Origin: Chloroflexota bacterium
GTDB lineage: Bacteria > Chloroflexota > Anaerolineae > Aggregatilineales > J027
Assembly (NCBI GenBank): GCA_024434115.1
Contig: QMIT01000004.1
Location: forward strand, 279,073 to 343,072
Reading direction: 5' to 3'
DNA length: 64,000 bases
The translations under genes were made by a program, and so were the position numbers. Under the pieces are notes generated by a model. That model saw only the letters and a program-made list of their open reading frames with translations, had not been told where the DNA came from and made no database searches. Numbering within the stretch: position 1 is the first letter of the stretch; each line of letters begins with the position of its first letter. This document shows positions 1 through 64,000 of the stretch, piece after piece.

Positions 1-625
1 TATACGGCCATGAGAGATTCCAATGGGTTTTGGATGGGACGGGCAGTTCCCACATCACTTTGGTCGCCAGCAGCACACCCTGTTCGTGATAGCTGGTTTC
101 GATAAAGGTACGGTGAAATTCCCGATGCCAATCTGGAGCGTTGCCCAACAACCACTCAAAATAGGTGAATAGTTGTAATTGGCGGGGTGTATTGCCTTCA
201 TTTTTCAGTCGCAGCACCCAAATTTCACAGGGATCATCTTCCGGCACAAAGTAGGTAACGGTGCTGGCGATACCCGCCTGCTGACCTTCAATAATGCTGT
301 AGCCCATGCCATGCCGTACCCGATAATCCTGCAACTTTTCGCCGCAGGGCTGAAAGGTTGGCGACCAAAATTCGCCGGAGGCCGCGTCCCGGATATACAA
401 ATATTTGCCCCATTCATCGCGGATTAAATCTTGATCCCAGCGGGTAATGCGATTGAGGCTGGCATGGGTGCGCCAGCTATACCCGCTGCCCGCCTGTGAG
501 ATGACAAAGCCGTAATCGCCGTTCGACAACACATTGACCCAAGGCATGGGTGTTTCGGCACAAGTGATTACATATTCAAGGCCGTCATCACTGAAATAGC
601 CATATTTGTTTGGCAGTTGGGTCAC
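1..625 (-). CDS. GH94-family glycoside phosphorylase, N-terminal part (cut by window edge)
   Basis: The reverse strand is open from a GTG at 625 to the window edge, giving about 208 residues. The product begins MTQLPNKYGYFSDDG and carries PWVNVLSNGDYGF, GSGYSW, NRITRW and LYIRDAASGEFWSPT. These match the N-terminal beta-sandwich of GH94 phosphorylases, including the C-terminal region of NdvB-type cyclic glucan synthases. Such enzymes cleave beta-glucosidic bonds with phosphate, usually in the cytosol, to give glucose 1-phosphate. I chose GTG because the nearby ATG (627-625) runs straight into TGA. An AGGAG lies just upstream, and the preceding gene stops only one base before this start, so the two are probably translationally coupled. 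Last gene seen of the leftward sugar operon. Linkage specificity cannot be read from this fragment; beta-1,2 is suggested only by the GH144-like neighbours, and cellobiose or cellodextrin remain possible. Confidence 0.82.
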   Translation of the reverse strand, partial: MTQLPNKYGYFSDDGLEYVITCAETPMPWVNVLSNGDYGFVISQAGSGYSWRTHASLNRITRWDQDLIRDEWGKYLYIRDAASGEFWSPTFQPCGEKLQDYRVRHGMGYSIIEGQQAGIASTVTYFVPEDDPCEIWVLRLKNEGNTPRQLQLFTYFEWLLGNAPDWHREFHRTFIETSYHEQGVLLATKVMWELPVPSKTHWNLSWPY

Positions 626-626
626 A

Positions 627-1259
627 TTATGCTCCTACAAAAGTTTCGTTTTTTAGAATATTACGCCGATATTTTGCCAAGTCATCGGCGGCACGGGCTT
701 GCAACGCTTTATCATTGGGAAACAGGTCGGGGATAGATTCATAAATATCTTCGGCATCGCGCAGTTGACCATCGGCCTCATAAAGCTCCCCCAGTCGAAG
801 ATAAATCATGCCAAGATAGGGGTTGGTACGTCCGATATTTTCTTGAACAAATTGTTCAGCGTCTTCAATCGTCAAGCGTTCATAGACAATCTCATGGATA
901 CGGTCTTTGGCACGTTGGACGCCATCAGGTACAGGATAGGAATAATCGTTTTCCCAAATGCGCTGCACCTGCATATAGCCGCCATATTCGACATATTTTT
1001 TCGCTTGGGTATCATATTTTTCATAACCCGTCAGCGCATCCAGATAGTTACCTGCCTCAAAGCTGGCATCGGCATCATCCAAATAATCTCCGGTTAGGCG
1101 ATAAGCATTCCACCACGCCAGCCCATAAGTGCCAATAAAGACCATAATCAGGCCAGCAAAGAGCAAGACCCAGCGATACCGTTTCAGCCAACTTTGGGCC
1201 GGTTTGACTTCAACGATGGTCTCGGCCAGTGGTTGTTGAGCAAGGGTTGATTGAGCCAT
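627..1259 (-). CDS. Membrane-anchored TPR-like protein of the sugar operon
   Basis: A 210-residue protein. A polar N-terminus of about 28 residues is followed by one hydrophobic segment (WVLLFAGLIMVFIGTYGLAWW), then a soluble helical part with paired-helix character (SFEAGNYLDALTGYEKY; YLGMIYLRLGELYEADGQLRDAEDIYES) resembling two or three TPR units. It lies between the permease gene (12 bases upstream) and the GH94 gene (one base downstream), so it belongs to the same transcript. A scaffold or assembly role with the importer is possible, but that is inference; I do not recognise a named family. Tetratricopeptide proteins are not standard parts of carbohydrate ABC systems. Confidence 0.75.
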   Translation of the reverse strand: MAQSTLAQQPLAETIVEVKPAQSWLKRYRWVLLFAGLIMVFIGTYGLAWWNAYRLTGDYLDDADASFEAGNYLDALTGYEKYDTQAKKYVEYGGYMQVQRIWENDYSYPVPDGVQRAKDRIHEIVYERLTIEDAEQFVQENIGRTNPYLGMIYLRLGELYEADGQLRDAEDIYESIPDLFPNDKALQARAADDLAKYRRNILKNETFVGA

Positions 1260-1271
1260 TGGTTTATCCCC

Positions 1272-2108
1272 CTATTTACTCAACGACACATTGGCAAAGG
1301 CTTTAACAAACTGCTCTTGGATGAAAAAGTACACCACCACAATCGGCACGGTAATAATTGTGGTGAGCGCCCAAATTTGCTGGGCATTTTCACCCGGTAC
1401 AGTCCCACGAAATTGCAGCAGACCCAATTGAAGCGTCCATTGTTCGGGCCGATTGAGATAGAGCAGCGGGCCAAAGAAGTCGTTCCAACTACCCATAAAC
1501 GTGAGAATGGCAACCGTCGCCAACGCAGGACGGGCCAGCGGCAAAATGATGCGGGTGAAAATGACCATTTCGCCTGCTCCGTCAATCCGCGCCGCCTCGA
1601 CCAACTCATCGGGGATGCCCGACATAAATTGGCGAATCAGGAAAATGTTAAACACCGACACGATGGACGGCACAATCAGCGCTTCAAAATGACCGACCCA
1701 CCCGATACGATACATCAACACATAGGTCGGGATGAGGAACAACACGCCGGGAATCATCATGGTCAGCAGCATAAAACCGAAAATCTTGTCACGGCCCGGA
1801 AAGGGGATTTTGGCAAAGGCATAGGCTGCCAATGCGCTAAAAATGGTATTCAGGACGGTGATTGACCCCGCCAGAAACACCGAGTTTTTGAACAGCAGCA
1901 TGACATCCAGTTCATCAAATACCCCTGTATAGCCCGTAAAGACAATCTTTTCAGGTAACGCCGTCGGGGAGTGCATAATCTCTTGCCCGGTCTTCACCGA
2001 GTTGTTAATCATGTAGAAGAACGGGTAGATCACAAAAAAAGCACCCAACAGCAAAATGGCATAACTCAAGATGATGGTGGGGGAAAATGCTTTTGCGCGT
2101 CTCATCAT
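1272..2108 (-). CDS. Carbohydrate ABC transporter permease, MalG type
   Basis: About 278 residues with six predicted membrane helices (for example AILLLGAFFVIYPFFYMI and VFNIFLIRQFM). The cytoplasmic EAA loop reads VEAARIDGAGEMVIFTRIILPLARP, the contact site for the ATPase subunit. This is the CUT1-family inner-membrane permease that pairs with the MalF-type protein encoded just upstream. An earlier ATG at 2126 would overlap the end of the upstream gene, but TTAGGGAGAGC directly precedes the ATGATG pair at 2108/2105, so I place the start there. No ATPase gene is in this operon; a shared MsmK/MalK-like ATPase elsewhere is the usual solution in CUT1 systems. Substrate is probably a beta-gluco-oligosaccharide, from context only. 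Confidence 0.9.
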   Translation of the reverse strand: MMRRAKAFSPTIILSYAILLLGAFFVIYPFFYMINNSVKTGQEIMHSPTALPEKIVFTGYTGVFDELDVMLLFKNSVFLAGSITVLNTIFSALAAYAFAKIPFPGRDKIFGFMLLTMMIPGVLFLIPTYVLMYRIGWVGHFEALIVPSIVSVFNIFLIRQFMSGIPDELVEAARIDGAGEMVIFTRIILPLARPALATVAILTFMGSWNDFFGPLLYLNRPEQWTLQLGLLQFRGTVPGENAQQIWALTTIITVPIVVVYFFIQEQFVKAFANVSLSK

Positions 2109-2115
2109 GCTCTCC

Positions 2116-3069
2116 CTAATTCTCATTAGTGCGGAAGAACTTAAATTGCAGGAAAGTTAGCGCGGCGATAATGTAGGCCAACAGCAGCCCCAATGTGGAT
2201 GCAAACCCCACATTGGATCGGTCAAAGGCTTGGGCATATAGGTACAGGACAGGCGTCAAGGCTTGATTGTTGATCCCACCATACACATTAAAGCCGATGC
2301 TAAAGACCTCACCGAACATTTGCAGACCGTTGATGACATCCACCACCAATAGGAAAAACAACTGCGGTTTGAGGGTAGGCAGGGTGATATAGGTAAACAT
2401 CTGCCATCCGTTTGCCCCGTCCACTGCTGCCGCTTCATACAGGCGGGCGTCAATCGAATACATGCCTGCCAGCAAAATGACCGTGCTGATACCAAACCAT
2501 TTCCATGTGTTGATGAGCGCGATCACAATCATCGGCCATGTTTCTTCGGATTTCCAAAAAAACGGCCCATCGAGCAGGTGCAGATCAATGAGGTATTTTT
2601 GGATAGGCCCGCCCGGACTGGCAAGATTGTCCCCAATCGTCATCAAGACCACTGTTGAGGTTATGACGGGCAAGAAATAGATCGTTCGCAGCAACCGTCC
2701 GCCAAATTTGATGTTGAAGAGTAGCGAGGCAATCAGCAGGCCCAAGCCATTTTTCAGAAAAATAAACACCGATTGGTTGAGAACGATGTTAAAAATCGCT
2801 TTCCAAAACAAGGGGTCTTCGATGCCGCGCACCCAGTTGCCAATACCAACAAATTGACGATTTTCCGGGTTTACAAAAGAATAGTTAAAAAAGGTCAAAA
2901 AGAATGAGAGAATCAGCGGGTAAATTCCAAAAACGATATACAAAATCACCCAAGGCGAGACAAACACATACCCCCACCAATTCTTGCGCATCCGGTGTAA
3001 AAGCGTGGTATGTCGTTTGGCCGAAACACTGGCGATACTGTTTTGGCTCTCGGCAGCAATCGCACTCAT
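2116..3069 (-). CDS. Carbohydrate ABC transporter permease, MalF type
   Basis: About 317 residues. A short cytoplasmic N-terminus (MSAIAAESQ) precedes six membrane helices (WVILYIVFGIYPLILSFFLTF and later ones) and an EAA loop YEAAAVDGANGWQMFTYITL. CUT1 permease forming a heterodimer with the MalG-type subunit. The frame opens earlier at 3144, but the extra 25 residues run across an intergenic hairpin. AAGGGGAA lies nine bases before the ATG at 3069, so that start is preferred. It lacks the large periplasmic loop present in the MalF homologue of the galactan operon in this window. The end overlaps the following gene's possible upstream start, a sign of tight coupling. Confidence 0.9.
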   Translation of the reverse strand: MSAIAAESQNSIASVSAKRHTTLLHRMRKNWWGYVFVSPWVILYIVFGIYPLILSFFLTFFNYSFVNPENRQFVGIGNWVRGIEDPLFWKAIFNIVLNQSVFIFLKNGLGLLIASLLFNIKFGGRLLRTIYFLPVITSTVVLMTIGDNLASPGGPIQKYLIDLHLLDGPFFWKSEETWPMIVIALINTWKWFGISTVILLAGMYSIDARLYEAAAVDGANGWQMFTYITLPTLKPQLFFLLVVDVINGLQMFGEVFSIGFNVYGGINNQALTPVLYLYAQAFDRSNVGFASTLGLLLAYIIAALTFLQFKFFRTNEN

Positions 3070-3104
3070 AACGTTTAATTCCCCTTCAACTTCTTTTCTA
3101 ATAA

Positions 3105-3169
3105 GGATGGGCCACAGACCCATCCCTACAAATGAAAACAGCAAGGGCGATTATTTATCTATCGCCCTT
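3105..3169 (-). promoter_or_regulatory. Two intergenic hairpins between binding-protein and permease genes
   Basis: Two perfect stems lie between the binding-protein stop and the permease start. GGATGGG (3105-3111) pairs with CCCATCC (3119-3125), and AAGGGCGAT (3143-3151) pairs with ATCGCCCTT (3161-3169). On the minus strand neither is followed by a good T-run. They therefore look like partial-termination or mRNA-protecting structures that raise the binding protein above the permeases, a known arrangement in MalE-type operons. The expression effect is inferred. Confidence 0.6.
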
Positions 3170-3181
3170 TTTAGATTTGGA

Positions 3182-4480
3182 TTATTCAGTGGCAATGGCC
3201 TCGCGTGCTTTTTCAGCAGCATAGCCCACTGCCTCATCTAGTGAAACCGAGCCTTCAACCACAATTTCCTGATATGCCCCTTGTACAGCAACCGCGACTC
3301 GTTCAGCCGTCGCAAATTGTTCGGGCACATAGCCATGTTCCAGCACCTGCACAAACGGCAAACGGCTGGGGTCTTGGAAATAGGGGTCAGCCTTGAGGCT
3401 CGTCAACACAGGCAGATAGCCCAATTCGGTGATAAACTGATAGTTGTTCTCGTCTTCCATAATGAATTTCAAGAAATCCCATGCGCGGGCTTCGCGTTCG
3501 GGGTTCGTCTTGAGAATCATCATCGAGCGACCCCCATAGGTCGTAAAGCTGGTATCGCCCTCTTCGGGAACGGGCACAGGAGCAACACCGACATCTTCCC
3601 CAATGACCATCTCACCACCCACCGCGTTTTCGAGGTTGGGTTTCCACGAATAACCATATTGCATCCACATGCCGATGGCGCGGCCAAAGAAGTTCTTTTC
3701 CATCGTGGGGGGAGCATATTGCTGCGCTTCTCTGAGGAAGCCAAAGAATTTGTCCAGTGCACATTCTTCGCGGTCAAACACGATGTCCGTCGCCAAGTTG
3801 TTCAATAATTGGCATTCACCCTGATTGGCGTTGAGATAGATGGGTTGGAGCATATTCCAATACCAACCGCCCCATTGCAGGGCTTCATTCCACAGCACCG
3901 TGCCATAGACTTCATCGCCGTTTTCACGGTTGGGCAGAGCATCAATCGCGGCGGCAGCGGCTAAGAATTCATCCCAAGTGACCGGGGGAGCTTCGGGATC
4001 GAGGCCTGCTTCTTCAAACAGAGCTTTGTTGTAGATCATCAAGGTCACATCCGCACCAACGGGGACGTAATATTGATGACCATACAGTTTTTGCAGGGAG
4101 GCGGGTTCGACACGGGCAAACAGTTCATCCGCGCCGGGTAGTTCATCCAACACCACAGCGGCATCTTGTTCTGCCAACGTGCCCAATTGAGGGCCAAACG
4201 ACGTGATGATAAGGTCGGGTTGGTTGCCAGCGGCAATCAGCGCTTGGAACTGACCACCTTCGGGTTCCAGTTCAAGGGTGATGTTCACATCGGGGTTGGC
4301 TTCATTATACTTGGCGACGAGGCGGGTCATGGTGTCTTGCATGGCCCCAGCCACAACCGACACACGCAGTTCATTCGCCATTGGGGGTTCATCTTGGGCG
4401 CGAGACATGCCCAAGTTAGGGGCAACAATAGCAGCAACAACGACAAGCACAATCAACGAACGCATAAAAAGGCGTGACAT
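3182..4480 (-). CDS. Extracellular sugar-binding protein of an ABC importer
   Basis: A 432-residue solute-binding protein of the SBP_bac_1 (MalE-like) type. The N-terminus MSRLFMRSLIVLVVVAAIVA is a signal peptide ending near SRAQD; no lipobox cysteine is seen. The mature part starts NELRVSVVAGAMQDTMTRLV and holds the family-typical TFTTYGGRSMMILK and ARAWDFLKFI. It captures an oligosaccharide outside the cell and hands it to the two permeases encoded downstream. First gene of the leftward operon; a 20-base perfect palindrome with an AAGCGCTT core lies about 90 bases upstream of its start, indicating LacI-family control. GAGGAG precedes the ATG. Ligand is unproven; by context a beta-glucan oligosaccharide. 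Confidence 0.9.
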   Translation of the reverse strand: MSRLFMRSLIVLVVVAAIVAPNLGMSRAQDEPPMANELRVSVVAGAMQDTMTRLVAKYNEANPDVNITLELEPEGGQFQALIAAGNQPDLIITSFGPQLGTLAEQDAAVVLDELPGADELFARVEPASLQKLYGHQYYVPVGADVTLMIYNKALFEEAGLDPEAPPVTWDEFLAAAAAIDALPNRENGDEVYGTVLWNEALQWGGWYWNMLQPIYLNANQGECQLLNNLATDIVFDREECALDKFFGFLREAQQYAPPTMEKNFFGRAIGMWMQYGYSWKPNLENAVGGEMVIGEDVGVAPVPVPEEGDTSFTTYGGRSMMILKTNPEREARAWDFLKFIMEDENNYQFITELGYLPVLTSLKADPYFQDPSRLPFVQVLEHGYVPEQFATAERVAVAVQGAYQEIVVEGSVSLDEAVGYAAEKAREAIATE

Positions 4481-4567
4481 GGTATTTTTTTATCTCCTCA
4501 ACTCTTTAGCGGTCTTCAGTTAGGATAAACTGGGTAGTGTTTGCTCTAAATTCGACCTGCCTCCTTC

Positions 4568-4587
4568 TTGTAAAAGCGCTTTTACAA
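4568..4587. promoter_or_regulatory. LacI-type operator (perfect 20-bp palindrome)
   Basis: TTGTAAAAGCGCTTTTACAA is a perfect dyad with the central CG expected of LacI/GalR-family operators. It lies upstream of the leftward sugar-binding protein gene and shares the core TGTAAAAGCGCTTT with the site at 5789-5806. The adjacent LacI-family protein (4667-5680) is the likely ligand. Confidence 0.85.
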
Positions 4588-4602
4588 TAGGTGAAAATTT
4601 TT

Positions 4603-4620
4603 TGGGGAGCGCTTTCCCCA
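4603..4620. promoter_or_regulatory. Possible second, weaker LacI-type operator
   Basis: TGGGGA and TCCCCA flank GCGCTT, giving an imperfect palindrome that shares AGCGCTTT with the strong operator 16 bases away. It could be an auxiliary operator or a coincidental inverted repeat. Confidence 0.35.
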
Positions 4621-4628
4621 GATAATCC

Positions 4629-4652
4629 AACAAGGCGCTTAAAGGCCTTGTT
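4629..4652 (-). terminator. Hairpin after the LacI gene
   Basis: AACAAGGC (4629-4636) pairs perfectly with GCCTTGTT (4645-4652) just downstream of the minus-strand lacI-type gene. No run of T follows on that strand, so it is at best a weak terminator or a 3'-end stabiliser. Confidence 0.4.
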
Positions 4653-4666
4653 AGGGGCTTACAACA

Positions 4667-5680
4667 TCAGCAACCGCACGATTTACGAACCACCAGCGAT
4701 GCGGGCAACAGCATGACACGCGGCGAGGCCAATGTCCGTTCTTCAACGTTCTCCTCTGGCCCAATCATGGCAATCGCACGTTTGGCGGCGTGCCAGCCCA
4801 TTTCATAAACAGGCTGTTGAATCGTGGTGAGGGCGGGTGAAACATAACTCGACATCGGAATATCATCAAAACCCACCACCGCAATATCTTCCGGCACGCG
4901 CAGGCCGCTTTCTTGGATAGCCCGCATCGCATCAAGCGCCATCTGGTCATTAGCGGCAAACACCGCTTCTGGCAAAACAGGCCGCTGCAATAATTCCAAC
5001 ATCGCACGATAACCGCTGTCCTGAAGATAATCACCCGACACAATATATTCTGGCCCGATGCTCAGGCCATGTTCGATTAGAACATCTTGCATGGCACGTA
5101 ACCGTTCACGGCTGTCGGGGGTGTAATTCGTACCCGCGATATAGGCCAGACGCCGATAGCCATGTCCCAATAAATGCTCGGTCATCGCTCGGCTGCCACT
5201 ATAGTTGTCCGCCAAGAATGCCGGGATATTTTTCCCCACATCCTGCTGGGCCAATACAATCGGTACTCCACGCGCGGCGATTTGCTGTATTTCATGGATG
5301 TAGACATCAATTGCCACCAGCACCATCGCATCCACATTGCCCCGCCGGAACAAATCTAAATAACGATGTTCGTGGGCGGGCCGAGGTTGGCTGGCAATAA
5401 GCAAACTATAGCCCTCATCCGTCGCCGCATCCTCTACGCCCCGAACGATCTGGAAAAAAAACGGATCGTTCACTTGGGGGATGACCAAGCCCAGTGTATT
5501 GCTTTCTTGACTGGCAAGCCCACGCGCAAACGCATTGGCGTGATAATCGAGTTCTCGAACGGCCTTCAATACTCGTTCTCGTGTTGCTGGACTTACCCGG
5601 TCTTTATTATTGAGGACTCTGGAAACCGTACCGATTGAGACCCCGGCATGTTTTGCAACATCAAAAATCGTAGCCGCCAT
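4667..5680 (-). CDS. LacI-family transcriptional regulator of the beta-glucan locus
   Basis: About 337 residues. The N-terminal helix-turn-helix reads IFDVAKHAGVSIGTVSRVLN, followed by the hinge region (FARGLASQESNTLGLVIPQ) and a periplasmic-binding-protein-like effector domain ending in VVRKSCGC. ATG at 5680 (MAATIFDVAK) has AGGAAG upstream and is preferred over a TTG at 5695. It sits between the leftward transport operon and the rightward hydrolase group, and AAGCGCTT palindromes lie on both sides, so it probably represses both arms until a sugar inducer binds. A related motif (5703-5716) in front of its own gene suggests autoregulation. Catabolite-type activation cannot be excluded. Confidence 0.92.
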   Translation of the reverse strand: MAATIFDVAKHAGVSIGTVSRVLNNKDRVSPATRERVLKAVRELDYHANAFARGLASQESNTLGLVIPQVNDPFFFQIVRGVEDAATDEGYSLLIASQPRPAHEHRYLDLFRRGNVDAMVLVAIDVYIHEIQQIAARGVPIVLAQQDVGKNIPAFLADNYSGSRAMTEHLLGHGYRRLAYIAGTNYTPDSRERLRAMQDVLIEHGLSIGPEYIVSGDYLQDSGYRAMLELLQRPVLPEAVFAANDQMALDAMRAIQESGLRVPEDIAVVGFDDIPMSSYVSPALTTIQQPVYEMGWHAAKRAIAMIGPEENVEERTLASPRVMLLPASLVVRKSCGC

Positions 5681-5702
5681 GATCTTCCTGCCCAACTTTT
5701 TG

Positions 5703-5716
5703 TTAAAACGTTTTTA
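5703..5716. promoter_or_regulatory. Candidate autoregulatory operator
   Basis: TTAAAACGTTTTTA, a near-palindrome with an AAACGTTT centre, lies about 25 bases upstream of the LacI-type gene start. It resembles LacI-family sites but differs from the AAGCGCTT core of the neighbouring operators. Confidence 0.4.
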
Positions 5717-5788
5717 TTCTAACAAGCGCCTCCAAAATGTGCAAATCGTTTTTTTAACTACCCTAATTTGGGGAATTTTCGACATTTT

Positions 5789-5829
5789 TGTAAAAGCGCT
5801 TTGACAGATTTTTTCTCCCGATTTATACT
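5789..5829 (+). promoter_or_regulatory. Promoter with overlapping LacI-type operator
   Basis: TTGACA at 5801-5806, a 17-base spacer and TATACT at 5824-5829 make a near-consensus sigma-70 promoter for the rightward hydrolase genes. The operator TGTAAAAGCGCTTTGACA (5789-5806) covers the -35 box, so bound repressor would block polymerase. The gene start is about 65 bases downstream. Confidence 0.8.
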
Positions 5830-5894
5830 CATCTTCAAAATAGATTTTTTCCCGCTAGATCAGCGGCAAGTCCTTAAAAGGAGCTAGAAGCTAT

Positions 5895-8800
5895 ATGTTA
5901 AAAAAGCTAGTACAGATTGTGCTGTGCGGGGTTATGATTGCCACACTTGCAATTAGCATCCATCCCCCCGTCTCTGTGGCACAGGATGACAGCGTTGTCT
6001 GGGCGGCGTGGGACGCCAAAGACGCTGCTGCCATTGGGGACGATAATTCTGGTTCCAGCGTGACCGTGACAGATGCGGTCACTACCCCGGCTGGTGCCCC
6101 AAGTTTGGAAGTCACCCCCAGCGGTACTTCCGAAGAAACTAAAATTGCAGTGCCGTTCACAGGTGCGGACATAGCCGATTTTGCGTCCTACACCACCCTA
6201 GCCATTGAAGTCTATTTGCCAGAAGGCAATGCTGTGAATCCCAACAGCTTTTTCTTGGGTATGGCCGATGTCGGTGGGGAATGGACATGGGTCGGTGGTA
6301 TTTTTGGCACGGCGGAGAGCCTAACCACTGGCTGGAATACCGTTGTATATCCGCTCGACCCCGCCATGCGTACCCCGGTAGCCGACCACAGCTATATGCT
6401 GTATATGTCGTTCTTTAGTGCCGACGAAGCAGGCAACAAGACCATCCTCACCGAACCCTTTAACCTCGGCAGTGCAACTCTGAGCGGTATGGCGGCGGCG
6501 GGTGGTGATGAAGGCGAAGGCACAACCACTGGCTCGGCTGAAGGCAGTTTGGCATGGGCAGCGTGGGACGCTAAAGACGTTGCCACGATTACGGATGACA
6601 ATTCTGGCTCAACCGTCGCCATCAGCGAAGACGTTCAGACCCCCGCTGGCACTCCCAGTTTGCAAGTGACCCCCAGCGGCACTTCTGAAGAGACCAAAGT
6701 CGCCATTCCTTTCACAGGTGCGGATTTGGCAGATTGGGCCGCTTACGATCAGGTCGTCATCGAAGTCTATCTGCCCGAAGGCAATGCTCTCAATCCCAAT
6801 AACTTCTTTATGGGTATGGCGGATGTCGGTGGTGAATGGACTTGGGTTGGTGGCATTTTTGGTGAAGCCGCTGAACTGACAACTGGCTGGAACAGCATTG
6901 TCTATAAGCCCGATAATGCCATGCGTGCCGCCGTCGCAGATCACAGCTATATGCTGTATATGTCGTTCTTTAGCGCTGATGAAGCAGGCAACAAAACCGT
7001 TCTGACCGAACCCTTCTATCTGGGTGGCGCGACGCTTGTTTCAAGTGCCGCTGTATCCCCCGCTGCCCCCGAAAGAATTCTGTGGACGGCATGGGAAACT
7101 AAGAACGCTGGCATGATCGGCCACGACAACACGGGTTCTTCATTTGCAGAAGGCAAAGACATCCTGACTGCGACAGGTATCTCCTCGTTACAGGTCATCC
7201 CCTCCGGTACGACGGAAGAAACCAAGCTGGCCTTTCCTGTCAGCGGTGCCAATCTGCAAACATGGTCGCTTGGCCGTGTTGAATTAGAAATCTACCTCTC
7301 CCCCACCAACGCCTTTAACCCCAATCAGGTGTTTATGGGTATGGCGGACATCACAGGTGAATGGGCATGGGTCGGTGGCGTTTGGGGCGTTTTTGAAGGC
7401 GACACCGAATGGGCCAAAGTTACTTTTGATCTTGACCCCAACATGCGGAAGCCTAACCCCAATGGCGCGTATTTCATCTACTTCGCCTTCATGTATGCCG
7501 ATGAAAACGGCAATAAGACCGTCCTGACCGAACCCTTCTATCTGGGCAGCATGTACGCTATGCCCGTCCCCGGTGAAGCCGACCAAACCCTGACTTGGGC
7601 ACCGTGGGAGAACAAGGATATTGCGATGTTGGGCGATGATAACAGTGGCTCGACCTTTGCAGTCAGCAGCGACGTATTAACTCCCGACGGCACTCCTTCG
7701 CTCCAAATCATGCCCAGTGGCGACGCCGCAGAGACCAAGCTGGCTTTCCCGATCACCGCAGCGGATTTGGCGGATTGGGTCACCTACACGCAGGTCGAAA
7801 TTGATGTCTATCTGCCCGAAGGTAATGCGATGAATCCCAACAAGTTTTTCATGGGTATGGGCGATACAACGGGCGAATGGGCATGGGTCGGCGGGATGTT
7901 CGGTGGTGCGCTCCAACTGACCACCGGGTGGAATCGCATTGTCTACGTGCCCCTTCAACCAATGCGGAACCCCAAAGAAGGTGGGACTTATGAGCTATAT
8001 CTGTCCTTCTTCTTTGAAGATGCCAGCGGCAAAGTTCCGCTCACTGAGCCAATCTATCTCGGCGGTGCTTATCTATCCGCCCCTGAAAAAGTAGCCGCGC
8101 CGGGTGAATATTCACAGGAAAGCGTCTATCAATCCGAGGTGGATTTGCTGCTCTCGTTTGATGATGTGGCCCTACTGGATTCCGTCGGCAGCGAGACCTT
8201 CAGCTTCTTCTGGGAGCAAGCCAATCCTGCCAACGGCCTTGTGAAAGACCGCAACACCGCTGATTCGCCCGCCAGTATCGCCTCGGTTGGTTTTGCGCTG
8301 GCTGGGATTCCGATTGCGGTGGATCGCGGCTGGATCAACTACAATCAAGGGTATGAACGCGCCCTTGTGACGCTGCAAACCTTCGCCAATGGTGGTGTGC
8401 AAGGCGATCACGGCTTCTTCTATCATTTTGTGGATATGGAAACCGGGGAGCGTGTGTGGAGCAGCGAAATTTCTTCGATTGACTCCGCCCTATTTATCGC
8501 TGGGGCGCTAACCGCCGGAGCGTATTTCAAAGATACCGAAGTCGCGGCCCTTGCCCAACAACTCTATGAAAACATGGATTGGGAATGGATGATGGCGGGC
8601 GGTAACATGGTCTCGATGGGTTGGAAACCAGACATTGGCTTCCTCTCCGCCACATGGGATCACTTTGATGAAAGCCTACTGCTCTATATCTTGGGCATTG
8701 GTTCACCCACCCACCCCATCCCCGCCGAGTCATGGGACAATTGGGATCGTCCGGTTAACCTACAGGGTGAATTCATCTACCTCGGTGCAGAACCCCTGTT

Positions 8801-9371
8801 TGTCTATCAATATCCGCTGGCCTTCTTTGACCTGCGTGGCAAAGAAGATGCCTACGCCAACTACTTTAATAACACCACCCGCGCCTGCGAACGCAGCATT
8901 CAGTTCGCCGCCGATAATGCCGATCCCTATGCCACTTATCAGGGCGGTATCTGGGGTATCAGCGCCTCCGATGGCCCGCGCGGTTACAAGGCCTATGGCG
9001 CGACGGGTGGCAACCACGACGGCACGATTGCCCCGTATGCCTCCATTGCCTGCTTGCCCTTCACCCCCGAAGCATCAATGGCGGCGATCCGGGCCATGCT
9101 GACCAAATGGGGTACGAAGGTATGGCGCGAACACGGCTTTGTCAGCGCGGTCAATGACGTAGACCAATGGTATTCAGTTGACCACATCGGCATTGATCAG
9201 GGCGACATCCTGCTGATGATTGCCAACTATCAGGATGGCTTTGTCTGGAATCTGCTGTCGCAAAACCCGAACATCCAAAATGCGATCAACGCGATGGGTT
9301 TTGTCGAAAGCACAGGTGACTATGCTGTAACCCCGGCTTATCTGGAAGCCTTTAAGAATGGGACGAACTAG
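5895..9371 (+). CDS. Secreted GH144-like glucanase with four tandem beta-sandwich modules
   Basis: An 1158-residue protein. The signal peptide covers residues 1-30 (MLKKLVQIVLCGVMIATLA, ending SVAQ). Four similar modules follow, at about 36-196, 219-381, 396-555 and 565-730. Each begins with a Trp-rich strand such as WAAWDAKD and contains GMADVGGEWTWVGG, and most end with TEPFYLG. From about 748 to 1150 is a Glycoamylase-type (PF10091) alpha/alpha-barrel with FSFFWEQANPANGLVKDR, YHFVDMETGERVWSSEISS, GIGSPTHPIP and GIWGISASDGPRGYKAYG. PF10091 includes GH144 endo-beta-1,2-glucanases and the middle domain of cyclic glucan synthases. It probably depolymerises beta-glucan outside the cell, with the modules binding polysaccharide. 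AGGAG lies 11 bases before the ATG, and the promoter-operator upstream implies LacI control. Substrate linkage and module function are inferred. Confidence 0.85.
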   Translation: MLKKLVQIVLCGVMIATLAISIHPPVSVAQDDSVVWAAWDAKDAAAIGDDNSGSSVTVTDAVTTPAGAPSLEVTPSGTSEETKIAVPFTGADIADFASYTTLAIEVYLPEGNAVNPNSFFLGMADVGGEWTWVGGIFGTAESLTTGWNTVVYPLDPAMRTPVADHSYMLYMSFFSADEAGNKTILTEPFNLGSATLSGMAAAGGDEGEGTTTGSAEGSLAWAAWDAKDVATITDDNSGSTVAISEDVQTPAGTPSLQVTPSGTSEETKVAIPFTGADLADWAAYDQVVIEVYLPEGNALNPNNFFMGMADVGGEWTWVGGIFGEAAELTTGWNSIVYKPDNAMRAAVADHSYMLYMSFFSADEAGNKTVLTEPFYLGGATLVSSAAVSPAAPERILWTAWETKNAGMIGHDNTGSSFAEGKDILTATGISSLQVIPSGTTEETKLAFPVSGANLQTWSLGRVELEIYLSPTNAFNPNQVFMGMADITGEWAWVGGVWGVFEGDTEWAKVTFDLDPNMRKPNPNGAYFIYFAFMYADENGNKTVLTEPFYLGSMYAMPVPGEADQTLTWAPWENKDIAMLGDDNSGSTFAVSSDVLTPDGTPSLQIMPSGDAAETKLAFPITAADLADWVTYTQVEIDVYLPEGNAMNPNKFFMGMGDTTGEWAWVGGMFGGALQLTTGWNRIVYVPLQPMRNPKEGGTYELYLSFFFEDASGKVPLTEPIYLGGAYLSAPEKVAAPGEYSQESVYQSEVDLLLSFDDVALLDSVGSETFSFFWEQANPANGLVKDRNTADSPASIASVGFALAGIPIAVDRGWINYNQGYERALVTLQTFANGGVQGDHGFFYHFVDMETGERVWSSEISSIDSALFIAGALTAGAYFKDTEVAALAQQLYENMDWEWMMAGGNMVSMGWKPDIGFLSATWDHFDESLLLYILGIGSPTHPIPAESWDNWDRPVNLQGEFIYLGAEPLFVYQYPLAFFDLRGKEDAYANYFNNTTRACERSIQFAADNADPYATYQGGIWGISASDGPRGYKAYGATGGNHDGTIAPYASIACLPFTPEASMAAIRAMLTKWGTKVWREHGFVSAVNDVDQWYSVDHIGIDQGDILLMIANYQDGFVWNLLSQNPNIQNAINAMGFVESTGDYAVTPAYLEAFKNGTN
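6000..8085 (+). repeat. Four tandem copies of a ~160-residue module inside the glucanase gene
   Basis: The units span about 6000-6482, 6549-7035, 7080-7560 and 7588-8085. Units 1 and 2 remain very similar at nucleotide level, for instance a shared stretch containing CACAGCTATATGCTGTATAT near 6388 and again near 6943. That implies a recent duplication, while units 3 and 4 have diverged further. Confidence 0.85.
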
Positions 9372-9431
9372 GTTAAACCGTCGCGTTCTATTTCCGTTCC
9401 CTGTGATGGGAACCGGGGGCTAAAACCAATG

Positions 9432-9470
9432 GGGGTGGTCAATAAAATAGGCCACCCCTCTTTATTTGCG
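9432..9470 (+). terminator. Possible terminator after the secreted glucanase
   Basis: GGGGTGG (9432-9438) pairs with CCACCCC (9452-9458), followed by TCTTTATTT. The stem is short and the loop long, so read-through to the GH1 gene is likely. Confidence 0.45.
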
Positions 9471-9493
9471 ATAGTAATAAAGGGTTGTTGCTT

Positions 9494-10816
9494 ATGACTT
9501 TTCCGAAAGATTTTTTATGGGGGGCAGCCACCTCCAGCTATCAAATTGAAGGGGCATGGAACGCTGACGGGCGCGGCGAAACGGTCTGGGATCGTTTTTG
9601 CCATACCGTCCCCAGCAAAGTTGCCAACCACGATTCCGGAGATATGGCCTGTGACCATTATCATCGCTACCGGGATGATGTGGCCTTGATGCGTCAAATA
9701 GAGTTACAGGCCTATCGTTTTTCGGTGGCATGGTCGCGGGTATTGCCAGCAGGAATTGGCCCAGTTAACCAAAAGGGTCTCGATTTTTACAGTCGTTTGG
9801 TAGATGAACTTTTGGCGTCGGGCATCCAACCCTACTTAACCCTCTATCATTGGGACACGCCCCAAGCCCTACAAGATCGAGGCGGTTGGGCCAATCCCGA
9901 TAGCGTGCAGTGGTTCGCCGACTACACCGACATCATAACGCGCTGTTTAGGAGACCGTGTGCAAAACTGGACGACCCACAACGAGCCGTGGATTGTCGCA
10001 TTTGTCGGCTATTTTTATGGTGGACACCCACCGGGCATGACCGATCTGACCACCGCCTATCAGGTGGCCCATCATTTATTGCTGGCACATGGCGCAGCGT
10101 CACCCATCATCCGCCAGAATGTATCCAATTCACGATTGGGTATCTCGCTCAATCTCAATCCGATTTACCCCGGCGCACCGGAAACTGAGCATCTATCAGC
10201 CGCCTATCGCCAAGATGGATTCCTGAATCGCTGGATGCTTGATCCGCTGTTTAAGGGTGTTTATCCCGCCGATATGGTTTCGCTGGTCAAACCCTACCTG
10301 CCCCCCATTGACCTGACCACCATTCAATCAGCCGCCGTGCCGCTCGACTTTTTGGGGGTGAATTATTACCTCCGCAACGTGGTACTGCACGACGACAACG
10401 AACTGCCGCTGCGCCTGCGCCATATCATGCCGGAAGATGCCCAAAAGACAGCACTGGGGTGGGAAATCTTCCCGGAAGGCTTAACGGCCCTCTTGGTACG
10501 CTTACAACAAGATTACGCCCCCGCCGCGATCTATATCACCGAAAACGGCTCGGCTTTTGAGGATACCGTTGCCACTGACGGTACAGTACATGACCCGCAG
10601 CGCATCGCTTATTTTGAATCGCACCTCGCCGCCCTTGAACAAGCTATTGAGCAGGGAGTAACCGTCAAAGGCTATTTTGCGTGGAGTTTGATGGATAACT
10701 TTGAATGGTCACATGGCTATGATAAGCGATTTGGCTTGATTTATGTGGATTACACCACCCAGAAACGCACCCTTAAACAAAGCGCGTTGTACTATCGGGA
10801 TAAGATTCGAGGCTAA
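9494..10816 (+). CDS. GH1 beta-glucosidase
   Basis: A 440-residue family 1 glycoside hydrolase, typical length, with no signal peptide (starts MTFPKDFLWGAATSSYQIEG). The acid/base motif THNEP places Glu at residue 164, and the nucleophile motif YITENGS places Glu at residue 350. GYFAWSLMDNFEWSHGYDKR near the end is the usual aglycone-site region. It removes terminal glucose from imported beta-gluco-oligosaccharides in the cytosol. I use the ATG at 9494, with AAAGGG nine bases upstream, over a TTG at 9485. It lies between two GH144-like genes and ends three bases before the next start codon, so it is co-transcribed with the downstream one. GH1 enzymes may also accept beta-galactosides or beta-fucosides. 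Confidence 0.95.
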   Translation: MTFPKDFLWGAATSSYQIEGAWNADGRGETVWDRFCHTVPSKVANHDSGDMACDHYHRYRDDVALMRQIELQAYRFSVAWSRVLPAGIGPVNQKGLDFYSRLVDELLASGIQPYLTLYHWDTPQALQDRGGWANPDSVQWFADYTDIITRCLGDRVQNWTTHNEPWIVAFVGYFYGGHPPGMTDLTTAYQVAHHLLLAHGAASPIIRQNVSNSRLGISLNLNPIYPGAPETEHLSAAYRQDGFLNRWMLDPLFKGVYPADMVSLVKPYLPPIDLTTIQSAAVPLDFLGVNYYLRNVVLHDDNELPLRLRHIMPEDAQKTALGWEIFPEGLTALLVRLQQDYAPAAIYITENGSAFEDTVATDGTVHDPQRIAYFESHLAALEQAIEQGVTVKGYFAWSLMDNFEWSHGYDKRFGLIYVDYTTQKRTLKQSALYYRDKIRG

Positions 10817-10819
10817 CCT

Positions 10820-12922
10820 ATGCAAGACACGATCTATGACCACTTGATTTTTGATAACAGCCGCACACCCGACGCCTACTTTTTTAGCCATGTCACGTTT
10901 TCGGGGGATAGTACGATACACCATGTTAATCACCACCTGCCCGTGAGCCATGCCCATTTTTTCACCCCACCCAACAGCCTCGAACTGACGTGGTGTTCCA
11001 AAGCAGGTGGTCATTGGCAGGCCGAAATTTTGGTCGAGTATTGGCGGGGACGAACGACTGCCCTCAAAGGGGATACACTTTCGTTTTGGTGCTACACTCC
11101 CACGCCCATTCCCCCGGAATCACTGCCGCTGGTGTGGCTGGAAGTGCGCGGCGAGATTCGGCCCTTTTTCCATTTGCGATTGGCCGTTAAAGATTTGCCT
11201 GTCCGACAGTGGACGTATATTCAAATTCCACTCAGCGCCCATTTTGACCTAACCTTTAAGCAGAAAGATGGGCCGGAAATCACCAAAGTTATTTTTTCGC
11301 AGGGCAGCCTCAGCGATGAAACCTATACCCTCTACCTTGATGACATCAAGCTTAACAACGTCCCTCAGAGTCAACCCGTCAAACCACCTACGGGGGTTTC
11401 TGCCATCGTGTGTGACCGCCATGTGGAATTGACATGGGACAAAATCACTGACCCCGCCGTGCAGTATGTCCAAATTGAACGGGCCGAAAAAGGGCAAGAT
11501 TTTCAACCTGTTGGCATTCAGTATCCACACTATTCGCGGTTTGTGGATTACATCGGCTTGCCCCATCGCACCGTCACCTATCGCCTAACTGCCGTCAACC
11601 ATTCCTATCAAGCATCAAAGCCGACACCGCCCATCGAAGCCATCACCCGCCCCATGACGGATGATGAATTGCTGACGATGGTTCAAGAAGCGCATTTTCG
11701 CTGCTACTGGGATCATGCCCATCCCGACGCAGGCTTGGCACTGGAATGTATCCCCGGCGACCCCGATATGATTGCATTGGGGGCATCCGGTTTTGGCCTC
11801 ATGGCGTTAATCGTGGGGGCAGAGCGCGGATTCATCAGCCGGGCTGAATTGACCCAGCATATCCAAAAAGTGCTGCGGTTTTTGAGCACAGCGGATCGGT
11901 TTCATGGGGTCTGGCCGCATTTTCTGGATGGGCGCACTGGCAAGACCGTCCCATTTTTTGGCGATCACGATGACGGTGGGGATTTGGTCGAAACCGCCTT
12001 TATTATGCAGGCGCTTTTGACCCTGCGCCAATATTTTGACCGCCCCACGCCAGACGAAGAGCAAATCCGTGCCACCATCACCCATCTCTGGGAAACCACC
12101 GAATGGGATTGGTATCGCTTCCCCGATGACCCCAATTTTTTGATTTGGCATTGGTCGCCCAAACACGGCTGGCTGATTAATCACCCCCTCATTGGCTGGA
12201 ATGAGGTCATGATTGTCTATCTGCTGGCGATTGCCTCTCCAACCCATCCCGTCCCCGCCGAGATGTTTCATAAGGGGTGGGCCTCCCAAAACGAACGTGC
12301 CCAACAATACCGCAGTGGGTGGGGACAAACAACAGAGGGCAGTCTCTATACCAACGGCACAGAATATTACGGTATCGAGCTTCCGGTAGGCGTTGGGTCA
12401 GGTGGGCCGCTATTTTTTACCCATTACTCGTTTTTGGGTTTCGACCCACGCCACAAACGGGATCGCTATGCCAATTATTTCGACAACAACCGCCGCATCA
12501 GTCTAATTAACTATCGGCACTGTGTCGCCAATCCGGGGGGCTTCGTCGGTTATGGCGAAAATTTCTGGGGGCTGACCGCCAGTGACGATCATACGGGTTA
12601 TGTGCCACACGATCCCCAAAATGACAACGGTACGATTACACCCACTGGGGCACTCGCGGCTTTTCCCTATACCCCCACTGAATCCATGCAGGGCCTCAAG
12701 CATTTTTATTTTGCTCGTGGGGCGGAGCTTTGGGATATTTACGGTTTCCGGGATGCCTGTAACCCCACCGTCGGCTATGTCTCCAATATTTTTATGGGGC
12801 TGAATCAAGCGCCGATTGTGGGCATGATCGAAAATCATCGCACGGGGCTATTGTGGCGGCTGTTTATGTCCAATCCCGAAATTCAGGCGATGTTGGACAA
12901 AATTGGATTTGTACCGGATTAA
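10820..12922 (+). CDS. Second GH144-like (PF10091) enzyme, no signal peptide
   Basis: A 700-residue protein in three parts. Residues 1-180 form a carbohydrate-binding-like beta-sandwich ([10 protein letters not shown] at its end). About 190-275 is a fibronectin-III-like domain ([28 protein letters not shown]). About 275-695 is a Glycoamylase/PF10091 catalytic domain ([44 protein letters not shown]). The C-terminal domain aligns with that of the secreted enzyme encoded two genes upstream. No export signal is visible, so it may trim imported oligosaccharides or leave by another route. Start codon ATG follows the GH1 stop by three bases, with CGAGG upstream. The beta-1,2 specificity is a family-based guess. 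Confidence 0.82.
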
Positions 12923-13014
12923 GATGTTGATTATTTTTGACAATCTATCCTGCTGCTACAATGGAGGGAGGTTATTATTGGCAGTAGACCTTGTAGTTTT
13001 GGTAGAGAGCAACT

Positions 13015-14052
13015 ATGGCAGACAATCGAAATGGACGGGCCATTACTCAAGATGATGTAGCCCAGCACGCAGGAGTTACGCGCTCCATCGTGTCGTATGT
13101 CATCAATAACGGGCCTCGTAAGGTCTCGGAAGAAACCCGCAACCGTGTCCTCGCCGCCATCAAAGAACTCGGCTACCGTCCCAACAAACACGCCCGAATG
13201 CTTTCCAGCGTAGATAATACGGTTGCTGAGAAATATCTTGGCATCATCTTGGCGGGCAACTATATGTTCAAGCGGCCCTATTATGGCGCGATTCTTGCCA
13301 GCATTCACGAACATGCTCATGAACACGATTGCCATATCCGCTTTATCCGTGTGTTTGACGATTTTAGTAATCCGGCTTTGTTTAACGAACTGATCCATCC
13401 TAATGAAATTAGTGGTTTGATTTTGTTGGGCCTTGATCAAGTGCTAGACACAATTGAGGACGAAACCCTGATTGATGAGATTGTGCATCGGGTAGATCGG
13501 GCTGTGTGTGTAGAATGGGAATGGCCGGGTGTGCCCTCCATCCAATTTGACCGCCAATTTGCTTCATTTCAGTCCGCCCAACATCTGGTTACGTTAGGCC
13601 GTCAGCGCATCGCCTATATTGGCCCAGAAGACAAGCGTGTACAAGGGTATCGTCAAGCCCTTTGGGAAAATAATCTGCCGCTTGATGAAAACCTTGTACG
13701 CCCTGCTGTCAATGCCAGTTCTGGTTTTGAATCGTGTGACCAGTTATTGGGGTCAGGTGTTTTGGTAGATGCTATCTGCTCCGGCACGGATGAGGTCGCC
13801 ATCGGCATCCTCAATTGTCTCCATCGGCGGGGCTTCGCCGTGCCCAAAGATATTGCCCTCGCCAGTATTGACAACCTCGATATCGCAGCCTATACCGTAC
13901 CCCCCCTGACAACCGTCGAAGTACCCAAACGCGAAATCGGCTACCATGCGGTGAGTATTTTGACCTCCGACAAGCCCCATTATGAGAATGCCAGTTTTGC
14001 TATTACCGTCCCCACTCGTTTAATTATCCGTGAATCCAGTGTGACGGCATAG
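13015..14052 (+). CDS. LacI-family regulator of the galactan locus
   Basis: A 345-residue regulator. The helix-turn-helix (TQDDVAQHAGVTRSIVSYVI) is followed by the hinge (YRPNKHARML) and a sugar-binding-type effector domain ending PTRLIIRESSVTA. AGAGAG precedes the ATG. Its gene lies directly upstream of the galactan degradation and uptake genes, and a perfect palindrome TCAACGCGCGTTGA sits between the two units, so it very likely regulates them. It is clearly distinct from the LacI protein at 4667-5680 (different recognition helix, VTRSIVS against VSIGTVS), matching the different operator. Confidence 0.92.
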   Translation: MADNRNGRAITQDDVAQHAGVTRSIVSYVINNGPRKVSEETRNRVLAAIKELGYRPNKHARMLSSVDNTVAEKYLGIILAGNYMFKRPYYGAILASIHEHAHEHDCHIRFIRVFDDFSNPALFNELIHPNEISGLILLGLDQVLDTIEDETLIDEIVHRVDRAVCVEWEWPGVPSIQFDRQFASFQSAQHLVTLGRQRIAYIGPEDKRVQGYRQALWENNLPLDENLVRPAVNASSGFESCDQLLGSGVLVDAICSGTDEVAIGILNCLHRRGFAVPKDIALASIDNLDIAAYTVPPLTTVEVPKREIGYHAVSILTSDKPHYENASFAITVPTRLIIRESSVTA

Positions 14053-14115
14053 ACCCCGCATAATCTATATTTCTCTAATCAAAGCAGGTTTTGGGCTGCA
14101 CTTTTTTAAGTACAG

Positions 14116-14145
14116 TTGACAATTTGCCGTTGTCTATGTTACGAT
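14116..14145 (+). promoter_or_regulatory. Promoter of the galactan operon
   Basis: TTGACA (14116-14121), an 18-base spacer and TACGAT (14140-14145) make a reasonable sigma-70 promoter. Within it GACAA (14118-14122) and TTGTC (14130-14134) form a small inverted repeat that may be an extra regulator half-site pair. Confidence 0.6.
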
Positions 14146-14157
14146 CAACATGAGTTG

Positions 14158-14171
14158 TCAACGCGCGTTGA
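14158..14171. promoter_or_regulatory. Operator palindrome of the galactan operon
   Basis: TCAACGCGCGTTGA is a perfect 14-base palindrome placed where transcription should begin, 12 bases after the -10 box. LacI-family binding there would block initiation. The probable ligand is the regulator encoded just upstream. Confidence 0.7.
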
Positions 14172-14214
14172 TTGATGAGTATTTATTAGACCATTATTGA
14201 AAGAACACAGTCTG

Positions 14215-15228
14215 ATGTATCTCGGTGCTGATCTTTCTTTCGTCAATGAACTAGATGATTTAGGCGGCGTTTTTTATCATCAGCAGCAACCCCGCGATGC
14301 CTTCGCATTATTTCACGAGTTCGGGGCCAATATCGTGCGGGTTCGATTGTGGCACACGCCGACTGTGACAACCTACAGTACATTGGCCGATGTCAAGCGC
14401 ACCATATTCCGCGCCAAAGCACTGGGTATGGCCGTCATGCTGGATTTCCACTATTCCGATCATTGGGCCGACCCCGCCAAACAAATCATCCCAGCAGCAT
14501 GGGCACATCTCACCGACTTATCTGCGCTCGAAAACGCCCTTTATGATTACACCCATCACGTATTGGCCGAATTGAATACAGCAGGCCTATCCCCTGAATT
14601 TGTACAGGTCGGCAACGAAATCAATACGGAGATATTGCTCGACGCTCCACCTACTGATGCCCCCATCCGCTGGCCTAGAAATGCCCAACTCATCAACGCG
14701 GGTATCGAGGCGGTACGCGATGCTGCCTCCCAAGCGCGGGTCATCCTGCATATCGCCCAACCGGAAAACATCATTTGGTGGTTTGATGCAGCCATCGCAG
14801 CAGGCATCGTGGATTTCGACATCATCGGCCTGTCCTACTATCCCAAATGGAGCAAATGCGGACTGAATGAGGCTGGTCAAACCATCGGTCAAGCACGCGA
14901 ACGGTATCAAAAAGATGTGATGCTGGTAGAGACCGCCTATCCGTGGACATTAAGCCCCGGTAGTGAAAACGACCACCTCTTGGGAGCAGATTCGCTCCTG
15001 CCCGAATATCCCGCGACGCCGCAGGGCCAGCGCCAATTCTTGACCGATTTAACACAAGCCACCCTGAATCATGGCGGCATTGGGGTTGTCTATTGGGAAC
15101 CCGCATGGATTTCCATCCCCGCCAAGTCGTCCCATTGGGAAAACGCCACCTTTTTTGATTATCAGGGCCGAGTTCATGAGGGTATTCAATTCCTAACACA
15201 CCGCTATGAGCAGCGGACGTTGGAGTAA
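14215..15228 (+). CDS. GH53 arabinogalactan endo-beta-1,4-galactanase, no signal peptide
   Basis: A 337-residue family 53 enzyme (clan GH-A). LGADLSFVNEL at the N-terminus, DFHYSDHWADP, the acid/base motif VGNEINTEI (Glu135) and the nucleophile motif LVETAYPW (Glu239) are all present, along with GVVYWEPAW near the C-terminus. It cuts beta-1,4-galactan or galacto-oligosaccharides. There is no export signal, so it probably acts in the cytosol on imported oligomers. A paralogue with a signal peptide is encoded at 21125-22564. A TTG at 14197 is an alternative start adding six residues; neither start has a strong ribosome site. First gene after the operator. Confidence 0.92.
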   Translation: MYLGADLSFVNELDDLGGVFYHQQQPRDAFALFHEFGANIVRVRLWHTPTVTTYSTLADVKRTIFRAKALGMAVMLDFHYSDHWADPAKQIIPAAWAHLTDLSALENALYDYTHHVLAELNTAGLSPEFVQVGNEINTEILLDAPPTDAPIRWPRNAQLINAGIEAVRDAASQARVILHIAQPENIIWWFDAAIAAGIVDFDIIGLSYYPKWSKCGLNEAGQTIGQARERYQKDVMLVETAYPWTLSPGSENDHLLGADSLLPEYPATPQGQRQFLTDLTQATLNHGGIGVVYWEPAWISIPAKSSHWENATFFDYQGRVHEGIQFLTHRYEQRTLE

Positions 15229-15260
15229 ACCGAAACTTTTTATTTAGAAAGGACATTCGT

Positions 15261-16472
15261 ATGAAGCGTTTCGTTTTTTTAGTTGTACTTGTTGTGTTGG
15301 CAGTTAATCTGCCGCTGTCCGCATCCCCCAAAGCGGTAGCCCAAACCCCTACCTTAACCATTTGGACAGATGACCAGCGCCTGCCGGTCCTCACCGAATT
15401 GTCGAAGGCATTCACTGAAGAATACGGGGTGGAAGTGGTTGTCGAGCCACAGGGCACGGAAAACACCATGAACACCATGACGCAGGGCGCTGCCACTGGC
15501 GAAGGCCCCGACCTTTTCACCATTCCGCATGACAATATGGGACGGTTGGTAGATACAGGTGTGGTCGCTCCGCTTGATTTGGGCGACAAAGCCGAATTCT
15601 TCCTACCAAATTCGCTAGAAGCCTTCACCTATAATGGTGAACTCTACGGTGTGCCGTTCGCGGTGGAAAATGACGCGCTGTTCCGTAATGTTGACCTCGT
15701 GCCGGAAGCCCCCAAGACATGGGCCGAAGCCGCTGAAATTGGACGGCAATTGGTGGATGAAGGCAAAGTTGAATATGCGTTTGCCTTCCCCGATCTCGGT
15801 TACAACTATTACCCCGTCTATACCGCCTTTGGTGGCTACGTTTTTGGTCGGGACGAAGAAGGCAACTACACCGCTGATGATCTCGGCATGGACAACGAAG
15901 GTATGGTCGCAGGTGCGGACTGGGCCAACTCCCTGATCCGCGATGGCTATGCCTCTGAGAATCTGGACTGGGAAGCCGCCCACGTTCTGTTTGAAAGCGG
16001 ACAGGCCCCCTTCATCATCACTGGCCCTTGGGCGGTGGATCGTTTTAAGACCAATGAAGTGCCATATGCCATTAGTGCTTTCCCCGCCGCTACGGAAGAC
16101 GGCGAACCCGGTGGGCCGTTCATCGGCGTGCAGGGCTTTATGGTCAATGCGGGCAGCGAAAATCTGCTCTTGGCCCAGACCTATCTGACCGAATTCATCG
16201 CCACCGATGAATCCATGCAATACATCTTCGATAATGACCCCCGTCCTTCCGCGTGGGTGGCTGTGTTCGAAGCAACCGAAGACCCCGATATGCGTGGTTT
16301 TTCCGAGGCAGGCGTAACTGGTCAGGCCATGCCCGCCATTCCGGCGATGGGCTTTGTGTGGGATGCGTGGGAAAGCGCTGGCCTGCTTATTACACAGGGC
16401 GAATTGACCCCCAGCGAGGCCCTTACCCAAGCGGCAGAACAAATTCGCACACAAATCACCGAATCTGAATAA
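15261..16472 (+). CDS. Sugar-binding protein of the galactan importer (MalE-like)
   Basis: A 403-residue extracellular solute-binding protein. The signal peptide MKRFVFLVVLVVLAVNLPLS ends near AVAQ and has no lipobox. The mature N-terminus (TLTIWTDDQRLPVLTELSKAF), FTIPHDNMGRL and GVPFAVEND are typical of maltodextrin/galacto-oligosaccharide-binding MalE relatives. It should deliver galacto-oligosaccharides made by the secreted GH53 to the permeases encoded next. AAAGGAC precedes the ATG at good spacing. A strong hairpin separates it from the MalF gene. Ligand assigned by context. Confidence 0.92.
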   Translation: MKRFVFLVVLVVLAVNLPLSASPKAVAQTPTLTIWTDDQRLPVLTELSKAFTEEYGVEVVVEPQGTENTMNTMTQGAATGEGPDLFTIPHDNMGRLVDTGVVAPLDLGDKAEFFLPNSLEAFTYNGELYGVPFAVENDALFRNVDLVPEAPKTWAEAAEIGRQLVDEGKVEYAFAFPDLGYNYYPVYTAFGGYVFGRDEEGNYTADDLGMDNEGMVAGADWANSLIRDGYASENLDWEAAHVLFESGQAPFIITGPWAVDRFKTNEVPYAISAFPAATEDGEPGGPFIGVQGFMVNAGSENLLLAQTYLTEFIATDESMQYIFDNDPRPSAWVAVFEATEDPDMRGFSEAGVTGQAMPAIPAMGFVWDAWESAGLLITQGELTPSEALTQAAEQIRTQITESE

Positions 16473-16483
16473 TTAGACACACC

Positions 16484-16518
16484 GCAGGCATTCCTTTCTA
16501 TATTTGAGGAGTGCCTGC
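16484..16518 (+). promoter_or_regulatory. Intergenic hairpin between binding-protein and permease genes
   Basis: GCAGGCATTCCT (16484-16495) pairs with AGGAGTGCCTGC (16507-16518): 12 pairs, one of them G-U, with an 11-base loop. The following bases are C-rich rather than T-rich, so partial termination or protection of upstream mRNA is more likely than full termination. Confidence 0.65.
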
Positions 16519-16553
16519 CCTCCTTCCAGTTATTGGTTTCAACGGTTTTCTCT

Positions 16554-18113
16554 ATGAACAAAAAAAATGCCTTTTCTGTGACTCCTTCAACCATCACCCG
16601 CCTAGCACTGGTGGGGGTGTTTGATGTGGCGGTGCTGTCGCTCATCCGCCAATTATTGGATGACGGCAACTATCCACTTTCCGGCATTCTCGGTGTGGTG
16701 ATCGTCATTATTACCCTCTGTTTTTCGCTGGAAAAATTGCGGTACTATCGCTGGTTAGGGGTTAGCCTTGCCGCGACCACCCTTTTTGTCCTCTACCCGA
16801 TTCTATATACCATCTACCTCTCCACCACCAACGCAGGTTATGGGCATATCCTCACCAAGCAGGAAGCGGTGGATTTCTTGGAGAGCCAGCAGTACGTTCC
16901 TGAATCGGGTCAGCAGTATAAATGGACGGCCTATCGCTCCCTTGAATCCACTGATGATTACGTGCTGTGGTTGCAGGCGGAAGACGACACCACTTTTCTC
17001 ACTGGCATAGGGACTGCGACCAAACCCGCCAGCATCGGGGACGACGGGATAGGGTCTGCCGATGACAAAGGCATTCCGACCAGCATTCAAGGCTATCAGC
17101 GTCTTGAAAAGCGCGATACGGTTGCCATGATTGATCAACTGGGCGAACTTAAATTTGGCGTCGCCCCCGATATTATCCGCATAACTAGCCTTACGGTTGC
17201 CGCCGCCACCCAACAGCGGTATCGCTACCATTCCGACAGCGATACACTCACCGATGCCGAAACGGGCCTTGTCTATCACCCTGACGAAGGCGTTTTTACC
17301 ACCGATGATGGTCAAGAACTGCCCCCCGGTTTTAGGGTCGGGGTCGGGCTGGATAATTTCGAGCGCTTTTTCTCAAGTTCGGCGCTGCGTGGGCCGCTGG
17401 TGCGTATTATCTCATGGAACTTTGCCTATGCCATTTTGAGCGTGTTATGCAGTTTTGCGCTTGGCCTGTTTATCGCGGTTTTGTTCGAAACCCTGCCCGG
17501 CAGACAAATTATCCGTGCCCTGCTGATTATCCCCTATCCCATTCCAGCACTGGTTTCGATTCTCATCTGGCGCAATCTGCTTAATCCAGACTTTGGCGCA
17601 CTCGTCAGCCTACAAAACTCTATTTTTGGCACCGCCCCTAACTGGCTCACCGACCCGAAATGGACACGCATCGCCATTATCATTATCAATATGTGGCTCT
17701 CCTACCCCTATTTCTATATTGTCTCCAGTGGCGCATTACAAGCCATTCCCACCGATATGATGGACGCGGCGGCGGTGGACGGGGCAAACGCATGGCAGCG
17801 CTTTTCCAAGATTACACTGCCCTTGCTGCTGAAGATTGTCAGCCCCTTGTTGGTGGCGTCTTTTGCTTTTAACTTTAACAACTTCAATCTGATATACATC
17901 TTCAATCAGGGCAATCCACCCATCGCTGGGTCACCGATTCCAGCCGGTCACACCGATATTTTGATCTCATTTGTCTATCGCCTTGCTTTCAATTCGGCCA
18001 TAAGCGATTACGGCTTAGGGGCCAGCATCTCGATTGTATTGTTCCTCTTTATCGCGGCGATCACATGGGGTCAGTTCCGTTACACGCGCGTTTTGGAGGA
18101 TCAAACCGTATGA
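16554..18113 (+). CDS. Sugar ABC permease, full MalF type with periplasmic loop
   Basis: About 519 residues, close to the length of E. coli MalF. Early membrane helices (residues about 15-85) are followed by a large extracytoplasmic insertion (about 90-270, rich in charged residues, comparable to the MalF P2 loop) and then the permease core with helices such as ILSVLCSFALGLFIAVLFE. The EAA loop reads MDAAAVDGANAWQRFSKITL. It forms the channel with the MalG protein encoded next. ATG at 16554 is used; a TTG at 16533 is an alternative, and neither has a clear ribosome site. The stop TGA overlaps the next ATG. Confidence 0.93.
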   Translation: MNKKNAFSVTPSTITRLALVGVFDVAVLSLIRQLLDDGNYPLSGILGVVIVIITLCFSLEKLRYYRWLGVSLAATTLFVLYPILYTIYLSTTNAGYGHILTKQEAVDFLESQQYVPESGQQYKWTAYRSLESTDDYVLWLQAEDDTTFLTGIGTATKPASIGDDGIGSADDKGIPTSIQGYQRLEKRDTVAMIDQLGELKFGVAPDIIRITSLTVAAATQQRYRYHSDSDTLTDAETGLVYHPDEGVFTTDDGQELPPGFRVGVGLDNFERFFSSSALRGPLVRIISWNFAYAILSVLCSFALGLFIAVLFETLPGRQIIRALLIIPYPIPALVSILIWRNLLNPDFGALVSLQNSIFGTAPNWLTDPKWTRIAIIIINMWLSYPYFYIVSSGALQAIPTDMMDAAAVDGANAWQRFSKITLPLLLKIVSPLLVASFAFNFNNFNLIYIFNQGNPPIAGSPIPAGHTDILISFVYRLAFNSAISDYGLGASISIVLFLFIAAITWGQFRYTRVLEDQTV

Positions 18114-19036
18114 CCGACATCCAAACACATTCCACGCCAATACCCACGACCAGCTACAAAAAACCCAATTTCTCGCTGAATTATCAGCAGCGACGTTGGC
18201 TAGGATATATCATCCGTTACATCATCGCGGCGATTTTGATTGTGTTCGCCTTTGTACCCGTCGTATGGGTACTGTCAGCCTCGCTGAATCCATCGGGGTC
18301 GTTGGTCTCGATAGAAGTGATCCCCAAAAACCCCGGCCTCGGTAATTATCGTGGTCTGTTTGAGAACAGATACTATCCATACCTGACGTGGCTCAAAAAT
18401 TCGTTTGTAGTGGCCTCCATCTCGACATTTTTGAGTGTTAGTAGCACCACCGTTTCCGCCTATGGCCTAGCGCGTTTTCGCTTTTATGGGCGCAAAACCT
18501 TGATGCGGGCCATTTTGATTATCAGTATTTTCCCAGCGGCTCTCTCGATTATCGCGCTGTATACCACCTTTCAACAGGTTGGCAACCATATCGGTATCTT
18601 GGGCCTCAATTCCCATGCCTCACTGATTTTGATTTATGCGTCGGGGGCACTCAGTATCAACGTGTTTTTGGTAAAGGGCTATATAGATTCCATTCCGCTC
18701 GAAATTGAGGAATCAGCACTGGTGGATGGTGCGACCCATGCCCAAATTTTCCGCATGATTACCCTGCCCCTTGCCAAGCCAATTTTGATTACCATCTCGG
18801 TGCTGACTTTCATGGCGATTTATGGCGATTTTGTGCTGCCACGTGTCTTAATGCAAAGCTCCGACAAATATACGGTAATGGTCGGCCTCTATTTGTTCCA
18901 GTCAGCGGACTACGCCCAAAACTGGGGTGTTTTTACGGCGGGGGCAGTCATCGCAGCCCTACCGATTCTTGGACTCTATATGCTGCTCCAACGCTACATT
19001 ATTGGTGGCCTGACCGCAGGCGCAGTCAAACTTTAG
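18110..19036 (+). CDS. Sugar ABC permease, MalG type
   Basis: A 308-residue permease with six helices (IIAAILIVFAFVPVVWVLSA and later). The EAA motif reads EESALVDGATHAQIFRMITL. The start ATG overlaps the preceding stop as ATGA, with GGAGG upstream, so translation is coupled to the MalF subunit. The 45 bases of open frame before it are excluded. No ATPase gene is present, so a shared ATPase is expected elsewhere in the genome. Confidence 0.93.
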   Translation: MTDIQTHSTPIPTTSYKKPNFSLNYQQRRWLGYIIRYIIAAILIVFAFVPVVWVLSASLNPSGSLVSIEVIPKNPGLGNYRGLFENRYYPYLTWLKNSFVVASISTFLSVSSTTVSAYGLARFRFYGRKTLMRAILIISIFPAALSIIALYTTFQQVGNHIGILGLNSHASLILIYASGALSINVFLVKGYIDSIPLEIEESALVDGATHAQIFRMITLPLAKPILITISVLTFMAIYGDFVLPRVLMQSSDKYTVMVGLYLFQSADYAQNWGVFTAGAVIAALPILGLYMLLQRYIIGGLTAGAVKL

Positions 19037-19103
19037 GTCAAGACTTTTGGAGAATATTCGGCGGGCTGACCGCTGGCATAACAAACGCTAGGTTAGGCAA
19101 CTC

Positions 19104-21128
19104 ATGAAACTTTTTGAAAAACTGTGGCACGGGGCCGATTATAACTATGAGCAGTGGCTCGACAGCCCGGACATTCTGGCCGAAGATTTCCGGCTGATGC
19201 GCTTGACCCATTCCAATGTCATGAGTATCGGTATTTTTGCATGGTCAATGCTCGAACCCACCGAAGACCACTATACTTTTGATTGGCTCGATCAATTGGT
19301 GGACAGCCTTGCCGAAAACGGCCTTAGCGCGATTTTAGCCACTCCCAGCGCCGCTCCACCCGCATGGTTATCGCAAAAATATCCTGAAACCCGCCGCGTC
19401 AATGAGCATGGTATTCGTCAGCCCCACCGCCGCCGCCAGAACTTTTGTTATTCCTCGCCCGTCTATCGAGAAAAAATCGTCGCCCTCAATACCCGTCTTG
19501 CCGAACGTTATCAACACCATCCTGCCCTTGTGCTGTGGCATGTATCCAATGAATATGTGGCGACCCAGTGTCATTGCGATTTGTGTTATCACAGTTTTCG
19601 AGCATGGCTGCAACGGCGCTATAGTGATTTGGATACACTAAATCGGGCATGGTGGTCAACCTTTTGGAGCCATCGTTATACCGATTGGTCACAAATCGAA
19701 CCGGTTGACCCTTCTATGCACAGCCTGATGTTGGATTGGCAGCGCTTTACCAGCGACCAAGCCCTAGAATTTTTCCTTGCCGAATCCGCTCCCCTGCGTC
19801 AGATTACCCCCGACATTCCCATCACAACCAATTTTATGCAACCGGATGTCGGCCTCAATTATTGGAATTTCGCCCCGCATGTGGATGTGGCGTGTTGGGA
19901 CAGCTATCCCCGTTGGCATCAAACCGATGACCTGCAAACTGCTATGCAGACGGCCTTTTATCACGATCTGCACCGCTCCTATAAACAGGGGCAGCCCTTT
20001 TTGTTGATGGAATCCACGCCGAGTGTCACCAATTGGCAGGGCATCAGTCGGCTGAAAAAACCGGGGATGCACAAACTATCCTCGTTGCAGGCCGTCGCAC
20101 ATGGAGCCAACAGTGTTCAATATTTTCAGTGGCGGCAAAGTCGAGGTGGCGAGGAGAAATTTCATGGGGCGGTGGTCAGCCATCTGGCTTCAACCGATAC
20201 TCGTGTATTTCAGGATGTGCAAGCCCTCGGTAACCTATTGGAAAAGCTGATCCCTGTCACCGAAACAACCATCCAAGCACCTGTCGCCCTGATCTATGAT
20301 TTTGAAAACGAATGGGCTTTGAATCATGCCCAACTTCCGCGCAGCATTGGCAAAAACTATCAGGAAACCTGCCGACAGCATTATCGTCCATTCTGGCAGC
20401 AGGGTATCGCGGTGGACATTATCAACACTCAGGCCGATTTCAGCGCTTATCGGCTGGTCATTGCCCCGATGTTATATATGCTCCCTCCCGGTATGGCCGA
20501 ACGTATTGAAGCCTATGTCAAAGCCGGGGGAACATTCGTGACGACCTATCTATCGGGTTTGGTCAATCAATCTGACCTAGTTTTTTTGAATGGCTACCCA
20601 CCCCCTCTACGTCGTACACTAGGGTTGTATTCTGAAGAAATGGATACCCTAACCGACCATCAGTTAGGACAACTGCGGGCCAGCCCTGAAAACCCTCTCA
20701 ATCTGCATGGGGATTATGAATTCCATCATTACGCCGAACTCGTTCATGCTGAAACGGCCCAAGTCCTAGCGACCTATCACTCTGAATTTTATGCAGGTTA
20801 TCCTGTATTAACCGCTAATGCCTATGGCAGCGGCCAAGCCTACTTCATCGCCGCCCGTACCGAAAATCGTTTCTTAATTGATTTTTATACCCAACTCGCC
20901 GAGTGTATGGGTATAGAAAATCCGCTGCACCAACCGCTGCCCGCTGGACTCTCCATGCAGGTACGCTCGGATGAAAGCCAGCGATTCGCGTTTATCATGA
21001 ACTTCACCGACCATGCCATTCCAATGGAAATCGGGCAGGGGTGGCAGGACTCGTTGACAGGGTTGCCATCCGCATCTTCGATTACCGTACCACCGTATGA
21101 TGTAGTGATCGTGGGACAAGCCTTATGA
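19104..21128 (+). CDS. GH42 beta-galactosidase
   Basis: A 674-residue family 42 enzyme, typical length, with no signal peptide. The N-terminal LWHGADYNYEQW is characteristic. The acid/base motif WHVSNEYV places Glu at 150, and LLMESTPSVTNWQ gives the nucleophile Glu303. CHCDLC (after the acid/base residue) matches the zinc-cluster cysteines of many GH42 enzymes. A trimerisation-type domain (about 390-590) and a small C-terminal beta domain (ending YDVVIVG) follow. It releases galactose from galacto-oligosaccharides in the cytosol. Its stop overlaps the start of the secreted GH53 gene (ATGA). Confidence 0.95.
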   Translation: MKLFEKLWHGADYNYEQWLDSPDILAEDFRLMRLTHSNVMSIGIFAWSMLEPTEDHYTFDWLDQLVDSLAENGLSAILATPSAAPPAWLSQKYPETRRVNEHGIRQPHRRRQNFCYSSPVYREKIVALNTRLAERYQHHPALVLWHVSNEYVATQCHCDLCYHSFRAWLQRRYSDLDTLNRAWWSTFWSHRYTDWSQIEPVDPSMHSLMLDWQRFTSDQALEFFLAESAPLRQITPDIPITTNFMQPDVGLNYWNFAPHVDVACWDSYPRWHQTDDLQTAMQTAFYHDLHRSYKQGQPFLLMESTPSVTNWQGISRLKKPGMHKLSSLQAVAHGANSVQYFQWRQSRGGEEKFHGAVVSHLASTDTRVFQDVQALGNLLEKLIPVTETTIQAPVALIYDFENEWALNHAQLPRSIGKNYQETCRQHYRPFWQQGIAVDIINTQADFSAYRLVIAPMLYMLPPGMAERIEAYVKAGGTFVTTYLSGLVNQSDLVFLNGYPPPLRRTLGLYSEEMDTLTDHQLGQLRASPENPLNLHGDYEFHHYAELVHAETAQVLATYHSEFYAGYPVLTANAYGSGQAYFIAARTENRFLIDFYTQLAECMGIENPLHQPLPAGLSMQVRSDESQRFAFIMNFTDHAIPMEIGQGWQDSLTGLPSASSITVPPYDVVIVGQAL

Positions 21129-22564
21129 AAAAAATATGTCAGATTTTCCTCACTGCCTTTGTCCTATCGGCTGTTTGGGCACCCCGTCCCGGTTTGGCAG
21201 ACACAAATCCACCCCAATACTATCTAGGGGTTGATCTGTCCTACGTCAACGAGATGGAGGACTGCGGCGCGGTGTACCAAGTGGATGGCGAGCCGCATGA
21301 CCCCTATCAGATTTTTTATGACTATGGCGCCAATTTGGTGCGGATTCGGCTGTGGCATACCCCCACATGGACAGATTACAGCACCTTTGACGATGTGGTA
21401 CGTTCGCTGCAACGCGCCAATGCGCTTGGCATGAACGTTCTGCTGGATTTTCATTATTCTGATACGTGGGCCGACCCCAACCACCAGACCATTCCAGCGG
21501 CATGGGCCGGAATCACGGATGTGAACGAATTGGGTCAGGCGCTCTATCAATATACCTATGACACCCTGATGCAGTTGGATGTGTTTGGTCTCATGCCAGA
21601 AATGGTGCAGGTGGGTAATGAAATCAACACCGAAATTTTACGGGCCGAAGATGCCGCTGGTTATCCAATTGATTGGGATCGAAATGCCCTGCTGATTAAT
21701 CGTGCCATTCAAGCGGTGCGTGATGCGGATGCCCAATCCGCCGAAACGCCGCGTGTCCTGTTGCACGTTGCCAAACCGGAAGCCGTCGAGGGCTGGTTAT
21801 TGGCCGCGACCAGTGCAGGGGTAACGGATTATGACATCATCGGGATTTCGTATTACCCCGGATGGTCAACCCACACTGTCACCACTGTTGGCAATGTCAT
21901 CAGTCAACTGCGCTATAAATTTGGCAAAGAGGTCATGATCGTCGAGACGGCCTATCCTTGGACATTGGAGGCCGCTCCCGATGCTTCCAACATCCTCGGC
22001 ATAGATTTCCTCGCTCCTGATTACCCCGCCACTCCAGAGGGCCAAAAACAGTTCTTGACCGATCTAGCCCAAGCCGTTTTTGCCAATGGCGGGCTGGGCA
22101 TCGTCTATTGGGAGCCAGCGTGGGTCTCTACCTCCTGTCGGACGCTCTGGGGTCAGGGATCGCACTGGGAAAACGCCACCTTCTTCGATTTTCAAAATGG
22201 TAAAGAGATTTTGGAGGGTATCGAATTCCTTCAACACTCCTATCAATATCCGGTCAATATCACCCTGCAATTCAAGTTCGCGGATGAATCCCTACCAGAC
22301 AAGATTTTCTTTTGGGGGGATTTCACCGGGCTTGGCAAGCGTCCGATGATGCTGCCGCTGGTAAATGGCGCGTACACTTTTGAAGCGCGTCTGATGCCGG
22401 GGACGGAAATTCACTACCAGTTTTATGGTGTGACTCCCGCCTCACCGGAAAATGCCCTGCTTTCGGCAGACTGTATGGACGAAGAAGGCCATGTTACCCT
22501 CACTATCCCCAATGAGGACGACCTGATCGAGCATACAACGGAGGCGTGCCCCGTCATTCCCTAA
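21125..22564 (+). CDS. Secreted GH53 endo-beta-1,4-galactanase with C-terminal extension
   Basis: A 479-residue protein. A signal peptide (MKKICQIFLTAFVLSAVWA, cleavage near GLA) precedes a GH53 domain (about 35-385) with LGVDLSYVNEMEDCGAV, the acid/base motif VGNEINTEI and the nucleophile motif IVETAYPW. The C-terminal 95 residues (from about VNITLQFKF) form a beta-rich extension with GDFTGLGKRPMMLPL and a cysteine near each end, resembling small starch-binding or carbohydrate-binding-like folds; its role is unknown. It should cut galactan outside the cell to feed the importer. Last gene of the galactan operon, followed by a terminator. Confidence 0.92.
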   Translation: MKKICQIFLTAFVLSAVWAPRPGLADTNPPQYYLGVDLSYVNEMEDCGAVYQVDGEPHDPYQIFYDYGANLVRIRLWHTPTWTDYSTFDDVVRSLQRANALGMNVLLDFHYSDTWADPNHQTIPAAWAGITDVNELGQALYQYTYDTLMQLDVFGLMPEMVQVGNEINTEILRAEDAAGYPIDWDRNALLINRAIQAVRDADAQSAETPRVLLHVAKPEAVEGWLLAATSAGVTDYDIIGISYYPGWSTHTVTTVGNVISQLRYKFGKEVMIVETAYPWTLEAAPDASNILGIDFLAPDYPATPEGQKQFLTDLAQAVFANGGLGIVYWEPAWVSTSCRTLWGQGSHWENATFFDFQNGKEILEGIEFLQHSYQYPVNITLQFKFADESLPDKIFFWGDFTGLGKRPMMLPLVNGAYTFEARLMPGTEIHYQFYGVTPASPENALLSADCMDEEGHVTLTIPNEDDLIEHTTEACPVIP

Positions 22565-22596
22565 AATACAAAGCGCCCATGACGGCTTCATGCTCC

Positions 22597-22642
22597 GTTC
22601 ACCGCTTACAGCAGTTTTTCTGCCCGAGGGGGTGAACGTTTT
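22597..22642 (+). terminator. Terminator between convergent genes
   Basis: GTTCACC (22597-22603) pairs with GGTGAAC (22631-22637), with an inner GCAG-TTTTT-CTGC hairpin, followed by GTTTTTATTGTTT. It ends the galactan operon. Confidence 0.6.
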
Positions 22643-24861
22643 TATTGTTTTAGACTGGCGAAGTAGTCAAGCAGCATTCGGTGTACGAAGATATAACCAC
22701 CGCCAACCTTGCGCAAAAGAAATAGTTCTCTAGCCGCATAGTCCAAAAAATGAGCATAATTAGGAGGGATTGCGCCATCCCGATGAAGGACAAAACGCAG
22801 GACAGCATGGCGAATAATTGACCTAATCCCATAGGAAAGGGCTAGAAAAATCCCAAAACCTAAGCCGGAGATAATGCCAACCGCAATACCAGACCCAAGA
22901 TTTAGGATGAGGCCAATCACCACCAGACTGATGAGGCCAATCGAGAGAGCGACCATAACACCTGCCCGTAGCGCATTCCAGAAACTGATTCTTAAGCCTT
23001 GATTTGGGCGGCTCCGCATTTCGAGGCGTTCCGCGGATTTTAGGCCTGCCTCCATAAACCCGACTGTGCCAGCGGCGACAGCTACCATACTCCCCATTGT
23101 CAGTGTTCCCATTAGCCATGCTACAACCGCAATCGAAGTCCCAATAAATAGGGCGTTGATTAGTCCCCATCTAATGTCTTCTTTTGTCCAACGAAAATTG
23201 ATAGTATCCCCCACTTCGATCTCCATCATTTTGACGGGCAATCCAGTAGTAATACCCAAAAAGACGAAGATTGATAATCCTACAACTACCCCATAGAGGA
23301 GACCATCGGTGATATTAGCTGCCAGTGAGTAAATAATTCCCGTTAAAACTCCGTAAGACAATCCGAAAACCGATCCATAGGTCAATCCTACAGCCACTTT
23401 GACTGCGATACGATGCAAATGCTGCTGGCTTGAAGTCTCTAACCAATAGGGCTGCATGGATTCGATATAAAAAATGGTTTGTTGGCGCTCTACCATCTTG
23501 CCTGCCAGAAAACTAAGATAGTGGCGGGTCTCTCGCGGGGTATAGTCTCCATGACCAGAGCCTGTTTTCAAGCGCTGTTTAATATAGCTATCAAAAAGAT
23601 GATTGCGCCGTGCCGCTTCGTTATTTTCATTGACGGGCAGAACAAGATTGACGCTTGATGCCTTGCGATAGGAGAACGCGATGGTATTAAGCAGAAAAGG
23701 GATACTTGCCATTTCGCGTAAAACAGCATCTCGTTCCAAAAACACACGCAGATCAGCGAAATCTTCACCCTGAAGATAACCCTCAATCTGATGATGTGTC
23801 AGGGGTTGGAGCATGATGGCACTTTCCAAATCGAGTTTATGCGCCAACAGGTTGTAATCAGCCGTCCGACTGCAAACCACCATATCTACGGCCTGATATT
23901 CGCGCCGAAAATCGTTAATGGCTTCAACACAGGCATCCCGATAAACATCCATCACCTCGTCAAGGCCATCCAAAAGCATAAGCAGTTGTTCGCCCTCAAC
24001 CCAATTCACAGCAACTTTCTTGGGCACTTGGTAGCGGGTACGTAACTCCTCTTTCAGCCATTCTGTCAGCGGTTTGCGTTCGACGGCCCACGAGGACAAA
24101 TTAAATACCGCCGGGATAGGCTGTTTCTCATCCACTTTGGCTTGCTGGATAAGCTCCCGCGCCAACTGCAACAGCAAAACGGTTTTCCCACTGCCGGGAA
24201 CACCTAAGATGAGCAGTTCACGATTCATGTCTCGGAACAAATCCATTATATTGGTGCTGCTCGGCAGTTTATAATCGCCATAATCTTTGTGTTTTAAAAC
24301 GGCTTCTGGACTAATGGCTAGACCGAGATCGAACGCCCGATCTTCATGCAGAGCTTTTTCCAAGACGCCCGTGACCCAAAAGCTGTGAACCTTCTCCAAC
24401 ATCCGCTCACGATTACCCGCAGCAAGTCGGGTGGGCGCAAAATCAACAAGCGATTCTGAATGCTTCGGTGCGAAGGATTTTTGGTAAGGCGTAAGCAGCG
24501 TTTCCCGCAATTCGCCAAATCCTTTTTGCTCGTCACGGGTGAAATCAATATATTGCAGCCCGGCAAGGTGATAGGGCAATTGGGCATCCTGATATTTGAT
24601 TAACAGCAGACGTCTTTGAGGGTTATTTAAGGCATAGTCCCATTCAGCCATCACTTCACGGGAGTCAATGGCTTCCGGTGTAACGACCCCGATAATAACC
24701 TGCGCGGTCTCCAATCCCTTTTGGATTTCATGGCGAAAATAGGCCCCGCGCGGAATATTGTCTTCATCAAGCCAAGTCCGGTGTCCCCAGTTTTGTAGGT
24801 GATCCCGTAGTTTTCGAGCAAAAGGGCGATATTCGCTTTTATAACTAATAAAGACTTCCAT
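22642..24861 (-). CDS. TIR-NACHT protein with C-terminal membrane domain
   Basis: A 739-residue protein. Residues 1-130 are a TIR domain (MEVFISYKSEYRPFARKL; TWLDEDNIPRG), with Glu73 in MAEWDYAL at the position of the catalytic glutamate of NAD-cleaving TIRs. A NACHT STAND ATPase follows, with Walker A GVPGSGKT (220-227), Walker B LLMLLDGLDEV (near 300) and CSRTADYN. About 480-690 contains several Gly-rich hydrophobic helices (GSVFGLSYGVLTGIIYSL and others), then a terminal GGGYIFVHRMLLDYFA motif seen in other NACHT proteins. TIR and NACHT parts should be cytosolic and membrane-tethered. The architecture matches immune-type or stress switches of bacteria; no partner gene is adjacent. No clear ribosome site precedes the ATG. 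Confidence 0.88.
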   Translation of the reverse strand: MEVFISYKSEYRPFARKLRDHLQNWGHRTWLDEDNIPRGAYFRHEIQKGLETAQVIIGVVTPEAIDSREVMAEWDYALNNPQRRLLLIKYQDAQLPYHLAGLQYIDFTRDEQKGFGELRETLLTPYQKSFAPKHSESLVDFAPTRLAAGNRERMLEKVHSFWVTGVLEKALHEDRAFDLGLAISPEAVLKHKDYGDYKLPSSTNIMDLFRDMNRELLILGVPGSGKTVLLLQLARELIQQAKVDEKQPIPAVFNLSSWAVERKPLTEWLKEELRTRYQVPKKVAVNWVEGEQLLMLLDGLDEVMDVYRDACVEAINDFRREYQAVDMVVCSRTADYNLLAHKLDLESAIMLQPLTHHQIEGYLQGEDFADLRVFLERDAVLREMASIPFLLNTIAFSYRKASSVNLVLPVNENNEAARRNHLFDSYIKQRLKTGSGHGDYTPRETRHYLSFLAGKMVERQQTIFYIESMQPYWLETSSQQHLHRIAVKVAVGLTYGSVFGLSYGVLTGIIYSLAANITDGLLYGVVVGLSIFVFLGITTGLPVKMMEIEVGDTINFRWTKEDIRWGLINALFIGTSIAVVAWLMGTLTMGSMVAVAAGTVGFMEAGLKSAERLEMRSRPNQGLRISFWNALRAGVMVALSIGLISLVVIGLILNLGSGIAVGIISGLGFGIFLALSYGIRSIIRHAVLRFVLHRDGAIPPNYAHFLDYAARELFLLRKVGGGYIFVHRMLLDYFASLKQ

Positions 24862-25012
24862 CGTCCAACGCCTTTAGTGCGATAGCAACCGGAAAAGATA
24901 ATTTTTACCTATTTTCGTTTTCAATAGGGTGTAGTTTATATCACATAACGGTACTTACAAAATTTGGGGAGATTCTAGGATAAGAGCATATTGTTCCGGT
25001 TCATCCGTGTGG

Positions 25013-25051
25013 AAAGGGAATACCTCCAAAAAACGCCAGTATTCCCTTTTT
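25013..25051. terminator. Strong hairpin terminator
   Basis: AAAGGGAATAC (25013-25023) pairs perfectly with GTATTCCCTTT (25039-25049), with TTTTT on the plus strand. It lies just beyond the 3' end of the P-type ATPase gene and probably separates it from the TIR-NACHT gene. Confidence 0.7.
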
Positions 25052-25071
25052 CGTTATATCGAAGCGCGTGT

Positions 25072-27252
25072 TTAGCGTATTCTGAGAGGTCGCATCCCAT
25101 TTAACGTAACCAACAGCGAAACACCCATGTCGGCGGCGATGGCTAACCACAGCGACGTGACACCCAAGACCGCCAGCACCATAAATAGGAGCTTGGTCGC
25201 AAAGCTAAACCCGATATTTTGGCTAATCAGACGGCGGGCAAAACGTGACAGGCGAATGGCCGAGGGCAGCTTTGCCAGTTCATCACCCATCAAAACAATA
25301 TCAGCGGTTTCCATCGCTTGGGCGCTGCCTGCCCCACCCATCGCTACCCCAACTGTCGCTGTCGCTAAGGCTGGGGCGTCGTTAATGCCGTCACCAATCA
25401 TTGCCACACTTTGATAGTTGGACATCAACTCGTGAATCGCGGTGGCTTTGTCCTCTGGCAATAGATTGGCTTTGATTTCCCCTACACCAACCTGCTGACC
25501 CACCGCTTGCGCAACAGTGGCATTATCACCCGTCAGCATCACCGTTGTCACGCCAAGTGTATGCAGGTCTTGAATTGTTTTCTGACTTTCGGGGCGAACC
25601 GTATCTGCTACCCCGATAAAACCGCGTACCTGATCGCCTGCGCTGACCAATAGGGTGGTTTGACCAGCCGCCTCCGCCGATTGCACCGTCACACAAAAAT
25701 CGGGGTGATGGCTAAACTGCTCATCAAACAGGCGGTGATTGCCGAGCGTCACCATCTGCTCATTCACCCGGCCCTGTACACCCCGCCCCACTAGGGTCGC
25801 TACGCTTTCGGCAGGCACATAGGTATTTGCCAGACCACGCTGTTCGGCTGCGTTGACTACCGCACGTGCCAGCGGATGAGTGCTGCGTTTTTCAACCGCC
25901 GCCGCCAATGCCAAGACGTCATCACATAATTCGCAGTCATTACCCGTGACACAATCAATCGAGCGGGCCGTCATGACCATCGGCTGCCCTTGTGTCAATG
26001 TGCCTGTTTTGTCAAAGGCCACCGCTTGGACTTGCCCCAACGCTTCCAGATGTGCCCCACCTTTAATCAACACCCCCTGTCGAGCGGCAGCGGTAATGGC
26101 GCTAATCACCGTCACGGGGGCGCTAATCACCAGCGCACAGGGGCAGGAAATCACCAACAGCGACAAAGCCCGATAGAACCAGCCATGTCCGCCGTCCGCC
26201 GTGTTCCAAAATGACCCACCCAAAAGCAAGGGTGGAATGGTCGCCACCAGCAGGGCCAAGATCACCACCGCCGGGGTGTACCAACGCGAGAATTGGTCAA
26301 TCAGGCGTTGACTGGGGGCACGAACGCCCTGTGCCTCCTCGACCAGTTGGATAATGCGATTGAGGGTATTGTCCTGTGCCAGTCGTGTGACGCCTACATG
26401 TAGCAAGCCTTCGCCGTTGACCGTGCCAGCAAAAACCTCCGACCCCGCCTCTTTGAAAACAGGCACACTCTCGCCAGTAATGGGCGCTTGGTTGACATGG
26501 CTTGTCCCATTCAACACTTCACCATCCATCGCTACCCGTTCACCCGGCTTAATCAGGATTACATCGCCGATTTTGAGCGCTTCCACTGGAACGACCTCTT
26601 CCAAGATACCGAGGGTGCGGATGGCTTGGGGTGGCGTCAAATCCAGCAGACTGCGGATGCTTTGGCGGGCACGATCCGTCGTATACCCTTCAAGGGCTTC
26701 CCCAATGGCAAATAGGAAAATGACAGTCGCGCTTTCCATATACTCGCCAATGATGACCGCCCCAATCGCTGCAATCGTCATCAGCAAATTGATATTAAAG
26801 TCGCGGTTGATGATGAGGGTATTGAGGCCGCTGCGGGCAATCGGATAGGCAGCAATCGCCATCGCTACGATAAACAATCCATTCGTCAGCATCTCTGGCA
26901 GGCCAATGAGCGCCAACAGTGCGGTTATGAGAATCAACCCGCCCCCAATTAGCGACAATTGGGTGGCACGTCGGCTGACCAGATAATCCCAAAACCCCAG
27001 CACACCCCCTCGATTTTGGGGGTTTTGGCTAGTCAGTGCCTCGACATCCGCCAATTCATAACCAAGCGACTTGACGCGCTGTTCCAAAATGGGCTGGGGC
27101 ACCACTCCGGTGAGGTGAAGTTTGCCTGTTGCAAAATCTACCTGAACCGCCTGCACCCCTTCAAGTTGACCAACCCCTTTTTGCAGTTTTTCCGCACAGT
27201 GGGCACAGTCCATCCCCTGTACTTTATAGGTCTTCGATGCCAGTGTGGTCAT
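25072..27252 (-). CDS. P1B-type heavy-metal ATPase, zinc/cadmium/lead class
   Basis: A 726-residue efflux pump. The N-terminal heavy-metal-associated domain carries GMDCAHCAEKL. The membrane metal site is SCPCALVIS, the phosphorylation site DKTGTLTQG, and the hinge GDGINDAPALA. The last helices contain NIGFSFATK and ADMG, the lysine and DxG signatures of the P1B-2 class, which exports Zn(II), Cd(II) and Pb(II). It should expel these metals using ATP. GGATGAAAC precedes the ATG. A dyad of AATTGATAC/GTATCAATT immediately upstream suggests metal-responsive control by an ArsR-type repressor, but none is encoded nearby. Confidence 0.95.
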   Translation of the reverse strand: MTTLASKTYKVQGMDCAHCAEKLQKGVGQLEGVQAVQVDFATGKLHLTGVVPQPILEQRVKSLGYELADVEALTSQNPQNRGGVLGFWDYLVSRRATQLSLIGGGLILITALLALIGLPEMLTNGLFIVAMAIAAYPIARSGLNTLIINRDFNINLLMTIAAIGAVIIGEYMESATVIFLFAIGEALEGYTTDRARQSIRSLLDLTPPQAIRTLGILEEVVPVEALKIGDVILIKPGERVAMDGEVLNGTSHVNQAPITGESVPVFKEAGSEVFAGTVNGEGLLHVGVTRLAQDNTLNRIIQLVEEAQGVRAPSQRLIDQFSRWYTPAVVILALLVATIPPLLLGGSFWNTADGGHGWFYRALSLLVISCPCALVISAPVTVISAITAAARQGVLIKGGAHLEALGQVQAVAFDKTGTLTQGQPMVMTARSIDCVTGNDCELCDDVLALAAAVEKRSTHPLARAVVNAAEQRGLANTYVPAESVATLVGRGVQGRVNEQMVTLGNHRLFDEQFSHHPDFCVTVQSAEAAGQTTLLVSAGDQVRGFIGVADTVRPESQKTIQDLHTLGVTTVMLTGDNATVAQAVGQQVGVGEIKANLLPEDKATAIHELMSNYQSVAMIGDGINDAPALATATVGVAMGGAGSAQAMETADIVLMGDELAKLPSAIRLSRFARRLISQNIGFSFATKLLFMVLAVLGVTSLWLAIAADMGVSLLVTLNGMRPLRIR

Positions 27253-27273
27253 GTTTCATCCAACTTTCGTCCT

Positions 27274-27310
27274 AATTGATACTTCATATCAAAGATACAA
27301 CGTATCAATT
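27274..27310 (-). promoter_or_regulatory. Inverted-repeat operator upstream of the metal ATPase
   Basis: AATTGATAC (27274-27282) and GTATCAATT (27302-27310) form a 9-base inverted repeat with a 19-base spacer. On the minus strand the interval also contains GATAC-GTT-GTATC and TTGATA-TGAAG-TATCAA, giving overlapping dyads. ArsR/SmtB-type repressors bind AT-rich dyads of this kind; the assignment is tentative. Confidence 0.6.
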
Positions 27311-27465
27311 AGCAAAATATCTATCATATTCTTATTCTAGCGCAGGATATTTTCTGATGCAACCTAGAATCGTCTATAATCTAACTTGGCTCTACAAAAT
27401 CAGACGCGCAACCCACCCCGGAATTCTACGTAATGATGGTTGAGAACAAGAGATGAATAGGGACT

Positions 27466-27753
27466 ATGCAAACCGGAGATCACAACCCCATGCAAACGAC
27501 ACATAATGTTCAACAACGGAACAGCAGCGGCTTGATTGGGCTGTTTTTGGCCGCCGTGATGGTCTGTTTTGTACTCATGCTTGGCCTGTTCTTGGTCGGC
27601 TTCCTACTAAAGATCGCCCCTCTGCTTGGCTTCTTCGTCGCAATCGGGGGTGGAGTATGGTACTTCAATGCCAAGACCGATCATTTCAAACTACGTGCGA
27701 TGACCACCGTTGCCTTTGGCTTGCTGTTGATGGTGCTTGGCTTCATCTTCTAA
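27466..27753 (+). CDS. Small two-helix membrane protein
   Basis: A 95-residue protein. A polar N-terminus of about 25 residues leads into hydrophobic segments (GLIGLFLAAVMVCFVLMLGLF; APLLGFFVAIGGGVWYF; TVAFGLLLMVLGFIF) separated by a short charged loop. I do not recognise a family. Two ATGs are possible (27466 and 27490), each with a modest purine-rich site upstream. It is transcribed divergently from the metal ATPase and away from the dyad there; any link to metal handling is speculation. Confidence 0.6.
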   Translation: MQTGDHNPMQTTHNVQQRNSSGLIGLFLAAVMVCFVLMLGLFLVGFLLKIAPLLGFFVAIGGGVWYFNAKTDHFKLRAMTTVAFGLLLMVLGFIF

Positions 27754-27792
27754 GCCAACTCTAACCCCTCTCCGCTGGCAGGTGTCTGATGA

Positions 27793-27841
27793 ATAGGTTA
27801 TGCTAATGTGCAGTAGTCTTACTGGGACAAGCATAACCTAT
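27793..27841 (+). promoter_or_regulatory. 12-bp perfect inverted repeat overlapping a start codon
   Basis: ATAGGTTATGCT (27793-27804) and AGCATAACCTAT (27830-27841) are exact reverse complements separated by 25 bases. The right arm ends inside the ATG of the glycosyltransferase gene. It may be an operator, or an mRNA hairpin that hides the start codon. Confidence 0.6.
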
Positions 27842-29090
27842 GGCAAAATTTTGGTTCGTTTCCGCGCCCCTGTTTGGACACCTAGACTGGGGTGGTTTTC
27901 TCAAAACAGCCCTTGCACTGCAATCAGCGGGACACCAAGTTACTTGGATTAGCCAACCCGCAATTGGGGCATACCTAGCCGAAAAAGGTCTTGAGTTTAG
28001 CCCAATTGCCACCACAGGCTGGTTATGGCCTCCACCCCCACCGCCTGACCCCAAATCTCTTACCCCGCAAGAGGCCGTTTTTATTCGCTATAGACGCGCT
28101 TTGGATACATGGCTGAGTGAGGAGCTAATTCCAGCGGCGGTTCAGCACCTATTTGATCTTGCCGAGACCAATGGTGTACCCGATGTGCTCGTCACCGACC
28201 CGTTCTTGACGGCCTCCGCGATTGCCGCCGAAAAAATGGGAACAAAATTGGCGGTCTGCGGATGGCCGGCTACTACCGATCTGGATGAAGATCATCTTTT
28301 TGCCGTACAGTGCGAATTAGCCGAAGACAGTCGGGGACGCATCCAGAGGTTATGTGAGCAGTTCAACGTGCGCGGCGAGAATTTTTCGCAAGGGCCGACC
28401 CCCTCCATTCAATCGCCGCATCTGCATATCAGCTACTTTAGCGATTATTGGCATCAAGGGGATCCACCCTTTTTGCCTCAGACACATTTTGTAGGGGGAC
28501 AAGCCGATATGCCTTCGTCTCCACCTCCGCAATGGATGGAACATTTACCGGATGCCCCCATTGCTTTGATTACCTTAGGCAGTGTTTTTACAGGTGATCT
28601 CGGCTTTTTTGCATGGGCCGCCCAAGCTGCGCATCGCCTCGGTTGGGTTCCGGTAGTGGTAATTGGGCGTAATCCCATCGCGCCCGAAGATAAGGCCCAA
28701 TTAAAAGCGGCGCTTCCTTCCGGTGCATTTCTATTAAACTGGATTGACTATGACCACCTTTTCCCACGCCTCAAGGTGATTGTGCATCACGGCGGGATGG
28801 GAACAACCCACGCAGCCATTTTGCATGGGGTTCCACAGGTGGTGGTGCCTCATGCTGCCGACCAACGTGGACAGGCCAAGCGTGTTTCGCAAGCCAAAGT
28901 CGGCCTCCATTTGACGGCTCATGAGGTCAAAAATGGACAACTGCTTCCGGCAATCCGGGCCGTTGGCACAGACGAAAAAGTACGGCAGCAATGTCAGTGG
29001 TTGGCCCAGAGTTTCGCGGCATTAGGAGGAGCAGCACAGGCCGGAAATTTACTGGTGGGGTTAGTAAATGAGACAGGCATTGGTTCATAA
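27840..29090 (+). CDS. GT1-type (UGT/MGT) glycosyltransferase
   Basis: A 416-residue GT-B fold enzyme. The N-terminal half begins MAKFWFVSAPLFGHLDWGGF (acceptor side). The C-terminal half holds VIVHHGGMGTTHAAILHGVP and VVVPHAADQRGQAKRV, the nucleotide-sugar-binding signature of macrolide/flavonoid-type UGTs. It transfers a sugar from a nucleotide donor to a small lipophilic acceptor. No biosynthetic cluster surrounds it, so the acceptor is unknown; detoxification or pigment/lipid glycosylation are options. An unusual inverted repeat overlaps the start and no ribosome site is visible. Confidence 0.88.
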   Translation: MAKFWFVSAPLFGHLDWGGFLKTALALQSAGHQVTWISQPAIGAYLAEKGLEFSPIATTGWLWPPPPPPDPKSLTPQEAVFIRYRRALDTWLSEELIPAAVQHLFDLAETNGVPDVLVTDPFLTASAIAAEKMGTKLAVCGWPATTDLDEDHLFAVQCELAEDSRGRIQRLCEQFNVRGENFSQGPTPSIQSPHLHISYFSDYWHQGDPPFLPQTHFVGGQADMPSSPPPQWMEHLPDAPIALITLGSVFTGDLGFFAWAAQAAHRLGWVPVVVIGRNPIAPEDKAQLKAALPSGAFLLNWIDYDHLFPRLKVIVHHGGMGTTHAAILHGVPQVVVPHAADQRGQAKRVSQAKVGLHLTAHEVKNGQLLPAIRAVGTDEKVRQQCQWLAQSFAALGGAAQAGNLLVGLVNETGIGS

Positions 29091-29196
29091 ACGAATTTGA
29101 AACCGTTTTCAATACATCTCTAAACCCCACAAGTATTGATTTTCCATTAAGATTGTAAGTAGATGTCTCTTAAATTTAACGATAAGATCGAGCCAA

Positions 29197-30168
29197 ATGC
29201 ACATTCGTTGGTACGAACCAGAGGACGAACCCTACTTAATGGAGTTGGAAAGGCTTTCGCCACGCGGCGAACCCCGTCCCTTTGTGCATTTCCGCCGCCG
29301 CTTTATAGATCGCGCCGCCATGTATGACAATTACTATCTATTCGTCGCCGAAGAGGATCATCGCCCTATCGGTGTCACCTCCATCACCATCAAAGATACA
29401 TGGATCGGCAGTGAGCCTGTTCGCATCGCCTACAGCTTTGACACACGAGTACACCCCAATTATCGGCGGATCGGGGTTGCCAACGCGATGCAAGAAGCCA
29501 AACTCAATTTCCTGTTCCAAGAAGGTATACACGGCATGTATGCCTATGTCGTGGCGACCAATTATCCAGCCCTCAATATGTTGGAAAAAATCGGCCATCA
29601 CCGCGCCCGTCTGGTTTTGCATCTGACCTACTCCCCCTACCCCCTGATTATTCCTCCCGCCCAAGCGCCCCACTTTCTCAATGGCATCTCCGATTCAGGC
29701 ATTGTAGATGCGGTCTACAGCAGCCGTGATATGTATGTGCAGGATGTGGACGTTGCGGTATCGGAGTTTAACTTTGAGCGCCTATTTTATGATTATGGGG
29801 GGCCAAACTTTGCGGGGTTGAGCATTTTTGATCAGAGTCTGGTCTATCAACAAATTTCGGCGGACGAACCTTGGCCCACCGAAGAAGAAGTGATGAAACG
29901 CGCCCGAACGCTACGGCTGTTCGACCCCACTGGATTGCACAATGGGACATCCCTCCGCAACATCTTTGATTATGTGCGCGACCTTGCGGTTACTTCGAAT
30001 GTTGCCAAGTTGAGTATGATCTTAGATCGAAATGACACTGTTCCGGGTTTCTTTTTTCAAGAGGCCACCAACCAAACGGATTATTGGTTAATGTTCCGTC
30101 CCTTAGTTCCCGATTGGGAACCGCAGTGGAATGGTGGCCCGATCTACATAGACCCGCGTGATTTTTGA
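29197..30168 (+). CDS. GNAT-family N-acetyltransferase
   Basis: A 323-residue protein. Residues 1-165 look like a GNAT fold (MHIRWYEPEDEPYLMELERL; THPNYRRIG-like core VHPNYRRIGVANAMQEAKL, the acetyl-CoA loop; YVVATNYPALNMLEKIG). The C-terminal 150 residues (from about PAQAPHFLNG) form a second domain that may be a degenerate GNAT repeat. Substrate unknown. No ribosome site stands out before the ATG, and neighbours give no hint of function. Confidence 0.78.
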   Translation: MHIRWYEPEDEPYLMELERLSPRGEPRPFVHFRRRFIDRAAMYDNYYLFVAEEDHRPIGVTSITIKDTWIGSEPVRIAYSFDTRVHPNYRRIGVANAMQEAKLNFLFQEGIHGMYAYVVATNYPALNMLEKIGHHRARLVLHLTYSPYPLIIPPAQAPHFLNGISDSGIVDAVYSSRDMYVQDVDVAVSEFNFERLFYDYGGPNFAGLSIFDQSLVYQQISADEPWPTEEEVMKRARTLRLFDPTGLHNGTSLRNIFDYVRDLAVTSNVAKLSMILDRNDTVPGFFFQEATNQTDYWLMFRPLVPDWEPQWNGGPIYIDPRDF

Positions 30169-30262
30169 CGAGTACACCAACAATCTGAAGTTGCAAGGTT
30201 AGTCGTTGGAGCAAGGGGCTTAAGCTCCTTGTTTTACCCGTTAGATTAATCTTGGCGATACA

Positions 30263-31369
30263 CTAGCGCCGCCGTTGACGCCGTTGGGCTTGGCGCTGAC
30301 GCCGACGCTCGGCTCCGCGATTCACCCCTCGCTCAAACAAGAAACCGAATATCTCACCCGCAAACGGCAATTGGCTCAACGCGCCCAACACACCCAGCAC
30401 CCCACCCGCGATACTCATATTCGGAATCGTCAATGGGCCAAGCACTTCTTGGACTTCGGTCTGCACAGCCTGTCCCCAAATTGGATACGGCCCAATGGGT
30501 GGCGCGGTATTGGCGTCACGGGGCTGCCATAGCACTTCAATGCCAAAGGTGATGACAAATGTGCCCGTATCTTTGGGTTTTAATGTCCAGCGCCATGTCA
30601 CCTCTTGCCCGCGTTCCATTTGGAAAGTGTCGGTTGAGTTGGCGCTCTCAATCTCAAATTCGGGCGCAATCACCCGGCCCGTCACCTGTGCAATGTGGGT
30701 ATTGTAGTTGTCGGTCATGACAATCGGCGTTGCCAACACGGTATTGGATTGGATTTCAGCAGCGGAGACTTGGAAACCCCCACCCGCTAATGCTTTTAGG
30801 GTTACTTTGATGGTACGCGATTCGCCATTGCGAAATTCTTGCGGCCATTCGAGTTCCACCACACGCTGCTCAATACTGCCGCCGCCAGCGCCACCTTGTC
30901 CATCTCCGCCTTGACCGCCGCCTTCACCACCGCCAGCCAGACCCACCACCGAAACTTCGGTATCGGAGGTCAAAATCTCGTTATTCTGGGCAGGGTTTCC
31001 TAACGAGACATTCTGTTCGGCTTCCGGCGAAAATACATCGGTGGCCTGATTGGTCGCGTCGTTAATGACTGCACCTTCCACCGTCGGGACTTCGCCGCCC
31101 ATCGCGCCACCTTCAACTACGCCCTCGGCCACAACCCCACCTTGAATATTTGAGGAGGATGACGAACCATCGGCGGTCACGGGCAAATCTAAATTATTCA
31201 AATCATTGCCTGCCCGCGACACCGCATTCACGGCTAATTCGCTGGCTCCCCCAAGCGTCTGTTTCAGGAGTTCAGGTTTGTCGAGGAAGGAGACATAGAG
31301 AAAATATCCGGCGGCGATCAACAGCAGCCATCCAAAAAGTGAACTAAAGGTCGAAAAACAGCAACGCAT
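30263..31369 (-). CDS. Membrane-anchored Gly-rich protein with C-terminal basic tail
   Basis: About 368 residues. An N-terminal hydrophobic anchor (LFGWLLLIAAGYFLYVSFL) is followed by a low-complexity region with GGGEGGGQGGDGQGGAGGG (about residue 150-170). A beta-rich domain follows (VELEWPQEFRNGESRTIKVT; EVTWRWTLKPKDTGTFVI), then a second hydrophobic stretch and a C-terminus of Arg/Gln repeats (RRRQRQAQRRQRRR). I do not recognise the family; an extracytoplasmic domain held by two helices, with a cytosolic basic tail, seems likely. GGAGGG precedes the ATG; a TTG 15 bases upstream would overlap that site. Confidence 0.7.
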   Translation of the reverse strand: MRCCFSTFSSLFGWLLLIAAGYFLYVSFLDKPELLKQTLGGASELAVNAVSRAGNDLNNLDLPVTADGSSSSSNIQGGVVAEGVVEGGAMGGEVPTVEGAVINDATNQATDVFSPEAEQNVSLGNPAQNNEILTSDTEVSVVGLAGGGEGGGQGGDGQGGAGGGSIEQRVVELEWPQEFRNGESRTIKVTLKALAGGGFQVSAAEIQSNTVLATPIVMTDNYNTHIAQVTGRVIAPEFEIESANSTDTFQMERGQEVTWRWTLKPKDTGTFVITFGIEVLWQPRDANTAPPIGPYPIWGQAVQTEVQEVLGPLTIPNMSIAGGVLGVLGALSQLPFAGEIFGFLFERGVNRGAERRRQRQAQRRQRRR

Positions 31370-31458
31370 CGCACCCTCCGGCAATTAACGAAAATGTGTA
31401 AATTCACTATACCTTGAAACGCCAATAATGAGAAAGTCCCAAGTCGGGCCTCACCCGA

Positions 31459-32487
31459 TTATCGCTCATCAGCCAGCGGCAAAACGAACGTGAAGGTCGA
31501 GCCTTCATTTAATTTGCTTTCCACCGCGATGGTACCGCCGTGCCGTTGAATAATCGTGCGGACATAGGTCAGCCCAATCCCGCCGCCCGAAATCGCCCGT
31601 ACCCGCTCATCCGGTGAACGCCACATACGATCCCAAATCTGGGTCAGGTCATCTGCCGAAATACCAAAACCCCGATCAATCACGGCGCAATAAACACGAT
31701 CCTGCTGCTGCCATGCGTGGATACCGACATTGGAGCCGCTGTGTGAATAGAATATCGCGTTTTCTAGCAAATGATGAATGGCCTGTTTCAAGCGGGCCGG
31801 GTCGCCCATAATCAAGGGCATGGGGTCTTGGGTGCTAATCACGATGGCGATTTGTTTACGCCGTGCCTCGCTCTTGAGGGCATCTACAGTTTGATGTATC
31901 AGCTTTGGCAGGTCAATCGGCTGATATTCCAATGGCATCCCGGCTTCAATCCATGCCAAATCCACCAAACTGGCGGTGAGTTCCCATAATTTGGTGCTGG
32001 TTTGCTGGATACGGGTCAAAAAGAGGGTCTGTTTTTCGTTCAGCGTGCCTTGCTTGGAAATCAAATCAGCGTAACCGTTGAGGGCACTTATCGGATTGCG
32101 CAAATCGTGGGAGATGGCTTTAATCAGGGCCTCTCGGCGCGATTCAAGTTGACGGCGTTCCGTCACATCATGCAGCAGAACAATGCGCCCACCCTCTGGC
32201 AAGTCTTGGGCAATCCCCTGTGCCAAACGATCACGTGGGAGTTTAATATCTAGCAATTCAGGGCCAGCAGGTTTGAGCAAGCGGATGAGATTGAGATTAC
32301 CTGTAAAAGCGTCTTTGGGGATTTGGCCCAGCACATCCGCCGAGGAGAGTTGCAGCATGGCGGCGGCGGCGGGATTAAACAAAACAATAGAATCAGCAGC
32401 ATCGGTTTGAATGAGGGCTTCGGCAGCGCGGTGCAGCACGAAATCATAAATATTCTGCGAAAACGAATTGGCGTTTGTTTCAGTCAT
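31459..32487 (-). CDS. PAS-containing sensor histidine kinase
   Basis: A 342-residue cytosolic kinase. A PAS domain comes first (ALIQTDAADSIVLFNPAAAA), then a HisKA dimerisation domain with the H-box ISHDLRNPISALNGY. The HATPase_c domain carries the N-box HHLLENAIFYS, the G1 box DRGFGIS and the G2 box GGGIGLTYV. No membrane helix is present, so it senses an internal signal. Its partner regulator is not adjacent; the only response regulator in the window is at 46289. The ATG at 32487 is preferred over a TTG at 32523. Confidence 0.9.
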   Translation of the reverse strand: MTETNANSFSQNIYDFVLHRAAEALIQTDAADSIVLFNPAAAAMLQLSSADVLGQIPKDAFTGNLNLIRLLKPAGPELLDIKLPRDRLAQGIAQDLPEGGRIVLLHDVTERRQLESRREALIKAISHDLRNPISALNGYADLISKQGTLNEKQTLFLTRIQQTSTKLWELTASLVDLAWIEAGMPLEYQPIDLPKLIHQTVDALKSEARRKQIAIVISTQDPMPLIMGDPARLKQAIHHLLENAIFYSHSGSNVGIHAWQQQDRVYCAVIDRGFGISADDLTQIWDRMWRSPDERVRAISGGGIGLTYVRTIIQRHGGTIAVESKLNEGSTFTFVLPLADER

Positions 32488-32571
32488 GCCAATAATTTTG
32501 AACCCGGATTGCGATCCGGTCAATGAGAAGATTCGGTAGGGGCAGCAAATTTACCCCTACCATCAAATCAG

Positions 32572-33228
32572 TTATTTATAGGGTGGGAAGATTACCGGGA
32601 TGTTGAAGAAATATCCCCGGAACGAACCCGCCGAAGCAGGAATCCACACCAAGCCAAATTCATCGCTCAACAGCAGCAGCCAAGCGCCTGATAAAGTACG
32701 TCCGACTACCGGATAATCATAACGACCCGGTAGATAACCCAGTCGCTCACCATTCGGCTCGTCATAAACTGGCTGGAAGATATGTAGGAAGAATTCGCCA
32801 TCCTGCAAATCACCATACAGTTCCGTTTCTTCATCGGGCAGCACCAATGGCACATCTTCAAGCTCACCACGGAAAAGGGTGTATTTGCCGCGTACCCAGC
32901 CCACGCCAAATTCGGTATCAATCAAAAACCAGATGGCATCCGGGGAATGCCCCAGCACTTCATAGGCATCGCCGCCTTCCAAGACCGCGATGATGGCATA
33001 TTCCACACCCGGCCCGGTTCGCAAATTGAGCGCATAAATGTTAATGAATAAATATGGCTCTTCAGGAACAGGTGATGCCGTTGCTGTCGCACGGGAACCC
33101 ACCACGCGCGTCTCATCAATCGCAATGGCAGAGGGTGTGCCGCTCACCAAAAGACTAGAAAAAACCATCACAAAAGCTAGTAAAGCAAAGACCGTAACTA
33201 ATAACGCATTTCGACGGAATTTTTGCAT
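32572..33228 (-). CDS. Secreted protein with bacterial SH3 domains
   Basis: A 218-residue protein. A hydrophobic N-terminus (ALLVTVFALLAFVMVFSSLLV) acts as signal peptide or anchor. A bacterial SH3 domain follows (INIYALNLRTGPGVEYAIIA; WFLIDTEFGVGWVRGKY), then a second, similar unit ending DEFGLVWIPASAGSF. SH3b domains often bind cell-wall peptides or glycans. It sits alone between a kinase and a transporter gene, so its target is unknown. Confidence 0.8.
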   Translation of the reverse strand: MQKFRRNALLVTVFALLAFVMVFSSLLVSGTPSAIAIDETRVVGSRATATASPVPEEPYLFINIYALNLRTGPGVEYAIIAVLEGGDAYEVLGHSPDAIWFLIDTEFGVGWVRGKYTLFRGELEDVPLVLPDEETELYGDLQDGEFFLHIFQPVYDEPNGERLGYLPGRYDYPVVGRTLSGAWLLLLSDEFGLVWIPASAGSFRGYFFNIPVIFPPYK

Positions 33229-33328
33229 AAGAAGCCCCCTTCTAAGAGTGCTCGGATGGAGTATTGATGCTATTAAATTTAGCAGAGAGACCCCAACAAC
33301 GCCAACGGGTCATTCTCGGCTCAATTTT

Positions 33329-34567
33329 CTAATCCCCGGTGGATGGTGCGGGCTGAATTTCAGCCATCTGCCGTTGTCCAGTCGTGCGGGTTTGATTCCA
33401 CATCACCACCACCATTACCAGACCCACCAGTGGCAGAAAGGCCATCAATTGCAGCATCTCCCTTAGCCCAATCGCGTCGGAGAGTATGCTCGCAATAATG
33501 GTGCCGATGGTGTTCGAGGTGAACATCCACCCAAAGGACAAACCACTGGCACCGCTGGCACCGCCGGGAAAAACTTCTTGGCCCATCATCAGTAAAAGCG
33601 GCAAACTAGCCTTCAACATGATCCCTAATACCGCTCCAAATGTAAAAATACCAATACCATCGGATTCCAAAAGCAGTAGCAGCATGGGTGGCATAATTGC
33701 CATAGAAACCCCAATAATAATTAGGCGCGAGACATAATCGGAGAGTCGTGCCCCAAGATAGGACCCAACCGCCGAAAAAAACAAGACTGACCCCGTTGCC
33801 ACCCCTGCAAATGCCAATGAGCGCCCGGATTGTTCATAGTAGGTCGGTAAATAAGTCCCCAATACTTGATCTACGGTCCCGCGTACAAAAACCACCACCA
33901 GATAGGCCGCCAGCACCCACAGCCCTGTTTTTTGCCAGCGATTCACTCGACCCAATTCAGGATGTCGGTGTGGAGGTGTGGCCTTTTCCGCCGCTTTCAA
34001 CTGACCTGACATGGCGGGCCGCAAACGAACAAGGATGTAAGGTACAAATACGAGGCTGACCACAAACGGAATCGCCATCCCATGTGGCCCGTATGATTCC
34101 AAAATAAACCCGATAATGAACGGCGCAACGGCATAACCACTATTGCCGCCGAGCATGAATAATGCCACTGTTTTCCCTTTGGCAGCTTCTTGGCCCAAAT
34201 GTCGGGCTGCTGCCAACCCCACTGGGTGAAACATCGCACTGCCGAGGCCAGCAAACAGCGCCGCAATCATTAACCAGAAAAAGTTAGGCGCAAAACCACA
34301 GAAAAGAAGCCCAATCCCGGTCAAAAACGCCCCTGTCACCATCAAAAAGGCCCGTTCAGTACGGTCGGCCAACCATCCTAGCAATGGCTGACCTAACGAC
34401 AAGGACAAATACGCGGTGGAGGCGAGGCCAATTTGCCCATTGCTCAGGTCAAGTTTTTCGGCCTGTGCAGCCAATAAAACCCCCAGTGATCCGGAGAAGA
34501 AATCGTTTGCAAAATGAGTAAGCGACAGCCAGCGAATTGCTAATTTTGAAGGCAGAATATGGGACAT
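33329..34567 (-). CDS. MFS transporter, fosmidomycin-resistance-like
   Basis: A 412-residue major facilitator protein with about 12 helices. It begins RWLSLTHFANDFFSGSLGVL and has GQPLLGWLADRTERAF, the MFS loop 2-3 motif; both resemble Fsr-type exporters. It also shows AMFHPVGLAAARHLG and GGNSGYAVAPF. It probably exports a small compound by proton antiport. Substrate is not predictable and no regulator is adjacent. It diverges from the dus gene; the 83 bases between their starts must hold both promoters. Confidence 0.87.
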   Translation of the reverse strand: MSHILPSKLAIRWLSLTHFANDFFSGSLGVLLAAQAEKLDLSNGQIGLASTAYLSLSLGQPLLGWLADRTERAFLMVTGAFLTGIGLLFCGFAPNFFWLMIAALFAGLGSAMFHPVGLAAARHLGQEAAKGKTVALFMLGGNSGYAVAPFIIGFILESYGPHGMAIPFVVSLVFVPYILVRLRPAMSGQLKAAEKATPPHRHPELGRVNRWQKTGLWVLAAYLVVVFVRGTVDQVLGTYLPTYYEQSGRSLAFAGVATGSVLFFSAVGSYLGARLSDYVSRLIIIGVSMAIMPPMLLLLLESDGIGIFTFGAVLGIMLKASLPLLLMMGQEVFPGGASGASGLSFGWMFTSNTIGTIIASILSDAIGLREMLQLMAFLPLVGLVMVVVMWNQTRTTGQRQMAEIQPAPSTGD

Positions 34568-34650
34568 ACAACAAAACCAACCCGTTTCAAGTGACCGAAT
34601 TTTTGGTAGGATTATTCCAGAAACCCTGATGAATGTAACGCCGAGTCATA

Positions 34651-35715
34651 ATGTTGACAAGTAACGCTGCTAATTTCAATGTTGAACCCCTGCTGAAGCC
34701 AATACAAATCGGCCCAATTCAGATAGACACGCCGCTGACCCTCGCTCCGATGGACGGCATGACGAATTATGCCTTCCGCCGTTTGGTGCGTGAACATTCT
34801 GGCAGCGATTGTGGGTTGGTCTGTACTGAACTTCTCAGCAGCAATATTTTGACGAGCGCCGATCCGCGTGCCCGTCACAAATTTGACTGGCAGCCGCATG
34901 AGTACCCCTTTGCCGTGCAGATTTTTGGCAATGACCCCCCCAAGATGGCCCAAGCTGCCAAAATTTTAGTGGATGCCGGAGCCGCGATTATTGACATCAA
35001 TATGGGTTGCTGGGTTCCCAAAGTCGCCCGCAAAGGCGGCGGTGCGGGTCTGTTACGCGATATTTGCACCGCGACCAGCGTGGTGGAGGCAGTGGTCAAA
35101 GCGGTGGAGGTCCCTGTCACCGTCAAAGTTCGAGCAGGTTATACCGAAGGCGAACCCACCGCAATCCCCTTTGCGCGTGCTGCTGAAGATGCCGGGGTCA
35201 AATTAATTGCCGTGCATTGGCGTTTCGCCTCACAGGGATTCCGCCCCGATCCGCCCAACTGGAATGTGATTGCTGAGGTCAAAAACGCCGTCCATTCGAT
35301 TCCGGTGTTAGGCAATGGGGATATTCGCACCGCCGCCGATGCCCAACGCATGATGACCGAGACGGGCTGTGATGGGGTAATGATTGGTCGTGCCGCCACC
35401 GGACATCCTTGGCTGTTCCGCCAGATTGCCTACCTGCTCCGCACGGGTGAGGTTTTGCCCGAACCACCGATTGCTGTCCGTGCCCAAGCCGCCCTTGACC
35501 ATGCACGGGTGATGGTCGAAACCTCCGACTATGGCGAGGAACGTTCGGTTATGGAATTACGCGGACGCCTGCATCAATATTTTGACGAATTTATAGATAC
35601 TGATCCCATCTTGGCGGATTTGCGCTATCAACTGGTACGTGTGACCCGCCTCGATCAAATTGAAGCACTGCTGCACCCTTTAATTACCCATCAATTTGAG
35701 GAGATGGCCCCTTGA
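34651..35715 (+). CDS. tRNA-dihydrouridine synthase (DusB-like)
   Basis: A 354-residue FMN-dependent enzyme that reduces uridines in tRNA. The TIM-barrel starts LTLAPMDGMTNYAFRRL. The catalytic cysteine region reads IDINMGCWVPKVARKGGG, where the usual GCP is replaced by GCW. HWRFASQG, PVLGNGDIRTAADA and GVMIGRAATGHPWLF are FMN/tRNA-binding signatures. The next gene starts inside its stop codon region, so the two are coupled. The family is secure, but the target uridine is not predictable from sequence alone. Confidence 0.92.
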   Translation: MLTSNAANFNVEPLLKPIQIGPIQIDTPLTLAPMDGMTNYAFRRLVREHSGSDCGLVCTELLSSNILTSADPRARHKFDWQPHEYPFAVQIFGNDPPKMAQAAKILVDAGAAIIDINMGCWVPKVARKGGGAGLLRDICTATSVVEAVVKAVEVPVTVKVRAGYTEGEPTAIPFARAAEDAGVKLIAVHWRFASQGFRPDPPNWNVIAEVKNAVHSIPVLGNGDIRTAADAQRMMTETGCDGVMIGRAATGHPWLFRQIAYLLRTGEVLPEPPIAVRAQAALDHARVMVETSDYGEERSVMELRGRLHQYFDEFIDTDPILADLRYQLVRVTRLDQIEALLHPLITHQFEEMAP

Positions 35716-36308
35716 ACAATTGGCGCGAAATCGGCCCGATAGTTTTATTACAAATTCAGCGTGAACCGATGAAAGAAGGTACGACCACTCGCGTTTATAA
35801 ACCGGATCGTTTGGCCCAAGTGGAACGTGTTTGGTTGACCCCCGCTGGTGTGACCACAGAATTGAATGGCGAACGGGTTTTTGATGCCCATAACGCCCAC
35901 CATCCGCGCACCCGCAATACAGGCGCCAACCCGCTGTCGTTTGGATTGACAGGCTACTATGCCCAGATGAAAGCCCGTTTTGGCGACCACATGACATTCG
36001 GCATCGCTGGCGAAAACATCCTCATAAAAACCGATATTCTGCTGACAGAAGAGGATATACAAGGGGAGATCGCCCTGCGTGGTGCGGATGGACGGCTGAC
36101 GATTCTAAAAGATATTTTGGTCGCCCCGCCCTGCAAACCTTTTTCGGCATTTTGTTTGGGCAGCATTGAGGATAAGGTTGAGCCGCACACCATCGCGGAC
36201 ACCCTGCGCTTTTTGAACAACGGCACACGCGGTTTTTATGCCGCCGCCGCCTCAAGTGAGGAAACCGAAATCCGACTAGGAGATGTGATGCTAGTATCGG
36301 CAGGGTAG
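35712..36308 (+). CDS. MOSC-domain protein
   Basis: A 198-residue protein with a MOSC-type core: ALRGADGRLTILKDILVAPP precedes a cysteine pair (CKPFSAFC), and FGIAGENILI matches the GEN motif. MOSC proteins handle sulfur or molybdenum-cofactor chemistry and can act on N-hydroxylated compounds. A TTG start at 35712 overlaps the dus stop and has GAGGAG eight bases upstream, so coupling with dus is likely. The function is not established, and the functional link with tRNA modification is unclear. Confidence 0.8.
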   Translation: MNNWREIGPIVLLQIQREPMKEGTTTRVYKPDRLAQVERVWLTPAGVTTELNGERVFDAHNAHHPRTRNTGANPLSFGLTGYYAQMKARFGDHMTFGIAGENILIKTDILLTEEDIQGEIALRGADGRLTILKDILVAPPCKPFSAFCLGSIEDKVEPHTIADTLRFLNNGTRGFYAAAASSEETEIRLGDVMLVSAG

Positions 36309-36387
36309 AAGCTATTGGGGGACATGGGCCTGTCATTGGAACGGCAACTGACACCCAGCAGTTCCCCATATTTTGAGGGAGAATATT

Positions 36388-36687
36388 ATGGATAAAAAAC
36401 TCTCCTTGGGAGATTATCCCCTCCTAGATGCTTTCTTTTCAATTATCTCTCAACAAGAAGATTTAAATGATGCCATGCGGTCTGCATTAAGCTTATTGGG
36501 TGAAAAACAGGCAAAACAACTCCTTGAAGATATGAATCAAATCTTGAAAGATTTCACCGAAGAAGCAATATGTCATTATTTTCATCGGGAAGCAGTATTC
36601 GCACCCAGATATCTCGATCTAACCGCCAAAGAGGACTTGGAAGATTATCGAAATACCGTGTCGTCTATGATTAGCGACTTATTTTAG
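36388..36687 (+). CDS. Small hypothetical helical protein
   Basis: A 99-residue, acidic, mostly helical protein (MDKKLSLGDYPLLDAFFSI; LEDMNQILKDFTEEAICHY). A strong GAGGGAG precedes the ATG at 36388. No family recognised and no catalytic motif seen. Its neighbour at 36752 is another small helical gene in the same direction, but 64 bases separate them. Confidence 0.65.
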   Translation: MDKKLSLGDYPLLDAFFSIISQQEDLNDAMRSALSLLGEKQAKQLLEDMNQILKDFTEEAICHYFHREAVFAPRYLDLTAKEDLEDYRNTVSSMISDLF

Positions 36688-36751
36688 TTATGTATTGTAG
36701 TGAAGATATGACCGAGGGATGATTTAGGAATTGCCGAGAAGGAGTATTGCC

Positions 36752-37009
36752 ATGACCATCAACATACGCCAAGAAATTCATAAGGCGGTGGATGATTTAC
36801 CAGACCAACATTTATCGGATGTTTTGCATTTGATTGAGTTGTTGATTCAACACGCCGACCACCCCGATGTCGAACCCGAAGAAATGTGGCTCTTAGCGTC
36901 AGGCAATTTAAAAAAAATGGTAGATGAAATGGAGTCTGCCCCTGCCATGATAGAGGATTGGCGCAAACATATTCATAGTTTTAGAGGCTTTCAACAAGGA
37001 ACAGGATAG
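36752..37009 (+). CDS. Small helical protein resembling DUF2281-type antitoxins
   Basis: An 85-residue protein. The segment KAVDDLPDQHLSDVLHLIEL resembles the leucine-proline helix of DUF2281-like small proteins often linked to toxin-antitoxin loci. AAGGAG lies seven bases before the ATG at 36752. No toxin gene is adjacent, and the following gene is convergent and overlaps by 19 bases. The antitoxin idea is only a resemblance. Confidence 0.6.
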   Translation: MTINIRQEIHKAVDDLPDQHLSDVLHLIELLIQHADHPDVEPEEMWLLASGNLKKMVDEMESAPAMIEDWRKHIHSFRGFQQGTG

Positions 37010-37527
37010 AAAACAAGCACTAGATATACTGTTTCATATTGTGATGTAAATGTTTCATATTGCGAAGGCGATATGTCGGGAAAAGCACGTTGCACCATTC
37101 CATAGGATGGTTCAAACCACAAGTCAAAATACGTTTCCCCAATTAAACTGTAGTAAAGGCGTTCCTCAGTTACGAGTTCAATCTTATTGTCAGCAATAGA
37201 TCGCACTTCTCCTTGATAATATTCGCTGACTTTCTCAGCAACAAAATTAGTTCCAAATACTCCGCCATGATTCACAGTGTGGCAGTTAATCAGAAAAGCA
37301 GGACTAGATTCCGTTTTTGCTTTCCCTGACACTAATGCAACTGACTCTGGAGGATGAGCGATTTTTTCATATGTTTGTTCAATTTTACTTGACCCTCGCC
37401 AATCTTGGATAGCAAAAATAACAGGGAACGCACCACAACAGGCACACATACATAGGATTACTACACAGGGACTTAACAACCATAGCCACCGAAGAATTTT
37501 GGGGAACCACCGCTTAAGGCACTTCAT
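36991..37527 (-). CDS. Membrane-anchored hypothetical protein
   Basis: A 178-residue protein. A basic start (MKCLKRWFPKILRW) leads into a Cys-rich hydrophobic helix (LWLLSPCVVILCMCACCGAF), then a soluble domain of about 130 residues with no recognised motif. Several cysteines in the anchor could be lipidated or bind a ligand. The gene overlaps the convergent gene at 36752 by 19 bases. Confidence 0.6.
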   Translation of the reverse strand: MKCLKRWFPKILRWLWLLSPCVVILCMCACCGAFPVIFAIQDWRGSSKIEQTYEKIAHPPESVALVSGKAKTESSPAFLINCHTVNHGGVFGTNFVAEKVSEYYQGEVRSIADNKIELVTEERLYYSLIGETYFDLWFEPSYGMVQRAFPDISPSQYETFTSQYETVYLVLVFYPVPC

Positions 37528-37787
37528 GTTTTTTCCCTATTTATTCCCCTTATGATATTTTACGAGAAGCAAGTCTAGAAAAAGTTACACGGACTTTGAG
37601 GTTTTTTCCTGAGTAAGAAACAATGCGATTTACATTATACAAACGCGATTTGGCATGGGCAGATGGTTACTGCCCCCTTGACGGAAAAGCGACTTGGGGT
37701 TAGCTTTTTGGCGTGCAATTTTTTACACGAAACCAAACGTCCCAGCGGACGATTTTTGATAGTTGAACACTCATGAGGAGAAATTCA

Positions 37788-38318
37788 ATGCGTTATTTGC
37801 TGATCCTATTGACGCTGTTGGCGATGCTGTTTGTGGCAGGCTGCGGCGAACCCAAGATTCAAGTTGAAGTTTCACATGGCGAAGAAGCAGAAGGTGAACA
37901 TGCCGAGGGTGAAGAAACCCATACTGAAGAAGGCGCGGCTGCTGAGGGCGAAACCACGACGGATGAAGAACCCGCTGCCCCCTCTGTCGCTGAATCTTTA
38001 GCCGCTGCGGGTGTAGAAGTTGAAGAAGGCGAAGCAGTAGCTGAACCCCTCTTTGAAGTCGAAGGCCACATTTTGACGGTCAATGGTCAAGAAGTGCAGG
38101 TCTATGAATTTGCCGATGCCGCCGCTGCTGAAGAACAAGCCGCCCTCGTCACCCCCGATGGCACAGCCATTGGCACAACCCCGGTCTCTGTCGAAGCGAT
38201 TCCCCACTTCTATCACAAAGACAACACCATCGCCTTCTATGCTGGGGAAGATGCGGCTGTCTTAGCAGCATTGGAGGTGGTATTTGGTGCGCCGTTCGCA
38301 GGTGGCACGGCTGAATAA
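37788..38318 (+). CDS. Acidic His/Glu-rich lipoprotein
   Basis: A 176-residue lipoprotein. The signal MRYLLILLTLLAMLFVAGC has a clear lipobox with the cysteine at 19. The mature N-terminal part is a low-complexity run of Glu, Gly and His (HGEEAEGEHAEGEETHTEE), followed by an Ala/Glu linker. A compact C-terminal domain comes last (FEVEGHILTVNGQEVQVYEF; HFYHKDNTIAFYAGEDAAVL). The His/Glu stretch might bind metal, as in some metal-binding lipoproteins. GAGGAG precedes the ATG at 37788; an earlier ATG overlaps that site. A strong terminator follows. Confidence 0.75.
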   Translation: MRYLLILLTLLAMLFVAGCGEPKIQVEVSHGEEAEGEHAEGEETHTEEGAAAEGETTTDEEPAAPSVAESLAAAGVEVEEGEAVAEPLFEVEGHILTVNGQEVQVYEFADAAAAEEQAALVTPDGTAIGTTPVSVEAIPHFYHKDNTIAFYAGEDAAVLAALEVVFGAPFAGGTAE

Positions 38319-38340
38319 TCGGCCTCTCTAATCCAAAAAT

Positions 38341-38374
38341 AAAAAGGACGGTCAACCATGCGCCGTCCTTTTTT
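38341..38374 (+). terminator. Strong rho-independent terminator
   Basis: AAAAAGGACGG (38341-38351) pairs with CCGTCCTTTTT (38363-38373), ending in a T-run. It ends the lipoprotein gene. Confidence 0.85.
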
Positions 38375-38470
38375 GATGTCTACAGCGATTTCAGCTAAAT
38401 TCAGCACGGCAGATTGAGCCACCGTGTCCTCATATGCCATCCTCTTTTAATGCCTATTCTCAGTCACCGC

Positions 38471-39916
38471 TTAAAACGAAGTCAGCGGAATAACATCCCC
38501 GGCAAACTCACTCGCCGGAATCGAATCGGATTGAATCGGCTGCACATCCTGACCGGGTAGGCGGGCCTGCATACTATATGGCCCCGTCCAGATAACCTCG
38601 ACCTGTGCCAACTGCCCCCGCCAATCTTTGCTGTCACCCTCAAAAAAGACCAATTTGTTTTGGGGGATACGTCCGCGCCACTTGCCTTTAACCTTCTCCT
38701 CCACCAATACTTCGACGGTCTGACCGAGAAAGCGGGTGTTGATTTCCGCCATGACCTGTTCCTGCAAATTTTCGAGGGCGGTATGACGGCGTTTCTTTTC
38801 AGTCTTTGGCACATCATCCACCATGCGCCGATCGGATACTGTGCCGGGGCGAGGACTGTACATCGCAAGATGTGCCTTATCGAGTTTCAGTTCCGCCAAC
38901 ACATCATAGGTCTGCTGGAATTGCGCATCCGTCTCGCCGGGGAATCCCACAATAATATCCGTGTGGATGGCGACTTCTGGAATCATCCGGCGGATTTTGT
39001 GAATCAAGTCACGATATTGTTGAGCCGTGTAACCCCGTTTCATATTGTGCAGCACTTCATCGTCCCCGGCTTGAATTGGCACTTCGATATGCGGCATCAA
39101 ACGTGGCAGTTCTGCCACCGTCTCCAAGAGTTCATCGGTCATCCAATTGGGGTGGCTAGTCAAAAACCGGATACGATAGAGGTCTTCTTCTTCCGCCACC
39201 TGATGAATCACCCGCAATAATTGGGCCAGATTCGGGCCATCAGAAATATCTTTGCCATAGCGGTCTACAATCTGCCCCAACAGAGTAATTTCTTTGACCC
39301 CCTGTCGTGCCAGACTGCGCACTTCGCGCACAATCTCGCCCACCGGACGTGAGCGTTCAATCCCACGCCGGAAGGGGATAATACAAAATGTGCAGGCGTG
39401 TGAGCAGCCATAGACCACTGGAAGATGGGCGCTGACCAGAGTCCCCTGCTCGTGTGCTGGTAGGACAATTTCGTTATCCTCATGGGGCTGCATCTCATCC
39501 ATGATCTGGTTGAGTTTGGCGCGTTTGGCGACCTGTGCGGTAATGGCATCGGCTTCCACCGTGCGGTCTTGCAAAAAGGCAATCAATGGCTCAGTTTCGC
39601 TAGGGGGGATAAACACATCCACGAACGGCACTTGTTTGCGCAGACGCAGCGGGTCTTGCACACCGACCAAGCACCCCATCAAACTAATCACCATCTTGGG
39701 GTTTTGCTCTTTCAGCTTTTTTAACTGCTGCAAACGCCCCCATGCCTTATCTTCAGCCTGTTGGCGCACCACACAGGTGTTGATGACGTGAATATCTGCG
39801 CCATCCGGGTTGGCCTCATCCACCGAACGATACCCCAACTGCTCTAGGGCCGAAGCCAAGCGTTGTGAGTCGGCGACGTTCATCTGGCAGCCAAGTGTTT
39901 GAATGTTGTACTTCAT
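38471..39916 (-). CDS. miaB: MiaB-type tRNA methylthiotransferase
   Basis: A 481-residue radical-SAM enzyme that adds a methylthio group to modified A37 of tRNA. The N-terminal UPF0004 domain has TLGCQMNVADSQRLASAL, the cluster cysteine INTCVVR and a third cysteine in GCLVG. The radical-SAM site CSHACTFCIIPF gives the CxxxCxxC cluster. GFPGETDAQFQQTYD and a C-terminal TRAM domain (VEVLVEEKVKGKWRGR) complete the family layout. GAGGAA precedes the ATG at 39916, so the earlier in-frame start at 39940 is not used. The fit to MiaB rather than MtaB or RimO rests on overall resemblance. Confidence 0.88.
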   Translation of the reverse strand: MKYNIQTLGCQMNVADSQRLASALEQLGYRSVDEANPDGADIHVINTCVVRQQAEDKAWGRLQQLKKLKEQNPKMVISLMGCLVGVQDPLRLRKQVPFVDVFIPPSETEPLIAFLQDRTVEADAITAQVAKRAKLNQIMDEMQPHEDNEIVLPAHEQGTLVSAHLPVVYGCSHACTFCIIPFRRGIERSRPVGEIVREVRSLARQGVKEITLLGQIVDRYGKDISDGPNLAQLLRVIHQVAEEEDLYRIRFLTSHPNWMTDELLETVAELPRLMPHIEVPIQAGDDEVLHNMKRGYTAQQYRDLIHKIRRMIPEVAIHTDIIVGFPGETDAQFQQTYDVLAELKLDKAHLAMYSPRPGTVSDRRMVDDVPKTEKKRRHTALENLQEQVMAEINTRFLGQTVEVLVEEKVKGKWRGRIPQNKLVFFEGDSKDWRGQLAQVEVIWTGPYSMQARLPGQDVQPIQSDSIPASEFAGDVIPLTSF

Positions 39917-40023
39917 TGGGTGTTCCTCAAAACCAGCCACTATGCAGGGTTCATTCGGATAATTTTCTGAATGAAATTGAATTTTATTCTAGCGGCTGGC
40001 TTGAGGCAAGGTCGAGACAGTTG

Positions 40024-41313
40024 CTATTCTAGGCTCACGGTAATCAATTCACCTGTTTTGTTTCCAACGTAAGCATGAGTCCCGGAGGCATTGACCACAC
40101 AAGCCAGTGGAGCAGTGGAGCTAATGCGGTTGATGGTTTTTTCAAGGGCTTTCTGTTCCATGTTCCAAATTCGGAGCGCAAAGTCGTCGGATACGGATAC
40201 CCCTTTACGACCCTGCGTATACAAGGCAAATCTACTAACTAGATGATTGTGAACCACACGCTCATCCGACCCTCGAATCTCAGTACCTGTGTCCAAATCC
40301 CAGAAGCGGAATGTTCCATCATCCGATGTGGAAAATAGTTTACCATCTGCCAAAACAGTAACTGTATTGATTTTGGCGGTATGGCCTTTCAGTGTATGAA
40401 TTTCCGCCCCCGACTGTAAATCCCAAACTTTTATCGTCAAGTCTCGTGATGCTGAAACGACTTTCCGACCATCCGGAGAAACGGTCACAGCATTCACTGC
40501 ATCTTCATGACCTTCTAAAGTGTGGAGTACATCCCCTGTGGTCATATCCCAGATTTTTAGGGTGCGGTCACTGGATGCCGAAACTACATGGCTATTGGGT
40601 GCGAGAGAGAGCGCATTTACAGAATCCGAATGGCCTGTCAGGGTCTGTAACTCACTTTCAGCACTCCAAATTTTAAGGGTCTTATCCATCGAACAGGAAA
40701 TGATGTGTTGACCATCGTGGCTTATCACAACATCCTTCACCAAGGCCCCATGCCCTTTTAGAGTCGCCAAACATTCAAAGTTGTCAATATTCCAAATTTT
40801 GAGGGTTTTGTCATTAGAGGCCGAAACAAGCCGTTTACCATCCGGAAACATAGCAACTGCATTGATCGCTTCATCGTGCGCTTGGATATTTTTCGCAGAG
40901 GGACGAGCGACAGCCTTTTGCAATGCCTCCTTACGAATTAGATTGGAAATTGCCGCTGGAAGTTTGGGAGGTTGGACAGGAGGCACATCAGGTATATATT
41001 CCGCCGCCGCTCCAGAATTGATAATAACACCCTGATACCGGATATGATAAAGATGATCTTCGACAAACAAATTCAACTTTATCAATTCGGCAACGACCAC
41101 CAAAGGTATTGCGAAAAAAATTATGGCAGCATATGCTTGTAAAAAATCCGACGTATCATGGGATGTTTCGGTATAATACCCGTGTTGATTGTCCCACAGT
41201 TCAGTTTCTTCTTTAGAATAGTTGTAGGCAACGAAAAAACCACCAACGACTAACAAAATCACGCTAAGATATAAAAGATAGCGATAAAAATTTAAAAGCG
41301 GAAAACGACCCAT
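40024..41313 (-). CDS. Membrane protein with C-terminal seven-blade WD40 propeller
   Basis: A 429-residue protein. Two hydrophobic helices near the N-terminus (YLLYLSVILLVVGGFFVAY; AAIIFFAIPLVVVAELIKL) are followed, after a linker, by WD40 repeats from about residue 145 to the end. Six units end in typical tryptophan motifs (KTLKIWNID, KTLKIWSAE, RTLKIWDMT, LTIKVWDLQ, GTFRFWDLD, FALRIWNME), and a degenerate seventh closes the ring. The propeller should face the cytosol and bind a protein. The gene starts 10 bases after the DUF4062 gene, with GGAGG before its ATG, so the two form an operon. It may be a receptor or scaffold for the DUF4062 protein; that role is inferred. Confidence 0.85.
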   Translation of the reverse strand: MGRFPLLNFYRYLLYLSVILLVVGGFFVAYNYSKEETELWDNQHGYYTETSHDTSDFLQAYAAIIFFAIPLVVVAELIKLNLFVEDHLYHIRYQGVIINSGAAAEYIPDVPPVQPPKLPAAISNLIRKEALQKAVARPSAKNIQAHDEAINAVAMFPDGKRLVSASNDKTLKIWNIDNFECLATLKGHGALVKDVVISHDGQHIISCSMDKTLKIWSAESELQTLTGHSDSVNALSLAPNSHVVSASSDRTLKIWDMTTGDVLHTLEGHEDAVNAVTVSPDGRKVVSASRDLTIKVWDLQSGAEIHTLKGHTAKINTVTVLADGKLFSTSDDGTFRFWDLDTGTEIRGSDERVVHNHLVSRFALYTQGRKGVSVSDDFALRIWNMEQKALEKTINRISSTAPLACVVNASGTHAYVGNKTGELITVSLE

Positions 41314-41323
41314 TTAATCCTCC

Positions 41324-42280
41324 CTATTTGTTTTTTTGCAATTCATCAATCTGCCACGACTTCGTATCTATTTCATTTTGAAGTCGGGCAATTTGATTCC
41401 TAAAGGAATATGCTTGGGGGATACGCCGCCCAAACCAGAATATCGCGCCAATCAAAACAGCGACTACCACTAGCAGTCCAATGGATTGATCCATGCTAAA
41501 GACCAACCCCGTGAGACATAGACCCATAATCCCAATAAGGATAAGGCTTTCCATTCCGCGATTCACCTTGGAGGTCAATGCTTGTTTTTGTTTCTCACGG
41601 TTCAGACGATGAATTTTTTGTTGGGCAAGCTCAATCTCGTGGTGCAGGCGCTGAATCGTTGCCTCACGTTCAAGATGCTGAATTTGCTGCGGCATAGCTT
41701 TCACTTCGTCCGGGACATCGTGATAGGTAATTTCGACATTACCTGCCGCGCTCACTGCGGGACTCCTGTCACCGGATGACTGGATATAAGTTACGGCAGC
41801 AGTCTTACTTTTAGAAGGACTGGATGCCTGCCAGCGGTTTAACGTCGCTAACACCTTTTTGCTTAAGTCATCAGAGGTGGTAAAAGTAACCCGTACAAAA
41901 GATGTGTCTATCTTTTTCTTGAATTTACGTAGAAGCTGACTTCCCGACCCACCCTCAATAAATTCATCGGGCCACGCGAAATCTTCATCTATCACAAAAC
42001 AGAAGATAGGCTTCTCCAAATCCCGTGCTCGATCAAATTCCATCTCGGTGATCGAGCGATTGGCCCCTTCTGGAACATAACCATAGCGCCACGCATATAT
42101 TCCAATAAAAACGTCAGCCTCTTCAACTTCTTTTAGGGAGGCACTTGTCGCGTCTTCGGAACGGGCCATAAAATTTTCCATGCGGATAGGGTGAAAACCT
42201 GCATTGAGGCAAGCATCAGCAACCGCTTTACGATAATCCCGCAAATCTATAGATGTACTGCTAATGAAAATTTTGGTCAT
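41324..42280 (-). CDS. DUF4062 (TIR-like) protein with membrane and coiled-coil C-terminus
   Basis: A 318-residue protein. Residues 1-110 match DUF4062 (MTKIFISSTSIDLRDYRKAV; VEEADVFIGIYAWRYGYVPE; ITEMEFDRA), a domain with a TIR/SLOG-like fold found in bacterial signalling and defence proteins. A linker and a coiled-coil follow (HEIELAQQKIHRLNREKQKQ), then a helical hairpin in the membrane (LILIGIMGLCLTGLVFSM; GLLVVVAVLIGAIFWFG) and a second coiled-coil at the end. I take the ATG at 42280; the frame is open to 42319, but the extension has no family support. It is encoded just ahead of a WD40 membrane protein. Confidence 0.82.
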   Translation of the reverse strand: MTKIFISSTSIDLRDYRKAVADACLNAGFHPIRMENFMARSEDATSASLKEVEEADVFIGIYAWRYGYVPEGANRSITEMEFDRARDLEKPIFCFVIDEDFAWPDEFIEGGSGSQLLRKFKKKIDTSFVRVTFTTSDDLSKKVLATLNRWQASSPSKSKTAAVTYIQSSGDRSPAVSAAGNVEITYHDVPDEVKAMPQQIQHLEREATIQRLHHEIELAQQKIHRLNREKQKQALTSKVNRGMESLILIGIMGLCLTGLVFSMDQSIGLLVVVAVLIGAIFWFGRRIPQAYSFRNQIARLQNEIDTKSWQIDELQKNK

Positions 42281-42389
42281 AGAGGGCGCATATTTTCTAT
42301 ATAAGAGGAAATACCGCATGTATAATAATCAAGATTAACACCACAGGAAAAAGTATTAAAGGAGGAATAGCACTAAAACAGGGTGATGT

Positions 42390-42941
42390 TCAATTAAACA
42401 TCCGCGTCAGGCTCGGCTGGGTAACAGGCACATAACCGCGTTGGGTCGCCCGCAAATTTTGGATCGTCACAAATGAATCGGCATCAATGGATTGGATGAT
42501 CGCATTACATTTAGTTAGATCATGGCGCTCGATAATGGATTCCACAATCGAGACATCCCCTTCGCCACCACGCCCGGAGACCTCCGTCGCCCCAAAGCCC
42601 GCTGCACGAATAGCCTTAGCAATCGCCTCACCTTTTTCCCGCTGACGGGTCACAACCATCACCATAATATAGCCACGTGTCCATTTGTCCTCCAGCCACT
42701 GCCCAAAATATCCCCCAACCGCAAAGCCACCACAGTAGGCTATCAGATTGACGATTGAATTAAGATCGTTAACCACCGCCCCCAAGACCACCACAAAAAT
42801 CAGGGATTCAAAAAAGGCCAAAATAGTCGAATACAGTTTATTGCCACGTGTGATTAAAATGAGACGAATCGTGGTAATCGTGTTGCCCAGCACCCGTACC
42901 AAAAAAATGCCGACTGCGAAGGCGATAGCTTCTAACTCCAT
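42390..42941 (-). CDS. UPF0316/DUF2179-type membrane protein
   Basis: A 183-residue protein. Three hydrophobic helices (AFAVGIFLVRVLGNTITTI; FFESLIFVVVLGAVVNDL; VNLIAYCGGFAVGGYFG) are followed by a cytosolic domain of DUF2179 type (IRAAGFGATEVSGRGGEGD; VESIIERHDLTKCNAIIQSI). This layout matches UPF0316/YebE-like proteins, whose role is unknown. GGAG lies 11 bases upstream of the ATG. Confidence 0.85.
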   Translation of the reverse strand: MELEAIAFAVGIFLVRVLGNTITTIRLILITRGNKLYSTILAFFESLIFVVVLGAVVNDLNSIVNLIAYCGGFAVGGYFGQWLEDKWTRGYIMVMVVTRQREKGEAIAKAIRAAGFGATEVSGRGGEGDVSIVESIIERHDLTKCNAIIQSIDADSFVTIQNLRATQRGYVPVTQPSLTRMFN

Positions 42942-43028
42942 TAACTCTTATGCTCCATGAAATTCGAGTCTGACGCTTGCTTCCGTCCATCCGGCACAGG
43001 ATAATACCACAAATCAGGGTGGCACTAC

Positions 43029-43691
43029 ATGAACCCAGATATGTTTATCGGCCCGCTGAGAAGGACACGCACATCAATGCTCAAACGCTGGCGACTGCCA
43101 CAGGACAATTTCCCCGATGACACCGAAACCCGTGCGTTTCAGCATTACAAAGACGGCAAACAACCCCCGCATGTCTATTTTCCGGGCTGGCGACTTGGCA
43201 ACTGGAAGCCCATCGCAACCGCGACCCTCTTTGTAGCTATTGTCATCATCACTGCTATCTTGGTTTTCCTATGGTCGGAACCACGCGAACGGTTTGTAGT
43301 GGTCACTAGCGCTTCAACCGTGCCTGCTGATCTACCCTCCATTCCTGTTGGGGGGGACTTTCCAACCGACGCCGCACAGCAGTTTATCCGCATCCCAGCA
43401 CGCATCGAAGATACATTACAGTCGGGCCAACGGCGGGGGTACACATTCGTGGTTAAACCCGGCTTTACATGGCAAATTACCGCCGTCGCCAATGACAGCC
43501 TGCTTGATCCTGTACTCAGTCTTTACGGGCCAGATGGCATCATTATGGATTTTAATGACAACGCGACTGAAAATGAAACAACGGCTCAAATCACCTTAAC
43601 GGTTCAACAAGAAGGGATTTATGCGGTACTGCTAGAGGGTGCGAATGGGTCATCGGGGGATTACATATTGTATGTGCCCATACCCGATTAA
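43029..43691 (+). CDS. Single-pass membrane protein with PPC-like domain
   Basis: A 220-residue protein. A cytosolic N-terminus of about 60 residues precedes one helix (ATLFVAIVIITAILVFLW). The extracytoplasmic part ends in a domain resembling the bacterial pre-peptidase C-terminal domain (RIEDTLQSGQRRGYTFVV; DPVLSLYGPDGIIMDFNDNA; GIYAVLLEGANGSSGDYILY). PPC domains are usually appended to secreted peptidases; here no peptidase is fused. GGTGG lies a few bases before the ATG. Its end overlaps the convergent gene by four bases. Confidence 0.75.
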   Translation: MNPDMFIGPLRRTRTSMLKRWRLPQDNFPDDTETRAFQHYKDGKQPPHVYFPGWRLGNWKPIATATLFVAIVIITAILVFLWSEPRERFVVVTSASTVPADLPSIPVGGDFPTDAAQQFIRIPARIEDTLQSGQRRGYTFVVKPGFTWQITAVANDSLLDPVLSLYGPDGIIMDFNDNATENETTAQITLTVQQEGIYAVLLEGANGSSGDYILYVPIPD

Positions 43692-45043
43692 CCTGCCCCT
43701 GAAATGCGGAGGATACGGTCAGTCAAAATATCCACCATATCCACGAGTAAAATCGCCAGCGTAATCAGATTAAACAGATTCAGCCACGCAATGGGTCGCC
43801 CAAATGCCTGCACGGTGGGTTGCCGCCGATGAAAATAAGTTAATAGCCCCCCAACCACAAACATAAACGGCAGGAACATCGCCAGCATAAACCGATGCCC
43901 CATCGCAATCGGCACATACCACGCATAGAGCAGGGTATAGACCCCAAAATAACTGAGACAAAACAGTGCCACAATCCAATGTTTTTTTAGGAGCACTTTC
44001 AAATCGGTGTGCCAAAATACCCCACAGGCCCATATCGTAAACACGCCGTACAGTAGAATATATTTGGCATACCCATAAGCACAGGAACAAAGCGTATGCC
44101 GATCAAATGACTTAATCAGTCCTGAGTTAATTCGATAAACCATATCCTCCGCCGTGTGTTCCCGTAGATATTTGCCCATCGAGGGGATTTCATCGGCGGG
44201 CATGTTGGGGTATTGTGTCACATCATGATACTTGCGTGTCCCATAGCGCACTTCATCCCATGAATCATACCAAACATAAAAGGTAGTATTGACGTTGTAG
44301 AACCAATGCCCAAAATGGATCCGCATATAAATCAAAAACGGCGAAATCAGGATCAGAAACACCACTCCCACCAACAGGCCGTTTTTAAGGTGAGCAGGTA
44401 CGGTGCGATTCTTCCAAAATTTATAGCCCCATTGGACGACATACCACCCTATAAACAGAACCAATGCAGGCAGCACCGAGGCTTTGGCAAGATAGGCTAG
44501 TCCAGTTATCACCCCTGTCCAAATCGCCAATTTTCGCGTCGGGGCCACCAGCATCCGCAGCATTAACACGAAGCTGATAAAGGTCAGGAAATAATACAAC
44601 ACCTCGACCTGAAAATAGCCCGCCTTGAACATGAACACCGTGAACATGCTAATCAATTGCAGATTTAGGGCCAACAGAGGTGGAAATCGGCGGAAAAACA
44701 CCCACGCCACGCCTGCTACTACCAACACGGATAACCCAATATTGAGCCAGCGCCCCCGCCGGAAAAATTCAAGTTCACTGCCATTTGGGGTGTAGTGCAG
44801 CGACTGTATTAGGGGATACAAGGGCATTTGATTGCCATTGCGAAAATCGGTGAAATGAGATTCACGCAGCTTCTCGGCATAATCCATATAGGAACTTTGG
44901 TCAATCAGACGCGGGGAAGTATTTTTTTCAACCGATTGTACTATCGCGCCGTAAAGATAAAGACCCAACACCACCGCTGTGAGAATGGCATATCCCACAC
45001 GGCGCTGTCGAGTCGAAAATTTTTGGAAGAGGGTTGGCATCAC
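43688..45043 (-). CDS. Multi-pass membrane protein, GT-C/GT39-like
   Basis: A 451-residue protein with about ten hydrophobic helices, among them VGYAILTAVVLGLYLYGAIV and FYLIF-type stretches. The first extracytoplasmic loop (RLIDQSSYMDYAEKLRE) holds an aspartate-containing segment as in GT-C glycosyltransferases of the GT39/ArnT type, which use polyprenyl-phosphate sugars. The order of helices and loops fits, but the fold family is assigned by appearance rather than by a strict signature. It starts four bases after the preceding membrane-protein gene. Confidence 0.65.
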   Translation of the reverse strand: MMPTLFQKFSTRQRRVGYAILTAVVLGLYLYGAIVQSVEKNTSPRLIDQSSYMDYAEKLRESHFTDFRNGNQMPLYPLIQSLHYTPNGSELEFFRRGRWLNIGLSVLVVAGVAWVFFRRFPPLLALNLQLISMFTVFMFKAGYFQVEVLYYFLTFISFVLMLRMLVAPTRKLAIWTGVITGLAYLAKASVLPALVLFIGWYVVQWGYKFWKNRTVPAHLKNGLLVGVVFLILISPFLIYMRIHFGHWFYNVNTTFYVWYDSWDEVRYGTRKYHDVTQYPNMPADEIPSMGKYLREHTAEDMVYRINSGLIKSFDRHTLCSCAYGYAKYILLYGVFTIWACGVFWHTDLKVLLKKHWIVALFCLSYFGVYTLLYAWYVPIAMGHRFMLAMFLPFMFVVGGLLTYFHRRQPTVQAFGRPIAWLNLFNLITLAILLVDMVDILTDRILRISGAG

Positions 45044-45047
45044 TCAA

Positions 45048-46010
45048 CTAATGACGGGCTGGTTTGGTTGCACGCCACGCCGCAAACAGCACCAAGCCAT
45101 TCGCAATCGCTGCCTCAACTAACACAATAGCAAGCAGGACGCCCCCCACGTAAACGGTATAATCCACATCCGCCCAAACCTGACCAAGCGTTTCCAAATG
45201 CAACAGTTTAAGGGCCATGTCGCCTTCAAGCGCTGAAAAAAGTAGCCGCGCCCATGCCTCGGTGCGCTCCATATCCAACGCCCCTTCAAACAGGCGATCA
45301 TCCAGTGATATGGCGAAGATGGTCTGCAAAATACGCAACCCGATCAAGGTCAACAATCCCAAAATGACCACCGAACGCGCACGGGTATAGACTGCCAGCA
45401 CAATACCGATAGCCGCTGCTAATCCCACTGCAATAAATGGCATCATAATAAATGCGGTCATCAAGGCCGTCATCAACAAAATGGCAACATTAAGCGATAT
45501 TTCGGGGGTAATGCCGCTGATGTACAAATCCAGTGCCCGTCCCTGAAAATCTACAATATCTTTCATCAATAGGCCTATATAAACCAATCGCCCTATCAGA
45601 ATTGCCAGCAGCAGCCATTTCAGCCGGAAAAATACGGAAATCCAGCGTGCGCGTAGGCTCAAGGATGCCCCAACGGTTGTTAGTTTTAGGCTGTCCCACG
45701 TCTGTTTCTGTCGTTCAACGGCCACCACATTCGAGGTCATTGCCAGCGCCAAGACAAGAGCTATCGTCTGCGCCCCAACCAATGGGCCATAGAGCACGTC
45801 GCGCAGGGCAGGTTCATCATCACCGGAATCCTGTTTCGCGGTCACATAACCCAGTCCAACCACCAACGCAATCAAGGCTACTCCAATCAGCAGTCGTAGT
45901 AACCCACGCAGGCGGCTGGATCGTTCTATCGGGCCAAGAATGCTCCGCATAATGGGGTGAGTAGGTCGCGCCCATTGGGGTAGCTGGCTATAAGCAATTT
46001 TTTCGATCAT
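45048..46010 (-). CDS. ABC-2-type permease-like membrane protein
   Basis: A 320-residue protein with about seven hydrophobic helices. The sequence VVAVERQKQTWDSLKLTTVG resembles the loop of ABC-2-type permeases before their second helix pair. No ATPase is encoded next to it, so it would need a partner elsewhere, or it has another role. Its gene precedes the GT-C-like gene by four bases, so the pair is probably an operon. Confidence 0.65.
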   Translation of the reverse strand: MIEKIAYSQLPQWARPTHPIMRSILGPIERSSRLRGLLRLLIGVALIALVVGLGYVTAKQDSGDDEPALRDVLYGPLVGAQTIALVLALAMTSNVVAVERQKQTWDSLKLTTVGASLSLRARWISVFFRLKWLLLAILIGRLVYIGLLMKDIVDFQGRALDLYISGITPEISLNVAILLMTALMTAFIMMPFIAVGLAAAIGIVLAVYTRARSVVILGLLTLIGLRILQTIFAISLDDRLFEGALDMERTEAWARLLFSALEGDMALKLLHLETLGQVWADVDYTVYVGGVLLAIVLVEAAIANGLVLFAAWRATKPARH

Positions 46011-46221
46011 GCAACACGCTCCACTAAAAATTTATCTAAACACCTTGAGGAGGATTGTTAGTATTTTAAAGCATTTATCAAAGATGCAAATTGTCAAAAA
46101 ATTAAAGTCTGGGCATGATTCCCCACCGACATTCTGACTCTATCATAAGTTCTTTTATGCTAATTTCATGGAGAATTCACAAAAATCTTTATAAGAGCAC
46201 TATCTAACCGCTCCAAAAATG

Positions 46222-46250
46222 TTGCATTAGCAGATTCATTCATCTATAAT
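46222..46250 (+). promoter_or_regulatory. Promoter of the response-regulator gene
   Basis: TTGCAT (46222-46227), a 17-base spacer and TATAAT (46245-46250) form a good sigma-70 promoter about 40 bases ahead of the ATG. Confidence 0.7.
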
Positions 46251-46288
46251 TGTTATAGTGTAAATTCTCGAAATGGATAAACAATACT

Positions 46289-47161
46289 ATGTCAACCAAT
46301 CCTGAGGATGCCTTAATCCTTGTCGTGGATGATGAGGGTGCTATTCGCTACTCGGTAACTAAAACTTTGGAAAGAGTGGGTTATCAGGTAATGACCGCTT
46401 CGAGCGGCGAAGAGGCCCTCGATATTATGGCACAACACGACTTTGACGTTGTCGTGACTGATATTCGGATGCCGGGTATCAGTGGGGTTGACCTATTGGC
46501 ACGTATCAAAGAACAATCGCCGGATGCCATCGTCATTCTGATGACAGGTTATGCCAGCTTAGGAACAGCAGTGGAAAGTTTGCGGCTGGGTGCCCACGAT
46601 TATCTTATCAAACCCAGCACCAGTGAAGACATCCGCGACAGTGTTTCACGTGGAGTCGAACGTGCCCGTAATCTGCGCCGCCGCCGTGAACTGTTGACGA
46701 CCATTAAATCGAACGTTTCTGCCCTGAGCGAAGAAAAAGCTGCGCCGCGTAATATCATGGTTCCGCCTGCCGCCAAACCTCGAATTGACTATAGCCCATC
46801 CGCCATCCCTGCCCCGGCTGCACCTGCTATTTCCACCACCATGACGGCGATGAATCTTGGCCCGCTAACCATCTACCCCGGTCGTTATCAAATTGAGGTC
46901 GAGGGGACAATGATAGACCTGACCCCCACCGAATTTGACCTGCTGCTGTATCTAGCAGCACATCGGGGACGGGTCGTGCCATGCTCCGAACTGGTCCGTG
47001 AAGTGCGCGGCTATGGGGTGGAAGAACGTGAAGCGCGTGAAGTCATCCGTCCGCATGTCAGCAATTTACGCCGTAAATTGAAGAATGCTTCGCAAAACCC
47101 CAATATTTTAGTGAATGTGCGCGGCATTGGTTACCGCTTAAATGATGTAGAGTTGTCCTAG
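46289..47161 (+). CDS. Response regulator with winged-helix output domain
   Basis: A 290-residue regulator. The receiver domain (about 8-125) has the acidic pair in VVDDEG (Asp14/Asp15), phosphoacceptor Asp58 in TDIRMPG, LMTGYAS and the lysine of YLIKPS. A Pro/Ala-rich linker of roughly 65 residues leads to an OmpR/PhoB-type winged helix (GTMIDLTPTEFDLLLYLAAH; VRPHVSNLRRKL-like stretch IRPHVSNLRRKLKN; GIGYRLND). The receiver looks NtrC-like while the output is OmpR-like. No kinase gene is adjacent, so it is an orphan; the kinase at 31459 is one possible partner. Confidence 0.92.
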   Translation: MSTNPEDALILVVDDEGAIRYSVTKTLERVGYQVMTASSGEEALDIMAQHDFDVVVTDIRMPGISGVDLLARIKEQSPDAIVILMTGYASLGTAVESLRLGAHDYLIKPSTSEDIRDSVSRGVERARNLRRRRELLTTIKSNVSALSEEKAAPRNIMVPPAAKPRIDYSPSAIPAPAAPAISTTMTAMNLGPLTIYPGRYQIEVEGTMIDLTPTEFDLLLYLAAHRGRVVPCSELVREVRGYGVEEREAREVIRPHVSNLRRKLKNASQNPNILVNVRGIGYRLNDVELS

Positions 47162-47176
47162 TTTTTGATTTAACAT

Positions 47177-47207
47177 AAGGGGGAATTTACGATCTGTTCC
47201 CCCTTTT
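47177..47207 (+). terminator. Terminator after the response regulator
   Basis: AAGGGGGAA (47177-47185) pairs with TTCCCCCTT (47197-47205), followed by TT. Perfect stem with an 11-base loop. Confidence 0.75.
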
Positions 47208-47465
47208 GCGTCTTAATGCAAACTCCCCATTGTAATCCCACATGATTTATGTCCTATTTTTCAGTTATTTAGCTCATTAACTAATATTTGCATCATAGCC
47301 AAATTTCGGTAGGCAGGTTACACTGAAGTAAAATTAGGTTTTTTTTGGGAAACGGTTAAAAGTTGGTATGATATAATGTAAGGGTGTGTGCTCACTTAAT
47401 AACAAAAAGGTCATTTTGGGGAGATTTTGTCTAAATATACGAATTGAAGGTGTTTTTTAGTCATC
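47208..47465 (+). promoter_or_regulatory. AT-rich intergenic stretch with candidate promoter
   Basis: The gene-free interval 47162-47465 holds the terminator above, then AT-rich DNA. TGATATAAT at 47369-47377 is an extended -10 box (TATAAT at 47372-47377); no convincing -35 is present. A transcript from there would have a leader of about 80 bases before the TIR protein's ATG. I see nothing else in it. Confidence 0.45.
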
Positions 47466-50438
47466 ATGGAACTCGAAAAACAGGGTCTAGGATTTTCGCT
47501 CAAAACAGTTCTGCGTGGACACACCAACGAAATCTATCAACTAGACTGGGCTACCAACCCCCAATTATTGGCAAGCCCATCTTCTGATGGCACAATTCGT
47601 ATTTGGAATCCGCTGGAAGGCCGTATCCAAACGGTGCTCGCTGACCAAATGCAGATTGTCTACAGTGCATCTTGGTCACCCGATAGCAAGCGGCTCGTCT
47701 CGGTCTCCAACGACGGCCTGCTCCGTATTTGGAATGTGGCAAGTGGAACCGTTCAACAGCGGATTGAAACCAACGAAAAATCGCTTACCTATGCCGTATG
47801 GTCGCCATTGGGGGATCGCATCGCTACTGGGCCACACCACCACTCCGTTTGGCTTTGGGATGCTGAATCCGGCGAAGTCCGCCTGAAATTAACCGAACAT
47901 ACCGATGCCGTAAGCAGCCTTGCATGGTCACCCGACAGCCGAATTTTGGCCTCCGGTGGACACGACACGGCGATTGTGCTGTGGGATACCGTCTCTGGCA
48001 AATGCCTGCGAAAATTGGAAGGGCATCAAGGTCGAATTTATACCCTAGCTTTTTCACCCGATGGCAAAACCCTTGTTTCCGGTTCGGAAGACAAAACGAT
48101 CCGCGTCTGGGAAATCGAAACGGGTAAACAGCGATTTTTGATCGAGGCGCACACTCGTGCTGTACATGGGGTCGCCTATTCACCGGATGGCGCACTATTA
48201 GCCTCCAAATCTGCCGACAATACGACCCGTCTGTGGCGTACCGACACATGGGAAACCTTTGCTTTTTTGGAAACCACCCGCAACACGCCAAGTTCCCATC
48301 TGGGCGGGATTGCTTTCCACCCCACTCAGTCCATGTTGGCTCTCCCTTGTGAAGAGGATACCGTCGTGCAAATTTGGGAGTTAGACACCAAGAACCTGCT
48401 CACCAAGCCCACCATTACCCCGGCGGTTCGATATACGAATGCCAAAGTGGTCTTAGTCGGCGATACCGGGGTCGGCAAGTCGGCCCTCACGCTTGTGTTA
48501 ACGGGCAATCGTTACCAAGAAACCGAATCCACCCACAGCCGCCAAGTTCACGTCCTCGATAGCCAGACTATCCGGGTTTCTTCCAATATAGAGGAAATTC
48601 ATGAGGTATTGCTGTGGGATTTAGCTGGACAACCGGGCTATCGCCTTATTCACCAACTGCATCTACATGAGGTCACCGTTGCTCTCGTCGTATTTGATGC
48701 CCGCAATGAAGTAGACCCCTTCAGCGGTGTCCTCCACTGGGTTCGCGCTTTACGACAGGCCCAACAATTCAACCGGAACGGTAAATCCCAGCCGATGAAG
48801 ATTTATCTCGTGGCAGCCCGTGTAGATCGCGGTGGAATCGGCATTACACAGGGCCGCATCAAACAGATGATGGACACCTTCAAGCTGGACGGCTATTTTG
48901 AAACCAGCGCCCGTGAAGGCTTCCGCATTGATGACGTTCGCAAAGCTGTCCTAAAAGCGATTGATTGGGACGCATTACCCAAAGTCAGTTCCAGCCATCT
49001 CTTTAAGGCGATCAAAGAATATCTGGATTCTGAAAGTGATGCAGGCCATCAACTCTCTGGCGTAGATGACCTTTATTTCGGCTTCCTCCGTACCATCGGC
49101 GCACCCGAAGCCTCCGACGAAGTCCGCGCCCAATTTGACACGTGTATTGGCCTATTGGAGTCCAAGGGCCTCATCAAACGCCTCAGTTTTGGCGATATGG
49201 TGCTGTTGAAGCCAGAGATGTTGGATTCCTATGCGTCGGCCCTCGTTAATGCTGCTCGCAACGAACCTGACGGCATGGGGGTGATTAGCGAAGAAGATGC
49301 CCGCAGCGGCAATTTCGCCGTGCCTCAAGGCGAGCGCCTAAAGAACCGCGAACGCGAAAACATCCTGCTCATCGCCACCATTGAAACTCTGCTACGCCAT
49401 GAAATTGCCCTGCGTACCCCGGCTGCTGAGGGGACGTATCTTGTTTTCCCGTCGCAAATCACCCGTGATATGACCAATCCACCCGAACTAGATGGGCCAA
49501 GCGTGGTCTTCCAGTTTGAAGGCCCCATCGCCAACATCTATGCCATGCTGGTCGTGCGTCTATCCCGTAGTGGTTTCTTTAAGTTAAAAGAAACATGGCG
49601 CAATGTCGCTACCTTTGCACCCTTAATCGGCGGCACGTGCGGCATCAGCCTAGAAAATCTGGGTGAGGGACAAGCCAAACTCAGTGTGTTTTTCGACAGA
49701 ACCACCACCGAATACAGCCGTATCCAGTTTGAGGAGTTTATCAACACCCATCTTTACAAGCACGCCTTGCCCGATACCCTCAAGCGTGAAGTGATGCTCG
49801 TCTGTCCGGAATGCGGCTATCATGTGCCGCAAGATGTTTTGCACAAGCGCAAAGCCCGCAAAGACGAATCCATGCCCTGCCCCATCTGCACAACCCTCCT
49901 GATTTTCCCAGATGTCAAGAAACTCTCGGTGACACAGACGTTGGATGTCGTATCTGGTATGGATAAAAATGCCAACACCTATCGTGACTTGGCAACTGCC
50001 AGCGCGATTGTGAACGGCAAGACCGAGTTGGGCGAATTTGACGTCTTTATGTGCCATAACAACCAGAATAAAGCCGAGGTGATCCGCATTGCTACCAAGC
50101 TCAAGGAAAAAGGCATTCGACCTTGGCTAGATGAATGGGAACTCCGTCCGGGTCTGCCATGGCAGCGCCTTTTGGAACAACAAATAGAAAATATCAAGTC
50201 CGTAGCAATCTTTGTCGGCAAAAATGGGATCGGCCCGTGGCAAGACTTGGAATTAGGGGCGTTTATTCGAGAATTTATTAAGCGTTCCATGCCCGTCATT
50301 CCCGTCATTCTGCCCGATTGCCAACAACCACCAGCATTGCCCATTTTTCTTACGAGTATGACATGGGTAGATTTTCGGAAGGAATCCCCCGATCCTTTTG
50401 AACATCTCACATGGGGAATTACAGGCAAGCGCGAATAG
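47466..50438 (+). CDS. WD40 - small GTPase - zinc ribbon - TIR multidomain protein
   Basis: A 990-residue cytosolic protein. Seven WD40 blades (about 10-310) each end in a Trp motif (GTIRIWNP, GLLRIWNV, VWLWDAES, IVLWDTVS, TIRVWEIE, TTRLWRTD, VQIWELDT). A Ras/Roc-like GTPase follows, with P-loop GDTGVGKS (332-339), DLAGQPG (from 385), ARVD where NKxD is expected, and ETSA. Then comes a roughly 280-residue region that may be COR-like, and a zinc ribbon (CPECGYH and CPIC). The C-terminal TIR (from about 857) starts FDVFMCHNNQNKAEV and has Glu929 in WQDLELGAF at the catalytic position. This resembles ROCO-type switches with a TIR effector. GAAGGTG lies upstream of the ATG. The biological role is not known. 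Confidence 0.88.
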   Translation: MELEKQGLGFSLKTVLRGHTNEIYQLDWATNPQLLASPSSDGTIRIWNPLEGRIQTVLADQMQIVYSASWSPDSKRLVSVSNDGLLRIWNVASGTVQQRIETNEKSLTYAVWSPLGDRIATGPHHHSVWLWDAESGEVRLKLTEHTDAVSSLAWSPDSRILASGGHDTAIVLWDTVSGKCLRKLEGHQGRIYTLAFSPDGKTLVSGSEDKTIRVWEIETGKQRFLIEAHTRAVHGVAYSPDGALLASKSADNTTRLWRTDTWETFAFLETTRNTPSSHLGGIAFHPTQSMLALPCEEDTVVQIWELDTKNLLTKPTITPAVRYTNAKVVLVGDTGVGKSALTLVLTGNRYQETESTHSRQVHVLDSQTIRVSSNIEEIHEVLLWDLAGQPGYRLIHQLHLHEVTVALVVFDARNEVDPFSGVLHWVRALRQAQQFNRNGKSQPMKIYLVAARVDRGGIGITQGRIKQMMDTFKLDGYFETSAREGFRIDDVRKAVLKAIDWDALPKVSSSHLFKAIKEYLDSESDAGHQLSGVDDLYFGFLRTIGAPEASDEVRAQFDTCIGLLESKGLIKRLSFGDMVLLKPEMLDSYASALVNAARNEPDGMGVISEEDARSGNFAVPQGERLKNRERENILLIATIETLLRHEIALRTPAAEGTYLVFPSQITRDMTNPPELDGPSVVFQFEGPIANIYAMLVVRLSRSGFFKLKETWRNVATFAPLIGGTCGISLENLGEGQAKLSVFFDRTTTEYSRIQFEEFINTHLYKHALPDTLKREVMLVCPECGYHVPQDVLHKRKARKDESMPCPICTTLLIFPDVKKLSVTQTLDVVSGMDKNANTYRDLATASAIVNGKTELGEFDVFMCHNNQNKAEVIRIATKLKEKGIRPWLDEWELRPGLPWQRLLEQQIENIKSVAIFVGKNGIGPWQDLELGAFIREFIKRSMPVIPVILPDCQQPPALPIFLTSMTWVDFRKESPDPFEHLTWGITGKRE

Positions 50439-50570
50439 GGACAACCGTTTTAGTGTAGTCTTCAAAATCCAGTTTTGGGTGGGACATAGATCGCAAGCCA
50501 TCATCACTGTAATCGAGCAGGGAGGGATGAATGTTAACGCCTGTGCGGACGTAAGAAAGAGGCATGTACA

Positions 50571-52070
50571 ATGGAAAGCTCATCAGATGGCAAAGGAAAA
50601 TCCCGCCTTCAGGGGCGCAAAAGGGGACGCTCTGCTGACCGCGCCCGCGAAAGGATTGCGAACACCCAGTTCGACAATGAGCCAGCGGCCATTGACCACC
50701 TGTTAGATTTATTGAATGACCTCGACCCCAAAGCACGCTATCGAGCCGTGACCGCCCTCGGTCGAATGCGTGCCGTCCAAGCCGTTCCCAAGCTGATGGA
50801 AATGCTCGACGACCCCGTTCCACAGGTAGCCCAAGTCTGTATACAAGCACTTGGCATGATTGGTGATACCCAAGTAATTCCTGCACTTATTCCCTTGATA
50901 GTTCATCCAGAATTGGGTATGTTTGCGCTGAATTCGCTCCGCAAACTGGGCTACGAACCCAACGAAAACCCGGCTCCCCAATTAGACGCTTTTTTCGGGG
51001 CATCTCGACCACAAGAACCAGTACGGAACGGCATGAACGGCAATAATAACCACTACGGACGCTCTCAAAACCCAAATAATCATAACCATAACTCTCGTTC
51101 GCGTCAGCCAACCCCGGAAGAAAATGAAATGGATTGGCTGATTACGTCGCTGCGCAGTGATGATCCTGTCGAACGGGCACGGGCCGCCAAAGCACTTGGC
51201 AAACGCGGGGATTGGCGTGCAACGGAACCGCTGATTCGCGCCCTCCATGAATCAAAATATGACCCCGACCAAGAAGACCCGCTCGACCAACTGGGTGATC
51301 CGGCGGTTGAGCCGCTCATTGAATCACTGCAAGACGCTGACGCCAGTGTGCGTGTATTGGCGGTGATGGCCCTTGCCAAAATCGGCGATGGTCGCGCTGC
51401 CGAACCACTGGTTGCCGCGCTTAAAGACACCGATGAATTAGTGCAAATGGCGGTCTGGACAGCCCTCGTGGATATGGGCAAGCCTGCTGTTGAGCCGCTA
51501 ATTTCGGCCCTCCGCGACAACAACCCAGACGTACAGCGCAGTGCGGCCCTTGCGCTGGGCGAACTTGGCGATGACTTGGCCGTTGAATCCCTGATCGAAG
51601 TGCTGACCGACCTTGATTATCGTGCCCGCAGTGCCGCCGCCAAAGCCCTCGGTCAAATTGGCGATTATCGCGGCGTCCAAGCCTTGACCATCGCCCTGCG
51701 CGACAAAGACGTCACCGTGCGCCGCCGTGCTGCTAACGCACTGGGAGACATAGGTGACCCGCGTGCCATTGAAGCCCTTATTTGGGCAATGGATGATCAA
51801 GATCATATCGTCGGCCACAGTTCCATCATCGCCCTGCACAATATCATGCGCAAACAAGTAGACCGTTCAATGGAGCGCTTGATTAATGATTTGTATCAAG
51901 CCAATATGAAAGTCCGGGCCAGTGCCATTGTTGCACTTGGTTCATTGGGTGACAAACGCGCCCTCCAACCCTTAATCGAAACGTTGAGTGATCCCAGCAC
52001 CGAACCCAAGCTGCAATCCCTCATTATTGAATCCATGCGTAAACTACGCCAAGGCCCCGATGCAAGCTAA
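50571..52070 (+). CDS. HEAT/PBS-lyase repeat protein
   Basis: A 499-residue helical solenoid of PBS-lyase HEAT-like repeats. Units of about 31 residues recur, such as ARYRAVTALGRMRAVQAVPKL, VRVLAVMALAKIGDGRAAEPL and VQRSAALALGELGDDLAVESL. A polar, Asn-rich break (NGNNNHYGRSQNPNNHNHNS, about 155-175) divides a short N-terminal set from the main array. Such proteins act as scaffolds or as lyase-like adaptors; the partner is unknown. AGAGG lies eight bases before the ATG. It follows the TIR protein in the same direction, 132 bases on. Confidence 0.88.
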   Translation: MESSSDGKGKSRLQGRKRGRSADRARERIANTQFDNEPAAIDHLLDLLNDLDPKARYRAVTALGRMRAVQAVPKLMEMLDDPVPQVAQVCIQALGMIGDTQVIPALIPLIVHPELGMFALNSLRKLGYEPNENPAPQLDAFFGASRPQEPVRNGMNGNNNHYGRSQNPNNHNHNSRSRQPTPEENEMDWLITSLRSDDPVERARAAKALGKRGDWRATEPLIRALHESKYDPDQEDPLDQLGDPAVEPLIESLQDADASVRVLAVMALAKIGDGRAAEPLVAALKDTDELVQMAVWTALVDMGKPAVEPLISALRDNNPDVQRSAALALGELGDDLAVESLIEVLTDLDYRARSAAAKALGQIGDYRGVQALTIALRDKDVTVRRRAANALGDIGDPRAIEALIWAMDDQDHIVGHSSIIALHNIMRKQVDRSMERLINDLYQANMKVRASAIVALGSLGDKRALQPLIETLSDPSTEPKLQSLIIESMRKLRQGPDAS

Positions 52071-52081
52071 TAGACTCCTCT

Positions 52082-52115
52082 GGTGAAGCGATTTTTAATC
52101 TAAAGTCGCTTCACC
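52082..52115 (+). terminator. Hairpin after the HEAT gene
   Basis: GGTGAAGCGA (52082-52091) pairs perfectly with TCGCTTCACC (52106-52115). No T-run follows, so termination is uncertain. Confidence 0.45.
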
Positions 52116-52156
52116 CCAACTCCCAAAATTCATACCCAACTTGCCTGTTTTCTATC

Positions 52157-52200
52157 TTGACTCCCACCTGTTAACGGGAGTACAATCGCACATCTGTTCG
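52157..52200 (+). promoter_or_regulatory. uvrA promoter with LexA-like SOS box
   Basis: TTGACT (52157-52162), an 18-base spacer and TACAAT (52181-52186) form a promoter. Right after the -10 box, CGCACATCTGTTCG (52187-52200) matches the Gram-positive-type LexA consensus CGAACRNRYGTTYG at all but two positions. LexA bound there would cover the start of transcription. The gene begins about 80 bases downstream. Confidence 0.7.
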
Positions 52201-52281
52201 CTGTCAGGTAAAGGGTCAACCTGAGGTGAAATGTTGTCTCCCCTGCCCATCATTACCTTATGATGAACCACAAGAGGAATC

Positions 52282-55182
52282 ATGCAAGACAAGATTATTG
52301 TGCGCGGTGCGCGGGAACACAATCTGAAAAATATTGATGTCGAGATTCCGCGTGATAAGCTGGTTGTGATTACTGGTCTGTCTGGAAGTGGTAAAAGTTC
52401 ACTGGCGTTTGACACCATCTTTGCCGAAGGTCAGCGTCGCTATGTTGAAAGCCTCTCCGCCTATGCCCGTCAATTTTTGGGTCAGATGGAAAAACCTGAC
52501 GTAGATCAAATTGAGGGCCTCAGCCCCGCCGTCTCCATTGACCAAAAAGGGGTCAGCCACAACCCCCGGTCAACGGTTGGGACGGTAACAGAAATATATG
52601 ACTATCTCCGTCTGCTCTATGCCCGTGTCGGTAAGCCCCACTGTCCGACCTGTGGCACACCACTAGAGGCCCAATCTGCCCAGCAAATTGTAGATACCGT
52701 TGCCGCTCTGCCAGATGGGACTCGTATCCAAGTGCTTGCCCCGATCATCAAAGACCGCAAAGGCAAACATGAAAAAGTCTTCAAAGATATTCAAGAAGCG
52801 GGCTTCGTCCGAGCGCGGGTCAACGGTGAGGTTTATGAGGTAGATAACCCACCCGACCTTGACCGTTATAAGATGCACACGGTTGAAATTGTGGTAGACC
52901 GTCTGGTGGTACGTCACTATGATGACCCTACCAGCGAAGAAGCCCGCAGCGCTATCACCCGTCTCACCGACTCGATTGAAACTTCGCTTGAACTAGGGGA
53001 TGGCTTTGTCATCATCAATGATCTCACCGACAGCAGCAACTCGGTAGATCATGTCTTTAGTGAGCAGTTGGCCTGTCCGTTTGGGCATGGCAGCTTCCCC
53101 GAAGTCGAGCCGCGTACCTTCTCATTTAATAGTCCACATGGGGCGTGTACAGCGTGTCAGGGGCTAGGTGTCAAGCTGGAAATTGACCCCATACTAGTCA
53201 TTCCCGACCCAGAATTGAGCCTTGCCGAAGGGGCGATTCAAGCCCAAGCGTGGCCGCAGGGCAAAGATAGCTATACCATGCAAATTATCGCCAGTGTCTG
53301 CAAGCAGTATGGCATTAACTACAGCGCCGCATGGAGCAAACTCACCCCCGACCAGCAGCAGATTATTTTGTATGGTACGGACTCAGAAAAAGTCGCGGTT
53401 GAATATGTCAGCCATGAGGGAGATCGGCGGGTCTATAAGACTCAGTTTGAAGGCATCATCCCCAATCTGGCACGGCGCTATAACGAAACAACCTCAGATT
53501 GGATGCGTGCCCGTATCGAAGAAGTGATGTCCGAACGGCCCTGTCCCACCTGCAATGGTCGCCGCCTCAATCCTTGGGCACTGGCCGTCACAATTGCCAG
53601 CTTATCCATCAACGATGTCACCGCCCTACCCGTCAAACGTTTGGCGGAATGGGTTCATTCGTTGAGTGGTGAAAATAATGGACATGTGGCTATCCTGAAT
53701 GCCCGTGACGCTGAAATTGCCAAGCAGGTCTTAAAAGAAATCACCAGTCGTGTCAGTTTTATGGTCAACGTCGGCCTCGATTATCTAACTCTCAATCGCT
53801 CGGCGGGCACGCTCTCTGGTGGTGAGGCCCAACGTATCCGGCTGGCAACACAAATTGGCTCACGGTTGACGGGTGTCCTATACGTCTTGGATGAACCCTC
53901 CATCGGCCTGCATCAACGCGATAACGAACGCCTGATCAATACCCTCAAAGGGATGCGTGATCTCGGCAACACCCTCTTGGTGGTTGAACACGACGATGAG
54001 ACCATGCGGGCCGCCGACTGGCTGATTGATATGGGGCCGGGAGCAGGTGAACATGGCGGTCAGATTATCTCCACCGGCACTCCCGAAGAAGTGATGGATG
54101 ATCCCAACAGCATCACGGGCGCATTTTTGAGTGGGCGCCGCCGCATCGCCATCCCGCCAACCCGTCGTCCGGGCAATGGGCGCAGCATCATCATTCGGGG
54201 TGCTCGTGAGAACAACCTCAAAAATGTAGATGCCGAGATTCCATTAGGCAAGTTGGTGGTGATTACGGGTGTCAGTGGGTCGGGCAAATCCTCCTTGATG
54301 GTGGACGTGCTGTATCGGAAATTGGCCCAACGGCTCTATGGCAGCCGCGAACGCCCCGGCGACCATGACACGATTGATGGCATTGAGACGATTGATAAGG
54401 TCATCAACATTGACCAAAGCCCGATTGGTCGCACTCCGCGTTCCAACCCCGCCACTTATACCAAGATGTTTGATGACATCCGTAAGCTGTTTGCCGACCT
54501 GCCCGAAAGCAATATCCGGGGTTATTCACAGGGCCGCTTCTCCTTTAATGTGAAGGGCGGACGCTGTGAAAACTGCGAAGGTCAAGGGATGTTGCAAATT
54601 GAAATGCAGTTTTTGCCAGATGTCTATGTTGTCTGTGATGTTTGTCACGGCAAACGCTATAACCGCGAAACCTTGCAGGTCAAATATAAGGGCAAGAGCA
54701 TCGCCGATGTCTTGGATATGACCGTCACTGAGGGCTTGGAATATTTTGAGAACATCCCGACCATCTATCGCCGCCTCGAAACACTCGGGTCCGTCGGGTT
54801 GGGTTATATCCGCATTGGGCAGCCCGCGACCACCCTCTCCGGCGGGGAAGCTCAACGTGTCAAACTTAGCCGCGAACTCTCGAAAAAGGGTACGGGGGAT
54901 ACCCTATATGTCCTTGACGAACCCAGCACGGGGCTGCACGCCGCTGATGTGGAACGCCTGATTAATGTGCTGCAAACGCTGGTAGATCGTGGCAACAGTG
55001 TCCTCATCATTGAACACAACCCCGACATCATCAAGGTCGCCGATTGGCTGATTGACATGGGGCCGGAGGGCGGCGAAGACGGCGGCGAGGTGATTGCAGT
55101 CGGCACACCCGAAGAAATTGTCGCCTGTGAACACAGCTACACCGGGCAGTATATCAAGCCCTATCTAGTTGGCGAACGTTAG
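52282..55182 (+). CDS. uvrA: Excinuclease ABC subunit A
   Basis: A 966-residue UvrA, slightly longer than the usual 940. Two ABC ATPase units are present: Walker A GLSGSGKSSLAFDT near the N-terminus and GVSGSGKSSLMVDV in the second half, with two signature motifs (LSGGEAQRIRLATQIGSRL and LSGGEAQRVKLSREL). Zinc sites are at CPTCGTP, CPTCNGRR, and CENCEGQG paired with CDVC. It scans DNA for damage with UvrB in nucleotide excision repair. AAGAGGAATC precedes the ATG. A LexA-like box at its promoter suggests SOS control. Confidence 0.97.
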   Translation: MQDKIIVRGAREHNLKNIDVEIPRDKLVVITGLSGSGKSSLAFDTIFAEGQRRYVESLSAYARQFLGQMEKPDVDQIEGLSPAVSIDQKGVSHNPRSTVGTVTEIYDYLRLLYARVGKPHCPTCGTPLEAQSAQQIVDTVAALPDGTRIQVLAPIIKDRKGKHEKVFKDIQEAGFVRARVNGEVYEVDNPPDLDRYKMHTVEIVVDRLVVRHYDDPTSEEARSAITRLTDSIETSLELGDGFVIINDLTDSSNSVDHVFSEQLACPFGHGSFPEVEPRTFSFNSPHGACTACQGLGVKLEIDPILVIPDPELSLAEGAIQAQAWPQGKDSYTMQIIASVCKQYGINYSAAWSKLTPDQQQIILYGTDSEKVAVEYVSHEGDRRVYKTQFEGIIPNLARRYNETTSDWMRARIEEVMSERPCPTCNGRRLNPWALAVTIASLSINDVTALPVKRLAEWVHSLSGENNGHVAILNARDAEIAKQVLKEITSRVSFMVNVGLDYLTLNRSAGTLSGGEAQRIRLATQIGSRLTGVLYVLDEPSIGLHQRDNERLINTLKGMRDLGNTLLVVEHDDETMRAADWLIDMGPGAGEHGGQIISTGTPEEVMDDPNSITGAFLSGRRRIAIPPTRRPGNGRSIIIRGARENNLKNVDAEIPLGKLVVITGVSGSGKSSLMVDVLYRKLAQRLYGSRERPGDHDTIDGIETIDKVINIDQSPIGRTPRSNPATYTKMFDDIRKLFADLPESNIRGYSQGRFSFNVKGGRCENCEGQGMLQIEMQFLPDVYVVCDVCHGKRYNRETLQVKYKGKSIADVLDMTVTEGLEYFENIPTIYRRLETLGSVGLGYIRIGQPATTLSGGEAQRVKLSRELSKKGTGDTLYVLDEPSTGLHAADVERLINVLQTLVDRGNSVLIIEHNPDIIKVADWLIDMGPEGGEDGGEVIAVGTPEEIVACEHSYTGQYIKPYLVGER

Positions 55183-55285
55183 GTCAATCGGCACAAAGTC
55201 TGATAACCCCTTTTGTGCCGACTGGCGCTAAAATTCGTCCGATGCTTAAATAAATTGCGTAAAGTTGGCACAAAAGAGTTCGATC

Positions 55286-56251
55286 ATGAAGAAAATCGCA
55301 GTCCTCACCAGCGGTGGCGATGCCCCCGGCATGAACGCTGCCATTCGCGCTGTCGTCCGTACTGCGCTTGATATGGGAATGGAAGTTTACGGCATCCGAC
55401 GTGGGTATACCGGGATGCTGGCGGGTGATTTTGAACGCATGACCAATCGTGAAGTCAGCGGTATTTTGCAGCGCGGCGGCACGATTCTCCAAACCGCCCG
55501 CAATGAACAATTCAAAACCCCCGAAGGTCAAAAACGTGGCCTTCGTCGGCTCAATGAGGTCGGCGTGGATGGCCTCGTCGTTATTGGCGGCGATGGCAGT
55601 CTACGCGGTGCCCAAGCCCTTCATAGTCTCAATTTTCCCGTCGTGGGGATCCCCGGCAGCATTGACAATGACATCTGGGGCACCAACATGAGTATCGGGG
55701 TGGATACTGCCCTCAATACCATCTTGGATGCGATTGACAAACTGCGTGACACCGCCACCAGCCACGAACGCGCTTTCTTGGTCGAGGCGATGGGGCGCAA
55801 TTGTGGTTATCTAGCCTTAATGAGCGGCATCTTGGGCGGGGCAGAATTGGTGGTCACCCCTGAAAAACCGCTTGAACTTGACGAAATCGCCAAAGCCCTC
55901 GACGATGCGTATACACGCGGCAAATCCCACGCCATCGGCGTCATCGCCGAAGGTGCAAAATATAACATCACAGAAGTCGCCAAATATCTTGAAGACCGCA
56001 CCGTTGGTTTTGAAGTCCGCATGACCATTTTGGGTCATGTCCAGCGCGGTGGCAGCCCATCGGCTTTTGACCGTCTGCTCGCCACTCGGCTGGGTGTGGC
56101 CGCAGTTGAACAATTGGCCGCAGGCAATTCAGGCATCATGGTCGGTCTCGATGGACGCGATATTACCTGCGCACAGATTTCCGATGTCATCAGCAAGCAG
56201 CGTGGCATCAGTGACCACTATTTCAAGATGGCTGAGGTCTTATCCCGTTGA
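55286..56251 (+). CDS. pfkA: ATP-dependent 6-phosphofructokinase
   Basis: A 321-residue glycolytic enzyme that phosphorylates fructose 6-phosphate to the 1,6-bisphosphate. The N-terminus reads MKKIAVLTSGGDAPGMNAA. GGDGSLRGAQAL has glycine where PPi-dependent enzymes have aspartate, and GIPGSIDND has glycine where they have lysine, so ATP is the likely donor. FLVEAMGRNCGYLAL and VTILGHVQRGGSPSAFDR-type motifs follow. AAAGAG precedes the ATG at 55286; the upstream in-frame start is not used. The next gene starts one base inside its stop codon. Confidence 0.95.
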   Translation: MKKIAVLTSGGDAPGMNAAIRAVVRTALDMGMEVYGIRRGYTGMLAGDFERMTNREVSGILQRGGTILQTARNEQFKTPEGQKRGLRRLNEVGVDGLVVIGGDGSLRGAQALHSLNFPVVGIPGSIDNDIWGTNMSIGVDTALNTILDAIDKLRDTATSHERAFLVEAMGRNCGYLALMSGILGGAELVVTPEKPLELDEIAKALDDAYTRGKSHAIGVIAEGAKYNITEVAKYLEDRTVGFEVRMTILGHVQRGGSPSAFDRLLATRLGVAAVEQLAAGNSGIMVGLDGRDITCAQISDVISKQRGISDHYFKMAEVLSR

Positions 56252-57477
56252 TGCGTCGGATCACATTCGCCTTCGTACTGGCAGGCCTGTTCATCTTATT
56301 GGCAGGCATCCACCAACCCACCCTTGCCCGTCAGAATGCCGACGAGGTAGTGCTGGCCTATGTCCACGAAAACACGGTGAAATTGGCGGACGCTCAGGGC
56401 AACCCCATCACCACTGTTGGGCCAGAATTTCAAACGGGTCAAGCCGCCAGTTTGCTCTGGACACCTAACGGCGAACGGCTCTATATTGCGCGGCGTGATG
56501 GCCTCTATGAAACCAGTGCCGAAGGTGGGGCGGCGGTGCGCCTCCCCGGTGATTTCAGCATCACAATGGCGCTGGATCGGGGTGGCAACTCCATCTACTA
56601 CATCGAATCCAGCAACCCCGCCGAAGCCGAAGACCCCGGTTTTATCACCTTCCCCCTGCGCGAAACCAGTTTGTTTAATATGGGAGGGACGGGACGCTTG
56701 GTCAATTACATCGGCAACTATTCGCTCGGTTCGTCCGATGTGGCATTGGGTGGGGCGGCTTTTCAATATGCCCGTGATGGGGGAATTTTAGGGGGTGGTC
56801 GTCCGCGTCTAATTCCCACCTACGGCACAACCCTATTTTATTCCTGCTGTTTTCCTGATGCGGGCCTCAATGCCATTGATATTTCGTCCGGCGAGATTCG
56901 TGCCTACGACAGCACGTTTATCCCCGGCCCATCCGCCATCAATTCCAGCCTATCGCGTTTGGCAGGCCCAACCATCAACGGCACGATTCGCGTCATTGAC
57001 CTCATTACCGCTGGCACCCGCGATTATCCCATTAATTTTGGTGATGTGGAGCGCATCGCATGGGCATTGGATGACAGTGCCCTCTACTTGGCGGTGCGTG
57101 GCACCCCTAAAGACCCCTTGCCCCTCAGCCCGTTGGTGACATCTCCAATAGATGACCGCGAGGCAGATATTTTTGTCTGGCGCTTGGATTTGGTGACGGG
57201 TGGTTTGGTGCAATTGGCGGAATTAGGCGATTTTTATGGCGTGTCTTCGATTGCCGCCACCGATGAATATGTCTTTTTGACCGTCGTGGAGCGTAATGTG
57301 GCCCTGATTAACGACCTCAATTCGGGCCGCCTTCCTGCTGACCTCAGTCCCGCCGACCCCCGCCTGACGAGTGATTACCTGACAGGCAGCATCTTATTCC
57401 GCGTCCGCACCGATGGCAGTGAAGCCCTCTCCATTTTGGCAGATGTGTGGGGTGTCGTCGCCAAACCGAGACGATGA
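56251..57477 (+). CDS. Secreted TolB/WD40-like beta-propeller protein
   Basis: A 408-residue protein with a signal peptide (MRRITFAFVLAGLFILLAGI, near TLARQ). It is followed by repeats typical of TolB-like propellers (DEVVLAYVHENTVKLADAQG; SLLWTPNGERLYIARRDGLY; IAWALDDSALYLAVRG). It should bind a ligand or polymer outside the cytosol. Its ATG shares one base with the phosphofructokinase stop (TGATG), so translation is coupled; a glycolytic link is not obvious. Specificity unknown. Confidence 0.78.
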   Translation: MRRITFAFVLAGLFILLAGIHQPTLARQNADEVVLAYVHENTVKLADAQGNPITTVGPEFQTGQAASLLWTPNGERLYIARRDGLYETSAEGGAAVRLPGDFSITMALDRGGNSIYYIESSNPAEAEDPGFITFPLRETSLFNMGGTGRLVNYIGNYSLGSSDVALGGAAFQYARDGGILGGGRPRLIPTYGTTLFYSCCFPDAGLNAIDISSGEIRAYDSTFIPGPSAINSSLSRLAGPTINGTIRVIDLITAGTRDYPINFGDVERIAWALDDSALYLAVRGTPKDPLPLSPLVTSPIDDREADIFVWRLDLVTGGLVQLAELGDFYGVSSIAATDEYVFLTVVERNVALINDLNSGRLPADLSPADPRLTSDYLTGSILFRVRTDGSEALSILADVWGVVAKPRR

Positions 57478-57479
57478 AC

Positions 57480-57866
57480 TTACTTTGTTCTCGGGTACTT
57501 TTCTGTCACAGCACCGAGCCATTCCAAAAAAGTTGTATATTGGTGCAAAGTTTCATCGACAATTACTTTTTCAGAATCTATATAAGGGTGTTGTTTTTTC
57601 GCTTCTGCTGCATCTAACTTCAAAAGTGCTTCTACTAGTTCTTCATATTCAGCTTCAGTTATAGTGAAAGGTCGCCATGAGGTTCCGGGTCCCATTCCCC
57701 CATTATACCCACCACCTTGTAGAACCTGATTAAGGATGTGGAATGGTGGAATAATCCCTCTGTGCATCAAATAAATAACATCTAGTACAAATTCAGCCAA
57801 TAATCCTTGACGCTTTACACCTGACCCTAAATATGACCAATGGGTTTTGTATTTGACCGTTCTCAT
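57480..57866 (-). CDS. Hypothetical protein next to HicB-like antitoxin gene
   Basis: A 128-residue protein (MRTVKYKTHWSYLGSGVKRQ) with a Gly-rich loop (QGGGYNGGMGPGTSW) and an acidic helical C-terminus. No family recognised. AGAGGA lies seven bases before the ATG at 57866; another ATG at 57911 overlaps the stop of the HicB-like gene (ATGA) but has no ribosome site. Same direction as that gene, so probably an operon of three small genes. Confidence 0.65.
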   Translation of the reverse strand: MRTVKYKTHWSYLGSGVKRQGLLAEFVLDVIYLMHRGIIPPFHILNQVLQGGGYNGGMGPGTSWRPFTITEAEYEELVEALLKLDAAEAKKQHPYIDSEKVIVDETLHQYTTFLEWLGAVTEKYPRTK

Positions 57867-57907
57867 GGGTATTTCCTCTCTAGGTTTGTTCGTCAGCGAT
57901 GGTTTGG

Positions 57908-58117
57908 TCATGCTGTCACGACAAATGAGTCATAGGTTTCTTCGGGTACAGGATCGCCATGCGCTTCTAGGGATTCGATATATAGCGCAATCGCCTCTTT
58001 GATATTTTCAATGGCTTCTTCTCGCGTTTTGCCCTGACTGATACATCCCGGCAAGCTAGGGCATTCAATCACCCAATACCCATCCTCACCCGGATAGAGA
58101 ATCACTCGTCTTTCCAT
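57908..58117 (-). CDS. HicB-like antitoxin-family protein
   Basis: A 69-residue protein of the HicB_lk_antitox type. GYWVIECPSLPGCISQGKTR is the signature, followed by EEAIENIKEAIALYI. HicB proteins normally pair with the HicA RNase toxin. No HicA gene is next to it here; the two flanking small genes do not look like HicA. The ATG at 58117 overlaps the preceding stop as TGATG, with GGAG eight bases upstream. It could be a solitary HicB or the regulator of an unrecognised partner. Confidence 0.85.
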   Translation of the reverse strand: MERRVILYPGEDGYWVIECPSLPGCISQGKTREEAIENIKEAIALYIESLEAHGDPVPEETYDSFVVTA

Positions 58118-58371
58118 CACTTGATCTCCATCATCTTAATCCGAATTTTCGCCTTGAGCATCGCCATTAAATGATTCAGATACTGCATCTCATCTAGTTC
58201 GGCGTTTTCATCAAGGGTCAAAGTGCGTTCTTGGTTTTGTTGAAGCAAATAACGCAAACGCTCCTGAAGTGTTTCAGAAGTGCGAAAATCAAGAACTTGC
58301 TGTGCAGAGGGACAAGTGGCAAGGAAATCCAAAACCTCGATTTTGATACTTGGGATTTTGGAACCTGTCAT
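58117..58371 (-). CDS. Small hypothetical protein upstream of HicB-like gene
   Basis: An 84-residue protein (MTGSKIPSIKIEVLDFLATC) with two helices rich in Leu, Glu and Arg (TLQERLRYLLQQNQERTLTL; LDEMQYLNHLMAMLKAKIRI). No known domain recognised. Its stop overlaps the next start, showing tight coupling with the HicB-like protein, so it may be the cognate partner. Confidence 0.65.
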   Translation of the reverse strand: MTGSKIPSIKIEVLDFLATCPSAQQVLDFRTSETLQERLRYLLQQNQERTLTLDENAELDEMQYLNHLMAMLKAKIRIKMMEIK

Positions 58372-58393
58372 TTCCTTGCCTCAACAAAAACTA

Positions 58394-59455
58394 TCAATGC
58401 TGGGTCGAGCCGCGCTCCAAACCAGCCAGCAGGCTACGCAGGTTGTCGTAATCTTCCAACACACGCCCCGCCCCACGCGCCACACATGTCATGGCATCTT
58501 CCGCCAGCCACACCCGCACATTGACCTCATCCGCCACACGCTCGGTTAGACCCTTCAGTTGCGACCCACCCCCAGCAAGGCAAATACCGGATTCCATTAG
58601 GTCGGCCACCAATTCCGGCGGGGTTTCGTCCAGCGCATCCCGAATCGTGTCCACCAAAATCCCCACCGAGCCAGAGAGGGCCTCGCGGATTTCAATCGAG
58701 GATACTTCGCGTGCTTCCGGCAAACCACTAATCAAGTTACGCCCCCGCACCAGCATGGTACGTTCTTCCAGCAGGGGAAAAGCCGAGCCAATTTCGATTT
58801 TGACTTTTTCGGCGGTACGCTCCCCAATCAGCAGGTTATATTTGGAGCGCATATATTGGACAATATCTTCGTCCATCTCGTCGCCTGCCACGCGGATACT
58901 GCGGCTGATGACAATGCCCCCCAACGAAAACACCGCCACTTCAGTTGTCCCGCCGCCAATATCCACAATCATGCTGCCACGTGTCTCTTGGATCGGCAGA
59001 CCAGCCCCAATTGCCGCCGCGACAGGTTCTTCAATCAAGAAGGCTTCGCGTGCCCCGGCGCTCATGGTGGCATCATACACAGCCCGTTTTTCCACTTCGG
59101 TCACACCGGAGGGAATCCCGACGACCACACGCGGACGTGGAATCGGCACCCAGCTTTGTTGGTGGGCCTTACCAATAAAATATTCTAGCATCCCCTCAGT
59201 AATTTCAAATTCGCTGATGACACCATCCCTTAAAGGACGCACCACCAAAATTTTATTAGGCACTTTGCCGGACATTTCTTTGGCTTCTTGCCCAAATGAA
59301 AGGGGTCGCCGCGTTTTCTTTTCGATGGCGACGTATGAAGGTTCGTTAATCACAATCCCTTTACCGCGCACACTCACCAATGTGTTCGCCGTACCGAGAT
59401 CAATGCCAATGTCTAGTGAAAACAGGCCAAGCAGCCAGTCTAAAGGACTAACCAC
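58394..59455 (-). CDS. mreB: Rod-shape-determining protein MreB
   Basis: A 353-residue actin-like protein. The phosphate-1 region reads IDLGTANTLVSVRG, phosphate-2 IVDIGGGTTEVAVFSLGG, and GGGSQLKGL is the adenosine loop. It polymerises under the membrane and directs cell-wall synthesis. Translation begins at GTG 59455 (MVSPLDWLLGLF), ten bases after AAGGAGG; the amphipathic N-terminus may contact the membrane. MreC, MreD and penicillin-binding genes are not adjacent. Confidence 0.96.
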   Translation of the reverse strand: MVSPLDWLLGLFSLDIGIDLGTANTLVSVRGKGIVINEPSYVAIEKKTRRPLSFGQEAKEMSGKVPNKILVVRPLRDGVISEFEITEGMLEYFIGKAHQQSWVPIPRPRVVVGIPSGVTEVEKRAVYDATMSAGAREAFLIEEPVAAAIGAGLPIQETRGSMIVDIGGGTTEVAVFSLGGIVISRSIRVAGDEMDEDIVQYMRSKYNLLIGERTAEKVKIEIGSAFPLLEERTMLVRGRNLISGLPEAREVSSIEIREALSGSVGILVDTIRDALDETPPELVADLMESGICLAGGGSQLKGLTERVADEVNVRVWLAEDAMTCVARGAGRVLEDYDNLRSLLAGLERGSTQH

Positions 59456-59551
59456 GCTGTTTGCGCCTCCTTATTTCAGGGTTTATAGTCTTAAGAGCGC
59501 GGCTATTGTACAGCCGAGCCGTTGTTTATCCAAGAAAGAAATGTACTAGAG

Positions 59552-60118
59552 ATGAATCCTACCCAAAATCCAAAAGACGACCACTCCTATCACTACACGC
59601 CATCCTCACAAATGGCTGAAAAATTAACGATGAACCGGCAAGGTAAAATGACCAGATTGCAGCGATCCCCTATCGTGATAGCAGCCCTTGTCTCCAGCAT
59701 CGGCTTTATCTGCCCCGCCACTATGCTGGCAACCGGGATAGGCCTTATATTACGTGGGCCGAGTGGTGGAATCCTTAGCTATTTCTTCTATTTCATGATG
59801 TTTCTCAGCTTTTTTTTCCTTGCCGGGGTCTTATGGACGAATGCCAGCATGTTTTTGCCCGAAACATTCTCCAAAAAACCTGTCCGGTGGCAGCGCGGCC
59901 CATTGGAAATCAAAATGGCATCCCGGAATCGGCCCGAAATGCCATTCTCATTCATCATCGGTAGCTATAGTTTTGCCCCATTTGTCGTCCCATCCGAAGT
60001 CCCTATGAACACAGGCCGCGAATACATCGTCTATTATTCGGCCCGCAGTCGGTTATTGTTAAGTATCGCCCCCACCGATCAGCCCGAATCCAAAAATTGG
60101 TTGCCTCTCAAATCCTAA
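59552..60118 (+). CDS. Two-helix membrane protein, unknown
   Basis: A 188-residue protein. Two hydrophobic helices (VIAALVSSIGFICPATMLATG; YFFYFMMFLSFFFLAGVLW) are followed by a cytosolic or external domain of about 90 residues (FSFIIGSYSFAPFVVPSEVP). I do not recognise it. The ATG at 59552 is used; an upstream TTG is unlikely. Its end overlaps the convergent HEAT gene by four bases. Confidence 0.65.
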   Translation: MNPTQNPKDDHSYHYTPSSQMAEKLTMNRQGKMTRLQRSPIVIAALVSSIGFICPATMLATGIGLILRGPSGGILSYFFYFMMFLSFFFLAGVLWTNASMFLPETFSKKPVRWQRGPLEIKMASRNRPEMPFSFIIGSYSFAPFVVPSEVPMNTGREYIVYYSARSRLLLSIAPTDQPESKNWLPLKS

Positions 60119-61092
60119 CTGACCTCTGGCGTGGGCCATTGCGGTTGAATTTTCTGCCATTCAAACAGCAGTAAATCTAATGCCTGTTGGACGGCGGCAA
60201 GCGTGCTAGTTACTTGAGCCTGTGCGTCCCCAATCGCCCAATCCGTGCTATTTAATTGATCTTTCCCGGAACACGCCGTCTCAATTTGACTGCGTGTTTT
60301 ATATAAACCCTCTTCAACCTCTTCCATCAAATTAAAAAATGGGTCTAGTCCTTCTTGATGATACTCGTTGACATCGCCGACCCATTTCGGGCGTTCCGGC
60401 ACGGTATATTCCTCTGCCGAGGGCACAGTCTTACAATCCAGCGTCGCCGCGTTTAGAGCGGTTTGATACGCCAGCGCGGTTTGAGCATCGTCTTGCACCC
60501 ATTCATTTAACTTATACAGTGCATCCGCTCGATTGATGGCCGCATCTTCGGGGGTATTGATTTCATCATAGGCCACAATGGTCGCACCGAGCAGTGCAAA
60601 ACACGCCGCCATCCACATAAATACCCGAAAACAGCCAGATACCCGACCACGTGAACGTTCGCGCCGAGCGGCCTTCTGTTGCGCTTTTTTGGCCCGTCTG
60701 CCCTCTTTTTCAGGCGCGGGGGCCGGGGCTTCATCTGGTTCTGGGGGCAGATCTAAAATATCTTCATCATCCCATTTAATTTCTGTAACCACTGGCCCAG
60801 CTTGTCGGCTAATATCGCCGGAAAGCATCTGCCATTCATAGTCATCGTCAGCGGCTTTCATCAATTTCTGACGGGCTTCGGCCTCTTGGCGCTGCCGCAA
60901 TACCGACAGGGCACGCACCGCTTTATAGGCGAGATCACGCACCTTCGGGTTTTGATCCAGCGTAGCGACCTTATCCAATTCATCAATCAGCGAAATATCA
61001 CCTGTTTTGCCAAGTGCCATGACTGCGTTATAGCGCACTTTCGGGTCGGCGTCAGCGAGTTTCTGAATGAGTTTTTTTGTTTGCTTATCCAC
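60115..61092 (-). CDS. HEAT-repeat protein with single membrane helix
   Basis: A 325-residue protein. The N-terminal part holds HEAT/PBS-lyase repeats (VRYNAVMALGKTGDISLIDEL; VRDLAYKAVRALSVLRQRQE). A charged Ala/Glu/Lys linker (EKEGRRAKKAQQKAARRERS) leads to one helix (FRVFMWMAACFALLGATIVA). The extracytoplasmic C-terminal part is helical. GTG 61092 is the start, with GGAG seven bases upstream. It is divergent from the methyltransferase gene. Function unknown; a scaffold is likely. Confidence 0.78.
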   Translation of the reverse strand: MDKQTKKLIQKLADADPKVRYNAVMALGKTGDISLIDELDKVATLDQNPKVRDLAYKAVRALSVLRQRQEAEARQKLMKAADDDYEWQMLSGDISRQAGPVVTEIKWDDEDILDLPPEPDEAPAPAPEKEGRRAKKAQQKAARRERSRGRVSGCFRVFMWMAACFALLGATIVAYDEINTPEDAAINRADALYKLNEWVQDDAQTALAYQTALNAATLDCKTVPSAEEYTVPERPKWVGDVNEYHQEGLDPFFNLMEEVEEGLYKTRSQIETACSGKDQLNSTDWAIGDAQAQVTSTLAAVQQALDLLLFEWQKIQPQWPTPEVS

Positions 61093-61185
61093 GACACGAC
61101 TCCGGATTTAGAGAATGTCAAAATCAATTTTCTATGCGAAGATGGTAGACATTATCACCCCGCCCTGAGTACAGGTCAAATCGTC

Positions 61186-62070
61186 ATGGGAACGCCACTC
61201 GTGTTTATTGGTATGCTGGTTTCAATCGGGTTAGTTGGCCTGCTCCTTTGGTGGCTTATCAACACGACGGAAGGCGTCTATTTAGGTCGCCGCGTGGTCA
61301 TTTGGCTCTATGATCGTTATGCCCATCGGTATGACCGCACCAAAGAATTTGAAACCGCCTATGAAACCGCCTATCTAGGTCGCCCCCTCCTGCAAGCCAT
61401 AGAAACCCCAAATGCCTTGATTTTAGATGTTGCGACAGGCACAGGCCGCCTACCCGTCACATTATTTCAACGTCCTGCCTTTACGGGCAAGATCGTTGCC
61501 GTTGATCTTAGCCGCCAAATGTTGGCCCGTGCCGCCGAAAAATTGCAATATGAACTTCATGCCAACCGTGCCTATCTCCTGCACTGCCCCGCCGACCACC
61601 TCCCTTTCCCCGACCACACTTTCGAGGCCGTCACCATCTTGGAAGCCCTTGAATTTATGCCCTCCCCTGATGCCGTCCTGCGTGAAATCCAACGGGTCAC
61701 CCGTCCCGGCGGTGTGGTCTTGATGTCCAATCGGCAGGGGCGTGAAGCCAAACTACTCCCCGGCAAAACCATGACCAACGAACGCTTTGAACACTATTTA
61801 ATCGAGATACTGGGTTTTGAATTGGTGGAGATTCAACGCTGGCAGGTCGGCTATGCGTTGGTATGGGCTTTTAAAACAGGCGATTCCCCACCCGCCACTG
61901 CCAAACCGCTGGGGGAAATTTGGCGCTGCCCCGCCTGTGAACAAACCGCGCTCACTCCACAGACCAATCAATGGGTCTGCGAAAATTGCGGACAAGTCAT
62001 CAAGGTTGGATTAGATGGGGTCATTGAGCTTTTTTCGGCAAAAGTGGACAGGCGGGCCATAAGAAATTAA
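61186..62070 (+). CDS. Class I SAM methyltransferase with N-terminal membrane helix and zinc ribbon
   Basis: A 294-residue protein. One hydrophobic helix near the start (LVFIGMLVSIGLVGLLLWWLI) is followed by a Rossmann methyltransferase domain with motif I ILDVATGTGRLPV, and by LLHCPADHLPFPDHTFEAVT and REIQRVTRPGGVVLMSNR. The C-terminus has a zinc ribbon (CPACEQ and CENCGQ). It resembles UbiE-like methyltransferases; the acceptor is unknown. The open frame extends upstream to 60802, but that part overlaps the HEAT gene on the other strand, so the ATG at 61186 is used. Confidence 0.85.
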   Translation: MGTPLVFIGMLVSIGLVGLLLWWLINTTEGVYLGRRVVIWLYDRYAHRYDRTKEFETAYETAYLGRPLLQAIETPNALILDVATGTGRLPVTLFQRPAFTGKIVAVDLSRQMLARAAEKLQYELHANRAYLLHCPADHLPFPDHTFEAVTILEALEFMPSPDAVLREIQRVTRPGGVVLMSNRQGREAKLLPGKTMTNERFEHYLIEILGFELVEIQRWQVGYALVWAFKTGDSPPATAKPLGEIWRCPACEQTALTPQTNQWVCENCGQVIKVGLDGVIELFSAKVDRRAIRN

Positions 62071-62111
62071 ACTCGTGACGTTCATTTTTATATCTCGATT
62101 GGAGCAACCCT

Positions 62112-62882
62112 ATGGCGACGGCCCTTCTCCGTTATTACACCAGCAGCGGCATTCAGCTTGGTATGATTCAAAATGGCATCGTCTATCGTGTCGAAGGCGA
62201 TCTACAGGGTAATTATCGCGCCGGAGCCGAAATCAGCGCACTGGATGATATCCAACTCGCCCCACCTATCCAGCCCAGTAAAATTGTATGTGTGGCTCGC
62301 AATTATGCCGCCCATGCTGCCGAACACGCCGTCGAAGTTCCCAAAACGCCGATGCTTTTTCTGAAACCGCCTAGCTCCCTGATTGCCTATGGTGAAAATA
62401 TCGAACTCCCCGCTGATATTGGTCGCGTAGATTTGGAAGCCGAACTCGCGGTGATTATCGGCAAGCGGGCCAAACGGGTCAAAAAAGAGGACGCCCTCGA
62501 TTATGTATTGGGCTATACCTGTGCCAACGACGTCTCAGCCCGTGTGCTGCAAAAAGCCGATGGTCAATGGGGGCGTGCCAAAGGATTTGATACGTTCTGC
62601 CCGCTTGGCCCATTTATCGTGACCGACATCGAAAACCCCGGCAATCTCGGTATCAAAGCGCGGCAAAACGGCGAGGAGATTATCAATTCCAACACCTCCT
62701 ATATGGTCTTTGATGTCGCCACCCTCATCGAATTCACCTCGCACGTCATGACCCTTGAACCCGGCGACGTGATTTTGACAGGCACTCCCGAAGGTGTGAC
62801 CGAGATTAAACCCGGTGATACCGTCGAAATCGAAATTGAGGGCGTCGGCAGTTTGAGTAATCCAGTGGTCGCGGTGGTATGA
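62112..62882 (+). CDS. Fumarylacetoacetate hydrolase-family protein
   Basis: A 256-residue FAH-fold protein. CVARNYAAHAAEH, FLKPPSSLIAY, DLEAELAVIIGKRAKRV and GYTCANDVSAR are the typical metal-binding and core motifs. Members hydrolyse or decarboxylate acylpyruvates and related aromatic-catabolism intermediates, using Mg or Mn. The substrate cannot be fixed; no aromatic pathway genes are in view. It overlaps the following Nudix gene (ATGA), so they are coupled. Confidence 0.9.
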   Translation: MATALLRYYTSSGIQLGMIQNGIVYRVEGDLQGNYRAGAEISALDDIQLAPPIQPSKIVCVARNYAAHAAEHAVEVPKTPMLFLKPPSSLIAYGENIELPADIGRVDLEAELAVIIGKRAKRVKKEDALDYVLGYTCANDVSARVLQKADGQWGRAKGFDTFCPLGPFIVTDIENPGNLGIKARQNGEEIINSNTSYMVFDVATLIEFTSHVMTLEPGDVILTGTPEGVTEIKPGDTVEIEIEGVGSLSNPVVAVV

Positions 62883-63313
62883 TTATTCGACGCAAGGCCT
62901 TCGCCTATATCACCCATCAAAATCGCCTATTGGTCTTTGAACACGCCGATTACCCCGACGCGGGGATTCAAGTTCCGGCGGGTTCGATTGAACCGGATGA
63001 GACTCCCGAACAGGGTGTCATGCGCGAGGCTTTTGAGGAAACCGGCTTAGAGGGGCTAAAAATTGAAGAATTTCTAGGCATGGTCGAATATCACTATAAC
63101 CGTGAGGAAATCGCCCACCGCTACTTTTTCCATCTGACTTGTGACCATGCGCCACCTGAAACATGGTCACATATGGAAATAAATCGCAGCGACGGCAACC
63201 CCGAACCACTGGAATTTTGCTTCTATTGGGCCACCCTGCCTGATGGCGTCCCACCACTGGTTGCTGACCATGATATTTTGGTAGGTGAACTTTGTCGGCG
63301 ACTCGGCCTTTAA
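62879..63313 (+). CDS. Nudix hydrolase
   Basis: A 144-residue Nudix protein. The Nudix box spans residues about 40-62: glycine-start GSIEPDETPEQG, then REAFEETGLEGL, with the metal-binding glutamates in place. It hydrolyses nucleoside diphosphates linked to other groups. The ATG overlaps the stop of the FAH-family gene. Substrate unknown; housecleaning is a common role. Confidence 0.9.
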   Translation: MIIRRKAFAYITHQNRLLVFEHADYPDAGIQVPAGSIEPDETPEQGVMREAFEETGLEGLKIEEFLGMVEYHYNREEIAHRYFFHLTCDHAPPETWSHMEINRSDGNPEPLEFCFYWATLPDGVPPLVADHDILVGELCRRLGL

Positions 63314-63319
63314 GATACG

Positions 63320-64000
63320 CTATTCAAAATCTTTAATTTCTATATTGCCGTCGGAGGTAGAAATGGCTAATTGCTTTCCATCTGGACTCCAGCTTACCGA
63401 AATCACATAAGAATCATAGGAGAAAACTTCAACTAACTCGTAGGTTGACATATCCCACACTCGAACCGAATTATCGCTATTATCTTCGTCAAGCCAATTA
63501 CCGTTGGCGCTGGCAAGTAAGTTTGACCCAGCGCTCCATGCAATGGCGTTAATGAGGCTGCCTTCTGTCGTCAAGATATGGTCTTCTTGGCCCGGCGCTA
63601 CATTATTCACATAGACAACGGCTTGGTTGAGGGATCGCGGCGTTACGAGAGTTACAGCCAATTGTTCTTCGTCAGGACTCCAAGCAACTGACTGTGGTGT
63701 GGTCCGCCAATTAACATAGTATGCTCCATTCCACACATTGCTATCAAACAACGCTTCAAAAGATTCGCCGTCATATAAAACGAAGTTGAAAACATTCACA
63801 ACCGCCAGCTTAGTACCATCAAAGTTCCAAGCCACCGCTCTTGACTGCTGGCCTGAAGTGTCCCACTGTATAGTTCTGAATTCATTCGCTTCCCAGTTCC
63901 AAATGCTAACTGAGCCGTCATGGGAAACAGCTATTTGGTCTCCTGCGGGACTCCAACTAATTGCCTCAATGTGGTCAAACGGGCCATCAATTCGACCAGC
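63320..64000 (-). CDS. WD40-repeat protein, C-terminal part (cut by window edge)
   Basis: The reverse strand stays open from 64000 down to the stop at 63320, so the 5' end lies outside the window. About 226 residues are seen, with WD40-type units (IEAISWSPAGDQIAVSHDGS, ending VSIWNWEANE; SVRVWDMSTYELVEVF; VISVSWSPDGKQLAISTSDG). GTG 63835 is an internal codon and not the true start. It could be part of a secreted or signalling propeller; the N-terminal region is unseen. The stop lies six bases from the end of the convergent Nudix gene. Confidence 0.85.
   Translation of the reverse strand, partial: AGRIDGPFDHIEAISWSPAGDQIAVSHDGSVSIWNWEANEFRTIQWDTSGQQSRAVAWNFDGTKLAVVNVFNFVLYDGESFEALFDSNVWNGAYYVNWRTTPQSVAWSPDEEQLAVTLVTPRSLNQAVVYVNNVAPGQEDHILTTEGSLINAIAWSAGSNLLASANGNWLDEDNSDNSVRVWDMSTYELVEVFSYDSYVISVSWSPDGKQLAISTSDGNIEIKDFE

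Follow-up and report, generated by a model that had tools for sequence, protein, structure and literature searches.

A gene on the minus strand of the window (the whole stretch of 64,000 nucleotides that was analysed, from a Chloroflexota bacterium), at positions 22642..24861, encodes a protein of 739 amino acids with an ATG start, in which a TIR domain and a NACHT domain are followed by a winged-helix domain (WHD) that is interrupted by six transmembrane helices. On the basis of the open reading frame, Pfam profiles and an AlphaFold2 model, this TIR-NACHT architecture with a membrane-split winged helix is assigned with high confidence. As a TIR-NACHT protein, it is related to the immune receptors of animals and plants. 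It belongs to the bacterial NACHT/STAND proteins, a kind already known, of which the variant with a membrane-split winged helix is, judging by the literature covered, undescribed. In that literature, no account was found of a NACHT winged helix that contains a block of several membrane helices; this is weak evidence of novelty because subscription papers lie mostly outside the coverage. An earlier note on this DNA had given exactly the same reading frame, with the strand left out.

The TIR domain (residues 1-120, 24502..24861) is matched by Pfam TIR_2 at residues 3-118 (E=3e-26) and the nucleotide-binding domain by Pfam NACHT at residues 216-363 (E=1.9e-8), both above the Pfam cut-offs, in agreement with the TIR domain containing Glu73 and the NACHT domain with two Walker motifs that the earlier note had described. 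The closest folds to the TIR domain are those of TRR-2, SPARTA and the SARM1 TIR (VIA Z 15-19, 113-127 residues). E73 (24643..24645) lies within SREVMAEWDYA and does not vary among the nine sequences of alignment A2 that bear a TIR domain; its catalytic role may be assumed by analogy with TIR NADases, and the TIR fold together with this conserved glutamate makes the protein a candidate NADase. SPARTA, SARM1 and AbTir share the fold and the glutamate in the expected helix, whereas the candidate NADase of the window is coupled to a membrane-split NACHT switch. A linker with a helix at 145-172 (residues 121-205, 24247..24501; AlphaFold2 model, low confidence at 128-142) leads to the NACHT domain and helical domain 1 (HD1; residues 206-440, 23542..24246), which are supported by Pfam NACHT and by alignment with NOD2, NLRP3 and NLRC4. 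The Walker A motif GVPGSGKT (residues 220-227, 24181..24204; G220, G225 and K226 invariant in 34 sequences) follows the pattern GxxGxGK[T/S], and the Walker B motif LLMLLDGLDEV (residues 293-303, 23953..23985; D298 and D301 invariant in the same 34 sequences) follows hhhhDGLDE, which, together with a profile match over the curated cut-off, are the features of NACHT-clade STAND NTPases. A PDB sequence search with the single protein as query gave no match, and a PDB search with the family profile returned P-loops only.

The position of the membrane block (residues 477-694, 22780..23433) inside the WHD was derived from the AlphaFold2 model, fold alignments and a profile from which the block had been deleted. 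The first half of the winged helix comprises residues 441-476 (23434..23541) and the second half residues 695-739 (22645..22779), which end in YIFVHRMLLDYFASLKQ. In VIA-align, model residues 142..739 correspond to rabbit NOD2 194..595 (Z 16.1, 329 residues), 144..739 to NLRC4 95..457 (Z 16.0, 331 residues) and 148..739 to NLRP3 134..534 (Z about 15, 321 residues). These structures cover the nucleotide-binding domain (NBD), HD1 and both flanks of the membrane block and stop at the C-terminus of the window protein, and the end positions of the aligned NOD2, NLRC4 and NLRP3 chains lie within their WHD. In a sequence-only insertion test, positions 160-319 of the block-deleted family profile matched residues 419-568 of L007, a soluble NACHT protein of the same genome, contiguously across the junction (i-E 1.3e-4). 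The fold alignments and this contiguity therefore place the block inside the winged helix. The soluble proteins L001, L005 and L007 possess the same NACHT domain and winged-helix motif as the window protein and differ in a WHD that is free of a membrane block and in the 280-360 residues that extend beyond the histidine motif, whereas 12 residues follow the corresponding H727 in the window protein and 11-83 in 33 relatives. Such short tails leave no room for a C-terminal sensor domain after the WHD in these 34 sequences, so that nothing occupies the classical sensor position and the tripartite organization of NLRs is absent. The claim that the membrane domain fills the C-terminal sensor position is thus contradicted by the window protein and all 33 relatives. 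The terminal motif YIFVHRMLLDYFA, which forms the last residues of the protein and is present as previously described, is, according to alignment and model, the second half of the winged helix with the predicted ADP-locking histidine rather than a decoration of the membrane domain. The cyanobacterial relatives L042 and L044 carry a zinc ribbon after the winged helix, in their last 30 residues, which is the only clear C-terminal addition seen. The window genome contains 12 NACHT-profile matches (contigs C1, C2, C5, C8, C9, C14, C16 and C21), several of them in frames of 900-1700 codons.

In NLRs, a WHD histidine touches the ADP beta-phosphate and keeps the closed state, and the NLRC4 His443Leu variant is constitutively active (PMC7583971); in NLRP3, this residue is His522, which is accompanied by an Arg351-Glu527 pair (PMC10121800). 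The distances to the aligned ends are identical (739-727 = 534-522 = 12), which puts H727 (22681..22683) on NLRP3 His522, and a histidine occupies this position in 34/34 sequences. H727 may accordingly be regarded as the putative equivalent of the ADP-locking WHD histidine on the basis of the alignment. Arg332 (sensor 1) is likewise found in 34/34 sequences and an acidic residue at position 732 in 32/34, and R332 and D732 probably form a salt bridge in the closed state. The WHD with a conserved histidine is a further feature of NACHT-clade STAND NTPases, with the ADP contact predicted from the alignment.

The AlphaFold2 model, which was calculated from a 20-sequence alignment (mean pLDDT 75, pTM 0.64) and, like the other structure predictions, excludes the loci reached by genome search, contains six helices in the membrane block (477-514, 517-539, 560-583, 587-604, 621-652 and 658-694) that form three hairpins. 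The pLDDT of the block is mostly 57-75, corresponding to medium confidence, and the same six helices were obtained when the block was folded alone; a simple hydropathy scan of the window protein gave five clear segments, compared with six helices in the model. Lysine and arginine residues number 3, 5 and 4 after TM2, TM4 and TM6, on the cytosolic side, and 0 in all three opposite loops, which are a few residues long, and this pattern indicates that both ends of the block are cytosolic. Several hydrophobic helices that keep the positive-inside rule characterize a polytopic membrane protein, and the multi-helix hydrophobic region of the earlier note, for which a topology prediction had been suggested, is confirmed by them. 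Chance hydrophobicity was ruled out by the positive-inside pattern, the even number of helices and the occurrence of a membrane block in 34/34 sequences. In the model, TM1 and TM6 continue unbroken from the two winged-helix halves. H685, L688 and R689 are nearly invariant in the 34 sequences and lie directly after TM6 in the same continuous helix; this H..LR motif and the PNQG motif (P619, N620 and G622) of the cytosolic loop 605-628 (22978..23049) are strongly conserved in the alignment. Hairpins 1 and 3 resemble each other with a similarity score of 76 (maximum of 53 in 300 shuffles), and the inserts of the relatives are 110-445 residues long and have between 3 and 11 predicted helices, which together suggest that the block probably grew by hairpin duplication. 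With the block alone as query, Foldseek gave no match with E under 0.001, and the best VIA match (Z 7.0, a nucleoporin) is within the chance range for helical bundles. A match of the block to DUF4199 (E 0.004, far below the family cut-off) was not accepted as real.

Based on these features, a possible mechanism can be proposed in which the protein is a membrane-anchored NLR-like switch that is unlocked by a disturbance of the membrane or of a membrane protein and then fires the TIR NADase, a function to which we assign about an even chance. In the resting state, the NACHT domain would hold ADP in a closed conformation locked by H727 and probably by the R332-D732 salt bridge. The two halves of the winged helix would be joined through the six membrane helices, with the lock-bearing half on the end of TM6 and TM1 leaving the other half. 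A phage membrane protein such as a holin, injection, or the loss of membrane integrity or potential may disturb the membrane block, upon which the winged-helix halves could shift, H727 could move off the nucleotide and ADP could be exchanged for ATP. The ATP-bound protein may then oligomerize and bring the TIR domains together, and the resulting cleavage of NAD+ could stop the cell. In this scheme, TM1-TM4 would probably set the recognition target, and the PNQG loop, TM5-TM6 and the winged-helix halves could transmit the signal. That the membrane block acts as the sensor is slightly favoured, and an anti-phage outcome through the TIR NADase is evenly balanced; the anti-phage function itself is suggested by analogy with the family.

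Nucleotide comparison over 12.5 kb of the window with L035, L036 and L038 showed about 90% identity throughout, except at 23101-23400, where the identity to L036 and L038 falls to 67-70%; this is the only sustained coding dip in the 12.5 kb. The best segment, codons 481-590 (23092..23421), corresponds to TM1-TM4 and shows a nucleotide identity of 0.68-0.70 inside versus 0.92 outside, with a log-likelihood ratio of 56-63 (maximum of 10.4 in 30 shuffles). It separates two divergent alleles, one in the window and L035 and the other in L036 and L038, and within each pair the conservation of the segment equals or exceeds that of the remaining gene; the window and L035 are 0.989 identical in the segment versus 0.925 elsewhere in the gene, which hints that a second exchange took place recently. 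The dS of the membrane region is about threefold that of NACHT with dN/dS near 0.12, and dN/dS inside the cassette is about 0.11-0.13, giving no sign of positive selection, so that an old divergent allele imported by recombination is indicated rather than fast adaptive change. Hairpins 1 and 2 alone are exchanged, and the PNQG loop, TM5-TM6 and both winged-helix halves are left untouched. This pattern is as expected of a recognition module, and with four genomes and two alleles it could also stem from one recombination event, so it cannot prove such a role. The sensor claim of the earlier note accordingly stands in part: the block is the only candidate sensor and TM1-TM4 the sole exchanged part, but the block lies inside the WHD and not in the sensor position. 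Alternatively, the block could be an anchor only, which concentrates the switch at the membrane, in which case the trigger would be a soluble partner or some other protein that acts on NACHT. No part of the core is less conserved than the block (16-17% identity to the query in TM1-TM4), and the number of predicted helices varies widely between relatives, as an anchor would allow; however, one would expect an anchor at a terminus of the protein rather than within the nucleotide-locking domain, and the unbroken helices from the winged-helix halves into TM1 and TM6, the strong conservation of the PNQG loop and H..LR motif and the limitation of allele exchange to TM1-TM4 make this alternative unlikely.

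Relatives were searched with core residues 150-738, and the NACHT-membrane-WHD core was found in the 33 relatives compared, with varying N-termini, which answers the homologue search that had been suggested before. At E below 1e-20, core relatives occur in 13/201 sampled genomes of the phylum and in 23/298 of the class, and they are also found in many cyanobacteria; 64 plasmid records have a match, part of them by one domain only. The N-terminus preceding the core is a TIR, Ser/Thr kinase, guanylate cyclase, HTH, EAD10 or CHAT domain, or nothing recognisable. A maximum-likelihood tree of the NACHT part requires at least nine changes of the N-terminal label, where the label "other/none" lumps unscored domains. 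Even on starred branches, the TIR-bearing rows require a minimum of two gains or losses. Swapped N-termini on one core are typical of conflict systems, in which a core takes exchangeable effectors. L048 and L049 (Phormidium), L040, L041 and L043 are guanylate-cyclase- and Ser/Thr-kinase-NACHT-membrane proteins, which combine the same switch with nucleotide or phosphorylation outputs. In L062 (IMGVR_UViG_3300045107_000167; 320-2260 on the plus strand and 2738-5815 on the minus strand), a 38% identical NACHT-membrane relative adjoins a tail-fibre gene with an endosialidase chaperone, and this virus-like setting suggests that the core may ride on prophages. In L066 (NZ_CP040294.1, Nostoc plasmid p057_M, 1125-4755), a CHAT-NACHT-membrane protein immediately follows a trypco2 gene, and the plasmid is mobilisable.

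In L054, L034 and L014, only 3-25 residues precede the position of residue 150 of the query, so that something else must act there, and in relatives without a recognisable N-terminal effector the membrane block itself might act. Membrane perforation is a common effector strategy, and the block could thus form a pore or depolarize the membrane upon oligomerization, with the TIR domain as a second weapon or a signal. Against such an effector role stand the short outer loops, the few charged helix residues to line a pore and the retention of an N-terminal signalling or enzyme domain in many relatives, and we consider it quite improbable that the block is the effector rather than the switch-coupled sensor.

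The gene is present in 5/5 genomes of the genus and shows a dN/dS of about 0.08-0.10 against its three closest relatives, which are syntenic with the window. One flank encodes sugar ABC transport, GH42 and GH53, and the other a metal P-type ATPase, a glycosyltransferase, a GNAT acetyltransferase and a histidine kinase; at 16533-22564, two ABC permeases followed by a GH42 beta-galactosidase and a GH53 endogalactanase form a galactan-use cluster. PADLOC found no defence system among these ordinary neighbours and no whole defence model for the gene, with partial TIR or P-loop matches only, so the gene stands alone outside any defence island, as had been noted before. Searching a phage collection gave no match, and promoter and terminator predictions were no better than those in shuffled sequence. 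In the L037 region (573-11620), a 75% identical homologue has a type I restriction HsdM, a WD40 protein and two vWA/beta-propeller proteins nearby, which is a setting unlike that of the window. The lack of a defence island and the synteny in four genomes also fit a house signalling role, and the protein could serve regulation or envelope-stress signalling instead of defence, with the TIR domain making a signal or serving as an adaptor. The genus-wide occurrence in a constant housekeeping setting and the kinase, cyclase and HTH domains of relatives speak for such a role, whereas related cores on plasmids beside mobilisation genes (one beside the trypco2 gene) and on the virus-like contig next to the tail-fibre gene, the homologue close to HsdM and a TIR-NACHT core better suited to abortive defence than to routine regulation render it an improbable account of the gene.

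The bNACHT proteins resemble the window protein in a NACHT NTPase core, a single gene and an N-terminal effector position, and bNACHT25 and bNACHT32 have NCH1 as their C-terminal domain and a nuclease as effector (PMC12169576). The window protein, in contrast, has no C-terminal domain, a TIR effector and a winged helix that contains six transmembrane helices. Human NLRs (NLRC4, NOD2 and NLRP3) share the NBD-HD1-WHD order, Walker A and B, the sensor-1 arginine and the WHD histidine at the matching place; in them, HD2 and leucine-rich repeats come after an uninterrupted WHD, whereas the WHD of the window protein is interrupted by the membrane block with nothing after it. STAND/NACHT sensors diversified by DGRs include some with TIR effectors and some with transmembrane regions (PMC10907252). 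They differ in a hypermutated C-type lectin sensor, which the window protein lacks, the variation being located in its membrane helices.

Known NLRs sense through a domain attached at the end of the switch. In the window protein, the one candidate for a sensor lies within the switch itself and in the membrane, with the lock histidine on its far side, and relatives with other N-terminal domains are widespread in Chloroflexota and cyanobacteria. It is conceivable, with a probability somewhat short of even, that these proteins form a widespread undescribed NLR-like class with the winged helix threaded through the membrane, in which bilayer or intramembrane contacts hold or release the ADP lock, TM1-TM4 are a recognition cassette that can be exchanged and the N-terminus is a weapon that can be exchanged likewise. 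If so, this would be an NLR with a direct mechanical link to the membrane that it reads, and a reusable core would be added to the parts list of bacterial immunity. It would also offer a compact system in which helix swaps between natural alleles could address a question of long standing, namely how the WHD lock is opened by a trigger.
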